From Amphritea japonica ATCC BAA-1530 (GTDB taxonomy: Bacteria > Pseudomonadota > Gammaproteobacteria > Pseudomonadales > Balneatricaceae): a stretch of DNA of 64,000 nucleotides. Both the position numbers and the translations under genes were made by a program. Of the stretch, positions 1-64,000 are shown one piece after another. Positions within the stretch are counted from its first letter, which is position 1. Every line of letters starts with the position of its first letter. The notes below the pieces were generated by a model. It ran no database searches and was not told where the DNA came from. It saw only the letters and a program-made list of their open reading frames with translations. The stretch is from NCBI RefSeq assembly GCF_016592435.1, contig NZ_AP014545.1, positions 2,302,693 to 2,366,692 on the forward strand. Reading direction: 5' to 3'.

Positions 1-820
1 GAAGTTTTCGGGATAAAAGCTCATCAAGACTCTTAAGATCTCCCTCTTCTAACTCGACTACGTCAAGATTATTTTCCTGATAGAGCGTTTTCTTACGCAT
101 CTTACCTTTAAGATAAGAGGGATCGTTCTCACTGCCCCAAAACTCAATGTACAGGTTTATCTGAGGTAGATAAAAATCTGCGGTGACCTCCTCATGAATA
201 GGTAATCTTTTATGACAAGCGTGGGGAATACCCGCAAGATACAGCCAATTATCAATCATCACCTCTGCTTCTGAACGCAACAGATGTCCATCCATTGAGC
301 TGCACCCCATGCGGGTTTCAACTGCAGCAAGATGCGGCTCAAACTGTTTAACACTCCGTTTTAAGAGCATGTTTTGAGTCAAAAGCTTAGGCCAGACAAC
401 ATAAGGGATCGCTGTCTTGAGGTCCTCTTTCTGGATCCCTCCCTGCACCTTACCTGCTGAAGTCACCTGCCAGCCTTTTAACCAGGGCTTTATCCATCCC
501 AGCTCTGCCAACAGTTTATTGATAAGACGAGCGTCCAATCCAAGCATTAACCCCAGCCCTTTGGCACTGGTGATGAGATCTTCAGGACTTACCAACGCGC
601 GATGCGTGATAACCACCTCTGGCCAGATAATATAGCGTCCATAACGCTCACTATCCCGGTAACTTCCCTGTTCAAATTCACCTTTGGAGGTTAACAACCA
701 CTGATCTTCTTCCCGCTTAATCCAGCCAAGCGCTTCCAGCTCAGCAAACATCTGCCGGCTGGTTTTACCTAACTTTTTTGCCAGAGCGGAGGTTGATATT
801 TTTTGTAGCTCTTTAGCCAT
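1..820 (-). CDS. Winged-helix/PD-(D/E)XK nuclease-like protein, C-terminus cut by window edge
   Basis: The frame is open from an ATG at 820 to the left edge, giving about 273 residues with no stop. The first ~150 residues hold two similar helix-turn-helix-like modules, each with an LGW-I-K pattern (ELEALGWIK, LAELGWIK). The second part runs SEAEVMIDNWL, then ADFYLP, then YIEFWG, then several lysines. This E...D...ExxG...K order is that of PD-(D/E)XK/VSR-like endonuclease folds found in proteins that read DNA ends. The family name is inferred, and the substrate is unknown. Downstream genes lie outside the window. No strong ribosome site is visible, so the start is tentative. Confidence 0.7.
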   Translation of the reverse strand, partial: MAKELQKISTSALAKKLGKTSRQMFAELEALGWIKREEDQWLLTSKGEFEQGSYRDSERYGRYIIWPEVVITHRALVSPEDLITSAKGLGLMLGLDARLINKLLAELGWIKPWLKGWQVTSAGKVQGGIQKEDLKTAIPYVVWPKLLTQNMLLKRSVKQFEPHLAAVETRMGCSSMDGHLLRSEAEVMIDNWLYLAGIPHACHKRLPIHEEVTADFYLPQINLYIEFWGSENDPSYLKGKMRKKTLYQENNLDVVELEEGDLKSLDELLSRKL

Positions 821-1038
821 TGACTCTATTCCGTTATATGGTCACCACTGCAGCGGATATTGTGACACTTTTCACGACCGGTCAAAACAATTTTCGCAGA
901 GGATAAAACTGTGATCCGGACCAAACTCAACAAAACTCAAAATGGTTATTTTTAAATTCCACAAGCGCTTGCAATAAAATCTGAAAAGGGCATTCTGTAA
1001 GTGTGACATCAAGCATAGTTTGCATTAAGGGCTACATC

Positions 1039-1386
1039 ATGAATATCAATATTACTAACCGAAATGACAAAGTATCTCCCGCTCTGAGAGACAAAATTGA
1101 AAGCTGGTTAGAGGAGAGTCAAAAGCGCTACAACGTCATCACCAGCGCCCAGGTCACTGTTGAAAAAAGCAATGGAAAAGAGGAGATTGTTGAAGCCACT
1201 ATTCATGCGACTGGTAAAGACCTGTTCGCCAAAGCCAGCGAAGAAAACCTTTTTGCCGCGCTGGATTCTCTAGCCCATAAAATTGATAAACAGCTAGCGA
1301 AAATCCGCGATATTCAAACCAACAAAAAAGGCTCCGGCATCCCGGTGATGGCTGAACCTGAAGAAGAGATCTCCGAAGAGGAATAG
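1039..1386 (+). CDS. hpf: Ribosome hibernation promoting factor (HPF/RaiA family), short form
   Basis: 115 residues. It opens MNINITNRNDKVSPALRDKI, the usual beta-alpha start of HPF/YfiA proteins, and continues through the conserved basic/hydrophobic core (SLAHKIDKQLAKIRD) to an acidic tail rich in E. The family binds the 30S decoding centre in stationary phase and blocks translation or promotes ribosome dimers. The C-terminal extension of long HPF is absent. An in-frame ATG at 1003 exists, but AAGG lies about 8 bases before the ATG at 1039 and the family N-terminus aligns there. The gene stands alone, not in an rpoN operon as in many proteobacteria, and is followed by a strong terminator. 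Confidence 0.9.
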   Translation: MNINITNRNDKVSPALRDKIESWLEESQKRYNVITSAQVTVEKSNGKEEIVEATIHATGKDLFAKASEENLFAALDSLAHKIDKQLAKIRDIQTNKKGSGIPVMAEPEEEISEEE

Positions 1387-1401
1387 TCTTCCATTTTGCA
1401 C

Positions 1402-1434
1402 AAAAAAGGCTGAACTTTGTTCAGCCTTTTTTAT
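1402..1434. terminator. Bidirectional rho-independent terminator
   Basis: AAAAAAGGCTGAAC-TTT-GTTCAGCCTTTTTT. It has an 8-bp GC-containing stem flanked by A and T tracts, so it works both for hpf (+) and for the SH3b gene (-), which converge on it. Confidence 0.9.
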
Positions 1435-1465
1435 TTCTATTATCCGGTTAACAAACAGCAAATCT

Positions 1466-2236
1466 TTACCGTGCCTCTAGTAACCGCTCAACAATCCAGC
1501 CGGTCACTTGTTTACCCTCTAAATCGGTACGAATTTTCTTCCACTCCTTCTGGCTTGCTATCACTTCAACTTCTTGCGGGTGACTCAGCTGCCCCACCAC
1601 CCGGTAGTTAGATCCAGGCCCAGAGCGAAAGTTAACCTGGGTGCCCTTCACCCGAGAGAATGAAATAGTAGCATCAGCGTTTGGTGTTGCTGCCCTAGAA
1701 GAAGAAACCGTCGTATTTGCCTTTGATGCCGCTTTAGCCGGTTGTAAAAACCTGGCCGCTGTCCAGGCCTGAGCAGTTTTTCCTGACTCATTACGATACC
1801 TGACTTTGATCCATTCACCGTCGCGGTGCAGCTGTTTAACCATTTGGTTACGCTTCAAACCACCTACAACAGGGTGCTCGCTACCAGGCCCTCGTCGTAA
1901 CCGAAGTGCTGCAACAGTGACAGTATAGTATTCCCCACTACCCTCAGAAACAGACCGAGTGGCTCCCTGCTGTTGCGCGGTAAGGTTTTTGCTCAACACC
2001 CAACCCTTGAGCGGCTGTTTTTTAGCCGTCAGAAAGAAAACCTTTGACCATTCGCCCTGTTTATCTATTTCCAGCAAAACGTTCCCTTTTGCCAGCTGGC
2101 TCATGACTTCCTTACCACCCGGATCTGTAAAAACCTCAGCAGCTCGGTTAACCATGAAATATTCAAATGCCTGACTAAGGCTAGAGAAAAGGCATAAAAA
2201 AACCAGCAGTGCAGGTTTGACAATGGCTGTCTTCAC
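1466..2236 (-). CDS. Exported protein with three bacterial SH3 (SH3b) domains
   Basis: About 256 residues. A signal peptide (VKTAIVKPALLVFLCLFSSLSQA) is followed by three SH3b-like units near residues 27-80, 102-160 and 190-255. The second and third carry the typical LR-RxGPGSxxPVVG and NFRSGPGSNYRVVG motifs. SH3b units bind peptidoglycan or other envelope ligands, so a periplasmic role is likely but the ligand is unknown. A longer frame starts at 2263, but AGGA lies 9 bases before the GTG at 2236 and that start gives a compact signal peptide, so GTG was chosen. The gene is monocistronic and converges with hpf. Confidence 0.8.
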   Translation of the reverse strand: MKTAIVKPALLVFLCLFSSLSQAFEYFMVNRAAEVFTDPGGKEVMSQLAKGNVLLEIDKQGEWSKVFFLTAKKQPLKGWVLSKNLTAQQQGATRSVSEGSGEYYTVTVAALRLRRGPGSEHPVVGGLKRNQMVKQLHRDGEWIKVRYRNESGKTAQAWTAARFLQPAKAASKANTTVSSSRAATPNADATISFSRVKGTQVNFRSGPGSNYRVVGQLSHPQEVEVIASQKEWKKIRTDLEGKQVTGWIVERLLEAR

Positions 2237-2495
2237 GAAAGAAAATCCTGTGTAAAGTATCAATTGAGTAGCCCATCATAGCAATTATGCAGACGCTGGC
2301 AAGCCGAACTACTAAGCCGTTTACAGCTTACCAGACTCATACTCATTTGTTTAATTACTACACAATCTGAGGAAAGTTATAGAACTATCTTGTTAATATA
2401 TCGCTATAATCGTTTTACCTCTGTAGATATATATAGAAAGAGCTTATCTGGAACTTACTTTCTTAAATGCTTAAGCTCACTAACTGGAGTGGTAT

Positions 2496-3701
2496 ATGGC
2501 GCAGGATATACTGATGGCACGCCAGCCAATTTATGACCAGCACCTCAATGTTGTTGCCTATGAATTGTTATACCGCTCAAAAGATAGCCTGCAAAATAAT
2601 CTGATTGAGGATGGCAACAGCGCTACCAGTCAGGTTCTACTCAACAATTACACCAGTATCTATCAATCCGGAAAACTCACCAAACTCCCTGCGTTCATTA
2701 ACCTGACCAAAGAGATGGTAAAATCTGACCAAATACCAGAACTTTCCCGTCAACACATAGTGCTGGAAATTCTCGAAGGCATGGAAGTAGATGATGAGCT
2801 GATCTCGGGCGTTCAGCGTTTTGTCGATGAAGGTTACAAAGTCGCGCTGGACGATTTCATCTACAGCCCGGAATACGACCCCATTATCCGCATGGCGCAT
2901 ATCGTCAAATTAGATATACTCGAAATGACCGACGAAGAGTTAGTCAGACATGTCAAAATATTAAAACCGTTTGGTGTCACATTATTAGCCGAAAAGATTG
3001 AAACTCAGGCTGAGTTTGAACGCTGTCATGCCCTGGGATTTAAATTATTCCAGGGCTACTTTCTTTGTCGCCCTCAACTGGTTCAGGGTAAACAGCTTAA
3101 TTCTAATGAAATAGTCATGGTCGAGCTTATGTCGGCCCTGGCAGACCCTAACGTAACGCCTGCCAGTATTGAGCGCATCGTTAAAAAAGATCCTCAACTG
3201 ACATTTAGAATTCTTCGAATAGTAAATTCATCTTTCTACAATCTGATCAGAAAAATCGATAGCCTTGAAGAAGCGATCGTATTACTGGGGATTTCAGAAG
3301 TAAAACGCTGGTGCGCCCTGATCGCTTTTTCAGATCAAAACGGAAAACCGGAAGAGCTAACCCGTCATACCCTTGTACGAGCCCGCATGTGCGAAATTCT
3401 GGCTGAGGAAAGCGATGGAATGTCCGGCTCAACCGCTTTTATGATGGGTGTTGTATCCGGTCTCGATGCCCTGCTGGATATCCCTATTGAAGATATTCTC
3501 GAGCAAGTATTCCTCACTGAAGAGATAGAGCTTGCCATTCTCATGGGCGAAGGAAATTATGGCCAGTTGCTAACTAACGTGGACAATTTGATTCAAGGGC
3601 GCTGGAACCACTTATCTGCTCTGCAGACTGAGCAGGCACTCAGTGAGTCTTATATCAATAGCCTGCAATGGGTCACTGAAATTTCTGAAAAAATGATCTG
3701 A
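2496..3701 (+). CDS. EAL-HDOD (YuxH-family) signalling protein
   Basis: 401 residues. The N-terminal half is an EAL-like domain in which the signature is ELLYR (residues 23-27) instead of EALLR. Later motifs are also altered (LDDF, KLDI, LAEKIET, QGYFLCRP). The C-terminal half (about 200-400) is an HDOD domain (RIVKKDPQLTFRILRIVNS, LGISEVKRWC). In this family EAL is usually catalytically dead and acts as a c-di-GMP sensor or protein scaffold. GGAG precedes the ATG by about 8 bases. The gene has no operon partner and no U-tract terminator is seen downstream. Confidence 0.88.
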   Translation: MAQDILMARQPIYDQHLNVVAYELLYRSKDSLQNNLIEDGNSATSQVLLNNYTSIYQSGKLTKLPAFINLTKEMVKSDQIPELSRQHIVLEILEGMEVDDELISGVQRFVDEGYKVALDDFIYSPEYDPIIRMAHIVKLDILEMTDEELVRHVKILKPFGVTLLAEKIETQAEFERCHALGFKLFQGYFLCRPQLVQGKQLNSNEIVMVELMSALADPNVTPASIERIVKKDPQLTFRILRIVNSSFYNLIRKIDSLEEAIVLLGISEVKRWCALIAFSDQNGKPEELTRHTLVRARMCEILAEESDGMSGSTAFMMGVVSGLDALLDIPIEDILEQVFLTEEIELAILMGEGNYGQLLTNVDNLIQGRWNHLSALQTEQALSESYINSLQWVTEISEKMI

Positions 3702-3784
3702 CATTGAGATCAACTCTGGCTTAATTCCCAAATATAACCCGACTATCCCATCGATATTTACACCGCCTTCGATCACAAACAGGC

Positions 3785-3809
3785 AGCTGATAAATTTTTT
3801 TTATCAGCT
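3785..3809 (+). other. Perfect inverted repeat downstream of the EAL-HDOD gene
   Basis: AGCTGATAAA and TTTATCAGCT are separated by five T residues: 10-bp arms and a 5-base loop. No T tract follows, so it is not a canonical terminator. It lies 84 bases past the EAL-HDOD stop and 96 bases before the 63-residue gene. Confidence 0.5.
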
Positions 3810-3904
3810 ATGTAAGTGATTATTCATTAGACAGGTTTCAACAGTAGCGGGACAATGACCACATATTCACAGATCTAATATTTTAAAGAGAGTATGACCC
3901 ACTC

Positions 3905-4096
3905 ATGACTACACTGATTTCACTGAACAAATTTCAACAACTACGTCACGTAGATGAAATAGTTGAGCAGGCAGAAAACAGCTGGTGGGTATACCGTCGC
4001 AGCATCGGCTTCAACGGAGGTTTGAGCTCTACAGCTCGCGTAGTATTTTTCGGGCGTAGCAAAAAACAGGTAACAGAGTGGATGGCTGAACAGTAA
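3905..4096 (+). CDS. Small protein of unknown function (63 aa)
   Basis: 63 residues with a compact centre SWWVYRRSIGFNGG and RVVFFGRSKKQVTEWM. There is no signal peptide or membrane segment. Aromatic and basic residues dominate the centre. Codon use resembles the neighbours. I do not recognise the family. AAAGAGAG sits before a nearer ATG at 3894 that opens a four-codon frame (ATG ACC CAC TCA TGA) whose stop overlaps this ATG, so translation may be coupled. It precedes the D-glutamate/oxoproline operon by 289 bases and could be its first member, or independent. Confidence 0.6.
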   Translation: MTTLISLNKFQQLRHVDEIVEQAENSWWVYRRSIGFNGGLSSTARVVFFGRSKKQVTEWMAEQ

Positions 4097-4109
4097 GCGC
4101 CAACAAATT

Positions 4110-4262
4110 TTAACTGACTTCTAAACATCCCTGGATGTTCAGTTAACCGGCTGGGCAGTGATCCTGTCCAGCCTCCCCCCACTACTTCTGTAGCTCCCTC
4201 GTTGCTTAAGCTCAACACCGCGCTCTATATACTCCAACAGAGTCTATGCTTTTACTCTGTTG
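4110..4262 (+). other. Hairpin-rich leader before the D-glutamate/5-oxoproline operon
   Basis: Three inverted repeats lie in 153 bases: 4110-4146 (TTAACTG/CAGTTAA enclosing AACATCC/GGATGTT), 4149-4173 (GGCTGGGCAG/CTGTCCAGCC, 10 bp with one wobble) and 4235-4262 (CAACAGAGT/ACTCTGTTG). None is followed by a clear U tract. The stretch 4097-4385 holds no gene. It could be a cis-regulatory RNA leader, RNA-processing sites or the end of the upstream small gene. Confidence 0.45.
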
Positions 4263-4385
4263 TATCGATCGTTTAGCCTGAGAGGCACCCATTATCAGGC
4301 CACTGCTTTTTCGTACCATTTCATACGAGTAAGCAAAGTCACATAATAGCGTCGCATTGCGACCCGCAGAATAAAGGTAAAACTG

Positions 4386-5174
4386 ATGAACAAAGAGATG
4401 ACTCCTTTTGAAATCCGCCAGCATATTCGTAGCGGCGAATTCACAGGCAATACGTCTGGGTATGGACAGGGGTTTGTACAGGGAAACCTTGCGATCATGC
4501 CAAAAGAGTGGGCTAACGACTTTCTCCAGTTCTGCCAAAAGAACCCAAAGCCTTGTCCTATCGTTGGCATGTCCAGTCAGCCTGGCGAATTTATGTTGCC
4601 AGATTTGGGGCAAGAGATAGATATCCGTAGTGACGTACCAAAATACCGTATCTACGAACACGGAATACTGACCCGGGAAGTTGCTGATCTGACACCTTTC
4701 TGGCGCGACGACCTGGTGACCTTTGTCTTAGGCTGTTCATTCTCTTTTGAAGAAGCTCTCATCGCCGACGGACTCGAAGTACGAAATATCACAGAAGGCG
4801 TAAACGTACCGATGTACCGCACCAACATTGAATGTAAAAGCGCAGGACGTTTCAGCGGTACTACCGTTGTCAGTATGCGTCCAATGAAAGCGGCTGATGC
4901 AATTCGTGCTGTACAGATCTGTACACGTTTTCCGTCAGTACACGGTGCGCCTCTTCACTTAGGCGATCCGTCTCAGATCGGAATCAACGATATCAATACG
5001 CCGGATTTTGGCGATGCCGTCACCATTAAAGAAGGAGAACTTCCTGTCTTCTGGGCCTGCGGAGTAACTCCACAGGTTGCAATTGAACAAGCGAAACCTG
5101 AATTCTGTATTACCCACAGCCCGGGCCATATGCTGATAACTGATCTGCCAAACAGCCGACTGGCTGTGCTGTAA
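4386..5174 (+). CDS. DUF1445 protein (D-glutamate cyclase N-terminal family, YcsI-like)
   Basis: 262 residues spanning the whole DUF1445/UPF0317 family, annotated as putative hydro-lyase in bacteria. Family stretches seen include [35 protein letters not shown] and [10 protein letters not shown]. In mammals this domain forms the N-terminal half of D-glutamate cyclase (DGLUCY), which turns D-glutamate into 5-oxo-D-proline. Bacillus ycsI also lies beside oxoprolinase genes. AAAGG precedes the ATG. It is first in an operon with pxpABC (13-base gap to pxpA) and with the DUF4392 gene at 7627, the other half of DGLUCY. A role in D-glutamate or oxoproline metabolism is inferred from this context. Confidence 0.85.
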
Positions 5175-5187
5175 AGGAGCACTCTCT

Positions 5188-5922
5188 ATGTCATTACGTC
5201 TTAATTGTGATCTGGGTGAAAGCTTTGGTTCCTGGAAAATGGGACTGGATGAAGCCGTCATGCCGCATATCGATCAGGCCAATATCGCCTGTGGCTTTCA
5301 CGCGGGTGATCCGCTGGTCTTGCAGAAGACACTCGCCCTGGCGAAGGAAAACAATGTCACCATCGGTGCCCACCCTGGCTATCCGGATCTAGTCGGATTT
5401 GGCCGTCGAAGCATCAAAGCCTCTACTGCAGAGTTAAAAGCGATGGTGCAGTACCAGATCGCAGCTATCGATGGAATGGCATTAACTCAGGGCATGACCC
5501 TGAGCTACGTTAAGCCTCACGGCGCTATGTACAACGATATGATGGCTGACGCTGCCATACGCAAAACCATCATGCAGGCTGTCGCCGAGTATCATCGTCC
5601 ACTGGTTCTTATGCTTCAGAGCACGCCTCAATTTGAGCAACACCTTGAGGAAGCTAAAGCGGCCGGCATAGAACTTTGGTTTGAGATCTTTGCTGATCGT
5701 TGTTATGACGACGATGGCAAGTTATTAGCCCGCACCAAGCCAGGAGCCGTTCACACCAAAGAGAAGATGCTAACTCAGGTTAAACAGCTTAAAGAACAAG
5801 GTACCGTCACTACCGTTAGCGGGCGTACCTTAAACCTGCGCGCTGATACCCTTTGTGTTCATGGTGACAATATGGACGGCGTTAATGCTATTGAGGAAAT
5901 TAGAGAGTTGATCCGCCAATGA
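5188..5922 (+). CDS. pxpA: 5-oxoprolinase subunit A (LamB/YcsF family)
   Basis: 244 residues, the length of E. coli PxpA. Family signatures are NCDLGESFG at the N-terminus, NIACGFHAGDP and GAHPGYPDLVGFGRR. PxpA works with PxpB and PxpC as the ATP-dependent cytoplasmic 5-oxoprolinase that opens 5-oxoproline to glutamate. AAAGGAG lies before the ATG. The last codons overlap the pxpB start (ATGA), implying translational coupling. Context places it in disposal of 5-oxoproline made by the flanking cyclase-family proteins or arising spontaneously from glutamine or glutamate. Confidence 0.95.
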   Translation: MSLRLNCDLGESFGSWKMGLDEAVMPHIDQANIACGFHAGDPLVLQKTLALAKENNVTIGAHPGYPDLVGFGRRSIKASTAELKAMVQYQIAAIDGMALTQGMTLSYVKPHGAMYNDMMADAAIRKTIMQAVAEYHRPLVLMLQSTPQFEQHLEEAKAAGIELWFEIFADRCYDDDGKLLARTKPGAVHTKEKMLTQVKQLKEQGTVTTVSGRTLNLRADTLCVHGDNMDGVNAIEEIRELIRQ

Positions 5923-6632
5923 TTAGCATGGCAGACAACAGCATCCGAATCGAAGTGGCAGGCGAAAATGCTCTGATCATCTACTTTGGTGAAAAGACTG
6001 ACCCAAGCGTGTCGGCACGGGTCCAACAAGCGGTTACCATTCTTGAGACTGAGTTAAATGGCAAGCTGATCGATATGGTGCCTTCCTATGCGTCATTGCT
6101 GGTGATTTATGATCAGTTGGCAACTGACCACCTGGAAGTACGCAGCACCATACGCAAGGTACTTAACCAATTGAGCGATGCCGTTAACACAGAGGGTAAT
6201 CTGGTTATCCTGCCTGCATATTACAGCAGGGAATCGGGCCCCGATCTAGATGCGCTGGCTCAACGGGCCGGACTCAGTGCTGATGAAGTAATTAAATTGC
6301 ACAGCGAAATGGAATATCGGGTCTACGCCATCGGCTTTGCACCCGGGTTCGCTTACCTTGGCGAAGTCGATGAACGAATTGCCGCTCCACGCCTTTCTAC
6401 ACCGAGAATGAAGGTTCCCCGGGGCGCTATTGCTATTGCTGACCGCCAAACAGCTGTCTATCCGGCTGTCTCTCCTGGTGGCTGGAATCTGATCGGACTC
6501 TGCCCTACACGTATGTTTGACCCGGAAGCTGAGCCCACCATGCCAGTCCAGGTAGGTGACCGCATCAAATTCAATCCAATCAGCCGTGATGAGTTTTTCG
6601 CTCTGGGTGGTGAACTGGGAGAGATAAAATGA
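5919..6632 (+). CDS. pxpB: 5-oxoprolinase subunit B (KipI/allophanate hydrolase subunit 1 family)
   Basis: 237 residues with the KipI-type core: FAPGFAYLGEVDERIAAPR, VPRGAIAIADRQTAVYP and SPGGWNLIG. It overlaps pxpA by four bases at the start and pxpC by four at the end (ATGA in both). A second in-frame ATG at 5928 is an alternative start. In Bacillus the homologue inhibits kinase KinA, but beside PxpA and PxpC the oxoprolinase role is the better reading. Confidence 0.94.
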   Translation: MISMADNSIRIEVAGENALIIYFGEKTDPSVSARVQQAVTILETELNGKLIDMVPSYASLLVIYDQLATDHLEVRSTIRKVLNQLSDAVNTEGNLVILPAYYSRESGPDLDALAQRAGLSADEVIKLHSEMEYRVYAIGFAPGFAYLGEVDERIAAPRLSTPRMKVPRGAIAIADRQTAVYPAVSPGGWNLIGLCPTRMFDPEAEPTMPVQVGDRIKFNPISRDEFFALGGELGEIK

Positions 6633-7567
6633 GTGGTTTTAGAGTTATCCAGCCAGGTCTGCTTACTCTGATTCAGGATGCCGGACGTTTCGGCCACCAT
6701 CGTATCGGTCTGACCACCGGCGGACCTGTGGACAGCCTGGCGTTCAAATGGGCTAACCGTCTGGTTGATAATCCATTGAACAGCACCACGCTGGAGATTA
6801 GTTTTGGCGGTCTGGTGATGCAAGCTGAGACTGACGCACAAATCGTGCTGGCCGGCGCCGAGATGCCTCTGAAGATCAACGGAGTTGAACAAGATCGCTG
6901 GCACGCTCACAAGATCAAAGCAGGCGATAAAATCGAAGTCAGCTTCTCGGCACAAGGCGCACGTGCTTACCTGGCCGTCAGCGGTGGCTTTCAGGTAGAG
7001 CACAGTTTTTCCAGCAGCGCGACAGTTACCCGCGAAGGTATCGGCGGTTTTACCGGTGACAAACTTCAACAGGGTGATTTTCTCTATTGTAAGCCATCTG
7101 GAGAGCATGGTGGTTTTCGCCTGCCAGAAGAGCATCGTCCTGACTACTTCGACGATATATCCCTAAGGGTGATTACCGGTTATCAGCAACAGGCTTTCAG
7201 TGATTACCAAAAACGCCTGTTTTTCAGTAGCGAATACAAAGTGACTGATCGAGCCGACCGCATGGGTTACCGATTGGAAGGCCCCGAAGTTAAACCGTCG
7301 ATTGATGGCATTTTATCGGAAGGTATCTGCCACGGAGCGATACAAATTCCAGCGGATGGTCAACCAATCGTATTGCTTAATGACCGACAGACAATCGGCG
7401 GCTATCCGAAGATAGGTTCTATGATCGCAATGGATACGGCTCGAATGGCGCAGTTGCTCCCCGGCTCTCGAATATCATTCGAAGAGATCAGTATCGACGA
7501 TGCTCATAATCTTCACTGTCTGGCCCATGTTCGGTTCAACAATACCGAGCCGGAAGCCATCGATTAA
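6629..7567 (+). CDS. pxpC: 5-oxoprolinase subunit C (KipA/allophanate hydrolase subunit 2 family)
   Basis: 312 residues, close to the 310 of E. coli PxpC. It begins FRVIQPGLLTLIQDAGRFG and contains IGLTTGGPVD, YLAVSGGF and the conserved VLLNDRQTIGGYPKIG near the C-terminus. It forms the oxoprolinase complex with PxpA and PxpB. The start overlaps the pxpB stop (ATGA). The next gene follows after 59 bases with its own AAAGAGAG site. Confidence 0.95.
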   Translation: MSGFRVIQPGLLTLIQDAGRFGHHRIGLTTGGPVDSLAFKWANRLVDNPLNSTTLEISFGGLVMQAETDAQIVLAGAEMPLKINGVEQDRWHAHKIKAGDKIEVSFSAQGARAYLAVSGGFQVEHSFSSSATVTREGIGGFTGDKLQQGDFLYCKPSGEHGGFRLPEEHRPDYFDDISLRVITGYQQQAFSDYQKRLFFSSEYKVTDRADRMGYRLEGPEVKPSIDGILSEGICHGAIQIPADGQPIVLLNDRQTIGGYPKIGSMIAMDTARMAQLLPGSRISFEEISIDDAHNLHCLAHVRFNNTEPEAID

Positions 7568-7626
7568 GCAAACGACCTGCGTACACCAAGATTTGCACGA
7601 ACAGAATTTTAAAGAGAGAACGCTCG

Positions 7627-8481
7627 ATGTCTAAGAATCAGATCAACGAATCAACCCTGAGCCTTCAGGTAGAAGACCTACTGGTTTCCCGCAACCTGCG
7701 CGGCATGAAAACCGTTCAGCCTGCTCTTTCCACTGGCTACTACCTGCGGGCAGCACGCACGCTTTATAAGTGTAAAGGCCATGTACTGATTGGTACCGGC
7801 TTTCCTGTAGTCGATACCTTTGAAACCGATGGCCCCGTTGGCGCTATTGCGCTCTACGAAGCATTGGAAAAACTCGGTGCCACACCGGTTATCGTTTGTG
7901 GACCGCCAGTATCTCAGGCACTGATGGACAACTACCGGGTACATGAGATCCGCGTTGGCGAACATCAGGAACGTACCCTTGAAGCTTTCAAGGCACTGTA
8001 CAACTATAACCCGGATGCAGTGTTATCTATCGAACGCCCGGGACAGGCAGCAGATGGCGGCTATTACAATATGCGCGGCGAGAGCATCAGTGAACGCACC
8101 GCTTGTTTCGATACCTTTGTTAACAACGCTAAGTGCCCAACGATTGGCATCGGCGATGGTGGTAACGAGATAGGTATGGGTAACATTACAGAGGCGCTTA
8201 AAGATCTGGATATCAACGCGGCGGCAACCTGTGTTGATGAACTACTGATCGCCGATGTATCTAACTGGGGAGCATATGGCTTGATCACATTCTTCAGCCT
8301 CTGGAGCGGCCGCGACCTGCTGGGTGAGTTCGCACCATTAGCGATCCTTGAATACCTGTCCAAGCTTGGTAGTGTTGATGGCGTTACCCGCATCAACGAA
8401 CTCACCGAAGATGGTCTGCCGGTTGATGAAGGAATCAGTGTTATAGAAGAACTGCGTGGACTGATTGGTTATAACGACTAA
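7627..8481 (+). CDS. DUF4392 protein (D-glutamate cyclase C-terminal family)
   Basis: 284 residues across the DUF4392 family: VLIGTGFPVVDTFETDGP, AIALYEALEKLGA, SIERPGQAADGGYYNMRG and the glycine-rich IGIGDGGNEIGMGNI. Mammalian DGLUCY is a fusion of DUF1445 with this domain. Here the two are separate genes at opposite ends of one operon around pxpABC. The protein is soluble with no signal peptide. The gene ends the operon and a terminator follows 17 bases later. The joint action of the two halves on D-glutamate is inferred from the eukaryotic fusion, not shown by the sequence. Confidence 0.85.
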   Translation: MSKNQINESTLSLQVEDLLVSRNLRGMKTVQPALSTGYYLRAARTLYKCKGHVLIGTGFPVVDTFETDGPVGAIALYEALEKLGATPVIVCGPPVSQALMDNYRVHEIRVGEHQERTLEAFKALYNYNPDAVLSIERPGQAADGGYYNMRGESISERTACFDTFVNNAKCPTIGIGDGGNEIGMGNITEALKDLDINAAATCVDELLIADVSNWGAYGLITFFSLWSGRDLLGEFAPLAILEYLSKLGSVDGVTRINELTEDGLPVDEGISVIEELRGLIGYND

Positions 8482-8498
8482 CCAATGATACACATAAG

Positions 8499-8522
8499 AA
8501 ACCGCCGTATGGCGGTTTTTTT
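8499..8522 (+). terminator. Rho-independent terminator of the oxoproline operon
   Basis: ACCGCC-GTAT-GGCGGT followed by a run of T. It ends the operon starting at 4386. Confidence 0.92.
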
Positions 8523-8579
8523 ATGTCTGAAAACTGTAGCGAAGAACCAGTCTCCCCCTGAACGATGCCCCTGAAAAAT

Positions 8580-9626
8580 CTATCCCCCCGTCATCACTTT
8601 CAGAGGTTCCTGATAAAGAGATATATCACCAATATTTTGTGCCACCCATTGCGCATCATAATAGCTATCCAGATAGCGCTCACCGCTATCACAGATAAGC
8701 GTGACCAGAGAGCCCTTTTCGCCCTGCTGATGCATCTCCGCTGCAAGCGTCAGCATCCCCCAAAGGTTGGTTCCGGTTGATGCCCCTGCTCTGCGACCTG
8801 TTTGCTGTTCCAGCCAGCGCATCGCAGCAACTGAAGCACCGTCAGGCACTTTGATCATCCGGTCGATCACTGTAGGTTGAAACGACTCTTCCGCCCGGGG
8901 GCGCCCTATTCCTTCAATTCGCCCACCTTTGTTTATTTCAATGCAACGATTGCCGGTGCGCCAAACGTCATAAAACACTGAATTTTCAGGATCCACAGCG
9001 ACTAATTCACTATTCAGTCCCTTATAGCGAATATAACGCCCTAAGGTGGCCGTTGTCCCACCCGTTCCCGCACTCATAACGATAGCAGCAGGCACGGGAT
9101 GAGGCTCTTGACTCATCTGCCGAAAGATACTCTCAGCAATATTACTATTGCCCCGCCAGTCAGTCGCCCGTTCAGCATAACGAAACTGATCCATAAAATG
9201 GCCATTACATTCCTGCGCTAGCATTACCGCAGCATCATGCATTTGAGTCGGGCAATCAACATAGTGACAACGGCCGCCATAAAATTCGACCTGTTTGATC
9301 TTAGCCACAGCAGTTTTACGTGGCATAACCGCTACAAATGGCACACCAATCATACGAGCAAAGTAAGCTTCTGAAACAGCAGTACTGCCTGACGAAGCCT
9401 CAATCACTGTTGTCTCATTGCTAATCTGCCCATTACATAGCGCATAAAGAAAAAGCGAGCGAGCTAAGCGGTGTTTGAGACTGCCCGTAGGGTGGCTACT
9501 CTCATCCTTCAAATACAGGTCGATTCCAGTAAGGCCCGGTACATCTAACTTAATCAGATGCGTATCTGCTGATCGCTGTGCATCCGCCTGAATCAAAGCT
9601 ACCGCCTCTTGTACCCAGCTCGTCAT
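8580..9626 (-). CDS. PLP-dependent cysteine synthase/cystathionine beta-synthase family enzyme
   Basis: 348 residues, fold-type II PLP enzyme. The PLP lysine lies in HPTGSLKHR (about residue 50). The substrate loop is EASSGSTAVSEAYFA rather than the SSGNTG of CysK, and the phosphate-binding loop is SAGTGGTTATLGRY. This divergent subgroup is often called cysteine synthase-like, and cysteine desulfhydrase-type activity is an equal possibility. It is divergent from an Lrp regulator 140 bases away, the arrangement of Lrp-controlled amino-acid degradation genes. D-amino acids are another possible substrate given the neighbours, but that is speculation. Confidence 0.85.
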   Translation of the reverse strand: MTSWVQEAVALIQADAQRSADTHLIKLDVPGLTGIDLYLKDESSHPTGSLKHRLARSLFLYALCNGQISNETTVIEASSGSTAVSEAYFARMIGVPFVAVMPRKTAVAKIKQVEFYGGRCHYVDCPTQMHDAAVMLAQECNGHFMDQFRYAERATDWRGNSNIAESIFRQMSQEPHPVPAAIVMSAGTGGTTATLGRYIRYKGLNSELVAVDPENSVFYDVWRTGNRCIEINKGGRIEGIGRPRAEESFQPTVIDRMIKVPDGASVAAMRWLEQQTGRRAGASTGTNLWGMLTLAAEMHQQGEKGSLVTLICDSGERYLDSYYDAQWVAQNIGDISLYQEPLKVMTGG

Positions 9627-9766
9627 ATCGTCAATTCCTTAAATCAATTACTCAATACACAAAGTATAAAACGGTATTGATAGAATTTTTTTGTCTTTCT
9701 CTGGATAAAATCATCGATATATAGAATAATTTTCTTCCTTAACAATAAAATAAGAAAATTATTTTT

Positions 9767-10228
9767 ATGGATAGCGTAGATAAGAAAATACTCACACTAT
9801 TACAGCAAGATGCTACCCTGTCGGTTAACGACATAGCCGAGCGGGTTAGCCTCTCAACAACCCCTTGTTGGAAGCGCATTAAAAAGCTTGAGGATACTGG
9901 TGTCATCAAAGCCCGGGTAGCGCTGTTAGACAACGCAAAAGTAGGTGCAGGCGTTTCTGTTTTTGTTCACCTGAAAACTCATAATCATGAAGACCAGTGG
10001 CTGGCACGCTTTGCTGAAAGTATAAAAGGCTTTGATGAGGTGATGGAGTGCTATCGAATGGCCGGTGAGTGGGACTACCTGCTGAGGGTTGCCACTAAAG
10101 ATATCGAGTCCTTTGATCGCTTCTATAAAAAGCTCATTACTGAAATTGATGGTTTAACCGATGTTACCTCAAGCTTTGCCATGGAGGAGATTAAATTTTC
10201 AACCTGCCTGCCACTTAACAACATCTAA
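9767..10228 (+). CDS. Lrp/AsnC family transcriptional regulator
   Basis: 153 residues. An N-terminal HTH (DKKILTLLQQDATLSVNDIAERV with SLSTTPCWKRIKKLE) is followed by a RAM ligand domain (VFVHLKTHNHEDQWLARF, EVMECYRMAGEWDYLLRV). The TPCWKRIKKLE recognition helix is like that of cysteine-responsive Lrp members such as DecR. It is divergent from the PLP enzyme at 8580 and so probably controls it. The 140-base spacer is AT-rich with several TATAGA/TATTG-like stretches. Confidence 0.9.
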   Translation: MDSVDKKILTLLQQDATLSVNDIAERVSLSTTPCWKRIKKLEDTGVIKARVALLDNAKVGAGVSVFVHLKTHNHEDQWLARFAESIKGFDEVMECYRMAGEWDYLLRVATKDIESFDRFYKKLITEIDGLTDVTSSFAMEEIKFSTCLPLNNI

Positions 10229-10290
10229 AAGTTTGCACCGCCCGCAGGCTTCTATATAGTTGATGTGATGATGACACGAGCACTATCCCC

Positions 10291-11175
10291 ATGCGCCTGA
10301 GAAACCTGAACACTTTTGTCAAAGTAGCTAATCTGGGTAGTTTCCACGCAGCAGCCCAACAGCTGCATGCAACTCAACCCGCTATTTCAGCACGGATTAA
10401 TACGCTTGAAGAGGAACTGGGGACTCAACTGTTTATCCGCGATAAAAGCGGAACCCGCCTTTCCTCCCGCGGCGTACAACTGCTGCCTTATGCTGAGAAA
10501 TTGCTGGCGATTAGCCTGGAAATGAAACAGCAAATAAGCGATAAAAGCCCACAAAAAGGTACGCTACGCATCGGCATTACCGACACTTTAGCCAACCTGT
10601 ATCTTTCTCCACTACTGAAACACTGGCAACAGCTGCATCCTTTAATGTCATTTGAGCTGATCAGTGATGTCACACCGACACTGACACGCCAATTACAAGA
10701 GAATCAGCTGGACCTGGCTCTGATGGTCGCAGGTAATTATGATCAGCCCGAACTGGTAATAGAGCCTTTATGCAGCTATCCCCAACACTGGGTCGCTACA
10801 CCAGAGCGACTTGCAGATAACCCCGTCACCAGCTTAGAAGCACTCAGCCACTCGCCTATTCTGAGCTTTCCCCGTGACACCCGCCCATGGGACTATCTGC
10901 AGCAGCTTTTTCGTCCGCTTGATGAAAGGCCCATATTCCACACTTGCAGCTCTGTCGCCAACTTACTAACTCTGACCCTTCAAGGGGCTGGAATGGCACT
11001 TTTACCCGCCCCCATTATTCAGGAACACCTGTCCAGAGGGATGTTAGTCGAGTTCAGCCCTGGCCCTAAACCTCCGGAACTTTCATTTTGTGCGTGCTGG
11101 CGACTGGATGATGACAGGATTCTCCCTCAACTGTTAGCTCAGAGCGGGCGGGAAATTATCGTCGCTACTGCTTAA
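10291..11175 (+). CDS. LysR family transcriptional regulator
   Basis: 294 residues: HTH at about 1-60 (LRNLNTFVKVANLGSFHAAAQQLHATQPAISARI) and a periplasmic-binding-like ligand domain. The start is ATG with no strong ribosome site. It lies 62 bases after the Lrp gene and 386 bases before the D-amino acid transaminase gene, so it may control either. The ligand is unknown. Confidence 0.88.
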   Translation: MRLRNLNTFVKVANLGSFHAAAQQLHATQPAISARINTLEEELGTQLFIRDKSGTRLSSRGVQLLPYAEKLLAISLEMKQQISDKSPQKGTLRIGITDTLANLYLSPLLKHWQQLHPLMSFELISDVTPTLTRQLQENQLDLALMVAGNYDQPELVIEPLCSYPQHWVATPERLADNPVTSLEALSHSPILSFPRDTRPWDYLQQLFRPLDERPIFHTCSSVANLLTLTLQGAGMALLPAPIIQEHLSRGMLVEFSPGPKPPELSFCACWRLDDDRILPQLLAQSGREIIVATA

Positions 11176-11561
11176 GCATTTAAACTCCCAACTGAGTTAA
11201 CTCACACTTATTACAGGTTTAATTACCAAAAACACCCATTTGACACTTTTTATTCCTGTTTCAGCCAACAAAACAGACTATATTTCTTAAGTTTTTGCGG
11301 CTATTGCAACTATTCCTCTTTTCTAAGAAACTAATCTCAATTGGATAAACCAGACCGCAGTAAACCTATAGCACTCAGCCACAAGCTCCGCTCAGTTCAC
11401 TGCAGACCGCCTGAGTCGATTGCTTTCCTCCAAGCGAGTAAAACCAGCATCTCAGAGTCAAAGAATTCCGGACCACGCGCTAAGACTTCACCACCTGGCT
11501 AAATTAAAGCCTGGGTTTACACTTAAGCAGGGTCTCTCAACACGTTTAAAGGAAGGTTAAT
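11176..11561 (+). other. 386-base gene-free region upstream of the D-amino acid transaminase
   Basis: No open frame with coding character, tRNA or long inverted repeat was seen. A TTGACA at 11240-11245 lacks a -10 box at the right distance. AAAGGAAGG before the ATG at 11562 is the ribosome site. This probably contains the promoter and leader of that gene. Confidence 0.4.
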
Positions 11562-12425
11562 ATGAGCATTGCATACCTGAATGGCGAATACCTGCCACTA
11601 GAAGAAGCCCGCATCTCCCCAATGGACCGCGGCTTTCTGTTTGGCGATGGTATCTACGAAGTTATTCCGTATTACAACGGTAAATCTGTAGGCCTGATGC
11701 CTCATATCACCCGTATGATCAACGGTCTCGCTGAAATCGAGATCAAGAACAGCCACACCGCTGATGAGTGGAAAACACTACTGGACAACCTTATTGCAAA
11801 AAACAGTGATCAAGGCGATAACCTGGGTGTTTATGTTCACATCTCTCGTGGTACTGACGTTAAGCGCTACCATGCGTATCCAGAAGGTGTTGAACCTACC
11901 ATTTTCTGTTTCACTTTTGGTATCAAAGACCCTGAGCCGACAGATCGTACAAAAGTACACCAGTACAGCATGATCTCTACTGAAGACCTGCGCTGGCAGC
12001 GTTGCCACATTAAATCTACAGCGCTGTTGGGTAACGTAATCCACTTCCAGGAAGGCTACTCTTCCGGTCACGATGAAGCTCTGCTCTACAACGCTAAAGG
12101 CGAACTGACAGAAGGCAGTTCCTGTAACGCATTCATTGTGAAAGATGGCGTGATCATCACCCCGATTCAGGATAACCAGATTCTGCCGGGCATCACCCGT
12201 CGCATTATTATCGACAGCCTGAAAGCAGATGGCTCTCTGACAGTGGAAGAGCGTACTATCACCATGGACGAAGTGCGCAACGCTGACGAACTATGGATTA
12301 CCAGCTCCTCTAAAGAGATTGCTCCGGTGACTCAACTGGATGGAAAGCCGGTCGGTAATGGCGAAGTTGGCGAGATCTGGGAAAAAGCATTCAAGATCTA
12401 TACTGCGTCTAAGTACGACTTCTAA
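11562..12425 (+). CDS. dat: D-amino acid aminotransferase (fold-type IV PLP enzyme)
   Basis: 287 residues. The N-terminal motif AYLNGEYLPLEEARISPMDRGFLFGDGIYEVIPYYNG and the PLP lysine in CHIKSTALLGNV fit the D-alanine transaminase branch of the BCAT/DAAT family. It swaps amino groups between D-amino acids and 2-oxo acids and typically yields D-glutamate from 2-oxoglutarate. That links it to the D-glutamate cyclase-family operon 3 kb upstream. It is monocistronic, with a strong AAGGAAGG ribosome site and a terminator downstream. A 4-amino-4-deoxychorismate lyase or BCAT assignment is less likely from the motif set. Confidence 0.88.
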   Translation: MSIAYLNGEYLPLEEARISPMDRGFLFGDGIYEVIPYYNGKSVGLMPHITRMINGLAEIEIKNSHTADEWKTLLDNLIAKNSDQGDNLGVYVHISRGTDVKRYHAYPEGVEPTIFCFTFGIKDPEPTDRTKVHQYSMISTEDLRWQRCHIKSTALLGNVIHFQEGYSSGHDEALLYNAKGELTEGSSCNAFIVKDGVIITPIQDNQILPGITRRIIIDSLKADGSLTVEERTITMDEVRNADELWITSSSKEIAPVTQLDGKPVGNGEVGEIWEKAFKIYTASKYDF

Positions 12426-12481
12426 GTACTGCTATTAAGGCCCGGCTACAAAGCCAGACCCTTTAGTCGCTGACTGACTCA

Positions 12482-12510
12482 CAAAAAAACGCACCTCGGT
12501 GCGTTTTTTT
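12482..12510. terminator. Bidirectional rho-independent terminator
   Basis: ACGCACC-TC-GGTGCGT flanked by A7 and T8. It serves dat (+) and the nicotinamide riboside kinase gene (-). Confidence 0.92.
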
Positions 12511-12543
12511 TGGTTAAAGACCAGCAACAAGCTCTACATATAC

Positions 12544-13071
12544 TTAGAGCCTTCCTGTATGCAGAGACATCAGGCTCTCTAAAGCCGCTTCAGCATTTGC
12601 TAACCGCTGAAAACCGTCACCTGCCACTATCACGTAGGGTCGGTTAAGCCGCTTAACCTCACTCAAATGGCGCTGATAGAGTATCTCGCGATCGTTCGGA
12701 CTCTCCCGCAGCAAGTCAGCTTCCCAGGGAAGATCCGGCTTGCATAGCAAATAAACGTGGGATGACTCTTGCTCAACAGCCTCAAAAATCTGACCAGGAC
12801 AATGCCCGAAAACCTCTTCAGCCCAGATTTTATAATTGATCATATCGGTATCAAAAATACCGATTGGGACTTCGGGATCAACCTCTGCTCGTTGATACTT
12901 CAGATGTAATCTGCTCAATCTAATTAGCAGTTCCAGATCATACTCCGGACCCTTTTCCTCCAGATAAAAACGCGCATACTCCAGTGCATAAGGCAGGTGA
13001 AATTGCCTGCCCAGATGCTCCGCAATTGTGCTTTTCCCGGACGATTCCGCACCCGTAATAATAATCCTCAT
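12544..13071 (-). CDS. Nicotinamide riboside kinase (NadR C-terminal domain-type ATPase)
   Basis: 175 residues, equal to the kinase domain of NadR without its HTH and adenylyltransferase domains. Walker A is GAESSGKST (residues 7-15), followed by ALEYARFYLEEKGPEY and the Walker B-like IGIFDTDMINYKIW. It would phosphorylate imported nicotinamide riboside to NMN. Its ATG shares one base with the pnuC stop (TGATG), so the two are coupled as a salvage unit. Confidence 0.9.
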   Translation of the reverse strand: MRIIITGAESSGKSTIAEHLGRQFHLPYALEYARFYLEEKGPEYDLELLIRLSRLHLKYQRAEVDPEVPIGIFDTDMINYKIWAEEVFGHCPGQIFEAVEQESSHVYLLCKPDLPWEADLLRESPNDREILYQRHLSEVKRLNRPYVIVAGDGFQRLANAEAALESLMSLHTGRL

Positions 13072-13730
13072 CAGGAATGAGTACTCACCAACGGCTGGGC
13101 TTTAAGAGACCTGTGCCATTGAATCCAGCCATAGATACCCAGCCCCAGGAAAATGGCATATTGAAACGAGTATATTGGCGCGCCTTTAACCCAGTATATG
13201 TAGATACCCAGTATATTGACGATACACCAGCCGACCCAGTTTTCCATCCGCTTACGCGCCTGAAGAAACTGCGCAAAAAAGCTCAATACGGTAGTGACAG
13301 AATCGAGCCACAACAAAGAGGGCTCAGGAATCCAGCTAACCTTCGCTGCCAATGCAGTAATACCAAAACCCCATCCGGCGATACAGAGAACGGTGACAAA
13401 AAACAGGGCTAGCTGCTTATCTCTGGAGAGCCATACCGGAACAAAAGGAGCACCCTCACGAGCCGCATTCCCGTTAACCCACGCTTTCCAGCAATACAAC
13501 TGAATCGGAATATAAGTAAGGTAAAGAATACCATCTGAAACTAACTGCCACTCGGTGATCGCTAGCCATGCGGAGATTGACGCCCAGAGGATACCAAGCG
13601 GCCAGCCCATAATATTCTGCCTGGCTATCAGAACCACCCCCAGAATAGCACTCAGGGTGGCTACAATTTCCAGAGGGGTACTACCCAACAGCTGCAACCA
13701 CTCGATAGTCGCCATGATGTTATTGTCCAT
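13071..13730 (-). CDS. pnuC: Nicotinamide riboside transporter PnuC
   Basis: 219 residues with about seven membrane segments. PnuC-type pattern: IMGWPLGILWASISAWL, LYLTYIPIQLYCWKAWVNG and W-VGWCIVNILGIYIYWVKGAPIYSFQYAIFL. It carries nicotinamide riboside across the inner membrane, trapped by the kinase encoded next. A second start (MATIEWLQ) lies 15 bases in. No NAD-linked riboswitch could be recognised in the 90 bases upstream. Confidence 0.92.
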   Translation of the reverse strand: MDNNIMATIEWLQLLGSTPLEIVATLSAILGVVLIARQNIMGWPLGILWASISAWLAITEWQLVSDGILYLTYIPIQLYCWKAWVNGNAAREGAPFVPVWLSRDKQLALFFVTVLCIAGWGFGITALAAKVSWIPEPSLLWLDSVTTVLSFFAQFLQARKRMENWVGWCIVNILGIYIYWVKGAPIYSFQYAIFLGLGIYGWIQWHRSLKAQPLVSTHS

Positions 13731-13822
13731 AAGGGTGTTTGCTTTTTTTACTTCAGAAAATAGATGTAAAAACTAAATCCGACTGAATCAAGCAGGCCCT
13801 TTTATTGATTCATCGGACCTAC

Positions 13823-14878
13823 TCATCCCAGCGCTGGATAATCCGTATAACCAACGGGTCCCTGCCCATAGAATAGTTCCGGACGTGGCGCGTTAAGTTC
13901 AGCATCCAGTGCTAGTCGCTTTGGCAGATCTGGATTAGCAATAAACGGGATTCCAAAAGCAATCGCGTCCGCCTTGTTTTCTGCCAGCCAATGATTTGCC
14001 TGCACCTTGTCAAACTGTTCATTAGCAATCACAGGGCCGTTAAATAACTGTTTTAACAACGGCGTCAAACTGTCTTCAGCCGCATGTTCACGGGTTGAAA
14101 TAAAAGCGATATCCCGCTTTCCTAATTCTGTTGCAACATAGCTGAAGGTTTCAGTTCGATTCGAATCCCCCATATCATGAGCATCCATCCGGGGCGCCAG
14201 ATGAACTCCCACTCGCCCTTTACCCCACACACCTATGCACGCATCCGTGACTTCTAACAGTAAGCGGGCACGGTTTGCCAGAGAACCGCCGTATTCGTCA
14301 TCTCGTCTATTTGTTTTGTCTTGTAGAAATTGATCAAGAAGATAACCGTTGGCGCCATGCACATGCACACCATCAAAGCCGGCCACTTTGGCGTTTTCAG
14401 CACCCTGTCGATAAAGTTCTACCTGTTCCTTCACCTCATCTATTGTCAGTGCTCGAGGCTCTACATATGCTTTCTTAGGCCTGACCAAGCTCACATAGCC
14501 TGCCGGACGGACAGCACTGGGAGCCACAGGTAAATTATCGTTCAGGTAAAGAGGATCCGAGATCCGACCCACATGCCATAACTGCAGAAAAATAAGACCG
14601 CCAGCCCGGTGTACTGCGTCAGTTACCCTTTTCCAGCCCTCGATCTGAGCATCCGACCAGATTCCAGGAGTATCAGGATATCCGACTCCCATTGGAGCAA
14701 CCGATGTCGCTTCTGTCAGAATTAAGCCAGCACTGCTGCGTTGAGTATAGTAATCAGCCATTAACTGATTGGGGACGCGATATTTATCAGCACGGCAACG
14801 GGTTAACGGTGCCATTACTATACGGTTTTTCAAGGTTAGGTCACCCAGAGTGACGGGATCAAAGAGTGTTGACATCAT
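13823..14878 (-). CDS. nemA: Old yellow enzyme family alkene reductase (NemA-like)
   Basis: 351 residues, FMN barrel. It shows MAPLTRCRA near the N-terminus, LQLWHVGRIS, the substrate-binding HGANGYLLDQFL (His/Asn pair and Tyr) and the C-terminal FGIPFIANPDLPKRL. The family reduces activated alkenes, maleimides and nitro compounds with NADPH. It lies 8 bases after an ArsR-type gene, like nemR-nemA units that respond to electrophiles, although NemR is TetR-type in E. coli. Induction by electrophilic stress is inferred. Confidence 0.92.
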   Translation of the reverse strand: MMSTLFDPVTLGDLTLKNRIVMAPLTRCRADKYRVPNQLMADYYTQRSSAGLILTEATSVAPMGVGYPDTPGIWSDAQIEGWKRVTDAVHRAGGLIFLQLWHVGRISDPLYLNDNLPVAPSAVRPAGYVSLVRPKKAYVEPRALTIDEVKEQVELYRQGAENAKVAGFDGVHVHGANGYLLDQFLQDKTNRRDDEYGGSLANRARLLLEVTDACIGVWGKGRVGVHLAPRMDAHDMGDSNRTETFSYVATELGKRDIAFISTREHAAEDSLTPLLKQLFNGPVIANEQFDKVQANHWLAENKADAIAFGIPFIANPDLPKRLALDAELNAPRPELFYGQGPVGYTDYPALG

Positions 14879-14886
14879 AACTCCTG

Positions 14887-15192
14887 TTAAAGCTGTTCAT
14901 TTAAACGCGTCAAAAATTGCTGAATCGCAGCGTCATTACGTGAGAAAAAATTCCACTGGCCTACTTTCTTACTACTGATAAAGCCTGCTCGCTGCAGAGT
15001 CGCCAGATGAGCAGACACAGTGGACTGCGACAGCCCCGTTTTCTGATCGATCAGGCCAGCACAAACCCCAAAGCTCAGGGGATGCTCCTGATCAGAAAAA
15101 AACTGCGATGGCTGTTTTAGCCAATTCAAAATATCCCTGCGCACCGGATGAGATAGCGCTTTAATCATCTCATCAAGTTCTGTAACGCCCAT
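14887..15192 (-). CDS. ArsR family transcriptional repressor
   Basis: 101 residues. Winged helix: MIKALSHPVRRDILNWLK, then GLSQSTVSAHLATLQRAGFISSKKVGQWNFFSRN. A cysteine (GVCAGLIDQ) precedes the HTH and could be a thiol switch. It heads the two-gene operon with the alkene reductase. A 22-bp perfect palindrome lies 22 bases upstream of the ATG. Confidence 0.9.
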   Translation of the reverse strand: MGVTELDEMIKALSHPVRRDILNWLKQPSQFFSDQEHPLSFGVCAGLIDQKTGLSQSTVSAHLATLQRAGFISSKKVGQWNFFSRNDAAIQQFLTRLNEQL

Positions 15193-15213
15193 AGCACACC
15201 TTTAATCTTAAAA

Positions 15214-15235
15214 TCGTTATATCGCGATATAACGA
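15214..15235. promoter_or_regulatory. 22-bp perfect palindrome, likely ArsR operator
   Basis: Each half is TCGTTATATCG and its exact complement follows. It lies directly upstream of the ArsR-alkene reductase operon and fits autoregulation. A related half site (ACGATATA) occurs at about 15255. Confidence 0.75.
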
Positions 15236-15418
15236 AATATACTTCGCCTTAACACGATATACAAGTAACTAAATGCAATGGTTCATTTAATCGCGATTGA
15301 ACAGGCACGGAAATACTTCAGCTAAACGGCTTAAATTCTATGCCTTTAACTATTCACAGAGAGAACAAGAAAAGAATTTGGTAGCATTAACAAAATCATA
15401 AAATTTAAGTTCTCACTA

Positions 15419-16138
15419 ATGAAAAAAACACTCATGTCCTGGAGCAGCGGTAAAGACAGCGCCTGGGCGCTCTACCAATTGCAACGCGATCCAACGATCG
15501 AACTAATGGGGTTAGTTTGTACTATAAATGAAGAGTTCGATCGGGTTGCAATGCACGGAGTACGGGTAGAACTACTCAAAGCCCAGGCTAGCAGCATTGG
15601 ATTACCGCTAGAGATTCTTGCGTTACCAAACCCCTGTAGCCATAAAGACTATGAACAGATAATGGGTGACTTTGTAGCAAGAATTAAAGAAGATGGAATC
15701 GAATGCATGGCATTCGGCGACCTGTACTTAGAGGACATTCGTGCTTACAGAGAAGAAGCGATGGCAGGAAGCGGTATTACGCCAATTTTCCCTCTCTGGA
15801 ACATCCCAACCAAACAACTATCCAGAGAGATGCTGGATAACGGCTTAAGAACCGTCATCACTTGTATCGATCCAAAACAAGTTCCCGTTGAATTGGCTGG
15901 CAGGGAGTATGATCATGCCTTTCTTGACGAGCTAGCCGACTCTGTAGACCCCTGTGGAGAGAATGGTGAATTCCATAGCTTCGTCTTTGATGGGCCCATG
16001 TTTCGAAACAAAATAGAGATAACCGTCGGCGAAATCGTTGAGCGTGATAACTTCATCTTCGCAGATCTGCTACCGGATAACACTGTAGCATCACAACCCA
16101 TTGAGACCATATCCCGGACATACTCAGATGAAACCTGA
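15419..16138 (+). CDS. Dph6-like PP-loop ATPase (diphthine-ammonia ligase family)
   Basis: 239 residues. PP-loop SSGKDS (9-14) and the family C-terminal CGENGEFHSFVFDGPMF. In archaea and eukaryotes Dph6 amidates diphthine on EF2. Bacteria lack diphthamide, so the bacterial substrate is unknown. AFGDLYLEDIRAYRE and TCIDPKQVP are further family stretches. The 3' end overlaps the next gene by 11 bases. The ribosome site is weak. Confidence 0.85.
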   Translation: MKKTLMSWSSGKDSAWALYQLQRDPTIELMGLVCTINEEFDRVAMHGVRVELLKAQASSIGLPLEILALPNPCSHKDYEQIMGDFVARIKEDGIECMAFGDLYLEDIRAYREEAMAGSGITPIFPLWNIPTKQLSREMLDNGLRTVITCIDPKQVPVELAGREYDHAFLDELADSVDPCGENGEFHSFVFDGPMFRNKIEITVGEIVERDNFIFADLLPDNTVASQPIETISRTYSDET

Positions 16139-16730
16139 AGATATCGGCCTGGCCTACAACACCCTCACAGACCTATGGGAAGGCAACAACTTCAACAGAG
16201 ATAATGGTATTGCCCAGCATAAGCGAGCAATACCATTTGCTACGAATCATCGACTTGCCCTGGATGTCGGCTGTGGTAGTACTGGCCGCTTTATTGATCT
16301 TCTACTGACTAACGGCTTTTCTCCCCAAGGCGTCGATATTTCTACGGAGATGATCAGGCTGGCAAGGCTACGCCACCCTGATATTACATTTCATCAACAG
16401 GACATCTGTAATTGGGTATTACCTGACAAATATGATTTTATTTCAGCATGGGATAGTATTTGGCACGTCCCTCTTGAAAGACAAGCAGCAGTGCTAAGCA
16501 AACTTTTCAATAGCCTCAATCCTGGTGGAGTATGTATTTTTTCCGGAGGCGGCACGGATAAGCCAGATGATCATAAAGACAGCACGATGGGAACCGACGT
16601 TTATTATTCAACATTAGGAATAACGGGGTTTCTCACAGTCATCGAACAATCGGGCTGTATTTGCAGACACCTTGAATATGATCAACACCCAGAACTGCAC
16701 TGTTACTTTATTGTTCAGAAAATTGGATAA
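16128..16730 (+). CDS. Class I SAM-dependent methyltransferase
   Basis: About 200 residues. SAM-binding motif I LALDVGCGSTGRFIDLL, acidic motif II GVDISTEMIRLAR, and CNWVLPDKYDFISAWDSIWHVP. The substrate is unknown. The start chosen (MKPEDIGLAYN) overlaps the previous stop. An upstream in-frame ATG at 16101 would lengthen the overlap. It is translationally coupled to the PP-loop ATPase, so the two may act together. Confidence 0.85.
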   Translation: MKPEDIGLAYNTLTDLWEGNNFNRDNGIAQHKRAIPFATNHRLALDVGCGSTGRFIDLLLTNGFSPQGVDISTEMIRLARLRHPDITFHQQDICNWVLPDKYDFISAWDSIWHVPLERQAAVLSKLFNSLNPGGVCIFSGGGTDKPDDHKDSTMGTDVYYSTLGITGFLTVIEQSGCICRHLEYDQHPELHCYFIVQKIG

Positions 16731-16785
16731 ACGACTGCTAAACCAGGGTCGACGCTTGAAGACCTCGTTCATACTTTGATTGGCA

Positions 16786-17016
16786 ATGACCGTTATGACA
16801 AATCCTCAATCAGACAATACATCAAAAACAGCTAACTCACCCTGCACTCGAAACTGCTGTTTAAATGAGAAAGAGATCTGCTTAGGCTGCTATCGCTCAC
16901 TTGAAGAAATTTTAGCCTGGCATACGGCATCTGAAGCGGAAAGAAACAAAATATTAACCATATGCCAGACTCGAAAACACCAACACCTACCGATTAATCT
17001 GAAAACCAAAAGCTAA
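16786..17016 (+). CDS. DUF1289 cysteine-rich small protein
   Basis: About 76 residues with CTRNCCLNEKEICLGCYRSLEEILAW, the DUF1289 signature of four cysteines (probable metal or Fe-S site) followed by the R-x2-EEI-x2-W helix. Function unknown. The start is uncertain: ATGs at 16786 and 16795, neither with a good ribosome site. Confidence 0.8.
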   Translation: MTVMTNPQSDNTSKTANSPCTRNCCLNEKEICLGCYRSLEEILAWHTASEAERNKILTICQTRKHQHLPINLKTKS

Positions 17017-17024
17017 CTTATAAT

Positions 17025-18989
17025 TTATACCTCTGTTAACGCTTCAACTTTAAGAAGAAGATCTGCGTACCTCAGGCTTTCACAACTACCAAAACCACTC
17101 AACTGTCTTACCTTATTACGCGCAAACAGGGGCACGCTTATCCCCGCTAAAAAACGGCACTGAGTATCGATCGAAACCCTTCCTGAATGCTTAGCAGCAA
17201 GATGCTGAACTAATCCTGAGAGGTCATTTCTAAGCTGCTCATCAGAAGGCCAGTCTGGTGATGCCGAGTACTCAAGGCGCGCTGGCTTGCCTCTGCAGGA
17301 AGAACAATGACCGCAGCCTTCATCACTTTCATGATCATCAAAGTAGATAGAAAGATTGCGACTCAGGCAGCTCTCTAACTCAAAGAAACGAATCAATGCA
17401 GCAATACGTTTAATCTCCTTAGCCTCTTTATCCTTAAAATAATCATATAACCGCTGCCCCAGACCAGGGTCAGCTAACGCTGCCAGATTTATCTGGAATA
17501 CTTCGGTGATTTTCTTGGTTTCAAGCTCGATCAGACGCTGCTCTTGCAAGTAATCCAGCGCTGAAACCACCCGTTTACGGTCACAATTATAAGTCCTGAA
17601 CAGAGCCTCAAACTCCAGCGTCCCCCAGACTCTTTTGAACTGAGTATTGGCCAGGACAGCAGATAAAAATTCTTTTCGCTCGCCATTGAAGCCTTCTAGT
17701 ATCTGGCTTTCAGACTGCAATAATTTATATTTAAAATCAGCAAAATAGGCGTACAACGGCTGAAGCACCCCTAATAATTCGAGCTGTACTAATAAAGTTT
17801 TCATTGGCAGTTGACGAATATTACTGGCCGTAGACAAGCCATGTAGTTGTAACTCCCACTGGCTGTTCTGACATTCACTGCGGATATTCTCCAGAACATA
17901 TTCGATGCCACTGAGCTCGGGAGTATCTCCGTAGACAAAGTTTTCGACCGTATTCAAACCATCCAGATTAGCCAGCGTAATGCAGTTAGATGGCAAGCCA
18001 TTCCGACCCGCCCGACCGATCTCCTGACTGTAGTTTTCAATCGATTTAGGCAGATCATAGTGAATGACAAAGCGAATATCACTCTTATCGATCCCCATAC
18101 CGAAGGCGATTGTCGCCACCACTACATTAATTCGACCCGACATAAAGTCAGACTGAATCTTTTGACGCTTCTTATCCTCAAAGCCCGCATGATAAGCAGC
18201 AGCATTAATCCCCTGCTGAACCAGAAACCCTGCAACCTGCTCAGCGCTGTGTTGCAAAGTCACATAAACAATACCGGCGCCCTGCTGTTCACTTATAGAC
18301 TGCATCAACTGTTTGTTTTTTCCGTCACTGGACACCGGCAGTACCGTCAGGTCAAGGTTTGGACGATAGAAACCTGTCTGCACAATATGCTCTTCTTTAA
18401 TCGCAAACTTTTGTGCCATATCCAGCTTAACTTGTCGGGTCGCAGTGGCCGTTAACAGCAACACCAGGGGGATATTCAGCGCTTCTCTATAAGCCGGTAA
18501 TTTAAGGTAGTCCGGGCGGAAGTTATGGCCCCATTCAGAGATACAGTGAGCCTCATCTACCACCAACATTGAGACCGGAACCGACTGAATAAACTGCCGA
18601 AAGCGTTCATTCTTAAATCGCTCCACCGATACCATAAGAACTTTCGTTGTACCGTTACGAATATCACTCATCACCTGCCGGTTCTGATCCGGTGTCAGTG
18701 TTGAGTCAATACTCGCAGCAGGAATACCTTTTTGGGCGAGAAACTCCAATTGATCTTTCATCAGTGCCAACAGCGGTGACACCACCAGCGTAAGATGTGG
18801 GAGCTGTGTTGCGGTTAACTGATAACAAAGTGATTTACCGGAGCCTGTAGGAAAGATGGCTAACGAAGAGCTGCCATTCAATAGCTGACAGACCGTCTGC
18901 TCCTGCCCCTGGCGGAACTGGTCAAAACCAAAAAATTGTTTAAGTGGGGAGTGCAGGTTAACTGTCATCTGAGTACTCGTTAAGTCCAT
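17025..18989 (-). CDS. RecQ family ATP-dependent DNA helicase
   Basis: 654 residues. Motif 0/I FRQGQEQ and FPTGSGKSLCYQ, motif II VVDEAHCISEWGHNFRPDYLKL, and motif VI YSQEIGRAGRNGLPSNC. A RecQ zinc-binding cluster follows (SCLSRN ... CGHCSSC near residue 575). The final part lacks a clear HRDC domain. E. coli RecQ is 609 residues, and this longer, divergent branch is a RecQ-like paralogue common in marine gammaproteobacteria. It unwinds DNA 3'-5'. A second ATG at 18968 is possible. It converges with the DUF1289 gene. Confidence 0.9.
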   Translation of the reverse strand: MDLTSTQMTVNLHSPLKQFFGFDQFRQGQEQTVCQLLNGSSSLAIFPTGSGKSLCYQLTATQLPHLTLVVSPLLALMKDQLEFLAQKGIPAASIDSTLTPDQNRQVMSDIRNGTTKVLMVSVERFKNERFRQFIQSVPVSMLVVDEAHCISEWGHNFRPDYLKLPAYREALNIPLVLLLTATATRQVKLDMAQKFAIKEEHIVQTGFYRPNLDLTVLPVSSDGKNKQLMQSISEQQGAGIVYVTLQHSAEQVAGFLVQQGINAAAYHAGFEDKKRQKIQSDFMSGRINVVVATIAFGMGIDKSDIRFVIHYDLPKSIENYSQEIGRAGRNGLPSNCITLANLDGLNTVENFVYGDTPELSGIEYVLENIRSECQNSQWELQLHGLSTASNIRQLPMKTLLVQLELLGVLQPLYAYFADFKYKLLQSESQILEGFNGERKEFLSAVLANTQFKRVWGTLEFEALFRTYNCDRKRVVSALDYLQEQRLIELETKKITEVFQINLAALADPGLGQRLYDYFKDKEAKEIKRIAALIRFFELESCLSRNLSIYFDDHESDEGCGHCSSCRGKPARLEYSASPDWPSDEQLRNDLSGLVQHLAAKHSGRVSIDTQCRFLAGISVPLFARNKVRQLSGFGSCESLRYADLLLKVEALTEV

Positions 18990-19143
18990 TTATAAGCTTT
19001 AAGGGGGTAGCGCATATCTGCTCAGCTTGGTACTGACTCAAGAACAACAGCAGTTCAATGTTTTGCAGTATAACCACTTCCACGAACACTGCTACCGTTT
19101 CACTGAATCCGTTGATTCGACACAAAACAGAGCTTAGAAAAAA

Positions 19144-19170
19144 GACAAAAAAAGGGGGCATAAAGCCCCC
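19144..19170 (-). terminator. Rho-independent terminator of the aminotransferase-SSADH operon
   Basis: Read on the minus strand: GGGGGC-TTTAT-GCCCCC followed by seven T and a further T-rich run. It lies 159 bases past the aminotransferase stop. Confidence 0.85.
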
Positions 19171-19328
19171 AAACAAAGAGATCCGTCAGGACCAGTGCTC
19201 GACAAGAAACAACTCAACCATTCCAACAGCGAATGTAAGTTGCAATGGAACTGTAGAGGTCATCGGGCAAGCCAGTTCCAAACCGGCCCGATCGCGCAAG
19301 AAAGTATTAAACGCTGTTCAATACTGCA

Positions 19329-20681
19329 TTAAGCAGCAATCAAGCCTTCACGAGTAACGAAGTCCAGCGTTTCATCCAGCGCTTTACCCAGCTTTTCAAT
19401 CATCTCGTCGACTTGCGCTTCTGTCACAATCAACGGCGGACAGAATGCGAGTGAGTTACCTGCAACTGCACGGGTAATCATGCCGTGCTTTTGACAGGAC
19501 TGCATAGCGAAAGTACCCACTGCGCCGCCCTCAAAACCTGCACCCGAGCGCTTATCAGAGACCATCTCCACAGCACCAATCATACCTTCGCCACGCACTT
19601 CACCCACCAGCGGATGATCCTCGAATTCATGCAGGCGTTTCTGCATATACTCGCCCAATGTGGCCGCATGGCCGAAGATATTATCGCGCTCGTAGATTTC
19701 CAGTGTTTTCAGTGCAACTGCAGCAGCTACCGGGTGCCCCGAATAGGTATAACCATGACCGAACACACCCACTTTTGCGCTGGGCTCGATCATCGCTTCA
19801 TAGATATCACCACGGATAACAGAAGCACTAATCGGCATATAAGCAGACGAAAGCTGTTTAGCCAGAGTCATCAACGCAGGGCTTTCAATCCCCATAGTGG
19901 TACAGCCAAAATCATTACCGGTTCGGCCAAAGCCGGTGATAACCTCATCAGCCCAGAACAGGATATCGTACTTATTCAGTATCGCCTGAACCTTCTGATA
20001 GTAGCCTTTCGGTGGAACGATAACGCCGCTGGCACCGGTAATAGGCTCAGCGATAAAAGCTGCAATGGTATCTGCACCCTCTTTCAGAATCAGCTGCTCA
20101 AGGTTATTAACAATACGGTCAACAAACTGTTCCTCAGTTTCACCCGGCAACGCACCATGGAAGTAATGCGGCGCATCAGTACGCAGAACACCCAGTGCAT
20201 TGAACGGCAGATCAAAATTGGTGTGATTAGGTGGTAAGCCGGTCAACGAGGCAGATGCAACCGTCACGCCATGATAAGAGCGTTCTCGGGCAATAATCTT
20301 AAACTTTTCAGGCTTACCAATCGCGTTAAAGTAATATCGCAGCATTTTTACATGAGTGTCGTTAGCATCACTTCCAGAGTTGCCGAAAAACACCTTCGCA
20401 TTCTCCACGGGCACCATTGCGGTTAGCTTTTCGGACAGATCAATTCCAACCTGATGGGTTTTGCCACCAAACATATGCGAATAAGACAGCTTTCCCATCT
20501 GCTCAGCGGTAGTGTCGATCAATTCACGATTATTGTAACCAAGTGAAGTACACCATAGCCCAGCTAACCCTTCCAGATACTGGTTTCCTTCACTGTCATA
20601 AACATAGGCGCCGTCACCCCGTTCAATAGTCAGGGTTTCTGTTACTTTCAAGTTAGTTGTTGGGTAAATAATATTACTCAT
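19329..20681 (-). CDS. Class III aminotransferase (GABA/omega-amino acid type)
   Basis: 450 residues. PLP lysine in TLAKQLSSAYMPISA, with DEVITGFGRTG, AEPITGASGVIVPP and GHGYTYSGHPVAAA. It lies 23 bases downstream of the succinate semialdehyde dehydrogenase gene in one operon, so 4-aminobutyrate to succinate semialdehyde is the most likely step. Pyruvate-dependent SpuC/GabT-like enzymes have the same motifs. Another short omega-amino acid cannot be excluded. A divergent LysR gene at 22309 is the likely regulator. Confidence 0.88.
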   Translation of the reverse strand: MSNIIYPTTNLKVTETLTIERGDGAYVYDSEGNQYLEGLAGLWCTSLGYNNRELIDTTAEQMGKLSYSHMFGGKTHQVGIDLSEKLTAMVPVENAKVFFGNSGSDANDTHVKMLRYYFNAIGKPEKFKIIARERSYHGVTVASASLTGLPPNHTNFDLPFNALGVLRTDAPHYFHGALPGETEEQFVDRIVNNLEQLILKEGADTIAAFIAEPITGASGVIVPPKGYYQKVQAILNKYDILFWADEVITGFGRTGNDFGCTTMGIESPALMTLAKQLSSAYMPISASVIRGDIYEAMIEPSAKVGVFGHGYTYSGHPVAAAVALKTLEIYERDNIFGHAATLGEYMQKRLHEFEDHPLVGEVRGEGMIGAVEMVSDKRSGAGFEGGAVGTFAMQSCQKHGMITRAVAGNSLAFCPPLIVTEAQVDEMIEKLGKALDETLDFVTREGLIAA

Positions 20682-20704
20682 AATTCTTCTCCACTAATCA
20701 CAGC

Positions 20705-22171
20705 TTAACGCTGCAATGCGCCAAAACAGATATACTTAGTTTCCAGATAATCATCCAGACCATACTTCGAACCTTCCCGGCCCTGACCCGACTCTTTAAC
20801 ACCACCGAAGGGGATGACTTCAGAGCTAATAGCGGTTTCATTTACGCCGACCATACCGTAATCAATGGCTTCGGATACACGCCAGCTACGCCCCATATTT
20901 TCGGTATAAACATAAGCCGCCAGACCAAACTCAGTATCGTTGGCCATCTGTACTGCCTCAGCTTCCGTACTGAACTTAAAGACTGGTGCCACCGGACCAA
21001 ATATCTCTTCCCGGAAGACACGCATCGAACTATTCACGTTAGTTAATACGGTAGGTTGATAGAAACAGTCCCCTTGTTCACCGGGCTGGCCACCAACAAC
21101 CACTGTCGCACCCTCTTCTATCGCATTCTTAACCTTCTCATCGATCTCTTTGGCTGCTTTTTCGGTAATTACCGGGCCATGAGTAGTGCTTTCATCAAAG
21201 CCATTGCCGATCTTGAACGCCCTTACCGCTGCACTAAATCTCTCAACGAAAGCATCGTGAATCCCATCCTGTACTAACAGGCGGTTGGCGCAGATGCAGG
21301 TTTGACCTGAGTTACGGTATTTAGCGGTCAAAGCTCCCGCGACGGCCAGATCAAGGTCTGCATCATCAAAAATGATGACCGGTGCATTACCGCCCAACTC
21401 CATCGATGTCCGTTTAACGGTGTCAGCACACTGCTTCATCAGCAACTTACCTACCGGTGTAGAGCCGGTAAAAGTCACTTTCTTAACGGTCGGGTTAGAG
21501 GTCATCTCACCACCGATAGCAGGCGCATCCATACCCGGCAATACATTTAACAGTCCCGCTGGCATACCTGCCCTATTTGCCAGTTCAACCAGCGCCAGTG
21601 CTGATAAAGGCGTCTCAGCAGCAGGCTTTAATACAATGGCGCACCCTACCGCCAATGCCGGGCCTGCTTTACGAGTGATCATTGCATTGGGAAAGTTCCA
21701 GGGTGTAATTGCAGCCACCACACCAATAGGCTGCTTAACCACAACACCACGACGATCCATCTGCGGGGTAGGAATAATATCGCCGTAAATTCGTTTACCC
21801 TCTTCCGCAAACCACTTGATAAACGAGGCACCATAAGCGATTTCACCCCGGGATTCAGCCAGGGGTTTGCCCTGCTCTGCGGTCATAATCACCGCCAGAT
21901 CCTCAGTACTTTCAATAATCAGGTCATACCACTTTTCTAGCACATCACTGCGTTCTTTAGCTGGCAATACCTTCCACTCAGACATCGCGATTTGAGCCGC
22001 TGCGATCGCTCTTCGGGTTTCATTGGCCCCAACACTGGCGACATCCGCCAGGTGTTCACCGGTCGCAGGATCAGTTACCGAAAATGTATCTCCGCTATCA
22101 GCATCAACCCACTGGCCACTGATAAAAGCCTGAGTCCGGAACAACGCTTTATCTTTAAGTTCTAATGTCAT
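20705..22171 (-). CDS. gabD: NAD(P)-dependent succinate semialdehyde dehydrogenase
   Basis: 488 residues. Aldehyde dehydrogenase with catalytic Cys in NSGQTCICANR and general-base Glu in SMELGGNAPVI. The N-terminus LKDKALFRTQAFISGQWVDAD aligns with E. coli GabD, which supports the ATG at 22171 over one at 22183. It oxidises succinate semialdehyde to succinate in GABA degradation. It is first in the operon with the aminotransferase. A small hairpin (AGCCG/CGGCT, 22195-22210) lies just before the start. Confidence 0.92.
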   Translation of the reverse strand: MTLELKDKALFRTQAFISGQWVDADSGDTFSVTDPATGEHLADVASVGANETRRAIAAAQIAMSEWKVLPAKERSDVLEKWYDLIIESTEDLAVIMTAEQGKPLAESRGEIAYGASFIKWFAEEGKRIYGDIIPTPQMDRRGVVVKQPIGVVAAITPWNFPNAMITRKAGPALAVGCAIVLKPAAETPLSALALVELANRAGMPAGLLNVLPGMDAPAIGGEMTSNPTVKKVTFTGSTPVGKLLMKQCADTVKRTSMELGGNAPVIIFDDADLDLAVAGALTAKYRNSGQTCICANRLLVQDGIHDAFVERFSAAVRAFKIGNGFDESTTHGPVITEKAAKEIDEKVKNAIEEGATVVVGGQPGEQGDCFYQPTVLTNVNSSMRVFREEIFGPVAPVFKFSTEAEAVQMANDTEFGLAAYVYTENMGRSWRVSEAIDYGMVGVNETAISSEVIPFGGVKESGQGREGSKYGLDDYLETKYICFGALQR

Positions 22172-22308
22172 GCTGTATCTCATCTCTTACACATAGCCGT
22201 TTAAGCGGCTTTGCTATTAACCTATTTATAGATCGACAACTCTTTTGTTTATATAATTACTTTTAATTATTTACATTTGAATAAACAAATACAAAGGCAC
22301 CAAGTGTT

Positions 22309-23232
22309 ATGGGACGAAGAAAAGCCGCCCTCTCCGGTCAGCTCGCCGATATGGATCTGCGCTTACTGAGAGTATTCAAAACAGTGGTAGAGTCCGGTGG
22401 ATTTACCGCTGCTGAAATCCAACTCAACCTGGCGAACTCTACAATCTCAAATTACATATCCGATTTAGAAAAACGCCTTGATATGCGACTATGCGAGCGC
22501 GGCCGTGCAGGTTTTTCACTCACTCAGCAAGGTCAGACTGTCTACAACGCAACGCTGGAACTACTCAGTGCCATCGATCAATTTACAAACACCGTCAACC
22601 AAAACCACCACCGTATATCAGGCGATCTTCATCTGGGGTTTGCCGAGCACATGCTTGGAGCTCAGAATGCTGGCATTATCCAGGCACTGGAGCGCTTTTC
22701 CGAACTAGCACCGGATGTAAATATCCGTATCAGCACAATGAGCTCTGATGATGTCATCTCCGCGCTGCTCAATAATCAGATCGACATCGGTATCACTGTA
22801 TTTCACCAGTCCTATCCTGAACTCACCAGCCTGCAACTCTTTGATGAAGAGATGTTGCTGTACTGCGCCCAAAAGCATCCGCTCTTTAATCGTAATGATG
22901 AAATTAGTTCAGATGAATTGCGCCAGTTCCGGTTTGTAGAATCCCCCCGACTTATGCCGGGTCGGGAGATTCATCCAGAGATGAAACAATGGAATAAACA
23001 AGCCAAGGCCCATCACCAGGAAGCCAGGGCCACACTAATATTAAGTGGCCACTATCTGGGATACCTGCCTCGCCATCTGGTCAGTAACTGGGGGCTCGAA
23101 AACGATCTGCGCCCCCTGTTAACGGAGAAGTATAGCTACAGCAACACATTCAAAGCAGTCTGGCGTAACCGACAGAAAAATCAGTTAATCATCCAACATT
23201 TTACCGAGTGCCTGAGTGAGTCAGCTATCTGA
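22309..23232 (+). CDS. LysR family regulator (paralogue 1 of 3)
   Basis: 307 residues. HTH region LRVFKTVVESGGFTAAEIQLNLANSTISNYISDLEKRL, then LCERGRAGFSLTQQG. It is divergent from gabD with a 137-base spacer, so control of the GABA-type operon is likely. It is clearly related to the regulators at 26817 and 40916, which share the SGGF-AAE-LN and RGRAGF-LT motifs. Its 3' end overlaps that of the convergent universal stress gene by 12 bases. Confidence 0.9.
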   Translation: MGRRKAALSGQLADMDLRLLRVFKTVVESGGFTAAEIQLNLANSTISNYISDLEKRLDMRLCERGRAGFSLTQQGQTVYNATLELLSAIDQFTNTVNQNHHRISGDLHLGFAEHMLGAQNAGIIQALERFSELAPDVNIRISTMSSDDVISALLNNQIDIGITVFHQSYPELTSLQLFDEEMLLYCAQKHPLFNRNDEISSDELRQFRFVESPRLMPGREIHPEMKQWNKQAKAHHQEARATLILSGHYLGYLPRHLVSNWGLENDLRPLLTEKYSYSNTFKAVWRNRQKNQLIIQHFTECLSESAI

Positions 23233-23661
23233 TTCACCCCGGCGTACGATAAAGACTGAGCAAGGCGCATGGCGTACCACCCGTTCAGCATTTGAGCCGA
23301 TAAAATAACTGCTGATACCCGGTTTGCGAGCCATCATCACTATTACATCAGCTTTCAGCTGATTAGCCGTTTCCAGAATTTGATCATGGGCCGGACCACT
23401 ACGATAGATAGTGCTGACACGAAGGTTCTCTGGCAGTTCAGACAACAGCCCCTCCATCTCTTTAAGAGCGTCTTTACGGTGCCCTTCGTGCGCCCTCTCA
23501 TCGAACTGAGGGTTTCCCGCACGGTGCACAAAACTCTGATCAACATACAGTAGATGCAAATCTGCGTTTTCACCGGTAGCCAGTGATACCGCAATTTTCC
23601 CTAACTCAACCACCTGTGCTTTGTGTGACAGATCCAGAGGTACTAGAATATTTTTATACAT
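23221..23661 (-). CDS. Universal stress protein (UspA family), TRAP-linked
   Basis: 146 residues. MYKNILVPLDLSHKA at the start, and the ATP-binding C-terminal pattern GSNAERVVRHAPCSVFIVR (G-2x-G-9x-G-type). It is the last gene of a TRAP operon, 10 bases after dctM. In Halomonas teaABCD the USP TeaD binds ATP and modulates ectoine TRAP uptake, and the same gene order is seen here. Transport control is inferred. Confidence 0.9.
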   Translation of the reverse strand: MYKNILVPLDLSHKAQVVELGKIAVSLATGENADLHLLYVDQSFVHRAGNPQFDERAHEGHRKDALKEMEGLLSELPENLRVSTIYRSGPAHDQILETANQLKADVIVMMARKPGISSYFIGSNAERVVRHAPCSVFIVRRGESDS

Positions 23662-23671
23662 GATTTTTTCC

Positions 23672-24994
23672 TTAACCCATCACCAGTGTCGGTAACCAGA
23701 GCACAATCTCGGGAAACACCATACAGAGAATCAATACTGTCAGATTCAACATAATAAAGGGCGCCACTGACTTGTAGATCTCTGACATACCGATCTCCGG
23801 TGGCGCGATTCCTTTCAGATAAAACAGTGCGAAACCATAAGGTGGTGTTTGTACCGCAATCAGAATATTAAGAATCATCAACACACCGAACCAGATTGGA
23901 TCGTAGCCCAGAGACACCGCAATCGGCGTGAACAGCGGCGCGCACATCAGTACGATGATGAACTCATCAATAATGAAGCCCAACAACAACATAATCAGCT
24001 GGAACATGATGATGATCATGATCGGCGGCAGATCAAGCGTGCCCGTGAAATCAGCCACCATGCTTTGTACACCCATCAACAGGTGGAAATTACTAAAGAC
24101 TGAGGCACCGAAGATAATCCACATCGCAACGCTGACTAACGCGGCGGTCTGGAAGCCAGAATGCAGGAACATATCCAATTTAAAGCGCTTAAACATAATC
24201 GCCAGAATTAGCGCTCCTACCACACCGATAGCGCCGGATTCAGTCGGTGTTGCGATACCACTGATAATACTGCCCAGTACCGCCACAATTAGCAGAATTG
24301 AAAACAGACCATCCCGGGCAATCTTAAATTTTTCCCGGCCTTCCAGCTTAACGATATCTTTATTATCCATATCCCGTGGCGCACGATCCGGGAATAACCA
24401 ACAACTAATGGCTACATACAGAATCATCATCACCACCGTTAGCAGTGCAGGCATCATCGCACCCAGGAACATCCGGCCCACCGAGTTCTGCGTCGACGCA
24501 GCAAACATAATCATCGGTATACTGGGTGGAATAAGAATACCCAGGCCACCACCGGCCATGATGACACCCAATGCCAGGCGCTTGTTATAGCCCCGTTCCA
24601 ACATTGGACGTAGTGCGATGCTACCGGAGGTCATAATACCTGCGCCGATAATACCCACCATTGCTCCGATCATTGAACAAACACCGATAACACTGATCGC
24701 CAGCGAACCCCGCACACGGCCAATCAACATCTGGCTGAAGTTGAACATCGCATCGCCGATGCCTGACTTAGTCAGCAACTGCCCCATATAGATATAAAGG
24801 GGAATCGCTAACAGGATAAAACTGAAATAGGTTGCTTCAAGGGTGGTAGGTATCACGTTGAATATCCCATCACCCCAGGTCATATAACCGATCATCATGG
24901 CAATACCGCCCAATGCCAGTCCCACCTGAGCGCCTAACGCGAAGAACACCAGAATGCATAGCAGCAGTACTACCGTTAATAGTTCGATACCCAT
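23672..24994 (-). CDS. dctM: TRAP transporter large permease (DctM)
   Basis: 440 residues with about 12 membrane segments. DctM-type motifs: GAQVGLALGGIAMMIGY, GVCSMIGAMVGIIGAGIMTSG, IPPSIPMIMFAAST and QTPPYGFALFYLKG. It is the Na+-coupled membrane component. The ATG at 24994 shares its A with the dctQ stop (TGATG), and an in-frame GTG lies one codon earlier. The substrate is not readable from the sequence. Confidence 0.93.
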   Translation of the reverse strand: MGIELLTVVLLLCILVFFALGAQVGLALGGIAMMIGYMTWGDGIFNVIPTTLEATYFSFILLAIPLYIYMGQLLTKSGIGDAMFNFSQMLIGRVRGSLAISVIGVCSMIGAMVGIIGAGIMTSGSIALRPMLERGYNKRLALGVIMAGGGLGILIPPSIPMIMFAASTQNSVGRMFLGAMMPALLTVVMMILYVAISCWLFPDRAPRDMDNKDIVKLEGREKFKIARDGLFSILLIVAVLGSIISGIATPTESGAIGVVGALILAIMFKRFKLDMFLHSGFQTAALVSVAMWIIFGASVFSNFHLLMGVQSMVADFTGTLDLPPIMIIIMFQLIMLLLGFIIDEFIIVLMCAPLFTPIAVSLGYDPIWFGVLMILNILIAVQTPPYGFALFYLKGIAPPEIGMSEIYKSVAPFIMLNLTVLILCMVFPEIVLWLPTLVMG

Positions 24995-25524
24995 CACTGA
25001 GCCTCCTCAATAAGCGCTGTACTGGTCAGAAGAAAATACAGTTCGGCCAACATATCTCTTGCCAACTGGGCAATAAACAAACCACCAGCGACCATCATCA
25101 TGATCCAGAAGTGAAACATTGGGGGAGCCCACTCACTTTGACGACGGTAGTCAAACTCAATCGCTTCTTCGTACTTTCCCCAGCTCATCATGACGATGAC
25201 CACGAGGAAGAAAATGGCTAACGAGAATGAGATCAGGTTAAAAATACAGCGGGTTTTGTGGGACACTTTCAGATAGAGAATATCAACATTGATGTGGGCT
25301 CGTTGCTGCTGCGCATATGCACCACCAAGCGCCGCAAGATATCCAAACATAAACAGGGACAGATCAAATGCCCAGATCGTAGGGCTGCCCAGAACGTAGC
25401 GTGAGAACACTTCATAAGCGACAACAAACGCAAGCACAGGCATGATGAAAGACGCTAGCAGGCCGGCCTGGCGAACCACCCAATCAATAGTACAACAGAA
25501 TTTTATTAGTATTTTCTTAAACAT
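24994..25524 (-). CDS. dctQ: TRAP transporter small permease (DctQ)
   Basis: 176 residues and four membrane segments. Typical VVAYEVFSRYVLGSPTIWAFDLSLFMFGYLAALGGAYAQQQRAHINVDI. It pairs with dctM through a one-base stop/start overlap. The stem-loop 25542-25569 separates it from the binding-protein gene. Confidence 0.92.
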   Translation of the reverse strand: MFKKILIKFCCTIDWVVRQAGLLASFIMPVLAFVVAYEVFSRYVLGSPTIWAFDLSLFMFGYLAALGGAYAQQQRAHINVDILYLKVSHKTRCIFNLISFSLAIFFLVVIVMMSWGKYEEAIEFDYRRQSEWAPPMFHFWIMMMVAGGLFIAQLARDMLAELYFLLTSTALIEEAQ

Positions 25525-25541
25525 AACGACACCTGCAATAG

Positions 25542-25569
25542 AAAAAGGGGCACGACTGCACCCCTTTTT
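25542..25569 (-). terminator. Intercistronic stem-loop/attenuator between dctP and dctQ
   Basis: AAAAAGGGG, a 10-base loop, then CCCCTTTTT. It looks like a leaky terminator that would leave more dctP than dctQM message. Confidence 0.7.
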
Positions 25570-25585
25570 AGCTTACTGAAAATGC

Positions 25586-26602
25586 TTACTTGCTATTTGC
25601 ACGCAGGATATCGATCAGCTCTTTGCTGTACTTATCCGCTGCGGCATATTCATCCCACAGGCCTGCACCGGCATCAGCCCATGCTTTACGGTCAGCGTCA
25701 GAGGGTTCCGGGCTCCACTTCAGGCCTTTAGCTTCCATCTCTGCAACCGCTTCAGTTTCCCACTTTTTAGACAGACGCAGCTGGTCAGACGCATGCTGTT
25801 CAGTTGCTTTACGTACCACAGCCTGCAGATCTTCTGGCAGTTTCTTCCAGGCACTACGGTTAACAACGATTGGCAGCACCTGAGCGCCCGCCAACGGTAG
25901 TTTGTACATGTACTTAGCGACTTCAACGTGGTTTCCATCGCGGTGATCGATCATGTTACTACCGATAGAACCATCGATTACGCCCGTTGCCAGAGAGGTA
26001 TAAATCTCGCTCCAGGACAAAGAAACAGGTGACGCTTCCAGGTTACGCAAGAATTTACCGTAAGCACCCGGAGCACGAATCTTCAGACCTTTAAAGTCTG
26101 CAGCAGACTTAATTTCTTTCTTGGTCAGGATATAAACCGGGGGCTGGATGTAAGGTTCAAGCCAAACCAGACCTTGTGAACCGTAGGCTTTCGTCAGGAC
26201 TTTATCCCAACCCTGATCATGAAACAGCGCCTGTAGCTCAGCCGGATCATCAGTACCACCTGGCAGACCGATCTCAACCACACCGGCAGGTAATTCACCG
26301 GCATGCATCGACTGAAAAGGCGCGCCCATAGTGACCAGGCCTGATTTAACTGCGCCCAACAAACCACTGGTACCGACACCTTCACCGGAATACAGAACCT
26401 GAACCTTAATACGGCCTTCTGAAGCGGCTTCAATGTTCTTAGCCAGACTCTCGTATACTTCACCAAAAGCAGTACCACGCCCATACAGATTACTAAAGCG
26501 CCAGTTATGCTCTGCTGCAGACACATCTGCCGCCAGAGTCGCCAGGCCCAACGTTACTGCCAACGCGGATGTCGATAGTTTTTTCTTGAGGTTTTTAATC
26601 AT
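25586..26602 (-). CDS. dctP: TRAP transporter solute-binding protein (DctP family)
   Basis: 338 residues. Signal peptide (KKLSTSALAVTLGLATLAADVSAAE), then the DctP fold with the binding arginine region FKGLKIRAPGAYGKFL and SWSEIYTSLATGVIDGSIGS. First gene of the dctP-dctQ-dctM-usp operon, divergent from a LysR gene at 26817. The nearby GABA/omega-amino acid genes suggest an amino acid-like or carboxylate substrate, but this is context only. Confidence 0.93.
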   Translation of the reverse strand: MIKNLKKKLSTSALAVTLGLATLAADVSAAEHNWRFSNLYGRGTAFGEVYESLAKNIEAASEGRIKVQVLYSGEGVGTSGLLGAVKSGLVTMGAPFQSMHAGELPAGVVEIGLPGGTDDPAELQALFHDQGWDKVLTKAYGSQGLVWLEPYIQPPVYILTKKEIKSAADFKGLKIRAPGAYGKFLRNLEASPVSLSWSEIYTSLATGVIDGSIGSNMIDHRDGNHVEVAKYMYKLPLAGAQVLPIVVNRSAWKKLPEDLQAVVRKATEQHASDQLRLSKKWETEAVAEMEAKGLKWSPEPSDADRKAWADAGAGLWDEYAAADKYSKELIDILRANSK

Positions 26603-26816
26603 ACTCAGCCCTACAGTTCTTATTAGTTATGGATCGGAATAAACACTCGGTAAAACAATCCTTACAAATCACTGCCAATCGATAAATCATGAAAAATCCA
26701 CCCAAACGTTTGTAAAACTTTACGCAACAGCCTTCCATAGGTATAAAATAACGAACAATACTCTATTTATTAGGGCTGATTATCAGTGATCAAAACGATA
26801 GAAAAAGGGGCTGCTA

Positions 26817-27755
26817 GTGACTAAATTTGCATTGGGACAGCTAGGTGACATTGAAATAAAGCAATTGAAGATTTTCAAAGCGGTTGTTGATTGCGGTGGA
26901 TTTTCGGCCGCTGAGACCGAACTGAATATCAGCCGACCCACTATCAGCAATCATATTGCAGCACTCGAGTCACGTCTGGATATGACCTTGTGTAAACGGG
27001 GACGGGCGGGGTTTTCACTCACCGAGGAAGGTGCCGTTGTATATCAACAAACTAATCAGCTTCTCGAACAACTGAATCAGTTTCGCAATACCATTAATAA
27101 CTTAGGTTCAAGCCCGGCCGGGCTACTCAAAATTGCATTAAGCGATACCTTCAGTACAGATCCGCGCTGTAAAGTAACCGAGATATTCCGACAATTTTAT
27201 CAACAAGCACCGGATGTTGAGCTGAAAGTTGAAGTAGAACATATGACGGTGATGGAAAAACTGGTTCTGAATAACGAAGTTGATATTGCGATAATCCCCT
27301 ACCATCGCCAGTTTGAAGGCCTCGATTATATCCATCTCTTTACCGACGTAAACTACATATACTGCGGCCATGGACACCCTCTGTTCAATCTACCAGAGAC
27401 GGAAATAACGGATGACATAATCAATAGTAGCAAGCTAGTCCATGCCGGTTTAAAACCCCACGAAGAAGTCTACCATCAACTGGCTCACATGAACCTGGCC
27501 GCCAGTTCTTATCATTATGAATCCAGAATTTCGTTATTAATGTCCGGCTTCTTTATCAGTTTCCTGCCAGAGCAAGTTGCCCTACCCTACGTAGAACGTG
27601 GTCAGTTAAAAGCCATTGCCACGCAACTGAAAAGTTTCCGCTTAGGGGTGGCTGTCATCAGCAAAAAATCGGCGCAGCCAAACCGGGCCAGGGATCTGTT
27701 TCTTGAGACTATCCGTACCATTCATGCCGATGCAGAAACCGCCCCCCCTTACTAA
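26817..27755 (+). CDS. LysR family regulator (paralogue 2 of 3)
   Basis: 312 residues from a GTG preceded by AAAAGGGG at 7 bases. HTH KIFKAVVDCGGFSAAETELNISRPTISNHIAALESRL and LCKRGRAGFSLTEEG match the regulators at 22309 and 40916. Divergent from the TRAP operon across 214 bases, which makes it the probable TRAP regulator. It also precedes puuB on the same strand. Confidence 0.9.
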   Translation: MTKFALGQLGDIEIKQLKIFKAVVDCGGFSAAETELNISRPTISNHIAALESRLDMTLCKRGRAGFSLTEEGAVVYQQTNQLLEQLNQFRNTINNLGSSPAGLLKIALSDTFSTDPRCKVTEIFRQFYQQAPDVELKVEVEHMTVMEKLVLNNEVDIAIIPYHRQFEGLDYIHLFTDVNYIYCGHGHPLFNLPETEITDDIINSSKLVHAGLKPHEEVYHQLAHMNLAASSYHYESRISLLMSGFFISFLPEQVALPYVERGQLKAIATQLKSFRLGVAVISKKSAQPNRARDLFLETIRTIHADAETAPPY

Positions 27756-27809
27756 TACTCACCTGATATCGGCACCTACAGGGATAACAAAGACAACCCG
27801 AACACTCTT

Positions 27810-27836
27810 CTATCCCCTGATAGGTATAGCCCCCTG
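27810..27836 (+). promoter_or_regulatory. Putative operator upstream of puuB
   Basis: CTATC-CCCT-GATAG palindrome followed by GTATAGCCCCCT. The pattern CCCCTGATAG-N6-CCCCCT recurs with identical spacing at 63611-63632, and a looser version is at 56211-56228. Confidence 0.5.
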
Positions 27837-27945
27837 CAGCTGTAAAATATTATTGTAGTGGCATATACCAAGCTGCGGACTTTCATTTTACGTCCTGGCA
27901 CATATCACCAATACCCACGCTGGGTCGTAATACAGGTTTTTTTAT

Positions 27946-29229
27946 ATGACAACTCCATCTCACACAACGTCATACTATGCCGCTTCCGCTAATGATAAAT
28001 CGCTTCGCGCCTCATTAAATGAAGATATCACAGCTGATGTCTGTGTTATCGGTGCAGGCTATACCGGCATGTCATCTGCACTTCATCTTGCTGAACAGGG
28101 TTTTAAAGTTGTCGTACTGGAAGCCAATAGAATTGGCTTTGGCGCCTCTGGTCGTAATGGCGGCCAGATTGTTCACAGTTACAGCCGCGATATCGACTTT
28201 ATCGAGAAACATTACGGAAAGCATACCGGCACTGAGATGGGCAAGATGGCCTTCGAGGGTGGCAGAATCATCCGTCGCTTAGTCGACCAGTACAATATCA
28301 AGTGTGATCTTAAAGAGGGCGGGATTTTTGCGGCTTGCAATAGCAAACAACTACATGAGATGGAACAAAAAAAAGCACTCTGGGAGGCCCATGGTCATAA
28401 CCAGCTGGAAATGCTATCTGAAGACAGCATTCAGAATCACGTAGGATCATCCCGTTACAAAGGAGGCCTGCTAGACAAAAGTGGAGGCCACTTTCATCCA
28501 CTGAATCTGGTATTAGGCGAGGCTGCTGCACTGGAAAACCTCGGTGGCGTTATTTACGAAGACTCTGCGGTCACCCGGGTTCAGGAAGGCGATAAAGCGG
28601 TCATCTTCACCGATAAAGGTTCCGTAACCGCCGATTTTGTCGTTGTAGCCGGTAACGCTTATCTGGGTGGTCTGATTCCTAAGCTAGAACAGAAAGCGAT
28701 GCCCTGTGGTACTCAGGTAATCACTACCGCGCCATTAACCGACGCTCAACAGAAAGAGCTTCTTCCACAGGGAAACTGTGTCGAAGACTGTAACTACCTC
28801 CTAGATTATTTTCGTTTGTCCGGTGACGGGCGTCTGATCTATGGTGGCGGTGTTACATACGGAGCCCGAGAGCCCGATAAAATTGAATCGCTAATCGTCC
28901 CTAACATGCTGAAAACATTTCCTCAGCTGAAAGGCGTTAAGGTTGATTTCGCCTGGACCGGTAACTTCCTGCTAACTCTCATGCGTCTGCCGCAATTCGG
29001 CCGGATCGGTAGCAACATATACTACGCCCAGGGCTATAGCGGTCACGGTGTCACCAGTTCTCACCTGGCAGGAAAAGTACTTGCCGATGCGATCCAGGGT
29101 CAGGCTGAACGTTACGATATATTTGCCGGTCTGCCGCAATACCCCTTCCCGGGCGGGCGGGCTTTGCGCATCCCTTACACTGCGATGGGCGCCTGGTATT
29201 ACACCCTGCGGGATAAGCTGGGAATCTAA
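27946..29229 (+). CDS. puuB: Gamma-glutamylputrescine oxidase
   Basis: 427 residues, equal to E. coli PuuB within one residue. FAD-binding VCVIGAGYTGMSSALHLAE and NRIGFGASGRNGGQIV; substrate domain LTLMRLPQFGRIG-NIYYAQGYSGHG. It oxidises gamma-glutamylputrescine to the aldehyde with release of ammonia and H2O2. The other puu genes lie 25-35 kb away. An in-tandem NhaC-type antiporter follows after 131 bases. Confidence 0.92.
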   Translation: MTTPSHTTSYYAASANDKSLRASLNEDITADVCVIGAGYTGMSSALHLAEQGFKVVVLEANRIGFGASGRNGGQIVHSYSRDIDFIEKHYGKHTGTEMGKMAFEGGRIIRRLVDQYNIKCDLKEGGIFAACNSKQLHEMEQKKALWEAHGHNQLEMLSEDSIQNHVGSSRYKGGLLDKSGGHFHPLNLVLGEAAALENLGGVIYEDSAVTRVQEGDKAVIFTDKGSVTADFVVVAGNAYLGGLIPKLEQKAMPCGTQVITTAPLTDAQQKELLPQGNCVEDCNYLLDYFRLSGDGRLIYGGGVTYGAREPDKIESLIVPNMLKTFPQLKGVKVDFAWTGNFLLTLMRLPQFGRIGSNIYYAQGYSGHGVTSSHLAGKVLADAIQGQAERYDIFAGLPQYPFPGGRALRIPYTAMGAWYYTLRDKLGI

Positions 29230-29360
29230 ATAATCGCTTTGCTTATAGCGGAAGATATAGCGGTGCTCAGAGCAGAGCTTACAGTCGTGCTCTGAATCTG
29301 AGCCGCAAATATAGTTAGACCCAAATTACAGTTATAAGAAATACAACATAAGGTGTTTTT

Positions 29361-30869
29361 ATGAGTTCTGATATCGCTCAACCGGAAGCAGATAGCAACC
29401 TTGCCTGTACGGTAAATGAAACCACGAATAGCCCGCAAAAGTGGATGTTATTCTTCGGTTCAATCATGGCATTCTTCGCTTATCTGTCGACTCAACATGT
29501 CGACGGTGAGCCCTATGGTTTTTATAGCTTGCTACCAGCCCTGTTGATTCTGTTTGTCGCTGTCATTACCAAAAAACCACTGGAATCTATTTTTGCCGGC
29601 ATTATTGCAGGTCTGCTGCTCTTAGATCCAACCAATATAGTGTCAGGTTTGGGGGACTTATCGATCAACGTTGTGATGGATGAAACCATCGCCTGGATCG
29701 TATTGGTATGCGGCATGATGGGAGGTTTGATCAATATGCTGGAACGGGGAGGTAGTGTCCTCAGTTTTGGCGAGATGTTGGCCAGGCGAATCAAAACCAA
29801 GCGCGGTACTATGCTGACCACCTGCACTCTGGGAATCATGGTCTTTATCGATGACTACCTGAACTCTCTGGCGGTATCCGCCTCAATGAAAAACCTGACT
29901 GACCGGTACAAGATCTCCCGTGAAAAATTGGCATTTCTGGTCGATTCAACAGCCGCTCCTGTCTGTATTCTGGTACCCGTATCAACCTGGGCAGTTTACT
30001 TTGCCGCCCTGTTAGAAGAGAACGGCGCTACCGCTGAAGGCAAGGGTATGTCCCTCTATATCGAGTCTATTCCTTATATGGCCTACGGCTGGGCTGCTCT
30101 GATAGTCGTCTTTCTGGTTGCTGGTGGCATTTTAGGTGACTTTGGCAGCATGAAAACAGCAGAGAAACGCGCTCAGACAGGTCAGCCTATTCCTCCAGGT
30201 ATCCAGCAGGATGGCTTTGATACTTCTGCGATGAAGAGAACCACCCCTATTGTCGGCCTGCTGAACTTCCTGATGCCGATGGCGGTTCTGGTTGCGGCAA
30301 GCGTTTACTACGAAATCGATCTGTTACTGGGTGCTCTGGTTGCTTCAATGTTCACCATGGTTCTGTACTTCTGGCAACGCCTAATGAACTTCGGCCAACT
30401 GGTCGACTCCATGCTGGATGGCTTTAAGGTTATGCTTCACCCGATTGCCGTGGTGTGCGCGGGCTTCATGGTTAAAGAGGTCAACGATCAACTGGGCATG
30501 ACCCCATACATCATCGATTCGCTGGCACCCTATCTATCTAAAGAACTCCTGCCGGCGTTGGTATTCGTCTCTATGGCTGCCGTGGTTTTCGCTACCGGTT
30601 CTAGCTGGGGCGTCTTCGTCGTATCTCTACCGATTGTTATACCTATGGCCATCAGCCTGGATATGTCGATGCCGCTAACCGTAGGTGCTTTATTGTCTGC
30701 TTCAGCATTCGGTAGCCATGCCTGCTTCTTCAGTGACTCCACCGTACTCTCCTCCCAGGGCTCTGGTTGTACGCCGATGCAGCATGCCCTCAGCCAGATC
30801 CCCTATGCGATGATCGGAGCAGTCATTGCACTTGTATCACTATTAATACTAGGCTTCACCGTAGCCTGA
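29361..30869 (+). CDS. NhaC-type Na+/H+ antiporter family transporter
   Basis: 502 residues, about 11-12 membrane segments. Family motifs GIMVFIDDYLNSLAVSASM, VDSTAAPVCILVPVSTWAVY and SAFGSHACFFSDSTVLSSQ. Placed directly after puuB on the same strand, it may move polyamine-derived amino compounds or balance ammonium/Na+ during their oxidation. Several NhaC relatives are amino-acid or amine antiporters. The substrate is unproven. A terminator follows. Confidence 0.88.
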   Translation: MSSDIAQPEADSNLACTVNETTNSPQKWMLFFGSIMAFFAYLSTQHVDGEPYGFYSLLPALLILFVAVITKKPLESIFAGIIAGLLLLDPTNIVSGLGDLSINVVMDETIAWIVLVCGMMGGLINMLERGGSVLSFGEMLARRIKTKRGTMLTTCTLGIMVFIDDYLNSLAVSASMKNLTDRYKISREKLAFLVDSTAAPVCILVPVSTWAVYFAALLEENGATAEGKGMSLYIESIPYMAYGWAALIVVFLVAGGILGDFGSMKTAEKRAQTGQPIPPGIQQDGFDTSAMKRTTPIVGLLNFLMPMAVLVAASVYYEIDLLLGALVASMFTMVLYFWQRLMNFGQLVDSMLDGFKVMLHPIAVVCAGFMVKEVNDQLGMTPYIIDSLAPYLSKELLPALVFVSMAAVVFATGSSWGVFVVSLPIVIPMAISLDMSMPLTVGALLSASAFGSHACFFSDSTVLSSQGSGCTPMQHALSQIPYAMIGAVIALVSLLILGFTVA

Positions 30870-30891
30870 GCTGCTGAATTACATAACCGCT

Positions 30892-30916
30892 AAAATGGAG
30901 GCCTGGCCTCCATTTT
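30892..30916 (+). terminator. Rho-independent terminator after the NhaC-type gene
   Basis: AAAATGGAGGC-CTG-GCCTCCATTTT, an 11-bp stem ending in four T. Confidence 0.85.
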
Positions 30917-30938
30917 CAGATTATGGAAAAGGACACCG

Positions 30939-31895
30939 ATGCTAATCAGATCTCCACGAGTTGCTGTTATCCTGCTGTTAGTCGTAAGCTTTATCTGGGG
31001 AGCAGAGTTTGTTCTGATAGATCTGGCCATTGAAATAATACCCACACATACGTTTAACAGTGTGCGTTTTTTACTGGCAGCTTTATCATTATTACCACTA
31101 CTTTGGCTGACGCGTAAGCAATATGCCGAGATATGCTGGCTTCCCCTACTGGGAGCCAGTTCTTTACTCGGGTTACTGCTGTTTGCTGGTTTTTACACCC
31201 AAACAGAAGGGATGCGTTACACCTCGGTTTCCAACGCCGGTTTTATCACCGGAATGAATGTACCTCTGGTACCTCTGTTAGGCTTTCTTCTCTTTAAAAC
31301 CCGCGCCGCTATCTCAGTCTGGATCGGTATGATCACCGCCACCTGCGGGCTTTATCTACTGACTATTGGTGATAAGTTAGAATTTAACCAGGGTGACGTG
31401 CTGGTACTTATCTGCGCGTTTTGCTTTGCCATTCATATCATTCTGACCGGTCGATTCGTTAACAAACTGCCAGTCATTCCCTTGAGTATTCTTCAGCTGT
31501 TTGCTGTCGCTATCTATAGTTCAGTGTCAGCGATGTTAAGCCCTGAGCCCGCTTTCTATCACTCGGGCTCGTCACCCCTTAGTTGGCAAGACCTTGCAAT
31601 AAGCCCCATCATCATCAGCGCCGTTCTAATCTCAGGCGTTTTAGGTACGGCCTACGCTTACTGGGCTCAATCAGCTTGCCAACAGATATTAGAATCTCAC
31701 AAAGTCGCACTAATCTTTGCGACAGAGCCAGTATTTGCCTACCTGGCTGCGTGGCTGTTTCTGGACGAAAAACTGGGCAGCAAAGGCTTTATCGGTGCAG
31801 GACTGATTATTGCCGCAATGCTCATTGCGGAGCTGGGCGACCGTAAGCGTAAAGTGAAGCTGGCACCGCTAGATCAAACCACAGCTATCACTTAA
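30939..31895 (+). CDS. DMT superfamily transporter (EamA repeats)
   Basis: 318 residues and ten predicted membrane segments in two EamA units (VILLLVVSFIWGAEFVLIDLA... and VLVLICAFCFAIHIILTGRF...). The second repeat ends ATEPVFAYLAAWLFLDEKLG, the usual EamA signature. Likely an exporter of amino acids or metabolites. The substrate is not predictable. Confidence 0.9.
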   Translation: MLIRSPRVAVILLLVVSFIWGAEFVLIDLAIEIIPTHTFNSVRFLLAALSLLPLLWLTRKQYAEICWLPLLGASSLLGLLLFAGFYTQTEGMRYTSVSNAGFITGMNVPLVPLLGFLLFKTRAAISVWIGMITATCGLYLLTIGDKLEFNQGDVLVLICAFCFAIHIILTGRFVNKLPVIPLSILQLFAVAIYSSVSAMLSPEPAFYHSGSSPLSWQDLAISPIIISAVLISGVLGTAYAYWAQSACQQILESHKVALIFATEPVFAYLAAWLFLDEKLGSKGFIGAGLIIAAMLIAELGDRKRKVKLAPLDQTTAIT

Positions 31896-32006
31896 TCCAT
31901 AATGCCTGAACGCCATTACTCTTCTGAGTTACTCAGGTTTATCTGTTAAATAGCAAAAAGAGTAGAATATAGAGAAAGGATAGACAGGGAGAGTTGAGCG
32001 CCCAAA

Positions 32007-32489
32007 TTAATCTTTTTCAATATACATCTGATCCAAGTGGCTGATCTCACGGCTCATTTCCCGGGCAATATTTATCAGGAAAATCTGAAACATTTCAGGG
32101 AATTTCTCGCACAGTTGATGGAACAGTTCTGAACTAATTTCCATTAAATAACCGGATTCTTCCATCAGTGCATCACCACGTCGTTGATGCAGACCAATCA
32201 TGCCAACAAAGCCGACCTGTTCGCCGACCTGGTATTTACGTAATGGCACCTTAAGGCCACTCTCATCTTTAGCTTGAAAGAAACGCACAGCCCCTTTCAG
32301 CACGACATAAAACAAATCAGATTTATCACCCGCACTGAACAGCGTCTCACCAGCATCTACCTGAAAAAGTCGCCCCCGCTGTAACATAAAATCAAGGCTA
32401 TCGTCGGATAGAGCACCAAACATAGACAGGCCATGGCAGAAATCAGTTGAAAACTGTCCACGCTGCTCGGAATATTGGAGTTCCTGCAT
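32007..32489 (-). CDS. Cyclic nucleotide-binding domain protein without DNA-binding domain
   Basis: 160 residues. A single cNMP-binding beta-roll: MFGALSDDSLDFMLQRGRLFQVDAGETLFSAGDKSDLFYVVLKGAVRF, then VGEQVGFVGMIGLHQRRGDA. The C-terminus is a short helix with no Crp-type HTH. The phosphate-binding cassette RRGDA departs from the RxA pattern of cAMP binders, so the ligand is uncertain. Monocistronic. Confidence 0.85.
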   Translation of the reverse strand: MQELQYSEQRGQFSTDFCHGLSMFGALSDDSLDFMLQRGRLFQVDAGETLFSAGDKSDLFYVVLKGAVRFFQAKDESGLKVPLRKYQVGEQVGFVGMIGLHQRRGDALMEESGYLMEISSELFHQLCEKFPEMFQIFLINIAREMSREISHLDQMYIEKD

Positions 32490-32966
32490 TACTACTACTC
32501 GGAATTATAAAGACAACCTAATTATAGTCTGCGATTCAAGCCTCAGGGTATACCCTCGTTGGATAGAGATACATTGTCTGGCTAACGATATCGCCAGATC
32601 AATTCAGTGATATCCGAAGTTATCGAGCTACTGCCGATGCTGGGGAGTACATGCTCTACCCGCATAATGTTGTTCGACCCTTCTAGATTATTTACGATAA
32701 AATATTAGTACAGACAACTTTATTGTGATGCTTTTTAATCATAAAACGCCTCTTAATCTCTTCATTTAAACCTCGTACCCGGTTAAGGGTATTGATATAA
32801 AATAAAGTTAAGCATTCACTTAAGTTAAATATATAAATTCGGAATTTAACTAACAAAACTCATAGCGCAGAATGTCACCTGCTCCATCTTAACTAGCTCT
32901 GTTATATACAGAAACGGCCGATGGCAGTGCTTAAGAAAGACCATAAAAAAAATATTAGAGGTCGCT
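32490..32966 (+). other. 477-base gene-free region between divergent cNMP and TRAP genes
   Basis: AT-rich with no coding frame. It holds a 12-bp perfect palindrome AGGGTATACCCT (32545-32556) near the cNMP gene start and long A/T tracts before dctP. It presumably carries both promoters. Confidence 0.45.
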
Positions 32967-33986
32967 ATGACAAGTTACAAATCCCTGAAAAACCTTATCT
33001 CTACCTGTGCCGTTACCGCAGCACTATCAGTGCCGGCAATCCAGTCTGCACAGGCCGGCGATGACTTTATGTTAGCCCATGCCTACCCTACTGATCACAT
33101 ATTTCACCTGGCATCCACTTCCTTTACAGAGCAGCTGGCAAAGCAGGGTTCCGGGATGGAAGTCGATTACCATCCAGGTGGCGACCTGGGTGATTGGGCA
33201 TCTATCTTCGAGCAGAGCATGGATGGTGTCGTTCCAATGAGCATGACCTTTGCTGCATCCGAATTTGATCCACGTCTGGACCTTTCATGGCTGGGTTACG
33301 TGGTTGATAACTGGGATGATGCACGCAAAGTTTATGGCCCGAACGGTAAAATGACCGATGTCTATAACAACATAATGGCCGATCTTGATCTGGTCGTACT
33401 GGGCACCATCCCTACCGGCTTTGGCTCCGTTGCTATCCGTAAAGGCGTAGATCGCGTACCCACCAACTTCCCGGAAGATACCAAAGGTATCCAGATGCGC
33501 GTACCCCCCGTGCCAATCGGTATTGAGCGTTTCAACAACTGGGGCTTTACCGCAGTACCAATGCCATTCTCTGAGCTATATACAGGCTTGCAGCTAGGCA
33601 CCGTTGATGGTCGTGCGTTTGGCCCATCCGTAGAGATCTGGCAGATGCGTGACGTACTGTCCGCTTACATCCTGACCCAGGACTATTTTGAGCACGCATT
33701 CTGGGTCGTCAATAAATCCTGGTTGGAAGATCTTCCAGCTGATGAACGTAAAAAGCTGCTGGCTGCTGCAGACGTAACTCTGAACAAGGTTTGGGATGAA
33801 GCACAAGCAATTGACGAAGGCTTCCTGAAGCGTGTTCGCGATGAAGGTATCAACGTAGTTGAACTGACTCCTGAACAGATGGATAAGGCTAAAGCTATTC
33901 TCTACAAGAATGAATGGCCATTCATGGAAAAGATTGTTGGTCCTGAGATTATGACCATGATGCGCGATATTGCTGGAATCAACTGA
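32967..33986 (+). CDS. dctP: TRAP transporter solute-binding protein (DctP family), second system
   Basis: 339 residues. Signal peptide ending AIQSAQAGDD. The binding core has TKGIQMRVPPVPIGIERFNNWGFTAVPMPFSELYTGLQLGTVDGRAFGPSV. It is distant in sequence from the DctP at 25586, so a different ligand is expected. First gene of dctPQM; a long stem-loop separates it from dctQ. AGAGG precedes the ATG. Confidence 0.93.
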   Translation: MTSYKSLKNLISTCAVTAALSVPAIQSAQAGDDFMLAHAYPTDHIFHLASTSFTEQLAKQGSGMEVDYHPGGDLGDWASIFEQSMDGVVPMSMTFAASEFDPRLDLSWLGYVVDNWDDARKVYGPNGKMTDVYNNIMADLDLVVLGTIPTGFGSVAIRKGVDRVPTNFPEDTKGIQMRVPPVPIGIERFNNWGFTAVPMPFSELYTGLQLGTVDGRAFGPSVEIWQMRDVLSAYILTQDYFEHAFWVVNKSWLEDLPADERKKLLAAADVTLNKVWDEAQAIDEGFLKRVRDEGINVVELTPEQMDKAKAILYKNEWPFMEKIVGPEIMTMMRDIAGIN

Positions 33987-34011
33987 TCCGTCCCGACGTT
34001 AACTGTCTCGG

Positions 34012-34068
34012 TATCACCTTCTCTGTATTCTGCCCTATTGGAAGAATACAGAGATTTCAAGGGTGATA
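34012..34068 (+). other. Long intercistronic stem-loop between dctP and dctQ
   Basis: Outer arms TATCACC (34012) and GGTGATA (34062); inner arms CTCTGTATTCT (34021-34031) and AGAATACAGAG (34043-34053). There is no T tract, so mRNA stabilisation of dctP is more likely than termination. Confidence 0.7.
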
Positions 34069-34098
34069 TTGCCCGGATACTAATTCAGGATCAGTACT

Positions 34099-34752
34099 AT
34101 GCAAAACGAAAAACTGAATACCCTTGTAAAACCGGTGGGGGAAGCCAGGATCTATGACTACGATCCTGACCTCAGTACCCATCCAATTCCACCTCATCTG
34201 CACGCTATACCTGATCAATCAAACAGTAAGGCTGACCGCTACCTGATACGTTTTGAGCGCCTGTTGAACTGGGTTTTCCGCGTCATGATGCTCATCGCCG
34301 GCCTGGGGCTGGCAATACTGATGTTCTCGCAAGTTATCATGCGTTACGTCCTACAAGCCCCCTTCACCGGCATAGAAGAAGTAGCCGTCCTGTTGGCTGT
34401 ATGGATCTATTTCCTCGGCATGGGCTACGCCACCCGGGAACGCGAACATATCCACGGCGGTATCGTAAGTCTGGTTGTAAAAGACCCTTATAAGGTGAAC
34501 ATTATTCGCTTCGCCGGCTCTATCACCTGCATGATTGCAGCCTGCATCTTTGGCTATTTTGCCTGTAAATATGCATTAAAAGAGATAGATCGAGGCCGCT
34601 TAAGCGTCAACCTGCGTTGGCCCCGAGGCTTGTGGAGCGCCAGCATGGTGGTTGGATTTGCCATGATGATCGGCTACTTCCTCCTTGAAACCATTACTGA
34701 GTTTCGAGCATTACGCAACATGCCCCGCCAACCGAAAGAACAGGAGGATTAA
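34099..34752 (+). CDS. dctQ: TRAP transporter small permease (DctQ), second system
   Basis: 217 residues. A hydrophilic N-terminal tail of about 55 residues precedes four membrane segments (MLIAGLGLAILMFSQVIMRYVLQAPFTGIEEVAVLLAVWIYFLGMGYATREREHIHGG). The tail is longer than usual for DctQ. dctM follows after 3 bases. Confidence 0.92.
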   Translation: MQNEKLNTLVKPVGEARIYDYDPDLSTHPIPPHLHAIPDQSNSKADRYLIRFERLLNWVFRVMMLIAGLGLAILMFSQVIMRYVLQAPFTGIEEVAVLLAVWIYFLGMGYATREREHIHGGIVSLVVKDPYKVNIIRFAGSITCMIAACIFGYFACKYALKEIDRGRLSVNLRWPRGLWSASMVVGFAMMIGYFLLETITEFRALRNMPRQPKEQED

Positions 34753-34755
34753 GCG

Positions 34756-36057
34756 ATGACGCTGTTTCTAATTTCAATGCTTATTGTCGTTATTCTGATC
34801 CTTATTGAGATCCCGGTCGCCTTTGCCTTTGGTATCGGCGCAATTCTCTTTACTTACACCACCGGTAACAATATTTCATTTCTGATTCCCCACGGTTTTA
34901 AAACTGCCAGCGGCTTTGCCTTGCTAGCGCTGCCTCTGTTTATATTTGCCGGCCTTCTGATGGCAGAAGGTGGCATATCAGAACGACTGCTTAACTTTGT
35001 CAATTCCCTGGTTGGGCGAATCAAAGGTGGGCTGGGCGCTGTCACAGTGCTTACCTGCGCATTATTTGGCGCAATATCCGGCAGCTCATCTGCGGCAATC
35101 GCAGCCGTAGGCCAGATCATGATTCCAAGAATGATACGCGAAGGCTATCCTGCAGGGCACGCCACCGCACTGGTGGCCTGCTCCTCTGTACTTGCATTAC
35201 TGATACCTCCCAGCATTCCGATGATCGTTTTCTCGATCACCGGTGGCTTATCAGTGGGCGCAGCATTTCTGTCCACTATTATTCCGGGCATCATGCTGAC
35301 AGTCATCTACTGCGCACTGAACATTTGGTTCCTGCGTGGAAATCCCGATATTAAAGTAGACCCTCCACTCCCCTTTAAGGCCGCAACCAAAGAAGTAGTA
35401 AAAACCGGCTACAACGCAATCTTTGCACTGCTCATGCCACTAATTATTCTGGGCGCTATCTATAGTGGCATCGCAACGCCAACTGAAGCTGCGGCGATTG
35501 CCGTTATCTATGCTATTCCCGTGGGGCTGTTTATCTACAAAGGAATGTCCCTAAGCAATCTGGGCTCAGTGACCGTACGCGCGGTGACCATGACCGGCTC
35601 GATTATGGCAGTCTTGTTCTTCCTGTTTATTATGAGCCGCGCCATGATTCTTGAACAGGTACCCCGTGATTTGGCAGACGCTTTACTCCAGGTATCGGAT
35701 AACAAGTACGTACTGCTATTCCTGATCAATATCCTGCTACTGCTTATAGGCATGATAGTGGATGATATCTCTGGCAGCGTACTGGCCGCGATTATCTTCC
35801 TGCCGATTATTAATCAACTGGGTATAGATCCGATCCACTTTGCAGCCGTTGTGGGTGTAAACCTGGGACTGGGTAATGTTTCGCCCCCCTGCGCACCCAT
35901 GCTCTATATGGCTGGCGGGGTCGGAAAGCTGTCTTTAGACAGGTATATCAAGCCGACCTTAAAGTTCCTCTGTTTAGGCCATCTGCCGATGGTATTTCTG
36001 GTGACCTTTGTGCCGGAACTATCACTGTTCCTGCCTAAGTTATTACTGGGTTACTAA
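34756..36057 (+). CDS. dctM: TRAP transporter large permease (DctM), second system
   Basis: 433 residues, about 12 membrane segments. DctM motifs LALPLFIFAGLLMAEGG, CALFGAISGSSSAAIAAVG, LIPPSIPMIVFSITGG and NLGLGNVSPPCAPMLYMAGGV. It ends the operon, with a terminator 35 bases on. Confidence 0.94.
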   Translation: MTLFLISMLIVVILILIEIPVAFAFGIGAILFTYTTGNNISFLIPHGFKTASGFALLALPLFIFAGLLMAEGGISERLLNFVNSLVGRIKGGLGAVTVLTCALFGAISGSSSAAIAAVGQIMIPRMIREGYPAGHATALVACSSVLALLIPPSIPMIVFSITGGLSVGAAFLSTIIPGIMLTVIYCALNIWFLRGNPDIKVDPPLPFKAATKEVVKTGYNAIFALLMPLIILGAIYSGIATPTEAAAIAVIYAIPVGLFIYKGMSLSNLGSVTVRAVTMTGSIMAVLFFLFIMSRAMILEQVPRDLADALLQVSDNKYVLLFLINILLLLIGMIVDDISGSVLAAIIFLPIINQLGIDPIHFAAVVGVNLGLGNVSPPCAPMLYMAGGVGKLSLDRYIKPTLKFLCLGHLPMVFLVTFVPELSLFLPKLLLGY

Positions 36058-36091
36058 TCAATCCTCGATAACATCATCACAGCTATAAAAC

Positions 36092-36117
36092 AAAACCGGG
36101 CTTCAGGCCCGGTTTTT
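36092..36117 (+). terminator. Rho-independent terminator of the second TRAP operon
   Basis: AAAACCGGGC-TTCAG-GCCCGGTTTTT. Confidence 0.92.
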
Positions 36118-36185
36118 ATTTGTGTCACTCACTAGGTTCTAACCAGATAGGAACAACAATGTAGTAACAAGTTGGCTTCTAATCG

Positions 36186-36515
36186 CTATATATCCGTCAG
36201 CAGTTGTGCCATCTGAACTATCTTATCCTTATCAATTTCTCCCATCAGCATTGGGTTAGAGAGCGCATAAATATAATCTTCAATCGCAGAGTGATTAATA
36301 TCATCACGGCACTCAACAAACATCGCCCACTCTTCTAGATCATCGGTACAGATATCACCGACGATATATCTGTTTAACACCGCAAGAAGCTGTTGTTTAG
36401 TCACGCCAACCTGTTCGTTAACACTTTCATGAGAAGCTCTCACTAAACAGGAATATGCTTGTTCTCGGTGTTCACCAAAATTAATTATCTGGCTTAATGA
36501 TTCAACTCTGTTCAT
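36186..36515 (-). CDS. Hypothetical protein (109 aa)
   Basis: 109 residues, acidic, mostly helical by eye, without signal or membrane segment. The middle reads LLAVLNRYIVGDICTDDLEEW and later IEDYIYALSNPMLMGEI, a two-helix pattern like small colicin-immunity-type or unannotated cytoplasmic proteins. I do not recognise the family. It stands alone, with 43 bases between its start and the ligase gene's stop. Coding character is good. Confidence 0.65.
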   Translation of the reverse strand: MNRVESLSQIINFGEHREQAYSCLVRASHESVNEQVGVTKQQLLAVLNRYIVGDICTDDLEEWAMFVECRDDINHSAIEDYIYALSNPMLMGEIDKDKIVQMAQLLTDI

Positions 36516-36558
36516 ATATCAGTTATCTCAGCTTAAACCTTATACTCAGCGCTGCTCA

Positions 36559-37422
36559 TTATCTGCGCACTCGTAGAAAGCTGGCAAACCGGGGCACGCC
36601 TTTAGCACTGACGCCAGTATATTTATAGCTTATCTGACTGCCAATAGCAGGTGGATTTTTCCGCTGAGCATCGCTGAATCCTGTGCCTAATTTGAAGCGC
36701 ATTCCATCAGCTGTTTCCACCAGCAATGACCCCAGCATACCTGCATATTTCCCCCTGCCAGGCTGATAACCTATAACTATTGCTTCTGCATCCTGCCATT
36801 TTTTTAGCTTCAGTAAATCAGTACTTCGCCCCTGCTGATAAAGCGCATCTTCATGGTGCAGCATCAGCCCTTCACCGCCACCAGCGACCACCTGCTCTAA
36901 CCAATCCATTAATTCCGACTCACTGGCTATCTGCCGTTGAGGTAGCAGCTGAATCCAATCCCGATCAACCTCATCAACAACACGTCTTAATCGCGTCATT
37001 CGCTGACTAAAAGCACCGGGAAACTGTGGCATATCAAATAACATAAACTTCACCCGTCGCCAGCTATTATCACGTTCCTTATTGTCTCTGGCCGCGCTGC
37101 TTCGGATAAGCGAAGAGACTTTATCAAACTGCCCCCGTCCTATCCATAATTCACCATCCAGTGATTGTTCGGGTAGCGGTGCAATAAACCAGTCCGGCGC
37201 GTCAATACGATAACCCTGGCGGGTTAACAACCGTTTGCCATCCCAATAACCACGTACCCCATCAAGTTTCTCACTAACAAAGTACTCTGAGACCTCAAGC
37301 CCCGAATGGTATAGAGTTGCCAGCTGCAATTTTGGCTTACCAGCTAAGCTTTGAGACGCAGTAAGGATACTGATCAACATGATCAGGCTATTGAATGAGA
37401 TCAGATTATATCGGTGAGACAT
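36559..37422 (-). CDS. Periplasmic ATP-dependent DNA ligase (LigE type)
   Basis: About 287 residues. N-terminal signal-like segment (SFNSLIMLISILTASQSLAG), then a minimal ATP-ligase: motif I SEKLDGVRG (adenylated Lys), LDGELWIG, LFDMPQ, motif IV GEGLMLH and motif V LLKLKKW, then a short OB domain ending VPRFASFLRVRR. LigE enzymes of proteobacteria act outside the cytoplasm and are tied to natural competence or extracellular DNA. ATG at 37422 was chosen because GGGAGG lies 9-10 bases upstream; a frame from 37443 is open. Confidence 0.9.
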   Translation of the reverse strand: MSHRYNLISFNSLIMLISILTASQSLAGKPKLQLATLYHSGLEVSEYFVSEKLDGVRGYWDGKRLLTRQGYRIDAPDWFIAPLPEQSLDGELWIGRGQFDKVSSLIRSSAARDNKERDNSWRRVKFMLFDMPQFPGAFSQRMTRLRRVVDEVDRDWIQLLPQRQIASESELMDWLEQVVAGGGEGLMLHHEDALYQQGRSTDLLKLKKWQDAEAIVIGYQPGRGKYAGMLGSLLVETADGMRFKLGTGFSDAQRKNPPAIGSQISYKYTGVSAKGVPRFASFLRVRR

Positions 37423-37505
37423 AATTTCGCCCTCCCTGAGCAAATAAACGCTGCTTCATCCATGAGCAGGTTGAGAGCTAACCCTAGCAGAAAGACAGAT
37501 TAAGA

Positions 37506-37541
37506 CAAAAAAAACCGGCAGCTGTATTAACAGACACCGGC
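37506..37541 (-). terminator. Terminator of the beta-alanine operon
   Basis: On the minus strand GCCGGTGT-CTGT-TAAT-ACAG-CTGCCGG followed by eight T. The stem has a 3x3 internal mismatch. It lies 168 bases past the mmsA stop. Confidence 0.7.
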
Positions 37542-37708
37542 AAAAGACGCGAATAATAGAAACTCAGGCGTAAAGCGTGTTTCCTTATCGCTCAAAACAA
37601 GAGGAAAGCAAAAAGAAGTCCAGACCGTCATTCTGACTACCAGTGAGCCGCACAGCAACGCTCTGGCAAACCAAACATATTAACGACCTGGTCTATCTCA
37701 CATTGGGA

Positions 37709-39202
37709 TTAGCTTGGGAATGCGAAAGAAACACCTTCACGCACACCACTGGAAGGCCAGCGCTGAGTGATGGTCTTACGCTTAGTGTAAAAACGTACTG
37801 CGTCTGGTCCGTATGCATGCAGGTCACCAAACAGAGAACGCTTCCAGCCACCGAAACTGTGGTAAGACACTGGCACTGGCAGCGGTACGTTAATGCCGAC
37901 CATACCCACCTGAATATTATCAGAGAAGTAACGTGCAGCTTCACCGTCACGGGTAAAGATACAAGTACCGTTACCGTATTCATGATCGTTAATCATCTGC
38001 ATAGCTTCTTCCATAGAATTAGCACGCACCACCTGCAGTACAGGACCGAAAATTTCTTCCTGATAGCTCTTCATCTGAGTAGTTACATTATCGATCAGAG
38101 TAGCACCAACAAAGAAACCTTCTTCGTAGCCTTCCACCTGCGGGTTGCGACCGTCAACAACGATCTTGCAACCATCGGCTTCGGCACTGTCGATATAGCC
38201 ATTAACTTTTTGCTGATGAGCACGAGTAATAACCGGACCAAAATCGTTATCTCGGTTACTGAACTCTCCCACTTTCAGTGGCCCCATCGCTTCTTGCAGT
38301 TTAGCGACCAGGGTATCAGCGGCTTCATCGCCTACGGCAACCGCAACAGACAACGCCATACAACGCTCACCGGAGGAACCAAATGCAGCGCCCAGCAATT
38401 GATTTACAGCGTTATCCATATCCGCATCAGGCATTACAATCGCGTGATTCTTCGCTCCACCCAGTGCCTGGCAGCGCTTGCCGTTGGCATTTGCTGTGCT
38501 GTAAATGTACTCAGCGATCGGCGTAGAACCAACAAAGCTTACTGCTTTAACACGCTCATCAGTCAGCAGTACATCAACGGCTTCCTTGTCACCATTCACG
38601 ACATTAATAACACCATTTGGCAAACCGGCTTCTTGCAGTAACTGAGCAATGTACAAGGTTGAGGATGGATCACGCTCAGACGGTTTCAGTACGAAGGTGT
38701 TACCACACACAATCGCCATGGGGTACATCCACAGTGGCACCATTGCAGGAAAGTTAAACGGCGTAATTCCGGCAACCACGCCCAGGGGCTGAAATTCACT
38801 CCAGGAATCAATGCCCGGACCCACATTACGGCTGTGCTCACCTTTCAATAGCTCAGGCGCGCCGCAAGCGTATTCAACGTTCTCGATGCCTCGCTGCAGC
38901 TCTCCCATCGCATCATGCGCAATCTTACCGTGCTCTTCACCGATCATTTCACAGATCTTGTCCGCATTATCTTCCAGAAGCTGCTTGAATCGGAACATCA
39001 CCGCAGCGCGCCTGGCTGGCGGAGTATTACGCCATGTAGGGAACGCAGCTTCAGCAGCAGCAATCGCCTGTTCAACGGTGCCTGCACATGCAAGATCTAC
39101 CTGCTTAGTTGCAGCACCCGTAGATGGATTGTATACGTCCTGGGAGCGAGATCCATCGATCATCATTTCGCCGTTAATCAGTTGCCCGACAGTGTTAGTC
39201 AT
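37709..39202 (-). CDS. mmsA: CoA-acylating (methyl)malonate semialdehyde dehydrogenase
   Basis: 497 residues. Catalytic Cys in FGSSGERCMALSVAV. The general-base Glu of hydrolytic ALDHs is replaced (LGGAKNHAIVMPDAD), the hallmark of CoA-acylating MmsA/BauC/IolA. It converts malonate semialdehyde to acetyl-CoA or methylmalonate semialdehyde to propionyl-CoA. It lies downstream of a beta-alanine-pyruvate transaminase gene, so malonate semialdehyde (BauC role) is the likely substrate. Confidence 0.93.
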   Translation of the reverse strand: MTNTVGQLINGEMMIDGSRSQDVYNPSTGAATKQVDLACAGTVEQAIAAAEAAFPTWRNTPPARRAAVMFRFKQLLEDNADKICEMIGEEHGKIAHDAMGELQRGIENVEYACGAPELLKGEHSRNVGPGIDSWSEFQPLGVVAGITPFNFPAMVPLWMYPMAIVCGNTFVLKPSERDPSSTLYIAQLLQEAGLPNGVINVVNGDKEAVDVLLTDERVKAVSFVGSTPIAEYIYSTANANGKRCQALGGAKNHAIVMPDADMDNAVNQLLGAAFGSSGERCMALSVAVAVGDEAADTLVAKLQEAMGPLKVGEFSNRDNDFGPVITRAHQQKVNGYIDSAEADGCKIVVDGRNPQVEGYEEGFFVGATLIDNVTTQMKSYQEEIFGPVLQVVRANSMEEAMQMINDHEYGNGTCIFTRDGEAARYFSDNIQVGMVGINVPLPVPVSYHSFGGWKRSLFGDLHAYGPDAVRFYTKRKTITQRWPSSGVREGVSFAFPS

Positions 39203-39375
39203 CTATTTTTACCTTTACTTGAGCCATGCCATCCAAATATGCTGACATGTTTTTATTTTTTACCGCCGTGGCAGTATTGACCTGTTTCAATCGATATTCG
39301 GGAGCATTACGAGCGCAGATCAGAGAGGGCAAAAATTTAAAACGCCCTATGACCTGCACAACAGCTCCCTTGGAA

Positions 39376-40713
39376 TTAATCCAATTCGGAGATAGATTCA
39401 CCCAAGGCATTAATCAGGCTATCAATCTCTCCCAGTTCTGTCGTAAACGGCAGACCCAGTTGAATAGTGTCTCCGCCGTAGCGAACATAAAAGCCTTTCT
39501 CCCAGCACTTCATGGCAATCTGATAAGGACGCAATGCGGGCTCACCCGGTGCCGATTCGATAGTAATACCGGCAGCCAGACCATAGTTGCGAATATCCGC
39601 AACATACTGCGTACCTTTGAGACTATGAACCATCTCCTGGAAGTGGGGTGAAACTGTATTCACACGCTCGATCAGATTGTCCTGAGCCAAAATATCCAGC
39701 GATGCCAAAGCCGCAGCACAGGCCACCGGATGTGCAGAATAGGTGTAGCCATGGGGTAGCTCCAACATATAGTCAGGGCCAGCTTCAGCCATAAAAGTAT
39801 CGTAGATTTCCTGTTTGGCAATCAGCGCACCCATCGGCACCACACCATTAGTCAGCTGCTTGGCGACCGTCATCATATCCGGCGTCACACCAAACTCTTC
39901 CGCTCCGGTATTTGAGCCCATGCGGCCAAAAGCCGTAATAACCTCGTCAAAGATTAAGAGAATATTATGCTTATCACAGATTTCACGCAGTCGCTTCAGG
40001 TAGCCCTTCGGGGGTGGAATCACACCGGCAGAACCCGCCAGTGGCTCAACAATTACTGCCGCGATGTTTGAGGCATCATGCAGAGCAATTTGTTGCTCCA
40101 ACTCTTCTGCCAGATGGGCACCGGTTTCCGGCATCCCCTGGGTAAACAGATTTTCTGGCAACATCGTATGAGGCAAATGAGCCGCGTCAATGCCCTGGCC
40201 ATAAGCTGCCCGGTTAGCACCGATACCGCCAACACTGATACCTCCCCAGTTAACACCGTGGTAGCCTTTAGCCCGGCCAATAAAACGAGTCTTGCTAGCC
40301 AGCCCTTTTTTGCGCCAGTAAGCGCGGGCAATTTTCAGAGCCGTCTCAACCGATTCAGAACCCGAACCGGTAAAAAATACTCGATTCATACCTTCGGGCA
40401 TTAGCTCAGAAATACGATGTGCCAGTTCAAATGATTTGGGGTGGCCAAACTGAAACGCCGGAGAGTAATCAAGCTCCTTCAACTGCCTGCTGACAGCCTC
40501 GGTAATTTCCGGGCGGCTATGACCGGCACCACAAGTCCACAGACCTGACAGACCATCAAAGATCTTACGGCCCTCAGCATCAGTGTAGTAATTCCCTTCA
40601 GCTGACACGATCAGACGAGGGTCCTGCTTAAAACTGCGGTTCGCCGTAAACGGCATCCAGTGTGCATCTAGTTGCGCCTGACTCAGGCCGCAACGTTTGG
40701 TGGTATCAGTCAT
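39376..40713 (-). CDS. bauA: Beta-alanine/omega-amino acid-pyruvate aminotransferase
   Basis: 445 residues. N-terminal LDAHWMPFTANRSFKQDPRL and GLSGLWTCGAGHSRPEI are typical of BauA/omega-APT. PLP lysine in TVAKQLTNGVVPMGA. It makes malonate semialdehyde from beta-alanine and feeds mmsA 173 bases downstream. GAGG precedes the ATG. The leader has an 11-bp hairpin. Divergent LysR gene at 40916. Confidence 0.9.
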   Translation of the reverse strand: MTDTTKRCGLSQAQLDAHWMPFTANRSFKQDPRLIVSAEGNYYTDAEGRKIFDGLSGLWTCGAGHSRPEITEAVSRQLKELDYSPAFQFGHPKSFELAHRISELMPEGMNRVFFTGSGSESVETALKIARAYWRKKGLASKTRFIGRAKGYHGVNWGGISVGGIGANRAAYGQGIDAAHLPHTMLPENLFTQGMPETGAHLAEELEQQIALHDASNIAAVIVEPLAGSAGVIPPPKGYLKRLREICDKHNILLIFDEVITAFGRMGSNTGAEEFGVTPDMMTVAKQLTNGVVPMGALIAKQEIYDTFMAEAGPDYMLELPHGYTYSAHPVACAAALASLDILAQDNLIERVNTVSPHFQEMVHSLKGTQYVADIRNYGLAAGITIESAPGEPALRPYQIAMKCWEKGFYVRYGGDTIQLGLPFTTELGEIDSLINALGESISELD

Positions 40714-40745
40714 AGAACCTCACCTCAATATTGAGCTAATTAACA

Positions 40746-40775
40746 TGGACTGCGTAGTAGGTTTTACGCAGTCCA
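40746..40775. promoter_or_regulatory. Perfect 11-bp hairpin in the leader upstream of the beta-alanine operon
   Basis: TGGACTGCGTA and TACGCAGTCCA around an 8-base loop, 33 bases before the aminotransferase ATG. It could be an operator, an attenuator or a leader RNA structure. No T tract follows in the reading direction of the operon. Confidence 0.55.
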
Positions 40776-40915
40776 CTGGCTAACCACTCTCAGTGTTTAT
40801 GTTGTTATTTTCAGTTGACTCCATTATCGCTAACAACTAAGTTTATTAAATCCATACTTATTTACTTAAAGTTAACTATTAACAAACCTATCAATAGATT
40901 CAAAAAGAGGCGCAC

Positions 40916-41836
40916 ATGTCCCGGCGAGAAAACTTGTTGCCACGCCAACTTGGCGATGCCCATATCCGGCTATTACGTATTTACAAAGCGGTGGTCGAAA
41001 GCGGCGGTTTTTCGGCGGCTGAAGTGGAACTGAATATAAGTCGGCCTGCTATCAGTTTAGCCATATCTGAGCTCGAAAGCCTACTCAATATGCGCCTCTG
41101 TAATCGCGGCCGGGCCGGCTTTGCTTTAACTGAGCAAGGTGAAGAGGTGTACGATGCGACATTGCAATTACTGGGCGGGCTGGAAAACTTTCGCGCACGT
41201 ATCAATGCAATCAATACTGAACTCAAAGGTGAGTTAAATATTGGCATTACCGACAACATGGTCACCGTGCCACAGATGCGTACCACCCGGGCACTTGCCG
41301 CGTTGAAAGAGCGCGGGCCTGAGGTCGCTATTAACATCCGTATGATTCCACCAAAAGATATTGAGTCCGGCGTGTTAGATGGGCAGCTACTGGTCGGTAT
41401 TGTGGCAGAGCAACGCACCCTGCCCGGCCTCAATTACCTGCCTCTGTATGATGAGCAATCGCTACTCTACTGCAGTAACGAACACCCACTGTTTGAAACT
41501 GATAACGATCATTTAAGCGATAGCAAACTGGCTGACTATGATGCAGTGCTACCCGCTTACCCTCAGTCAGCTGAGATAAAACAGCAGCAAGCGATACTGA
41601 AAGCCAGCGCCAGCTCAACCGATCGGGAAGGTATCGCCTTCCTGGTTCTCAGCGGTAGTTACATCGGCTTTCTACCGACCCATTATGCTGAACAATGGGT
41701 CAAAGCTGGGCGACTCAAAGCGATTCAGCCAGACACGCGGAGCTTTACCACTCACTTCACCGCTATCACCCGAAAGGGAGCGCGCAACAATCTGATTCGT
41801 GACGCCTTTATAGAAGAATTAGAAGGCAGTCACTAG
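40916..41836 (+). CDS. LysR family regulator (paralogue 3 of 3, BauR-like position)
   Basis: 306 residues. HTH LRIYKAVVESGGFSAAEVELNISRPAISLAISELESLL and LCNRGRAGFALTEQG. Divergent from the beta-alanine operon, like BauR in Pseudomonas. Very close in HTH to the regulators at 22309 and 26817. Its stop codon TAG is the second to fourth base of a CTAG that opens a structured repeat. Confidence 0.9.
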   Translation: MSRRENLLPRQLGDAHIRLLRIYKAVVESGGFSAAEVELNISRPAISLAISELESLLNMRLCNRGRAGFALTEQGEEVYDATLQLLGGLENFRARINAINTELKGELNIGITDNMVTVPQMRTTRALAALKERGPEVAINIRMIPPKDIESGVLDGQLLVGIVAEQRTLPGLNYLPLYDEQSLLYCSNEHPLFETDNDHLSDSKLADYDAVLPAYPQSAEIKQQQAILKASASSTDREGIAFLVLSGSYIGFLPTHYAEQWVKAGRLKAIQPDTRSFTTHFTAITRKGARNNLIRDAFIEELEGSH

Positions 41837-41887
41837 ACGTGACTTCGCCACTTGCTAGTCGTTAGACGCGGTTGCGCCGCTTGCTAG
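41833..41887 (+). repeat. Structured interspersed repeat, two units (block A)
   Basis: Two tandem units of the form TAGACG-stem-loop-stem-CTTGCTAG. Stems are GTGAC-TTC-GCCAC and GCGGT-TGC-GCCGC. The block starts within the LysR stop codon and ends 26 bases before the NYN gene. It shares the outer sequence with blocks B and D but has different stem sequences. Confidence 0.75.
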
Positions 41888-41913
41888 AAAAGATTAAAAC
41901 CTAAGGAATACCT

Positions 41914-42387
41914 GTGAACCGAATTGCAGTCTTTGTTGACGTACAGAATATCTACTACACCACCCGTCAGGCGTATGGCCAACAGTTTAACTATCGCAAA
42001 CTCTGGCAGAAAATCAGCGCTGAAGGTGAAATTATCATCGCTAATGCCTACGCTATTCACCGGGGTGACGACAGTCAGCTAAAATTTCAGAACGCCCTGA
42101 AACATATCGGTTTTAACATAAAATTAAAGCCTTATATTCAGCGCAGTGATGGCTCGGCAAAGGGTGACTGGGATGTGGGCATCGCCATCGACGTGATGGA
42201 CACGGCCCCGGAAGTAGACACTATTATTCTTCTCTCAGGTGATGGAGATTTTGATCTGCTGCTAGAGCGGGTCAAACGGAAGTACGGCGTAAAAGCTCAG
42301 GTATACGGAGTGCCTGCACTGACAGCTAATTCGCTGATCAGCTCGGCGACCGAATTTTTCCCCATCAGAGAAGAACTGCTTCTTTAA
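41914..42387 (+). CDS. NYN domain (LabA/DUF88-like) putative RNase
   Basis: 157 residues from a GTG with TAAGGA 7 bases upstream. PIN-like NYN fold: RIAVFVDVQNIYYTTRQ (first Asp), then KGDWDVGIAIDVM and TIILLSGDGDFDLLLERVKRK with the conserved acidic residues intact. Family members are predicted metal-dependent ribonucleases. The gene sits alone between two blocks of structured repeats (41833-41887 and 42394-42451), so it looks like a discrete inserted unit. Confidence 0.9.
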   Translation: MNRIAVFVDVQNIYYTTRQAYGQQFNYRKLWQKISAEGEIIIANAYAIHRGDDSQLKFQNALKHIGFNIKLKPYIQRSDGSAKGDWDVGIAIDVMDTAPEVDTIILLSGDGDFDLLLERVKRKYGVKAQVYGVPALTANSLISSATEFFPIREELLL

Positions 42388-42393
42388 AGCAGT

Positions 42394-42452
42394 TGCTAGA
42401 TCGTCGCTTAGCGACTTGCTAGAGGTTAGACGAAGCTTCGCCGCTTGCGAGA
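42394..42452 (+). repeat. Structured interspersed repeat, two units (block B)
   Basis: Unit 3: CTAGATC with stem GTCGC-TTA-GCGAC and CTTGCTAG. Unit 4: GTTAGAC with the weaker stem GAAGC-TTC-GCCGC and CTTGCGAG. It begins 6 bases after the NYN stop. Confidence 0.72.
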
Positions 42453-42490
42453 AAATAACGGCAAATCACTTGTTTTGTTATCTAACCGTT

Positions 42491-42763
42491 TCACACGAAT
42501 CTAATCTGTTTTTTCTTAGGTATAGAAAAGCTGGCAAAGATTGCAGTCACAACACCGATAAGAATAGACAGCATCGCAAAGCCTGGCATTGCGCCGCCGT
42601 GGGATTTAAACACCAATAGGTAGCCCCCTAAGACAACAAAGAGCAAACCCAATAAGACAAATATCTTCGGATTTAAAGCACTTAACCCTGATAGTTTGGC
42701 ACTTTTCACCGTTTTAGATTTAGAGTGAACTGAAGCTTTTCGTTTATGCTTATTTCTAGGCAT
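42491..42763 (-). CDS. Small inner-membrane protein of unknown function
   Basis: About 90 residues. A basic N-terminal tail (MPRNKHKRKASVHSKSKTVK) is followed by two hydrophobic helices (FVLLGLLFVVLGGYLLVF and AMLSILIGVVTAIFASF) and a basic end. GAGGAATTGATC precedes the ATG at 42763. Related small proteins occur in Oceanospirillales, but I cannot name a family. Confidence 0.7.
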   Translation of the reverse strand: MPRNKHKRKASVHSKSKTVKSAKLSGLSALNPKIFVLLGLLFVVLGGYLLVFKSHGGAMPGFAMLSILIGVVTAIFASFSIPKKKQIRFV

Positions 42764-42852
42764 GATCAATTCCTCAAGCTTATGGCTGCGGACTAAAATA
42801 AGACCGTCTGATCGCCTTGTTAGTTTAGTCTACACCAACTCAACAGGCTCAC

Positions 42853-43077
42853 TTAATTCTTTTGATGTACAGGGTTTGAAGCGCAAGACTTGCATATACA
42901 GGCCATGCCTTTCGCTTCGTCAGGTACCTGATTTAACACACCCTCAGGAAAAGTTATTTCGCTGCACCAACAGCTTTCATCAGCACCACAGGAGGCGATA
43001 TTTCCACATCGATTATCTTGCTGGCAGATAGGACAGAGATTGGGATCAATAGTGTTCGGAGTAGTATTCAAAATCAA
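42853..43077 (-). CDS. Cysteine-rich CWC family protein
   Basis: 74 residues with the CWC pattern: CPICQQDNRC, SCWCSEITFPEGVLNQVP and ACICKSCA. Nine cysteines suggest metal binding. The frame appears to start with TTG (AAGAGA upstream). No ATG fits. Function unknown. Confidence 0.8.
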   Translation of the reverse strand: MILNTTPNTIDPNLCPICQQDNRCGNIASCGADESCWCSEITFPEGVLNQVPDEAKGMACICKSCASNPVHQKN

Positions 43078-43407
43078 TCTCTTGCAACTGATAAAGTTGA
43101 TGTGACTTCAAAGCATATTTCTTTCAACATACCCAAAAGTTAACCCGACGAGAGCTACGATATCTATAGTTTATAGCCACTACCTGTCTTTCGCTTCAAC
43201 TGACGGTTTAAGATAGTAGTTGAATTTCGCCAAAACCAACATAGACATGAACTTCTTTAGAACCGGCGTTTTAGCTAAAGACTTGAATCCCTCTTAGCTA
43301 CATTTCTACCTCGCTATAGCTCTTGAACAATCCTTTTCACAGTAGCTGGGCCAGTTCAATGGTAATAACAGTGAAGCTTTCAGCTTCCATTGAGGTGCTG
43401 ATTACTT
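43078..43407. other. 330-base region without a visible gene
   Basis: No frame with coding character, no strong hairpin and no attC-like core were seen. It separates the CWC gene from the GST gene, both on the minus strand, and may hold the CWC promoter. Confidence 0.35.
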
Positions 43408-44253
43408 TTATTCTTTGAACATACCAACAGGAACAGTTCCCATCGGATTAAGGCTCAGGGGGTTATCTCCAACGTGCATAACACTCTTATAATAGTGCTC
43501 CTTAAAACTTCTCAGATTTACCGTATCCCTGAGTTCAGGAATTGAAAGCAATTTGTTTAGGTATGCTGACAAAGCTGAATAGTCCTTTATAAGACGGTAA
43601 GAACATTTAAATAAAGGAAAATATATTTCATCAAAACGCACTAATGTTGCAAAAAGGTAGAGATCACTCTCAGTTATTGTTTTACCAAACAAATAGGTCT
43701 GTTTGCTTAAGCGGCTTTCCATTTCATCTAAAGCGCTAAATACAGCCTTCACTTTTGACTCGTAATCAGCCTGATCTCTGGAAAAGCCGGCTAAGTAAAC
43801 GGCTCGATTAATACTCTCATGAAGCCATTCGTTGAGCTTATCAATTTCATCAGACAGGTCAGTTGGATATAAATCTACTGATAGCTCATGAGCCCCATCC
43901 ATTCCACTGGAAAAATAATGAGTCATCTCGGAAGAGCTAGTCGACAGAATCGATTTCGTTGATAAATCAACGAGCAATGGTACGGAAGGACGATATATCG
44001 CTTTTGGGTCTAAGCGCTCATAAACTGAAGCTAAGTAACTTTCATTAAACGCTGGCTCAGCATCGGGGTCTATTGCCCAGCCTTCAACCTCTTTTACGTT
44101 CTCCATCCAGGTATAACCAACGTTGCCGGATAGCCCGGTTAATTCAAGAGCAGCAATCACGCGGTGACAAAAAGGACAAGCGGATGCCACGTACAGATGC
44201 AAACGGGTGCTTTTATTTGGGGCTGGTATTGTTAGCTTTAGCTCTTTACTCAT
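43408..44253 (-). CDS. Xi-class glutathione S-transferase (glutathionyl-hydroquinone reductase-like)
   Basis: 281 residues. Thioredoxin-fold N-domain with CPFCHR, C-domain GVYKAGF-like VYLAGFSRDQADYESKV, YLFGKTITESDLYLFATLVRFDEIYFPLFKC and the ending HYYKSVMHVGDNPLSLNPMGTVPVG, as in YqjG/ECM4 proteins. Family members usually have CPWAHR, while this one has a second cysteine (CPFC), so glutaredoxin-like chemistry is possible. Accessory position between small unrelated genes. Confidence 0.85.
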   Translation of the reverse strand: MSKELKLTIPAPNKSTRLHLYVASACPFCHRVIAALELTGLSGNVGYTWMENVKEVEGWAIDPDAEPAFNESYLASVYERLDPKAIYRPSVPLLVDLSTKSILSTSSSEMTHYFSSGMDGAHELSVDLYPTDLSDEIDKLNEWLHESINRAVYLAGFSRDQADYESKVKAVFSALDEMESRLSKQTYLFGKTITESDLYLFATLVRFDEIYFPLFKCSYRLIKDYSALSAYLNKLLSIPELRDTVNLRSFKEHYYKSVMHVGDNPLSLNPMGTVPVGMFKE

Positions 44254-44528
44254 TGTAAAAATTCTCGCTCAAGTTTACGCGTCTCTTCATTTTACGACTA
44301 CGAATAATCAGCCCGCTTCCGGATGAAATTCTGGCCAAGATGAATCCCTATCACGCTCACTAATACAGCCGCGGATGGCCTGATTGATCTGGCCGCTTAG
44401 CTATCCTCTCGCTACACAATAGCGGTAAACCTAACTATAGAAGATATCAGAATTCATGCACAAAAATCACAGTTCAAAGCTGTCAGGGCGCCACCCTGGC
44501 TGATGCTGTCTGCCCTTGCCATAGGCAT

Positions 44529-44819
44529 TTATTTGAATGAACTTAAATCAATTTTATGCTCTTCAATAACTTGCTGTACCTGTAGCTTTTTTTGCCCTGC
44601 GGCAACAGCCATTACTTTTGCAATAACCTCTGATACTTCACCCTTTGTCACATCTGCTTTTTTGGCTTGATGAAGATAGTATTTAGTACATGGCTGACAG
44701 TTCATTCCCATCGCAGCAGCTAAACCAACCAACACCTCTGTTCTGGTGTCTAAGTGCTCATTTTCATGAGTCGCTTCATAGAAGGTGTCATAAAGTTCTT
44801 TGTGATGTTTCGTGAGCAT
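44529..44819 (-). CDS. Carboxymuconolactone decarboxylase family protein (AhpD-like)
   Basis: 96 residues. The motif AAAMGMNCQPCTKYYLHQAKKADVTKGEVSEVI has the CxxC and following His of AhpD-type alkylhydroperoxidases. Peroxide or thiol redox defence is the usual role. GGAGGTG lies 6 bases before the ATG. Confidence 0.88.
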   Translation of the reverse strand: MLTKHHKELYDTFYEATHENEHLDTRTEVLVGLAAAMGMNCQPCTKYYLHQAKKADVTKGEVSEVIAKVMAVAAGQKKLQVQQVIEEHKIDLSSFK

Positions 44820-44898
44820 CTGCGCACCTCCATGAAATTTGATAACGTCAAGCCAATGCTTTATGCCTGATTGAGCGCCTTACTATGGCGAATGCCAT

Positions 44899-45474
44899 TT
44901 ATTTGGGCTTTTCCTCATGAACAAGCATTGTCATGTATTTTGTAAATCGTCTTTGTCTGGTTTCGGGTTTCTTTGCACTTGTTAATCCGTAGGCGATAAC
45001 ATAACGACTCGATTTATTAAGTGTTTCATAAAACTTTTTTACATTCGGTTGGCTATCTAATGCCGCTAAAAAGTCCGCTGGCACTTCCATTTCGCTGACT
45101 ACGTAAGCTTGCTGCCAACGGCCATCCGCTTTAGCAGCACGAACAAGTTCGAGCCCTGATTCCATCATCCGGCCCTCACTTATCAACCGTTCCACATGCT
45201 CCGTATTCCTTTTAGACCAGTTACTGCGTGCTTTCCTGGGAGTAATACGTTGAACATAGGTTTGCTCATCCACTGACTTCTTAACCCCATCGATCCAACC
45301 CCAGCAAAGCGCTTCGATCACGACATCATTCCAGGTGACGCTCTGAACCCCGGTATTTTTCTTGAAGATCTTCACCCACAGCTCAGTTTCAACAGCGTGG
45401 TTCGCCCTGAGCCACTCGCCGAGAGCTTGCGGTGTTGCAAATGTCATGATTTTCAATGGATCGGGTTCAGGCAT
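44899..45474 (-). CDS. YdeI/OmpD-associated family protein
   Basis: 191 residues. FATPQALGEWLRANHAVETELWVKIFKKNTG, ALCWGWIDGVKKSVDEQTYVQRITPRKARSNWSKRN and the C-terminal YVIAYGLTSAKKPETRQRRFTKYMTML are diagnostic. E. coli and Bacillus relatives affect resistance to cationic peptides, but the chemistry is unknown. The start is just downstream (minus-strand sense) of the attC-like site, a typical cassette position. Confidence 0.88.
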   Translation of the reverse strand: MPEPDPLKIMTFATPQALGEWLRANHAVETELWVKIFKKNTGVQSVTWNDVVIEALCWGWIDGVKKSVDEQTYVQRITPRKARSNWSKRNTEHVERLISEGRMMESGLELVRAAKADGRWQQAYVVSEMEVPADFLAALDSQPNVKKFYETLNKSSRYVIAYGLTSAKKPETRQRRFTKYMTMLVHEEKPK

Positions 45475-45492
45475 CTGCTTGGATTCTTTTTG

Positions 45493-45574
45493 GTATAACG
45501 CTCGGGTAAACGGCTGGCGCGCAGCGACAGTCCGGTGCAGCGAAGCGGAACGAATTTGACCCGCTTGTTAGGTG
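45493..45574 (-). other. Integron attC-like recombination site
   Basis: On the minus strand the site runs from ACCTAAC (RYYYAAC) through AAGCGGGTCAAA ... to GTTTACCCGAGCGTTATAC. Ends pair imperfectly (CGGGT with ACCCG, AAC with GTT) around a central GC-rich hairpin region. Length about 80 bases, in the attC range. It lies between the zinc-ribbon gene and the YdeI-family gene. The R' core is GTTATAC rather than a perfect GTTRRRY. No integrase gene is in the window. Confidence 0.65.
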
Positions 45575-45585
45575 TTTGAATATTT

Positions 45586-45855
45586 TTAGATAGCACTTAT
45601 AAACACCAACATTAAAATAAAAAGAGCAAATAAAAAACAATATGGAACCCAAAAACGATTTCTTGGAAAAAGGCCAAACATTTTGATTTCGTTTGAGTGG
45701 AATTCTTTACCACAGCTATAGCACACAACTAAATCGAATTGCTCATGGTCGCGATGTATTGACCAGGGTGTACAAAACAGAGTTATTGGTTGAGGTTTTC
45801 TATTTTTCTTAGAGTCATTTTCAACCCCACATTTAGGACAAATACTTTGCGCCAT
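45586..45855 (-). CDS. Small zinc-ribbon membrane protein of unknown function (cassette-borne)
   Basis: 89 residues. Two Cys pairs (CPKCGVEN near the start, CYSCGKEF in the middle) form a likely zinc ribbon, and one C-terminal membrane helix follows (FLFALFILMLVFISAI). A GTTAGGTG core lies about 12 bases before the ATG and the attC-like site begins 12 bases after the stop, so ORF plus attC has the form of one gene cassette. Function unknown. Confidence 0.7.
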   Translation of the reverse strand: MAQSICPKCGVENDSKKNRKPQPITLFCTPWSIHRDHEQFDLVVCYSCGKEFHSNEIKMFGLFPRNRFWVPYCFLFALFILMLVFISAI

Positions 45856-45890
45856 GCAGACACCTAACAGCTAAATATACGACAACGATT

Positions 45891-45920
45891 TTGGAGAAAT
45901 ACGACAGCCTGTCGTATATC
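45891..45920. repeat. 30-bp direct repeat with embedded palindrome, copy 1
   Basis: TTGGAGAAAT followed by ACGACAGCCTGTCGTATATC. The centre TACGACAG-C-CTGTCGTA is a 17-base palindrome. Copy 2 is at 46001-46030, 110 bases away, with one mismatch. Confidence 0.85.
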
Positions 45921-46000
45921 GACTCTTCAATAGCAATTTAACTTTGTCACTTAACCCACTGAAGCAGTGTCTGATTTTTTTGAAATTGGATTTTTTAAGA

Positions 46001-46030
46001 TTGGAGAAAGACGACAGCCTGTCGTATATC
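46001..46030. repeat. 30-bp direct repeat with embedded palindrome, copy 2
   Basis: TTGGAGAAAG followed by ACGACAGCCTGTCGTATATC. Further CGACA words occur at about 45880 and 46043, so the array may extend as degenerate half sites. It is in the gene-free 476 bases between the cassette gene and the diguanylate cyclase. Confidence 0.85.
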
Positions 46031-46331
46031 TGCAGAAATGCGACAAAATGAGCCTTAATAAGAATCATTTTCATTGATTATCCTTAAATCCGTTGCTACT
46101 GAGTCCTTAGTTTCTCAATACTTGCATAGAAAATCACACTATGAAATAGCCTCTATCCAAAAATAGAACGGGTCGTCTCCACATATGGCACAGCAAGTCG
46201 CCTGACAATATTTGATCTTTCGATTGTTCGCTGTGCCAAATCGATAAAGCTGCTAAAATCAGATAGTGACACTAGGGAAGATTTCGGCTGTCAGCCATGA
46301 CAATCCCGACTCAATGCTACGGATGTTATCT

Positions 46332-47798
46332 ATGAAACAGACTTATAAGCGTAAGCCTCCCTTCATTCTGATCAGTAGTGTTTTATTGATCATCGCTTTT
46401 ACCGCAATCAGCCTGACCAACTACTATGTGGCAAATCGCTCTCTGAACCAGCACATTGAGACGAATACACTCCCCCTGACCAGTGACAATATCTATTCAG
46501 AAGTGCAGCGCGACTTGTTACAGCCAATTCTGGTGTCTTCTCTTATGGCGCAGGATACTTTCGTTCATGACTGGATTGATGCCGGAGAACGACAACCTGC
46601 ACAGATGTCCCGTTACCTCAAATCTATTCAGGATCGCTATAATGCGATCACCGCATTTTTTGTTTCCGAGCAAACATCAAACTATTACCACAGCACCGGT
46701 ATCATTAAACAAGTTTCCTCTTCCGATTCTGCTGACAATTGGTACTTTGCTACCCGGTCACTCGACGATGAATTTAATATCAACCTGGATCAGGATACGG
46801 TTGATACCACGACGACAAACCTGTTCGTCAATCATAAAGTGAAAGACCATCAAGATCGGTTTCTGGGTATTATCGGTGTCGGGCTGGCATCAAAAACGAT
46901 TAAGGGGTTAATTGAAGATTATCAACTGAGATATGGCCGTCAGGTTTACTTTATTAACCGGCAGGGACAAGTAGCCTTGCAGGGAAGTAAATATACCGGT
47001 GCCGAAGATATTCATCAGGCCGAAGGGCTGAAAGATATTGCCACACAAATTCTCACGACGCAGAGCGGGTCATTTAACTATACCGACAACGACCAGCAAT
47101 ACCTGATCAAATCCCGTTTTATTCCAGAACTGGACTGGTACCTGATCGTAGAACACAGACAGCAAAGTGAAGCACTTATCACCACAACGCTATGGGTCAA
47201 CCTGTCGATCAGCCTGTTAGTCACCCTGATCGTATTGCTACTGCTTTACTATACTCTGGGCGGATATCAGCGCCGATTAGAATTTATGGCAAATACTGAT
47301 CCTCTGACAGGTACCGCCAGCCGTTACGCATTTGAATCCACCTTTGCACAGATACTTAGTTTTGCACAACGGGAGCAACATCCGGTCTCAACTATGCTGG
47401 TCGATATCGATCATTTCAAGAAAGTAAATGATAATCACGGCCACCTGGCCGGCGACAAAGTACTCACTGAGGTTGCCAACATCCTTTCAGATAATCTGCG
47501 TCAATCTGATATGTTGTGTCGCTGGGGCGGCGATGAGTTTCTGATTGTTCTGCCCCACTGTACTCAGGTAGCCGCCCGTGAGATAGCGGAAAAGATGCGC
47601 CTGCAGATTGAGACGTTATTGCCAGCGTTAGACAATTTGAATCTAAGTATTACCGCCAGCTTTGGCATTGCGGAATATTCTAATGATGAATCATCTGCCA
47701 GCCTGTTTAGCCGTACTGACGCAGCACTGTATCGTGCCAAAGCTAAATTTCGTAATCAGGTTGAATGTACTGTGAACGCACCCGCTGAAACAATTTGA
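46332..47798 (+). CDS. Membrane diguanylate cyclase with periplasmic dCache-like sensor
   Basis: About 488 residues. Membrane helix (FILISSVLLIIAFTAISLT), periplasmic sensor of about 250 residues with Cache-type features (SADNWYFATRSLDDEFNINLD, GIIGVGLASKTIKGLIEDYQ), second helix, then GGDEF with DPLTGTASRYAFE and RWGGDEF. An inhibitory I-site RQSD lies five residues before GGDEF. It makes c-di-GMP. Start chosen at MKQTYK; upstream ATGs at 46266-46323 are in frame. Confidence 0.92.
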   Translation: MKQTYKRKPPFILISSVLLIIAFTAISLTNYYVANRSLNQHIETNTLPLTSDNIYSEVQRDLLQPILVSSLMAQDTFVHDWIDAGERQPAQMSRYLKSIQDRYNAITAFFVSEQTSNYYHSTGIIKQVSSSDSADNWYFATRSLDDEFNINLDQDTVDTTTTNLFVNHKVKDHQDRFLGIIGVGLASKTIKGLIEDYQLRYGRQVYFINRQGQVALQGSKYTGAEDIHQAEGLKDIATQILTTQSGSFNYTDNDQQYLIKSRFIPELDWYLIVEHRQQSEALITTTLWVNLSISLLVTLIVLLLLYYTLGGYQRRLEFMANTDPLTGTASRYAFESTFAQILSFAQREQHPVSTMLVDIDHFKKVNDNHGHLAGDKVLTEVANILSDNLRQSDMLCRWGGDEFLIVLPHCTQVAAREIAEKMRLQIETLLPALDNLNLSITASFGIAEYSNDESSASLFSRTDAALYRAKAKFRNQVECTVNAPAETI

Positions 47799-47860
47799 TG
47801 TCCGTCATAGATACGGATTAAAGTGTTGATAATAAAAAATAAACTGTTATATTGAATCCA

Positions 47861-48211
47861 GCTTGAAGATTCACCATATTTTTATGCATCATTTCGAATG
47901 ATCCTGTTTCAGCTTCATCGTCCTGTTTCCATAATATATAGTAAAAATTCCTGCATCATCGCCATGAATAATGGCTAACATTATATTTATTAAAGGAAAC
48001 TAACATGTCTACTGTAACCGGTACTGTTAAATGGTTTAACGCTGATAAAGGCTTCGGTTTTATTGAGCAGGAAAATGGCCCTGACGTATTCGCACACTTC
48101 AGTGCAATCCAGAGCAACGGCTTCAAGACTCTTGAAGAAGGCCAGCAGGTACAGTTCACTGTAACTCAAGGTCAGCGCGGTCCACAAGCAGAGAACATCA
48201 CTGCTATCTAA
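47861..48211 (+). repeat. Duplicated cold-shock leader plus gene, copy 1
   Basis: About 350 bases (leader GCTTGAAGATTCACC... through the csp stop) nearly identical to 48456-48807, offset 595-596 bases. Differences are a few substitutions and small indels, mostly just before the coding part. Confidence 0.88.
48005..48211 (+). CDS. Cold-shock domain protein (CspA family), copy 1
   Basis: 68 residues. [31 protein letters not shown] has RNP1 (KGFGFI) and RNP2 (VFAHF). It binds single-stranded RNA/DNA as a chaperone. An approximately 145-base conserved leader ending TTAAAGGAAACTAAC is typical of csp mRNAs. Differs from copy 2 by T for S and T for V near the C-terminus. Own terminator. Confidence 0.95.
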
Positions 48212-48254
48212 GACCGAGCAAGCTGGCAGATCTTTGATCTGCAGCTCTCCGAAG

Positions 48255-48282
48255 AAGGCCTGATTACGATCAGGCCTTTTTT
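48255..48282 (+). terminator. Terminator of cold-shock gene copy 1
   Basis: AAGGCCTGAT-TACG-ATCAGGCCTTTTTT. Confidence 0.93.
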
Positions 48283-48455
48283 ATATCTTCTACACCCCTT
48301 CCCCGCTCAATCATCAGCATTTTCGATACTCTTTCAGCAAATCACAGCAGCGATACCCGATTAAACTCTGTTTTCCAGAGTAACTTCCCTAAGTAATTCA
48401 GAAATATACGAATAAAAGATTGCCATCTGAAAGATTCACATATATATTTATAGCC

Positions 48456-48807
48456 GCTTGAAGATTCACCATATTTTTATGCATCATTTCGAAGATCCTG
48501 TTTCAGCTTCATCGTCCTGTTTCCATAATGTATAGTAAAAATTCCTGCACCATCCGCCATCATTGATGGCAAAACATTATATTCTTTAAAGGAAACTAAC
48601 ATGTCTACTGTAACCGGTACTGTTAAATGGTTTAACGCTGATAAAGGCTTCGGTTTTATTGAGCAGGAAAATGGCCCTGACGTATTCGCACACTTCAGTG
48701 CAATCCAGAGCAACGGCTTCAAGACTCTTGAAGAAGGCCAGCAGGTACAGTTCTCTGTAACTCAAGGTCAGCGCGGTCCACAAGCTGAGAACATCGTAGC
48801 TATCTAA
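48456..48807 (+). repeat. Duplicated cold-shock leader plus gene, copy 2
   Basis: Counterpart of 47861-48211. Even the downstream terminator is a related sequence (GCCTGAT-TACG-ATCAGGC), so the original duplicated unit was probably a whole transcription unit. Confidence 0.88.
48601..48807 (+). CDS. Cold-shock domain protein (CspA family), copy 2
   Basis: 68 residues, identical to copy 1 except for two positions (VQFSVTQ and ENIVAI). RNP1 and RNP2 are intact. The same leader and AAAGGAAAC ribosome site are retained, so both copies should be expressed. Confidence 0.95.
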
Positions 48808-48850
48808 GACCGAGCAAGCTTAACAGATCACTGATCTGTTGCTTACTTTA

Positions 48851-48880
48851 AAAAAAGCCTGATTACGATCAGGCTTTTTT
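48851..48880 (+). terminator. Terminator of cold-shock gene copy 2
   Basis: AAAAAAGCCTGAT-TACG-ATCAGGCTTTTTT. Confidence 0.93.
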
Positions 48881-48936
48881 GTGTCTGAAATATATAATTC
48901 TGACAACTGCCATATCCCATGCCGCCCATCATTAAG

Positions 48937-49137
48937 CTAGCGCCAGAATGGCTTGCGGATCTCTTGCAACGCTTCTTCCCGGGTAACGCCGATATCCTTT
49001 AGTTGATGCCGATCCAGCGTCGCCAACAGCTGACGGCTACGATATTTTCTTAACCAGCACTTCAAAACGGAACCTACATTAGCTTTCCTTTCAATAGCAC
49101 CCCTAACCTCAATTTTATTATTCACTGCGCATGTCAT
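48937..49137 (-). CDS. DUF1127 small protein
   Basis: 66 residues. WLRKYRSRQLLATLDRHQLKDIGVTREEALQEIRKPFWR is the YjiS-like DUF1127 motif, an arginine-rich helix. Some members bind RNA in phosphate or stress regulation. GAGGG lies upstream of ATG 49137. Divergent from the LysR gene at 49255. Confidence 0.88.
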   Translation of the reverse strand: MTCAVNNKIEVRGAIERKANVGSVLKCWLRKYRSRQLLATLDRHQLKDIGVTREEALQEIRKPFWR

Positions 49138-49254
49138 AACCAAACCCTCTTATTTACTGACCTGTAAGGGTTATAATGAGTTTTTTAAAAACTAACGACA
49201 AACGAGTTTTACACTCCTATAATTAAGTTAATCTTAATCATTATAGAATTTCAT

Positions 49255-50199
49255 ATGGCACAGCTTCCTTCACTGAAGTCGCTCCAGGCGTTTCGTCACG
49301 CGGCAGAATCCAAAAGTTTCAAAAAAGCAGCCGAGCAACTGTTTGTCAGTCAGGCCGCTATCAGCCAACAGATCAAAGCCCTTGAGCAACAGCTTGAAGT
49401 CCCCCTGTTTCAACGCCTGACACGGAAAATAGAGCTCACGACCGAAGGCCAGCAACTACTGCCCTATATCAGCAAAGCCTTTACCAGCCTGGAACAAGGA
49501 ATCAACCAACTGAGCGATGACCCGGACCCCCACCGACTTTGCCTAAGCACACTTCCTTCGTTTGCCAGTCGCTGGTTGGTACCTAAACTTGGCTCATTTC
49601 AGTCTGAAGCCCAGGACCTGAGCATCAATATCTCTCCCACACTTCAGCTGGATAACTTCGACGACAACTCATTGGATTTAGCAATTCGTTACGGCATGGG
49701 AGATTACCCAGGGTTAAGCGCACGATTGTTACTCAAAGACCATGTCATACCAGTGTGCCACCCCTCGTTAATAAACAACGAAGGACCGATAGAGCAACAG
49801 TTGCAACAACTGCCACTACTGATTGATGACGCTCCCGATATGAAATCGCTCTGGCCTGAATTTGAAGCCGCTATCAGCTTCAACCAAACGCAACAAGCCA
49901 CACGCCTGGAAGTGAGTGACTCGAACATTCTCGTTGAAGCGCTGATCAGCGGCCAGGGTCTGGCAGCCGTACGTTACAGCCTGGTATATGAGCTCTTAGA
50001 ACGGGGCACGCTCATCTGCCCCTATCCGATGTACCGTCCCACAGCATTTAACTACTTTCTAGTTGCCCCGGCACATCACTTCAAGCGCCCGAAAGTACAG
50101 CGCTTTGAACGCTGGCTTAAACAGGAAGTTCAGGAGATCCACCGCAGCTGGGAGAGATTTAAACAACAGGTACTATTGCACCCTGAAAATCAGGACTAA
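49255..50199 (+). CDS. LysR family regulator (GcvA-like)
   Basis: 314 residues. HTH LKSLQAFRHAAESKSFKKAAEQLFVSQAAISQQIKALEQQL, and the ligand domain region DLAIRYGMGDYPGLSARLLLKDHVIPVCHP matches the GcvA/AmpR group. Divergent from the DUF1127 gene. Its 3' end overlaps by four bases the stop of the convergent glutamine amidotransferase gene. Confidence 0.9.
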   Translation: MAQLPSLKSLQAFRHAAESKSFKKAAEQLFVSQAAISQQIKALEQQLEVPLFQRLTRKIELTTEGQQLLPYISKAFTSLEQGINQLSDDPDPHRLCLSTLPSFASRWLVPKLGSFQSEAQDLSINISPTLQLDNFDDNSLDLAIRYGMGDYPGLSARLLLKDHVIPVCHPSLINNEGPIEQQLQQLPLLIDDAPDMKSLWPEFEAAISFNQTQQATRLEVSDSNILVEALISGQGLAAVRYSLVYELLERGTLICPYPMYRPTAFNYFLVAPAHHFKRPKVQRFERWLKQEVQEIHRSWERFKQQVLLHPENQD

Positions 50200-50900
50200 A
50201 CAGACTGACTCAATACCTGAGTCATTTTTTGCACGATAACATCGGCATTAGCTGGCGTACTGAGAACCGAGCGGACACCAGACTCAGCCTCTGATGTCGT
50301 TATATACTGAGGCGCTATCGCGGGCAACAACGCTTGCATGTATCCCCCAGAGAACTCAGGATGGGCCTGTATCGTTAATATATGAGAACGATAACTGAGC
50401 GCGCCATAGGGACAGAACTCTGAACCTGCCAACAGCTCAGCCCCTTCTGGCAGCGTAACAACCTGATCCTGATGGATAACGTGCAGAGACAGGCTCTCAA
50501 CACCAAACCAGGTCATTCCCTTTGCCGTCAGGCGGTACTGATCGACGCCCAGCCCCCAACCCGCTTTGACTTTTTCGACTACACCTCCCAGCGCCTGCGC
50601 GATGATCTGATGCCCGAAACAGATACCCACCAGCCCCTGTCTTGCCTGACTAATATCTCTGATCAACTGTTCGAGGGGATCTATCCACTCCAAAGGCTCA
50701 TAAACACTTGCAGGAGAACCTGTTATTACCCAGCCATCACAGTCGCGATATGAATTAGGAAACTCTCCCAGGCAAACATCCCAACATTGGAAACTTAAAT
50801 CACTCCCTGCAAACATCTCTTGCGTCATTTGAGCAAAGGAGCCAAACCGCTTCAGCAACTCACCTTCATTACTACCCGCTGCTAGTATTCCTATCTTCAT
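50196..50900 (-). CDS. Class I glutamine amidotransferase-like protein 1
   Basis: 234 residues. GATase1 with nucleophile Cys in VGICFGHQIIAQALGG and His/Glu triad region TIQAHPEFSGG. GCDGWVITGS-like start of the oxyanion loop (DGWVITGSPASVYE). No synthetase partner domain. Homologous to the next gene (50984), which closes the polyamine transport operon. A hydrolase of gamma-glutamyl amides is possible. A frame upstream to 50915 is open; MKIGILAAG at 50900 aligns with its paralogue. Confidence 0.88.
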   Translation of the reverse strand: MKIGILAAGSNEGELLKRFGSFAQMTQEMFAGSDLSFQCWDVCLGEFPNSYRDCDGWVITGSPASVYEPLEWIDPLEQLIRDISQARQGLVGICFGHQIIAQALGGVVEKVKAGWGLGVDQYRLTAKGMTWFGVESLSLHVIHQDQVVTLPEGAELLAGSEFCPYGALSYRSHILTIQAHPEFSGGYMQALLPAIAPQYITTSEAESGVRSVLSTPANADVIVQKMTQVLSQSV

Positions 50901-50920
50901 CCTAGAGCCTGTCATTTCTG

Positions 50921-50949
50921 AGACAAAAAAACCGCTATTACCAGCGGTT
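50921..50949 (-). terminator. Terminator after glutamine amidotransferase 2
   Basis: On the minus strand AACCGCT-GGTAAT-AGCGGTT followed by a T run. It separates the two amidotransferase genes. Confidence 0.85.
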
Positions 50950-50983
50950 ATCTAATTCCATAAAGAGCATCTACATTAAGCGC

Positions 50984-51715
50984 TTAATTTTTTACCAAAT
51001 TTCCGCTCATAAATCTGCTCATCCAGCCCGCCACTTTGACTGAATCGGTGGCAGCAGCATCAGCACAGAGCATCTCCAAACCAGCGTCAGCAACCTCATC
51101 AGGAATAACGGAGCCCTTTCTTAGCGAGACCAGATCAGTTTCATAGCCCAGGTTAAATTCAGGGTGCGCCTGAAAAGTTAAAATATTATCGCCATACTGG
51201 AGCCCTGCATATTTACAAAAATCCGATTCAGCAAATACTCTGGCCGCTTCAGGTTTTTCAGTCACCTGATAACGATGCATTGCACTGATGGAAAAATGAT
51301 CTTCATTACCGCTGATAAAACTGTTATTACCGATTAACCTGTAACTATGCAGACCAACACCCCAACCACCTTCATAAGCTTCAACCTTTCCACCAAAGGC
51401 TTCGGCAATTATCTGGTGACCAAAACAGATGCCCAGTAAAGGACGGCCAGTCTCATCAATTTCTAGAATCAACTGCTTCAGTTTAAGCATCCAATCCCGG
51501 TTTTCATCGACATTAAACTTTGATCCGGTAATCACCCAGCCTTCACACTGTTTAGGCGAGCCTGGAAAGACACCATCACGAACATCAAACACTTCATAGG
51601 TGAAATCCTGCTCTACCTGAGCAAACAACTCAACAAACATATCAGCATAGGTGCCATACTGCTTCAGCAGTTCATCCGGGGTAATACCGGTCGCCAAAAT
51701 ACCAATTTTCATCAT
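50984..51715 (-). CDS. Class I glutamine amidotransferase-like protein 2
   Basis: About 243 residues. LLGICFGHQIIAEAFGG (nucleophile Cys) and TFQAHPEFNLGYE. About half identical to the protein at 50196 by eye in the core. Last gene downstream of potFGHI. No PuuD/peptidase C26 gene occurs in the window, so this enzyme may hydrolyse gamma-glutamyl-GABA. Start at MMKIGILATG (51715, AGAGAAAAG upstream); a longer frame to 51781 runs into the hairpin and overlaps potI. Confidence 0.87.
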   Translation of the reverse strand: MMKIGILATGITPDELLKQYGTYADMFVELFAQVEQDFTYEVFDVRDGVFPGSPKQCEGWVITGSKFNVDENRDWMLKLKQLILEIDETGRPLLGICFGHQIIAEAFGGKVEAYEGGWGVGLHSYRLIGNNSFISGNEDHFSISAMHRYQVTEKPEAARVFAESDFCKYAGLQYGDNILTFQAHPEFNLGYETDLVSLRKGSVIPDEVADAGLEMLCADAAATDSVKVAGWMSRFMSGNLVKN

Positions 51716-51738
51716 CTTTTCTCTTTCTAAAAACAACG

Positions 51739-51759
51739 ACGCCCTCTTACAGAGGGCGT
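51739..51759 (-). terminator. Intercistronic hairpin between potI and glutamine amidotransferase 2
   Basis: ACGCCCTCT-TAC-AGAGGGCGT on the plus strand, a 9-bp stem. Read on the minus strand it is followed by CGTTGTTTTT, so it may be a partial terminator or attenuator. Confidence 0.65.
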
Positions 51760-51777
51760 ATTTTTTAAAGCCCGGTA

Positions 51778-52593
51778 TCACTCATCGCTTGCCAGTAACT
51801 TAGACTGCCGTCGCATCTGATACATAGCACCAATCACACCGATCGCTACTACAGCAATCATGAGTGTCGCCAGCGCATTCACTTCAGGAGACACGCCTAA
51901 ACGCACCTTTGAGAAGATAACCATCGGCAACGTACTATTACCCGGCCCTGAGACAAAGCTGGCAATAACCAGATCATCCAGCGATAGCGTAAACGACAGC
52001 AACCAACCAGAAATAATAGCCGGCATTATCAGCGGCATGGTAACCAGAAAGAACAGCGACGAAGGCTTCGCCCCCAGATCCATTGCCGCCTCTTCCAGGG
52101 TTTCATCCAGCTGCGATAACCTTGATTGGACAATAACAGCCACATAAGCCATGCAAAAAGTCACATGGGCAATAATAATGGTGCCGGTCCCCCGACCCGA
52201 TGGCCAGCCAAACATACCTTCCATCGCAACAAACAGTAGCAGCAGTGAAAGACCGGTAATAACCTCAGGCATGACCAACGGCGCACTGATCCAGCCGGAT
52301 AACACCATCTTCCCTCTGAAGCGACCAAAACGACTCAGCACAAACCCCGCCATAGTTCCCAGCACCACTGCGACACTGGCGCTGATAAAAGCGATCTTTA
52401 AGCTTAGTAACGCTGCATCAATAATCTGTTCATTACGAAACAGTTCGCCGTACCACTTCAAAGACCAGCCACCCCAGACGGTAACTAGTTTGGACTTATT
52501 AAAGCTGTATACCACCAGTGCAATCATCGGTGCGTATAGAAAAATAAAGCCTAATGTTGCCGACGTTGTTAAAAACAGTGATCTACGTTTCAT
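51778..52593 (-). CDS. potI: Polyamine ABC transporter permease (PotI type)
   Basis: 271 residues and six membrane segments. EAA loop EAAMDLGAKPSSLFFLVTMPLIMPAIISG. Second permease of a PotFGHI-like importer. Its ATG shares one base with the potH stop (TGATG). Confidence 0.93.
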   Translation of the reverse strand: MKRRSLFLTTSATLGFIFLYAPMIALVVYSFNKSKLVTVWGGWSLKWYGELFRNEQIIDAALLSLKIAFISASVAVVLGTMAGFVLSRFGRFRGKMVLSGWISAPLVMPEVITGLSLLLLFVAMEGMFGWPSGRGTGTIIIAHVTFCMAYVAVIVQSRLSQLDETLEEAAMDLGAKPSSLFFLVTMPLIMPAIISGWLLSFTLSLDDLVIASFVSGPGNSTLPMVIFSKVRLGVSPEVNALATLMIAVVAIGVIGAMYQMRRQSKLLASDE

Positions 52594-53549
52594 CAGACCG
52601 CCTCCTCTTTACCCTGACTATTCCGGATCAGCATGATCGGTAACACCAGCACTATCAGCATCACAATGGCTACAGCAGAAGCCATCGGCCAGTCCCTATT
52701 GAGGAAGAATTCATCCCACAACACCCGACCAATCATGAGCGTATCAGAGCCACCCAGAAGCGATGGAATAACAAACTCACCTACTGCAGGTATAAATACC
52801 AGCATACAGCCCGCGATAATACCCGGCACCGCCATCGGTATCGTAATCAAAAAGAAACTGGTCGCAGGCCTGGAACCCAGATCTTCAGCGGCCTCCAGCA
52901 GCGTCATATCCATCTTTTCCAGGGCGCTGTAAAGCGGCAGAACCATAAAGGGTAGATAGGTATAAACAATGCCGATATAAACAGCAAAATCGGTCTGCAA
53001 CATAATCAGAGGCTGATCAATAATGCCGGCACCCAGCAGAAACTCGTTAATCAATCCGTTCTTTTTTAGAAATCCCATCCAGGCATACACCCGAAGTAGA
53101 AACGATGTCCAGAATGGAAGAATGACCAGTGACAGTAACAGCGCCCGGGAAGACGGCTTACTGCGAGCGATCAGGTAAGCAATAGGAAAGGCTATTATCA
53201 GCGTAAATACTGTCGAGATCCCGGCAATCTTAATCGAACTCAGATATGCATCGAGATAGAAAGTATCTTCAAACAGATAAAAATAATTTCCAAGATTCAG
53301 TTTAAGATTCAGGTACGACTCTTCTACATCCCAGTTCAACAATGAAGTATAGGGAGGCACTGCAATGGCCGTTTCCGATAGTGATATTTTGAACACCACC
53401 AGAAAGGGAATAAAGAAAAAGATTGCCAGCCACAGCGTCGGCACTGAGACAACGGAAAAGCGCCCCCAGTTAATCCTTCTAAAAAAGTTAAACTTTGCCA
53501 GCCGTGAACCGGAGCCATCCACCCAGGCAGAACCTGTCGGAGTACTCAT
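52593..53549 (-). CDS. potH: Polyamine ABC transporter permease (PotH type)
   Basis: 318 residues. Six membrane segments and the EAA loop EAAEDLGSRPATSFFLITIPMAVPGIIAG. The N-terminus is about 35 residues before the first helix, as in PotH. Overlaps the potG stop by four bases. Confidence 0.93.
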   Translation of the reverse strand: MSTPTGSAWVDGSGSRLAKFNFFRRINWGRFSVVSVPTLWLAIFFFIPFLVVFKISLSETAIAVPPYTSLLNWDVEESYLNLKLNLGNYFYLFEDTFYLDAYLSSIKIAGISTVFTLIIAFPIAYLIARSKPSSRALLLSLVILPFWTSFLLRVYAWMGFLKKNGLINEFLLGAGIIDQPLIMLQTDFAVYIGIVYTYLPFMVLPLYSALEKMDMTLLEAAEDLGSRPATSFFLITIPMAVPGIIAGCMLVFIPAVGEFVIPSLLGGSDTLMIGRVLWDEFFLNRDWPMASAVAIVMLIVLVLPIMLIRNSQGKEEAV

Positions 53550-54724
53550 GAGGTTAACACCACGCTACTGTCAACATCCCAGAATAGATAAACCTCGTCA
53601 TTCCAGGTCAAACGCTCGCCCGTACCCCGGGTAATATTTGGCTGCGTAATCCGCACCTCTTTGCCGCTACTTAAGCGCACACGATATACCGACAGGCTGC
53701 CCATATAGGCAATCTCTTCAACAATACCTTTGATGCAGTTCTCAATCTGATCCGGCTTCTGCTTACTTATCCGCGCCTTCTCAGGCCGCAACGCAACATG
53801 CACCTTCTGATTCGGCGCACAGCTGATGCCGTGATTCACATAAAGAACCCCTCCGGCATCCTTGGATTTGATACGTACCGAATCAGGCTGATCTTCAATC
53901 ACCCGGCCTTCGAACAGATTAACCGAGCCGACAAATTCAGCGACAAAACGGCTATTAGGGTATTCGTAGACATCATGCGGCTCAGCCGTCTGGACGATCA
54001 CACCATGATTCATAACACCGATACGGGTCGCCAGTGTCATCGCCTCTTCCTGATCATGGGTTACGACCACAAAGGTCACACCCAGCTCTTCCTGTATATT
54101 GATCAGTTCAAACTGCGTTTCTTCCCTCAGCTTTTTATCCAAAGCACCCAGCGGCTCATCCAGCAACAGCAATTTTGGCCGCTTAACCAATGAACGCGCC
54201 AGTGCTACCCGCTGCCGTTGACCGCCTGAAAGCTGGTTAGGCTTACGCTTACCTAAATGACCCAGCTGCACCATATCCAACATTTGTGCCACCCGCTGCT
54301 TAACCTCAGCCCGGTGCAAGCCCTCTCTTTTCAAGCCGAAAGCAACATTCTGTTCTACTGAAAGGTGAGGAAACAAAGCATAAGACTGGAACATCATATT
54401 GATAGGGCGTTTCCAGGGCGGAATCGCCGCCATATCAACACCATCAACAATAATCCGACCACTGGTCGGCGACTCGAAACCCGCCAGCATTCGCAACAAA
54501 GTACTCTTACCAGAACCGGAACCGCCCAGCAGACAAAACAGCTCGTTCTTATAGATATCCAGCGAGATATTATCGACCGCAGTAAATTCGCCAAAGTTCT
54601 TTGTAACATTTTCAATCTGCAGGAAAGGCTCTGCCCCATCCTGTTTCCACAAAGGCAGGTTTACAGCCGCCTCGGAAGAAACCGGCGCGACACCCTGCTG
54701 CTCTATATTTTGAGTGGAAGTCAT
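53546..54724 (-). CDS. potG: Polyamine ABC transporter ATP-binding protein (PotG type)
   Basis: 392 residues. Walker A LLGGSGSGKST, signature LSGGQRQRVALARSLV, Walker B LLLLDEPLGALD, and a C-terminal TOBE domain (ALRPEKARISKQKP). Energises uptake with PotH and PotI. First base pair overlaps are with potH. A hairpin in the 170-base gap separates it from potF. Confidence 0.94.
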   Translation of the reverse strand: MTSTQNIEQQGVAPVSSEAAVNLPLWKQDGAEPFLQIENVTKNFGEFTAVDNISLDIYKNELFCLLGGSGSGKSTLLRMLAGFESPTSGRIIVDGVDMAAIPPWKRPINMMFQSYALFPHLSVEQNVAFGLKREGLHRAEVKQRVAQMLDMVQLGHLGKRKPNQLSGGQRQRVALARSLVKRPKLLLLDEPLGALDKKLREETQFELINIQEELGVTFVVVTHDQEEAMTLATRIGVMNHGVIVQTAEPHDVYEYPNSRFVAEFVGSVNLFEGRVIEDQPDSVRIKSKDAGGVLYVNHGISCAPNQKVHVALRPEKARISKQKPDQIENCIKGIVEEIAYMGSLSVYRVRLSSGKEVRITQPNITRGTGERLTWNDEVYLFWDVDSSVVLTS

Positions 54725-54863
54725 ACCAAACCCTCAAGACTTTTTCATCTACCAAGCCCTAACCCGAGCTCAGAGAATTATTTAAGAAGCCCCTGAGCGA
54801 TACTTTAGCGTACCTGTCCCGGCCTATACCCGAAACCCAAGGGCTTACTGAATAACTCACACG

Positions 54864-54885
54864 AGCGGGTGCATCAGCACCCGCT
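54864..54885 (-). other. Intercistronic stem-loop between potF and potG
   Basis: AGCGGGTGC-ATCA-GCACCCGCT, a perfect 9-bp stem 10 bases past the potF stop and without a T tract. A processing or mRNA-stability element is likely. Confidence 0.7.
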
Positions 54886-54894
54886 ATGATGCCA

Positions 54895-55986
54895 TTAACG
54901 ACCCGTTTTGATACCGGACCAGGTACGTGTTAACAGACGATCAAACTTAGCGGAATGAGCATTTTGAGTGAATAGATTTGCCTTAACTTTATCAGAAGGA
55001 TAGATACCAGGATTGTTCAACACTTCCTCCAGGACCATCGGCTCTGCGGCTTTATTAGCTACGGCATAATAAGCATAATTAGAGATGGAGGCAGCGCTCT
55101 CACCTTTAAGGATGTAATCGATCAGCTGGTGAGCCGCTGCCTTATGTGGCGCATCGGATGGAATTGCCAGCAGATCGAACCACACCAACGTCCCCTCTGT
55201 AGGAATGGAATAACCAACATTCACACCCTGGCCAGCTTCTTCAGCACGCCCCTGAGCTTGCAGTACATCGCCATTGTAGCCAAGCGCTACACAGGTATCG
55301 CCATTCGCCAGGCCGGAAATATAGCCCGATGAATCAAACTTACGGTAGCTATCACGTACTGACTTAAGCAGCTCAGATGCTCGTTTCAGGTCTGACTTCT
55401 TCTCCGAGTTTGGGTCTAGCCCCAGGTAATTAAGCGCGATAGAAACAACCTCTGCTGGTGAATCAAGCAGCGTAATACCACAATCCTTAAGCTTGGCTGC
55501 CACCTCTGGCTTAAAAATAATATCCAGTGAGTTAACCGGTATATCGCCTAATCGCTCTTTCAACATATCAACATTATAGCCCAGGCCTATAGTGCCCCAG
55601 GCATAAGGAACATTATGTTTATTACCTGCATCATGACGGGCGATTTTTTCTAACATCACAGAATCAAGATTTCCGTAATTATTTAACTGAGCTCGATCAA
55701 TCTCAGCATAAATGCCTGCCTGAACCTGACGCTCAAGAAACGATCCGGTTGGCACTACCACGTCATAACCGGAACCACCCGCCATCAGCTTAGCTTCCAG
55801 CCCCTCATTGGAATCGTAAACATCGTAGTTAACTTTAATACCGGTTTCTTTAGTAAAATTATCCAGAATTTCCGGACTGATATAGTCAGACCAGTTGTAA
55901 AAGTTTACAACCTGCTCTTCGGCAATGGCGGTAGTGGAAACTGATACAGCCAGTGCTGCTGCAAGACCAAGTTTCTTCGGATTCAT
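54895..55986 (-). CDS. potF: Periplasmic polyamine-binding protein (PotF/SpuD/SpuE type)
   Basis: 363 residues from MNPKKLGLAA. Signal peptide ends TTAIAEE. Family motifs VVNFYNWSDYISPEIL (Trp-Ser-Asp ligand site), DVVVPTGSFLERQ, PYAWGTIGLGYNVD and NPGIYPSDKVKANLFT. The ligand-site stretch reads LVWFDLLAIP. In Pseudomonas a Trp here (SpuE) rather than Phe (SpuD) goes with spermidine preference, so the ligand may not be putrescine alone. An upstream in-frame ATG at 56019 is unlikely. First gene of the transporter operon. Confidence 0.93.
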   Translation of the reverse strand: MNPKKLGLAAALAVSVSTTAIAEEQVVNFYNWSDYISPEILDNFTKETGIKVNYDVYDSNEGLEAKLMAGGSGYDVVVPTGSFLERQVQAGIYAEIDRAQLNNYGNLDSVMLEKIARHDAGNKHNVPYAWGTIGLGYNVDMLKERLGDIPVNSLDIIFKPEVAAKLKDCGITLLDSPAEVVSIALNYLGLDPNSEKKSDLKRASELLKSVRDSYRKFDSSGYISGLANGDTCVALGYNGDVLQAQGRAEEAGQGVNVGYSIPTEGTLVWFDLLAIPSDAPHKAAAHQLIDYILKGESAASISNYAYYAVANKAAEPMVLEEVLNNPGIYPSDKVKANLFTQNAHSAKFDRLLTRTWSGIKTGR

Positions 55987-56210
55987 TTTATTACTCCATT
56001 CTGGTGCTTCTGATATCACAGCCCTGGCTGTTTAATCATGTAAGCATTAACTCTTTTGGTACCGCAGCGCGGTGCTCATCAGAGCCACATATTTTTGTTG
56101 TTATTGTCATGGCTGCCCCTCTGATCAAGGAAGCAGCGCTCAAGCTTCTCAGACTGTCGCAGTATTTTCTGCAACTAGTAAAAATGTACGACAAGCTCCC
56201 TGCTGTCTAT

Positions 56211-56228
56211 ATACCCCTCAATAGGTAT
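56211..56228 (+). promoter_or_regulatory. Putative operator between the glutamine synthetase gene and potF
   Basis: ATACC-N8-GGTAT with centre CCTCAATA. It resembles the elements upstream of puuB (27810) and puuC (63607-63638). It lies 225 bases before the potF ATG and 30 bases past the synthetase stop. Confidence 0.45.
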
Positions 56229-56257
56229 CACAATGAAAAATGTTAAAAATCAGTCAA

Positions 56258-57595
56258 TTACAGCAACCCAAGATAGGATTCATACTCGATATCAGAGATC
56301 TGTTCGCTAATCTTCCGCTGCTCCTGACGCTTGGCTGCAGAGAATACCCGAACAAACTCTTCACCCAGATACTCCTTCAGCACGTCACTACCGGAAAACA
56401 GATCGGTGGCCTGATCCCACTTAGTTGGCAGTACCAGCTCACCATCGCCTTCAGCATAGGCATCGCCCTCAATAGGTGCAGGTGGCATCAGCTTGTTTTC
56501 AATGCCGTACAGTGCCCCTGCCAAAATAGATGCCAACACCAGGTATGGATTCGCATCTGCACCGGATACCCGGTGTTCAATCCGTCGAGCCACGCCGGGA
56601 CTCTCGGGAATCCTGATCGCAACAGTCCTGTTCTCATAACCCCAGCTGGCAAAAGTAGGCGCATGGGCTCCCGCCATAAAGCGCCTGTATGAATTCAGGT
56701 GTGGCGCAAATGTCAGCATACTGTCAGGCATCATATGCATCAGACCAGCAACGGCGTTCTTAAGAACATCGGTCCCCTCTTCTCCGCCGTTATCAAAAAC
56801 GTTGTTACCCGCTTCATCCAACAAACTAAAGTGAACATGAAAACCGTTACCGCTCTTATCCGCATAAGGCTTAGCCATGAAAGTCGATGAATGACCATGC
56901 TTTCTGGCTATTCCCTTCACCAGTCGCTTGAATAAAATCGCCTGATCAGCCGCCATAAGGGGATCATCTATATGCATCAGGTTTATCTCGAACTGCCCTG
57001 GGCCCAGCTCAGAAATAATGGTATCGGCAGGGACACCTTGTATCTCGCAAACCTCACGAACCTCAGAAAAGAACGCTGATAAGCCATCCATCTCATCAAT
57101 GGAATAACAATCGGTCTCGCTCAATCGGCGCCCATGACCTTCGGACAGCACCGGCGGCTTCGGTCGCTGAGTCTCTTCAGACTCACTATCCATCAGATAA
57201 AACTCAAGCTCCGTAGCGACCACAGGCGTGAGGCCCATCCCTTTAAAACGCTTAACTACCCCAGCCAGTACCTGACGAGGATCACAGCCAAAGGGAGTTC
57301 CATCTGGATTCGACATCATTGCCATAATCTGATCACGGGGCTCTTCAGCCCAGGGAACAGGGATCGCAGCATCGGTCACGGGCATACAGATACCATCCAT
57401 ATCGCCAGTTTCAAACACCAACCCGTTATCTAAAACATCGTCGCCCCAAAAATCGAACCCCAGAACGGAGCGAGGCAGCTTAACACCCTCTTCAAAAACC
57501 TTAGCCACTGCGTTAGCAGGTAAACGTTTCCCCCGAAGGTTACCGTTCAGGTCAGTTATAAACAGATCAAACTCTTTATCTTTATTAGATGTCAT
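56258..57595 (-). CDS. puuA: Gamma-glutamylputrescine synthetase-like glutamine synthetase family enzyme
   Basis: 445 residues from MTSNKDKEFDLF (GAGTGAGAG upstream). GS-fold signatures: VVATELEFYLMD, GPGQFEINLMHIDDPLMAADQAILFKRLVKGIA, FMAKPYADKSGNGFHVHFSL and ENRTVAIRIPESPGVARRIEHRVSGADANPYL. It lacks the adenylylation-site region of GlnA and matches the PuuA/SpuB/SpuI group, which ligates glutamate to putrescine or other polyamines. Divergent from the GntR gene with TGATCA-centred sites in the spacer. Confidence 0.9.
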   Translation of the reverse strand: MTSNKDKEFDLFITDLNGNLRGKRLPANAVAKVFEEGVKLPRSVLGFDFWGDDVLDNGLVFETGDMDGICMPVTDAAIPVPWAEEPRDQIMAMMSNPDGTPFGCDPRQVLAGVVKRFKGMGLTPVVATELEFYLMDSESEETQRPKPPVLSEGHGRRLSETDCYSIDEMDGLSAFFSEVREVCEIQGVPADTIISELGPGQFEINLMHIDDPLMAADQAILFKRLVKGIARKHGHSSTFMAKPYADKSGNGFHVHFSLLDEAGNNVFDNGGEEGTDVLKNAVAGLMHMMPDSMLTFAPHLNSYRRFMAGAHAPTFASWGYENRTVAIRIPESPGVARRIEHRVSGADANPYLVLASILAGALYGIENKLMPPAPIEGDAYAEGDGELVLPTKWDQATDLFSGSDVLKEYLGEEFVRVFSAAKRQEQRKISEQISDIEYESYLGLL

Positions 57596-57694
57596 AAGAC
57601 TCTCACTCGAAATCTTCCATACCCACCCGTTACCTGGCAGGAGATACAACTCAGCTGTAATCAGCATAACCCACTAAAGAGGCACATACCTACT

Positions 57695-57728
57695 TTTGTG
57701 ATCACAAACAATATATCAATGTGATCAC
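57695..57728. promoter_or_regulatory. Two TGATCA-centred operators in the puuA-gntR spacer
   Basis: TTTGTGATCACAAA (57695-57708, perfect palindrome) and GTGATCAC (57721-57728). Half sites follow at 57759 (TATCACAAAAG) and 57784 (AGTGATCGCA). They match the sites upstream of the spuC-like gene, so the GntR protein is the likely ligand. Confidence 0.7.
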
Positions 57729-57848
57729 GTTTTTTTCTGTCAGTCAATATCGACTTATATCACAAAAGTCGTGTAGCCTATTTAGTGATCGCATTATTAC
57801 AAGAAACAACCTGTAAACAGGTTCTCCAGAGAAACAAGGCCAATACCT

Positions 57849-58565
57849 ATGCAGATTATGGACAAGAAATCTCCGATACATATAACCATATCCAAGCGAG
57901 ATGACTCTGTAACTATCACCCAATGGGTATACAAGACCCTGCGCAACGCTGTCATGTATGGTGAGATCCTGCCTGGAAGAGCACTTACTATCCGTGAGCT
58001 AGCAGGAATACTGGATGTTAGCCCTATGCCTGTCAGGGAGGCTTTAAGGCAGCTTGCAGCCGAGAATGCTCTGGATATTCAGGGAAACCGCAGGGTAATG
58101 GTACCCAAAATGACGGCCATGAAATTTAACGAGTTATGCGAAGCTCGCATTGCAATTGAATCCCACGCGGCAGCCAGGGCACTGCCCTACATCGATAGCG
58201 CTCAGCTCCAACAGTTACGCAGTCTAGACAAACTTATAGATAAGGCTCAAGAGGACAACGATCTGGCGCAGATCAGCATTCTCAATCAAAATTTTCATCG
58301 TGCACTTTATACGGCTAATCCTCACCAGGTCACATTGCCACTCATTGAAAGCCTATGGTTACAACTCGGCCCTTTCATGCGACTGGCCACGAGCCAGCTA
58401 GAGGAACATTATCTGGTTGATCGCCACAATGAAGCGATGACTGCTATTGAAAAGAAAGACGCCTTTGCCCTGCAGATAGCAATAGCTGCAGACATTCGGG
58501 AAGGAATCGCATTCGCCGGAACCCCTGAAATGCTCCATGCCTTTATTGAGAACGCAGGCGCTTGA
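57849..58565 (+). CDS. GntR family regulator (FadR/FCD type)
   Basis: 238 residues. Winged HTH (WVYKTLRNAVMYGEILPGRALTIRELAGILDVSPMPVREALRQLAAENAL) and an FCD ligand domain (EARIAIESHAAARALPYI, LNQNFHRALYTANPH, DRHNEAMTAIEKKDA with metal-type His). Located between puuA and the spuC-like gene, both with TGATCA palindromes in front, so it probably controls this polyamine locus. No PuuR homologue is present. Confidence 0.92.
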   Translation: MQIMDKKSPIHITISKRDDSVTITQWVYKTLRNAVMYGEILPGRALTIRELAGILDVSPMPVREALRQLAAENALDIQGNRRVMVPKMTAMKFNELCEARIAIESHAAARALPYIDSAQLQQLRSLDKLIDKAQEDNDLAQISILNQNFHRALYTANPHQVTLPLIESLWLQLGPFMRLATSQLEEHYLVDRHNEAMTAIEKKDAFALQIAIAADIREGIAFAGTPEMLHAFIENAGA

Positions 58566-58670
58566 TTTCACTTAATATTCTACAATTTTAACGTCTATGT
58601 TGATTGATTAAACTCTTCGCCTGATTAGAAAACTCTTACTCGTCAGCATATTTTTTTGTTGACTTTAAAA

Positions 58671-58742
58671 TTTTGTGATCACAAAATAACTAACACAAAC
58701 AGGATTTACACATCCAGTTTCACAGATTTTATGATCACATAA
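58671..58742. promoter_or_regulatory. Two TGATCA-centred operators upstream of the spuC-like gene
   Basis: TTTTGTGATCACAAAA (58671-58686, perfect 16-base palindrome) and TTATGATCACATAA (58729-58742). They lie 55-126 bases before the ATG at 58797. Confidence 0.72.
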
Positions 58743-58796
58743 TATTTTACCGCACCGTTTATATTGTACTTTCGGTGTCAGGCTGGGAGAGATTCA

Positions 58797-60179
58797 ATGC
58801 TCGACGATAACAACAAGACTTCAGCAAACACCGCTGATATTCAGGCGATCGATGCCGACCATCATATGCACCCATTTACCAATACCGGCGCTCTGAATAA
58901 GAAAGGCGCACGGGTAATCACCCGTGGAGAAGGTGTTTACCTCTGGGACAGTGAAGGTAATAAAATTCTGGATGGCATGGCTGGATTATGGTGCGTTAAT
59001 ATGGGCTACGGCCGCTCTGAATTAGCCGAGGCCGCCAACACACAAATGAAAGAGCTGGCTTATTACAACACCTTCTTTCAGACCACCCATGCTCCGGTAG
59101 CTCAGTTAGCCAAAGAGATCGCCAGCATAACCCCAGACGACCTGAATCACATTTTCTTTGCCAACTCAGGTTCAGAAGCCATCGATACTATTATGCGGAT
59201 GGTTCGCCAGTACTGGAGTATCAAAGGCAAACCTTACCGCAACATCCTGATTTCCCGTGAGAACGCCTACCACGGCAGCACTATTGGTGGCACAAGCCTT
59301 GGTGGTATGGGCGGTATGCATGGTCAGGGCGGCCCGCTGGTACCTAATATCGAGCGCATTCGCCAGCCATACTGGTACGGCGAAGCTGGCGAGATGTCAG
59401 AAGAAGAGTTTGGTCTCGCTTGCGCTAAAGCCCTTGAAGACAAAATTCTTGAAGTAGGACCGGATAACGTAGCCGCCTTTGTTGGCGAGCCTATCCAGGG
59501 TGCCGGCGGCGTAATTGTTCCACCGGCAAACTACTGGAGCGAGATCCAGAAGGTTTGTCATAAATATGACATTCTACTGGCAGCAGATGAAGTTATCTGT
59601 GGTTTCGGTCGTACGGGTAGCTGGTTTGGCAGCGACACTCTGAGTATCAAACCAGATATCATCTCAATGGCCAAAGGACTGTCATCAGGTTACCTGCCCA
59701 TCGCAGCTGTAGCAGTAGGTGACCGAATCGCCAACGCCTTTATCGAACACGACGATGATTTCAATCACGGCTTCACTTATTCCGGCCATCCGGTTGCCGC
59801 TGCCGTTGCGACTGCCAACATTCAGTTGATGAAAAAAGAAAATATTGTTGAGTACGTGGGGAATGATATTGGCCCATACTTCCAACAGAAACTTCGTGAG
59901 GCGGTCGCGGATCATCCACTGGTCGGCCATATAGAAGGCGTTGGATTGGTTGTCGGTATCGCACTGGTCAAAGATAAAGAAACTAAAGAGCTGTTCGGCG
60001 ATGACACGGATATCGGCATGATCTGCCGTGACCACTGCTTCAATAACGGTCTGATAATGCGAGCAGTGGGGAGCCGTATGGTGCTGTCTCCTCCTCTGGT
60101 CATCAGCCATGCTGAAGTTGACGAACTCTGTGAAAAGGTTCGCCTGTGCTTTGATCTGACTCACAAATCTGTCAGTTAA
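58797..60179 (+). CDS. spuC: Putrescine-pyruvate aminotransferase (SpuC-like)
   Basis: 460 residues from MLDDNNK, with GGGAGAG 5-6 bases upstream. DHHMHPFTNTGALNKKGARVI and GEGVYLWDSEGNKILDGMAGLWCVN align well with Pseudomonas SpuC, as do QPYWYGEAGEMS, DEVICGFGRTGSWFGS and MAKGLSSGYLPI (PLP Lys). It moves the amino group of putrescine to pyruvate to give 4-aminobutyraldehyde, a route parallel to the glutamylated one. Alternative omega-amine substrates remain possible. Confidence 0.9.
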   Translation: MLDDNNKTSANTADIQAIDADHHMHPFTNTGALNKKGARVITRGEGVYLWDSEGNKILDGMAGLWCVNMGYGRSELAEAANTQMKELAYYNTFFQTTHAPVAQLAKEIASITPDDLNHIFFANSGSEAIDTIMRMVRQYWSIKGKPYRNILISRENAYHGSTIGGTSLGGMGGMHGQGGPLVPNIERIRQPYWYGEAGEMSEEEFGLACAKALEDKILEVGPDNVAAFVGEPIQGAGGVIVPPANYWSEIQKVCHKYDILLAADEVICGFGRTGSWFGSDTLSIKPDIISMAKGLSSGYLPIAAVAVGDRIANAFIEHDDDFNHGFTYSGHPVAAAVATANIQLMKKENIVEYVGNDIGPYFQQKLREAVADHPLVGHIEGVGLVVGIALVKDKETKELFGDDTDIGMICRDHCFNNGLIMRAVGSRMVLSPPLVISHAEVDELCEKVRLCFDLTHKSVS

Positions 60180-60361
60180 GCATCTGTTTTAAACCTGCAT
60201 AACTTTTCACTATCGTCATGCAGGCGAAAGCGGGGAGCGAACAAGGCTCACCCGCTTACCTTATTCGGTTGCAACAGAACTATTGAAGATGGCTCTATAG
60301 TTCCTGGACGTTTGCAGCCGGATCTTTTTATTCAATCAGCCATTCAAGCAGGAGACACGCC

Positions 60362-61183
60362 ATGCAAAGCAACCGAGCTCAGCAATGTGCGGCTGACCAC
60401 TGGCAAAAGGACCTTGCTGCACTTATAGACACAATACGTCTGCCCAGCTTTGGCGGCCTGCTAGAAAAATTTCTAGCCAGCCAGTGTCACTTTGATACCC
60501 TGCTGATGGTAACCTATAAAAAGTCCCTGAAGCCGCTCATTCTTCATCCAACCAACCCGGCCGAACAAAGCCTGACTCTCCACAACTACATCAACCGTTC
60601 CTATATTCTCGACCCTCTTTTCAACGCGATCCAGAGTGGTAACCTGGGGGAAGGCGTCAGTCGGTTGATCGACATTGCACCGGATAGTTTTGAAACAACC
60701 CGCTACTATCAGAGCTGCTATAAAGAGTTCGACCTGATCGATGAGATCAACCTGGTGATCGAGCTGGACCCTAAGGTTAACTGTGCAATTTCACTGGGGC
60801 GAAAAACCAGCCGGGGCACCATAACCCGAGCGGAGTTAACCCGTCTTAACGATATTTATCCGGTGGTTCAATCGATTATTCGTCAATTTTGGTTATCTCA
60901 ATCCCAGGAATTTGTGAAATACGAAAAGTCAGAAGGCCCGATGAATCAGGCCATCAGCACCTTCGGCAGCGGTGTTCTGACTCCGCGAGAACAACAAATT
61001 GCCGGTCTTATACTGCAGGGACACTCCTCAAAGGCGATCGCTAACATGCTGGAGATCAGCCTGGGCACCGTAAAAGTCCATCGCAAGAACATCCATACCC
61101 GCCTGAATACCTCCACCCAGGCCGATATTTTCACCCTGTTCCTGGCGCATCTTAAAGAGCTGGATCCAACAGCTAGCATCTGA
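60362..61183 (+). CDS. LuxR-type transcriptional regulator
   Basis: 273 residues. C-terminal LuxR HTH (LTPREQQIAGLILQGHSSKAIANMLEISLGTVKVHRKNIHTRLN, about 205-250). The N-terminal ~190 residues are not a receiver domain (no conserved phospho-Asp pattern) and have no clear autoinducer-site signature. Position between spuC-like and puuC genes suggests a polyamine-locus regulator. CAGGAGA precedes the ATG. Confidence 0.87.
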   Translation: MQSNRAQQCAADHWQKDLAALIDTIRLPSFGGLLEKFLASQCHFDTLLMVTYKKSLKPLILHPTNPAEQSLTLHNYINRSYILDPLFNAIQSGNLGEGVSRLIDIAPDSFETTRYYQSCYKEFDLIDEINLVIELDPKVNCAISLGRKTSRGTITRAELTRLNDIYPVVQSIIRQFWLSQSQEFVKYEKSEGPMNQAISTFGSGVLTPREQQIAGLILQGHSSKAIANMLEISLGTVKVHRKNIHTRLNTSTQADIFTLFLAHLKELDPTASI

Positions 61184-61186
61184 GTC

Positions 61187-61220
61187 GCCAGAAGGGCGCT
61201 TCGCACCTGCTAGCAGCTAG
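61187..61220 (+). repeat. Structured interspersed repeat, single degenerate unit (block C)
   Basis: Stem GGCGC-TTC-GCACC followed by TGCTAG and later CTAGAC, just after the LuxR gene stop. It is the same architecture as blocks A, B and D, with a different stem. Confidence 0.55.
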
Positions 61221-61342
61221 ACAAACAAAACGATAAGACATAAACGCTATCATTCTTACCGACCTCCTAATTGCCAACATTCCTGTTTTCCGGCAGACTT
61301 ATGCCAGATCAAGCAACATATAGAATACTAAGGATGGTTACT

Positions 61343-61843
61343 ATGAATGATGACAATATCTATTCCGCCCCTGAAGCTAATTTAGAAGTCACTGAAGAGT
61401 TTGAGCTGGTACTGGCCAGCCGGTGGACCCGGTTTTGGGCTGCCTTACTCGACACTCTTTTTCTATCGATCGTATTCGTCCCTGCGATGTACTTACTCGG
61501 TATATGGGATCAGTTAATGGCAGATCAGCTATCAACAATGTCAGATATATTACTGAGTGCACTGGTTCTGGTTGCTTATATTATTCTTAATAGCTATTTA
61601 CTGGCTAACTCGGGACAGACCATTGGGAAGAAGCTGCTGAATATCCGAGTCGTTGATTTTGAAACTGAAGAGTTGCTACCGTTCTGGAAAATTGTCGGTG
61701 TACGCTACATACCCTTTTTTATTCTCAGCCAGATACCCGCGGCTGGACAAACAATCGGCTTAATTGATTCCCTTTTTATCTTCAAAAAAGACAAGCGCTG
61801 CCTGCATGACCTGTTGGCAAATACTAAAGTGGTCAAACTATAA
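61343..61843 (+). CDS. RDD family membrane protein
   Basis: About 166 residues. RDD signature LASRWTRFWAALLDTLFLSIVF, helices two and three, SGQTIGKKLLNIRVVD and the ending IFKKDKRCLHDLLANTKVV. Function unknown; some RDD proteins are Na+/H+ antiporters. AAGGA lies 8 bases before ATG 61343, and upstream ATGs from 61271 are in frame. Bracketed by structured repeats, like the NYN gene. Confidence 0.87.
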   Translation: MNDDNIYSAPEANLEVTEEFELVLASRWTRFWAALLDTLFLSIVFVPAMYLLGIWDQLMADQLSTMSDILLSALVLVAYIILNSYLLANSGQTIGKKLLNIRVVDFETEELLPFWKIVGVRYIPFFILSQIPAAGQTIGLIDSLFIFKKDKRCLHDLLANTKVVKL

Positions 61844-61861
61844 TCCAACCTCCCCATAAAC

Positions 61862-61890
61862 AAAAAAAACCGCCAAATGGCGGTTTTTTT
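61862..61890. terminator. Bidirectional rho-independent terminator
   Basis: ACCGCC-AAAT-GGCGGT flanked by A8 and T8. It serves the RDD gene (+) and puuC (-). Confidence 0.92.
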
Positions 61891-61891
61891 T

Positions 61892-61949
61892 CTAGCGACT
61901 AGCAAGTCACGAAGTGACGTCTAGCCATCGGTGCAGCGGCGATCTAGCC
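61892..61949 (-). repeat. Structured interspersed repeat, two units (block D)
   Basis: Minus-strand reading: CTAGACG with the perfect stem GTCAC-TTC-GTGAC and CTTGCTAG, then a second, less regular CTAG-bounded unit (ATCG...CGAT). It starts one base after the terminator and ends 8 bases before the puuC stop. Confidence 0.75.
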
Positions 61950-61956
61950 ACTGCCC

Positions 61957-63441
61957 TTACAGCCGTATCAGAACATTCTTAATATCAGTATATTTTTCCA
62001 GCGCGTGCAGCGATTTATCACGACCATTACCGGACGCTTTAACACCACCAAAGGGCACCGTACTATCTCCCTCTCCCCAGGTATTAACCCACACCATACC
62101 ACTTTCAACCTTACGGCTAACACGGTGGGCGCGGGAAAGGTTCTGCGTCCACACAGCAGCCCCCAGCCCATAGACAGAATCATTGGCTAGAGCGATCGCT
62201 TCCTCTTCCGTTTCAAACTCACAGACCGCCAACACAGGTCCGAAGATCTCCTCTTTAACAAAGGTCATGCCGTTGTGAGCACCATCCACTATGGTTGGCT
62301 TAGCAAAGAATCCCTTACCTTCCTGGTATTCTGGTACGCCACCCATAATGACCTGACCGCCCTCCTCTTCTGCTGAACGAATATAACGCTCTACAATGGC
62401 CAACTGAGTACCATCCACCATCGGTCCCATCGTCGTCGCTGGATCTAATGGATCGCCCGGCTGGAAACTAGCGGCCGCTTCCACCAGCGCAGCAACAAAC
62501 TCTTCCTTAATACTCTTGTCGACATACAGACGCGAGCAAGCGATACAGACTTCACCCTGATTACAAAAAATCGCCGCAGCAGAAGCCGCCGCTGCCGCTT
62601 TGATATCCGCATCCGCAAATACTAAGTTCGGCGATTTACCCCCAGCTTCCAGCCACACCCGCTTCATATTTGACTCACCAGCGTAGCCCATCAACATGCC
62701 TGCCACCCGGGTTGAACCGGTAAAGGCCAGTACATTAACATCCATATGCAGCGCTAATGCTTTGCCAGCAGTATGACCAAAGCCAGGCAGCACATTAAAT
62801 ACACCAGCGGGTATACCCGCTTCAACTGCCAGTTCCGCCAGACGTAACGCGCTTAACGGTGATTTTTCAGAAGGTTTAAGAATAACGGAATTACCCGCTG
62901 CAAGGGCTGGCGCTATTTTCCAGCTCACCATAAGTAACGGATAATTCCAGGGGGTAATAGCACCGACAACACCCACTGGCTGATGGTGAATCATCGCCAG
63001 AGTATCGTCACCTGTCGGTGCTATTTCTCCGTATATTTTATCAATGCTTTCAGCGGTCCAGCGGATACAATCGATCGCATCCGGCACATCAATATTCACC
63101 ATCTCAGAAATAGATTTACCCATATCCAGTGTATCGAGCAAAGCAAATTCATCCTGGTGCTGCTCAATCAGGTTAGCCCATTTTTGCATCGCTTTTTTAC
63201 GCTCCCGAGGGGGGATTTCTGACCAGACTCCGGACTTGAAGACTTCACGGGCATTAGCCACAGCAATATCAACATCCGCTTGATCACAGCTGGCCACATC
63301 TGCCAGCAGCTTCTCTGTTGCGGGATTGATACAGGGAAAAGTATCTCCACTGACTGCCGCCTGAAACCCACCATTGATATAGGCATTATTATGGAAACTA
63401 AGGTTTTTACTCTGTGTCTGCCATTCGGAATAGCTTTTCAT
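61957..63441 (-). CDS. puuC: Gamma-glutamyl-gamma-aminobutyraldehyde dehydrogenase
   Basis: 494 residues, as E. coli PuuC (495). Catalytic Cys in CNQGEVCIACSRLYV, Glu in VWLEAGGKSPNLVF, plus AITPWNYPLLMVSWKIAPALAAGNSVILKPSEKSPLSALRLA and the C-terminal PFGGVKASGNGRDKSLHALEKYTDIK. It oxidises gamma-glutamyl-gamma-aminobutyraldehyde (PuuB product), and probably free aminobutyraldehyde from SpuC. ATG 63441 has GGAGAAG upstream; the frame is open to 63606. Confidence 0.92.
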   Translation of the reverse strand: MKSYSEWQTQSKNLSFHNNAYINGGFQAAVSGDTFPCINPATEKLLADVASCDQADVDIAVANAREVFKSGVWSEIPPRERKKAMQKWANLIEQHQDEFALLDTLDMGKSISEMVNIDVPDAIDCIRWTAESIDKIYGEIAPTGDDTLAMIHHQPVGVVGAITPWNYPLLMVSWKIAPALAAGNSVILKPSEKSPLSALRLAELAVEAGIPAGVFNVLPGFGHTAGKALALHMDVNVLAFTGSTRVAGMLMGYAGESNMKRVWLEAGGKSPNLVFADADIKAAAAASAAAIFCNQGEVCIACSRLYVDKSIKEEFVAALVEAAASFQPGDPLDPATTMGPMVDGTQLAIVERYIRSAEEEGGQVIMGGVPEYQEGKGFFAKPTIVDGAHNGMTFVKEEIFGPVLAVCEFETEEEAIALANDSVYGLGAAVWTQNLSRAHRVSRKVESGMVWVNTWGEGDSTVPFGGVKASGNGRDKSLHALEKYTDIKNVLIRL

Positions 63442-63606
63442 CGATTTTCTTCTCCACAATCTCTGTCTCAGTAACCACGGCTCGCCGCAATCAAAATAGG
63501 GTGAAAGGCTCATCCAGTTCAGCCCATCGTATTTGTGACAGTATATGTAGCTCATCACTCTCCTCTCTATATATACGAAGAGGTACCTGGCTAATTCACC
63601 GGCCAT

Positions 63607-63638
63607 ATACCCCCTGATAGATACCTCCCCCTAGGTAT
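63607..63638 (+). promoter_or_regulatory. Putative operator between puuC and the porin-like gene
   Basis: ATACCCCCTGATAGATAC followed by an overlapping ATACC-N8-GGTAT element. CCCCTGATAG-N6-CCCCCT is shared with the region upstream of puuB. Confidence 0.5.
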
Positions 63639-63702
63639 TTATTTAGTAGCTCATGTTTTCCGATAATCGAGACTCATTCTAAAAATTAGAAAGGCAAGAT
63701 CG

Positions 63703-64000
63703 ATGAAAAAGATTTTTACAGGTTTAGTTGCTTCTATGGCACTGGCCACAACCGTTCAAGCGGCAGAAGTATCCGGCACCGTATCATTCACTAATGACTA
63801 CCGCTTCCGCGGCATCTCACAATCTGCGGGTGATCCAGCTGTCCAGGGAAGCCTTGATGTTGCTTTTGATAATGGAGTTTATGCTGGCGTCTGGGGTAGC
63901 AATGTTGATTTTGAAGATGATGCTAAACTAGAGATCGATTACTACGTTGGCTATGGTAACGATATCAATGATGGTTTGAGCTATGACGTTTCCTATGCGT
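63703..64000 (+). CDS. TorF-family putative outer membrane porin, cut by window edge
   Basis: The first 99 residues only. Signal peptide MKKIFTGLVASMALATTVQAAE, then beta-strand repeats starting VSGTVSFTNDYRFRGISQSAGDPAVQGSLDVAFDNGVYAGVWGSNVDF, the diagnostic N-terminus of the TIGR02001/TorF group. Likely an outer-membrane channel. Position next to polyamine genes may mean a role in uptake. AAGGCAAG precedes the ATG. Confidence 0.88.
   Translation, partial: MKKIFTGLVASMALATTVQAAEVSGTVSFTNDYRFRGISQSAGDPAVQGSLDVAFDNGVYAGVWGSNVDFEDDAKLEIDYYVGYGNDINDGLSYDVSYA

Follow-up and report, generated by a model that had tools for sequence, protein, structure and literature searches.

The locus analyzed here raises the question of whether two bacterial genes that flank a set of 5-oxoprolinase genes could do the work of the vertebrate D-glutamate cyclase DGLUCY. 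Mouse DGLUCY is reported to turn D-glutamate into 5-oxo-D-proline, its loss to raise D-glutamate, and people to excrete 5-oxo-D-proline (PMC5339696). The window (the whole stretch of 64,000 nucleotides that was analyzed) contains both Pfam halves of vertebrate DGLUCY (C14orf159, 9030617O03Rik), DUF1445 and DUF4392. Unlike the vertebrate enzyme, which is one polypeptide, the window's halves are bacterial, are encoded by two genes flanking pxpABC and have a putative activity. Because the halves are on two genes, they were not filed as a DGLUCY-type fusion and our claim is limited to their working like one.

Gene organization of the locus

The sequence-only reading had placed DUF1445, pxpA, pxpB, pxpC and DUF4392 genes in one operon ended by a terminator, and all five were found at that place, tightly spaced on the same strand. 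The DUF1445 gene (4386..5174, + strand; PF07286 'D-Glu_cyclase', E 1.7e-68; NF003969 'putative hydro-lyase') is followed after 13 nt by the gene for the 5-oxoprolinase subunit PxpA (5188..5922, +; PF03746; NF003816, 347.2 vs. a cut-off of 213), which overlaps by 4 nt the gene for the subunit PxpB (5919..6632, +; PF02682; TIGR00370, 164.4 vs. 145.55). This gene in turn overlaps by 4 nt the gene for a third subunit (6629..7567, +; PF02626; TIGR00724, 251.4 vs. 230.2), which did not reach the cut-off of the PxpC equivalog (NF045499, 212.5 vs. 500) and is therefore named PxpC-like. The DUF4392 gene (7627..8481, +; PF14336 'GLUCM-like_C', E 3.8e-69) begins 59 nt further on, so that the DUF1445 and DUF4392 genes are two separate genes about 2.5 kb apart with pxpABC between them. 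The cassette PxpA was the single PF03746 match in the window's genome. The five-gene operon is followed by a terminator-like hairpin with a T run (about 8499..8523, +); because the hairpin scan gave 10 sites vs. a mean of 7.5 in shuffled sequence, this call rests on the GC stem, T tail and position.

The D-amino acid transaminase predicted some 3 kb downstream is present as a class IV aminotransferase gene (11562..12425, +; PF01063, E 4.8e-45). D-amino-acid transaminase models matched the protein best, as did D-amino acid aminotransferases among its solved relatives; since the curated models scored below their cut-offs (TIGR01121, 227.9 vs. 277.45; NF005209, 248.8 vs. 320), the gene is called DAT-like. 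Its product has R-x-H at residues 102-104 and lysine 151 in an I-K-S context, which may correspond to the carboxylate motif and the catalytic lysine of D-amino acid transaminases.

Three genes lie between DUF4392 and the DAT-like gene: one for a PALP-family enzyme (8580..9626, - strand; closest model Cds1, an L-cysteine desulfhydrase, with a score below cut-off), one for an Lrp/AsnC-type regulator divergent from it (9767..10228, +) and one for a LysR-type regulator (10291..11175, +). The PALP gene, matched at only four (L029-L032) of the 80 loci compared below, is probably a local insertion outside the cassette, and the Lrp/AsnC-type regulator probably controls this adjacent gene. The LysR gene is probably the original neighbor of the transaminase gene because 15 other loci have a LysR gene between DUF4392 and DAT. 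The 3-kb gap between DUF4392 and the DAT-like gene looks like a local insertion. A search of positions 1-20000 of the window gave no Rfam match, and no tRNA genes were found in the window.

Conservation of the cassette

The 80 nearest DUF4392 loci were compared, with each gene counted only where the flanking sequence sufficed. DUF1445 was found near DUF4392 at 67 of 71 loci, PxpA and PxpB each at 71 of 72, PxpC at 72 of 73 and DAT at 59 of 68, and the DAT gene followed DUF4392, starting no more than 600 nt away, at 50 of 69 loci. The order of the six genes is kept over several families, and no DUF1445, Pxp or DUF4392 match above 100 bits was found on the opposite strand of the 80 loci. An alanine racemase gene belongs to the cluster at 32/80 loci (by clustering), directly after DAT at 31 and upstream at one; the four racemases scanned were all above the TIGR00492 cut-off. 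PxpC and DUF4392 form a single open frame at 4/80 loci. The window's arrangement, DUF1445-pxpA-pxpB-pxpC-DUF4392-(lysR)-dat(-alr), is that of a cassette conserved in a group of mostly marine bacteria.

A DUF1445 gene was located elsewhere in all four genomes (4/4) without a linked copy, so that DUF1445 accompanies cassette-type DUF4392 in 71/71 checked (nine loci had too little flank) vs. 64/398 background genomes. The cluster at L087 lacks pxpA and that at L103 lacks pxpB, and in each genome the missing gene was found elsewhere; PxpA was retained in 23/23 cassette genomes tested, as a single copy in 22. The absence of DAT at 9/68 loci counts against the pathway proposed below, as does locus L146, which keeps pxpABC-DAT without DUF1445 or DUF4392. 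Seventeen regions (including L111), chosen for that linkage, have DUF1445 and pxpABC in the same stretch without DUF4392.

Background rates were taken from 398 evenly drawn Pseudomonadota genomes and 14 control genomes. DUF4392 was detected in 10/398 and 0/14, DUF1445 in 64/398 and 1/14 (PF07286 in B. subtilis), and pxpA in 149/398. DUF1445 and DUF4392 occurred together in eight of the 398 (Fisher p about 1e-5) and, in 6 of the 10 genomes with DUF4392, were separated by no more than about 7 kb; two of these 10 had neither DUF1445 nor PxpA, which counts against the proposed pathway. A second, class-level survey found DUF4392 in 3/369 genomes including the window's own, and both further loci (3.8 kb) have PxpB-PxpC-DUF4392, one with DAT as well. 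The suggested linkage of DUF4392 to pxp genes in other genomes holds for the window's subfamily and not for distant DUF4392 proteins, which are not members of pxp operons. The functional link proposed among DUF1445, DUF4392, PxpABC and the DAT-like enzyme has strong support from the conserved order, the PxpC-DUF4392 fusion and the presence of DUF1445 elsewhere where it is unlinked. This conservation gives the connection between D-glutamate and 5-oxoproline strong genomic support.

Properties of the DUF1445 and DUF4392 proteins

By sequence comparison, the two proteins are homologues of the corresponding halves of vertebrate DGLUCY, and the DUF4392 protein is also a homologue of archaeal TON_0340. 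The model of the DUF4392 protein (pLDDT 94) had TON_0340 as its best structural matches: 15 of the 18 matches at E <=0.001 were TON_0340 and three were unrelated folds with low TM-scores. TON_0340 from Thermococcus (5gl2-5gl4, 5gkx, 4fc5, 4dwz) shares with the window's protein its fold and six acidic metal ligands, whose equivalents are all present (E66, D68, E136, D177, E181, and D262) and conserved in 34/34 aligned rows (L094 and L108, too short once trimmed, were left out of the DUF4392 tree). Unlike the window's protein, TON_0340 stands alone and is described as a probable phosphatase whose substrate is unknown; its reported Mn-dependent phosphatase activity is weak, which counts against the proposed pathway (PMC5132392).

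The AlphaFold model of the DUF1445 protein (pLDDT 89) matches both of its solved relatives, 2pif and 3db9. Among the 50 matches listed, no racemase matched with confidence, and the only ones outside the protein's own family to pass E 0.001 were two MJ0159 chains (3nek; E 3.8e-5 and 3.1e-4, TM-scores 0.33-0.40). A racemase-like stretch picked out by eye in the G328 giant protein had no Pfam family there and was dropped as evidence.

Rendina et al. (2025) describe split bacterial homologues of human GLUCM, so that split halves are already in print (PMC12547972). The GLUCM row of that report reads 0 and 6, taken as full-length and split. As in the window, the two halves are separate nearby genes; unlike here, its passages on them give no operon content, and 5-oxoproline was not found in a search of the paper (PMC12547972). 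A search of openly licensed literature turned up neither the cassette itself nor an activity for either of the two bacterial proteins, the latter counting against the proposed pathway. In the same literature, no description of separate roles for the two DGLUCY domains was found. The bacterial copies are annotated merely as 'putative hydro-lyase' and 'glutamate cyclase domain-containing protein.' In the ycsFGI-kip operon of B. subtilis, YcsI is presumably a DUF1445 protein encoded alongside 5-oxoprolinase genes; unlike the window, that operon has no DUF4392 gene (0/14 control genomes matched).

The 5-oxoprolinase subunits

The three subunit genes are adjacent, as in E. coli, B. subtilis and C. 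glutamicum. Unlike these systems, the window has DUF1445, DUF4392 and DAT as partners and a PxpC below the equivalog cut-off, and its PxpA and PxpC fall in clades apart from E. coli in the respective trees. The cassette sequences of PxpC group as a single clade (support 93); those of PxpA do likewise, with L146 included. The search for group-specific columns required 90% in cassette rows and 75% in the rest. It compared the window and 36 cassette loci, obtained by taking alternate loci and filtering by length, with 42 other rows for PxpA and 34 for PxpC, and L146 was excluded. With those rows and thresholds, no group-specific substitutions were found in PxpA and only two such columns in PxpC, both of which count against the proposed pathway.

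Proposed role of the cassette

Our best explanation, which we consider to have an even chance of being correct, is that the cassette channels both carbon and nitrogen between D-glutamate, 5-oxoproline and glutamate and that the split halves work as DGLUCY does. Most likely, the DUF1445 and DUF4392 proteins would jointly carry out a metal-assisted cyclization of D-glutamate to 5-oxo-D-proline, as the fused enzyme does, with DUF4392 predicted to provide the six-acid metal site. PxpABC would reopen 5-oxoproline with ATP, and DAT (with alanine racemase where present) may link D-glutamate to 2-oxoglutarate, D-alanine and L-alanine, either making D-glutamate from D-amino acids or passing it on to 2-oxoglutarate. 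We infer the substrates, the direction of flow, the requirement for both halves and a step bridging 5-oxo-D-proline and L-glutamate, which could be an enzyme or a relaxed specificity of PxpABC. A PxpABC acting on the D form would regenerate D-glutamate at the cost of ATP, which counts against this explanation. D-glutamate cyclase and DAT have also been considered more likely to be anabolic (PMC6131576), a further point against it.

Peptidoglycan turnover is a plausible source of D-glutamate. In three genomes the neighbors of DUF1445 and DUF4392 include GH3, NamZ, RpiR/SIS, BadF-SIS and symporter genes, and in Pseudoalteromonas they include GH3, both in support of the explanation; against it, peptidoglycan genes adjoin 1/80 loci and none were found in the window.

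A further reading, which we put forward tentatively and with some doubt, is that DUF1445, DUF4392 and PxpABC constitute one racemase-free, ATP-driven interconversion of D- and L-glutamate via 5-oxoproline, in which DUF4392 and PxpBC would be physically coupled and a D-accepting 5-oxoprolinase or a 5-oxoproline-inverting enzyme would take part. The natural PxpC-DUF4392 fusion suggests the physical coupling.

Alternative explanations

Flow in the opposite direction is unlikely. DUF4392, with DUF1445, would then be an additional component of a 5-oxoprolinase able to use 5-oxo-D-proline; PxpBC would phosphorylate the lactam, the intermediate, phosphorylated or opened, would be the target of DUF4392, and DAT would convert the resulting D-glutamate to 2-oxoglutarate. 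The fusion at 4/80 loci, the separate PxpC and PxpA clades, the latter including L146 with pxpABC-DAT alone, and the Mn-dependent phosphatase activity of TON_0340 (PMC5132392) are consistent with such a role, as is the assumption that PxpBC phosphorylates 5-oxoproline and PxpA dephosphorylates gamma-glutamyl phosphate (PMC13274462). Vertebrate DGLUCY, however, cyclizes D-glutamate, which rises on loss of the enzyme (PMC5339696), and the equilibrium reported for the L form strongly favors the ring (PMC13274462). PxpA is kept in every cassette genome tested (23/23), so DUF4392 has not replaced it.

It is distinctly improbable that the halves divide the labor, with DUF4392 as the cyclase and DUF1445 as a 5-oxoproline racemase or related step, so that D-glutamate would pass through 5-oxo-D-proline and 5-oxo-L-proline to L-glutamate with ATP spent. 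Such a route would close the stereochemical gap and would fit both the 17 linked regions that have DUF1445 and pxpABC without DUF4392 and the constant company of DUF1445 (71/71); yet the DUF1445 structure search gave no confident racemase among the 50 matches listed, and the fused mouse enzyme reportedly yields 5-oxo-D-proline, the form that people excrete (PMC5339696).

We give little credence to a role in D-glutamate supply, in which the cassette DAT and alanine racemase would feed peptidoglycan in place of glutamate racemase and the cyclase and PxpABC would only trim the excess. MurI was not above the TIGR00067 cut-off in 29/38 cassette genomes (it was above in 8/23 and 1/15), and in five MurI-less Halieaceae the cassette DAT was the sole TIGR01121 match above 200 bits. 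The absence of MurI is not special, because the class rate is similar (above cut-off in just 61/185 sampled Gammaproteobacteria; Fisher p 0.34), and replacement of MurI was rejected; the genome from which the window comes encodes MurI as well as another DAT-like protein. That the locus is an ordinary pxp operon that happens to carry two unrelated passenger genes is hardly credible, since the six-gene order kept over several families and the gene fusion argue against it, even with pxpA as common as it is (149/398) and pxpABC occurring near DUF1445 without DUF4392.

Significance of the split genes

Separate bacterial genes for the two halves mean that each can be purified, deleted and assayed singly, and the PxpC-DUF4392 fusion is a direct hint of coupling. 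If the racemase-free interconversion is true, its parts would explain the role of each half of vertebrate DGLUCY. The stereospecificity of PxpABC becomes a clear, testable question, and the cassette is also relevant to the way in which D-glutamate, perhaps derived from peptidoglycan, is handled by these bacteria.

Gene cluster in the window

The sequence-only reading had claimed a DUF1445-pxpA-pxpB-pxpC-DUF4392 run with a terminator-like hairpin and a D-amino acid transaminase (DAT)-like gene downstream, and all were located in the window. In this single-contig genome of 3.83 Mb, the DUF1445 (4386-5174), pxpA (5188-5922), pxpB (5919-6632), pxpC (6629-7567) and DUF4392 (7627-8481) genes are on the plus strand, a hairpin with a T run lies directly 3' of the five genes, and the DAT-like gene is at 11562-12425. 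Between DUF4392 and the DAT-like gene are a LysR-type regulator and, at 8580-10228, a Cds1-like PALP gene (minus strand) divergent from an Lrp-type regulator, a pair that presumably resembles a cysteine-detoxification pair. A 63-codon small open frame (3905-4096), preceded by a purine-rich stretch, lies upstream of DUF1445.

Conservation of the cluster

A DUF4392 profile was run against named species genomes and 537 relatives were confirmed, of which the best 80 were analyzed. These are the nearest ones and describe the window's DUF4392 subfamily, not all DUF4392 proteins; 79 were labeled as gammaproteobacterial groups, one (locus L048) was assigned to Proteobacteria only, and the closest named relative by DUF4392 was an Amphritea MAG (94% identity). 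Neighbors were searched with the window proteins and counted only at loci with enough flanking sequence. DUF4392 was accompanied by DUF1445 in 67 of 71 loci, PxpA and PxpB each in 71 of 72, PxpC in 72 of 73 and DAT in 59 of 68, most commonly in the order DUF1445-pxpA-pxpB-pxpC-DUF4392-DAT. None of the 80 loci had an opposite-strand match above 100 bits to DUF1445, PxpA, PxpB, PxpC or DUF4392. The exceptions were DUF1445 placed 2-6.5 kb further upstream (L083, L085), clusters without pxpA (L087) or without pxpB and pxpC (L103), and nine loci without DAT. In one MAG (L108), the DUF4392 and DAT frames were each split in two pieces.

Missing genes were found elsewhere in the genome: pxpA for L087, pxpB for L103, and DUF1445 for all four loci where it was out of reach of DUF4392 (L079, L095, L096, L107), these four being among eight genomes checked whole, all with DUF1445. 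All 23 of the cassette genomes searched for PxpA had it, 22 of them in a single copy, so the cassette PxpABC is probably the only one in most of them.

Among 69 loci with a plus-strand DAT above 250 bits, 50 had the DAT start no more than 600 nt from the DUF4392 frame; another 15, every one with an intervening LysR gene, had it at 0.87-1.34 kb. The remaining four (L029-L032; 3.1-4.3 kb) had PALP, Lrp and LysR genes in the gap, as in the window, and were the only ones of the 80 loci to match the window's PALP gene. The window's gap thus appears to have arisen by local insertion into an older cluster; the LysR-DAT arrangement looks original.

BLAST clustering placed alanine racemase (Alr) in the cluster at 32 of the 80 loci, directly after DAT in 31 and upstream of DUF1445 in one; phmmer detected it at 35. 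All four scanned exceeded the curated cut-off.

PxpC and DUF4392 formed one open frame of 594-621 codons in L088, L089, L092 and L101. Each frame was matched by both window proteins, and Pfam found both domains in the one scanned (L101). Placed on the DUF4392 tree, which included 79 of 81 rows, the fused rows imply two changes: either one gain and one loss, or two gains. No other single observation points as strongly to a common reaction path as this fusion to a 5-oxoprolinase subunit.

Occurrence across Pseudomonadota

DUF4392 was rare in 398 evenly drawn Pseudomonadota genomes (10, versus 64 with DUF1445 and 149 with PxpA), and a differently drawn class-level sample contained it in 3 of 369 genomes, the window's own included. 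Eight of the ten DUF4392 genomes had DUF1445 (Fisher p ~1e-5) and eight had PxpA (p ~0.007). DUF1445 lay within about 7 kb of DUF4392 in six (G000, G126, G234, G320, G328, G348), and pxp genes were absent from the stretches fetched around DUF4392 in G320, G328 and G348. The other four (G043, G057, G108, G139) had distant DUF4392 proteins in other gene settings; the survey found neither DUF1445 nor PxpA in G057 and G108, and in G043 a pxp cluster shared the contig with DUF4392 at a distance of ~7 kb, but DUF1445 was not close. The predicted linkage to pxp genes therefore held for the window's DUF4392 subfamily but not for distant members.

Several other contexts were observed. G328 (L015, 4683-15440 and 15576-16898) has a 3586-residue open frame with two DUF4392 domains, separated by a stretch with glutamate-racemase-like motifs by eye, where Pfam found no family; DUF1445 is directly upstream on the same strand. 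G348 has PALP, DUF1445, DUF4392 and amino acid kinase genes in a row without pxp genes (L016, 7826-11924), with PxpB on a different contig. On Agrobacterium and Sinorhizobium plasmids (L162, L163), a distant DUF4392 lies between threonine/serine dehydratase and RidA genes, with bhc genes near one and a DUF1445 ("putative hydro-lyase") gene near the other; no pxp genes are annotated in these 15-kb stretches, and the setting is a different context for the family.

In three genomes of one family (G126, G234, G320), genes for NamZ exo-muramidase, GH3, RpiR/SIS, BadF-SIS and a symporter adjoin DUF1445 and DUF4392, and GH3 also does so in Pseudoalteromonas. We take the RpiR/SIS and BadF-SIS genes to be MurR- and MurQ-like. 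By phmmer, GH3 occurred in only one of the 80 loci (L103) and the other four in none, and none of the set was found in the window, so a peptidoglycan origin of D-glutamate is suggested for that lineage alone.

Phylogeny and metal site

Trees of PxpA (80 rows) and PxpC (72 rows) each included 37 cassette rows. Cassette PxpA formed one clade (support 100). In a quick tree cassette PxpC did so too, with a support of 93 that falls short of the starred level; the E. coli proteins were far from both. L146 (G276), with pxpABC followed by a DAT-like gene, had its PxpA inside and its PxpC outside the cassette clade. Since DUF1445 and DUF4392 are both absent beside these genes and the branches are long, L146 may be a reduced cassette. 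No PxpA column separated cassette from other sequences at the thresholds used; altered specificity thus has no visible sequence sign.

The DUF4392 model (pLDDT 94) gave a confident structural match to archaeal TON_0340 and nothing else. PMC5132392 names six TON_0340 metal ligands and reports weak Mn-dependent phosphatase activity. By alignment these ligands correspond to E66, D68, E136, D177, E181 and D262, which were invariant in 34 of 34 DUF4392 rows.

Proposed function

Sohn et al. pointed out the vertebrate fusion and proposed that the functions are linked, and the human GLUCM row (0 and 6) of Rendina et al. (PMC12547972) is read as full-length and split gut homologs. The halves are thus already in print as split homologs; no description of the DUF1445-pxpABC-DUF4392-DAT cassette was found among the open-licence matches listed, a set outside which most subscription papers lie.

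PMC5339696 reports that the mouse fused protein converts D-glutamate to 5-oxo-D-proline. PMC13274462 presents phosphorylation of 5-oxoproline by PxpBC, and ring opening with phosphate removal by PxpA, as assumed steps, and states that the L-form equilibrium favors the ring; a word search of that text returned no D-glutamate, 5-oxo-D-proline or any DUF. On this basis we favor a split cyclase (DUF1445 plus DUF4392) that would feed PxpABC, with DAT and Alr as a putative second outlet. Its weak point is chirality: because the PxpABC work consulted concerns the L form, a bridging step would be needed between 5-oxo-D-proline and L-glutamate. That DUF4392 itself helps open 5-oxo-D-proline is a rather unlikely alternative, and inversion of 5-oxo-D-proline by DUF1445 is more doubtful still.

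A role for the cassette as a replacement for glutamate racemase (MurI) was rejected: MurI exceeded the cut-off in 8 of 23 cassette genomes of one set and 1 of 15 of another, but also in only 61 of 185 Gammaproteobacteria sampled, rates not significantly different. In five Halieaceae (G407, G408, G409, G412, G414), MurI was missing and the cassette DAT was the only DAT match above 200 bits; judged from these gene contents, the cassette may possibly supply D-glutamate in these organisms.
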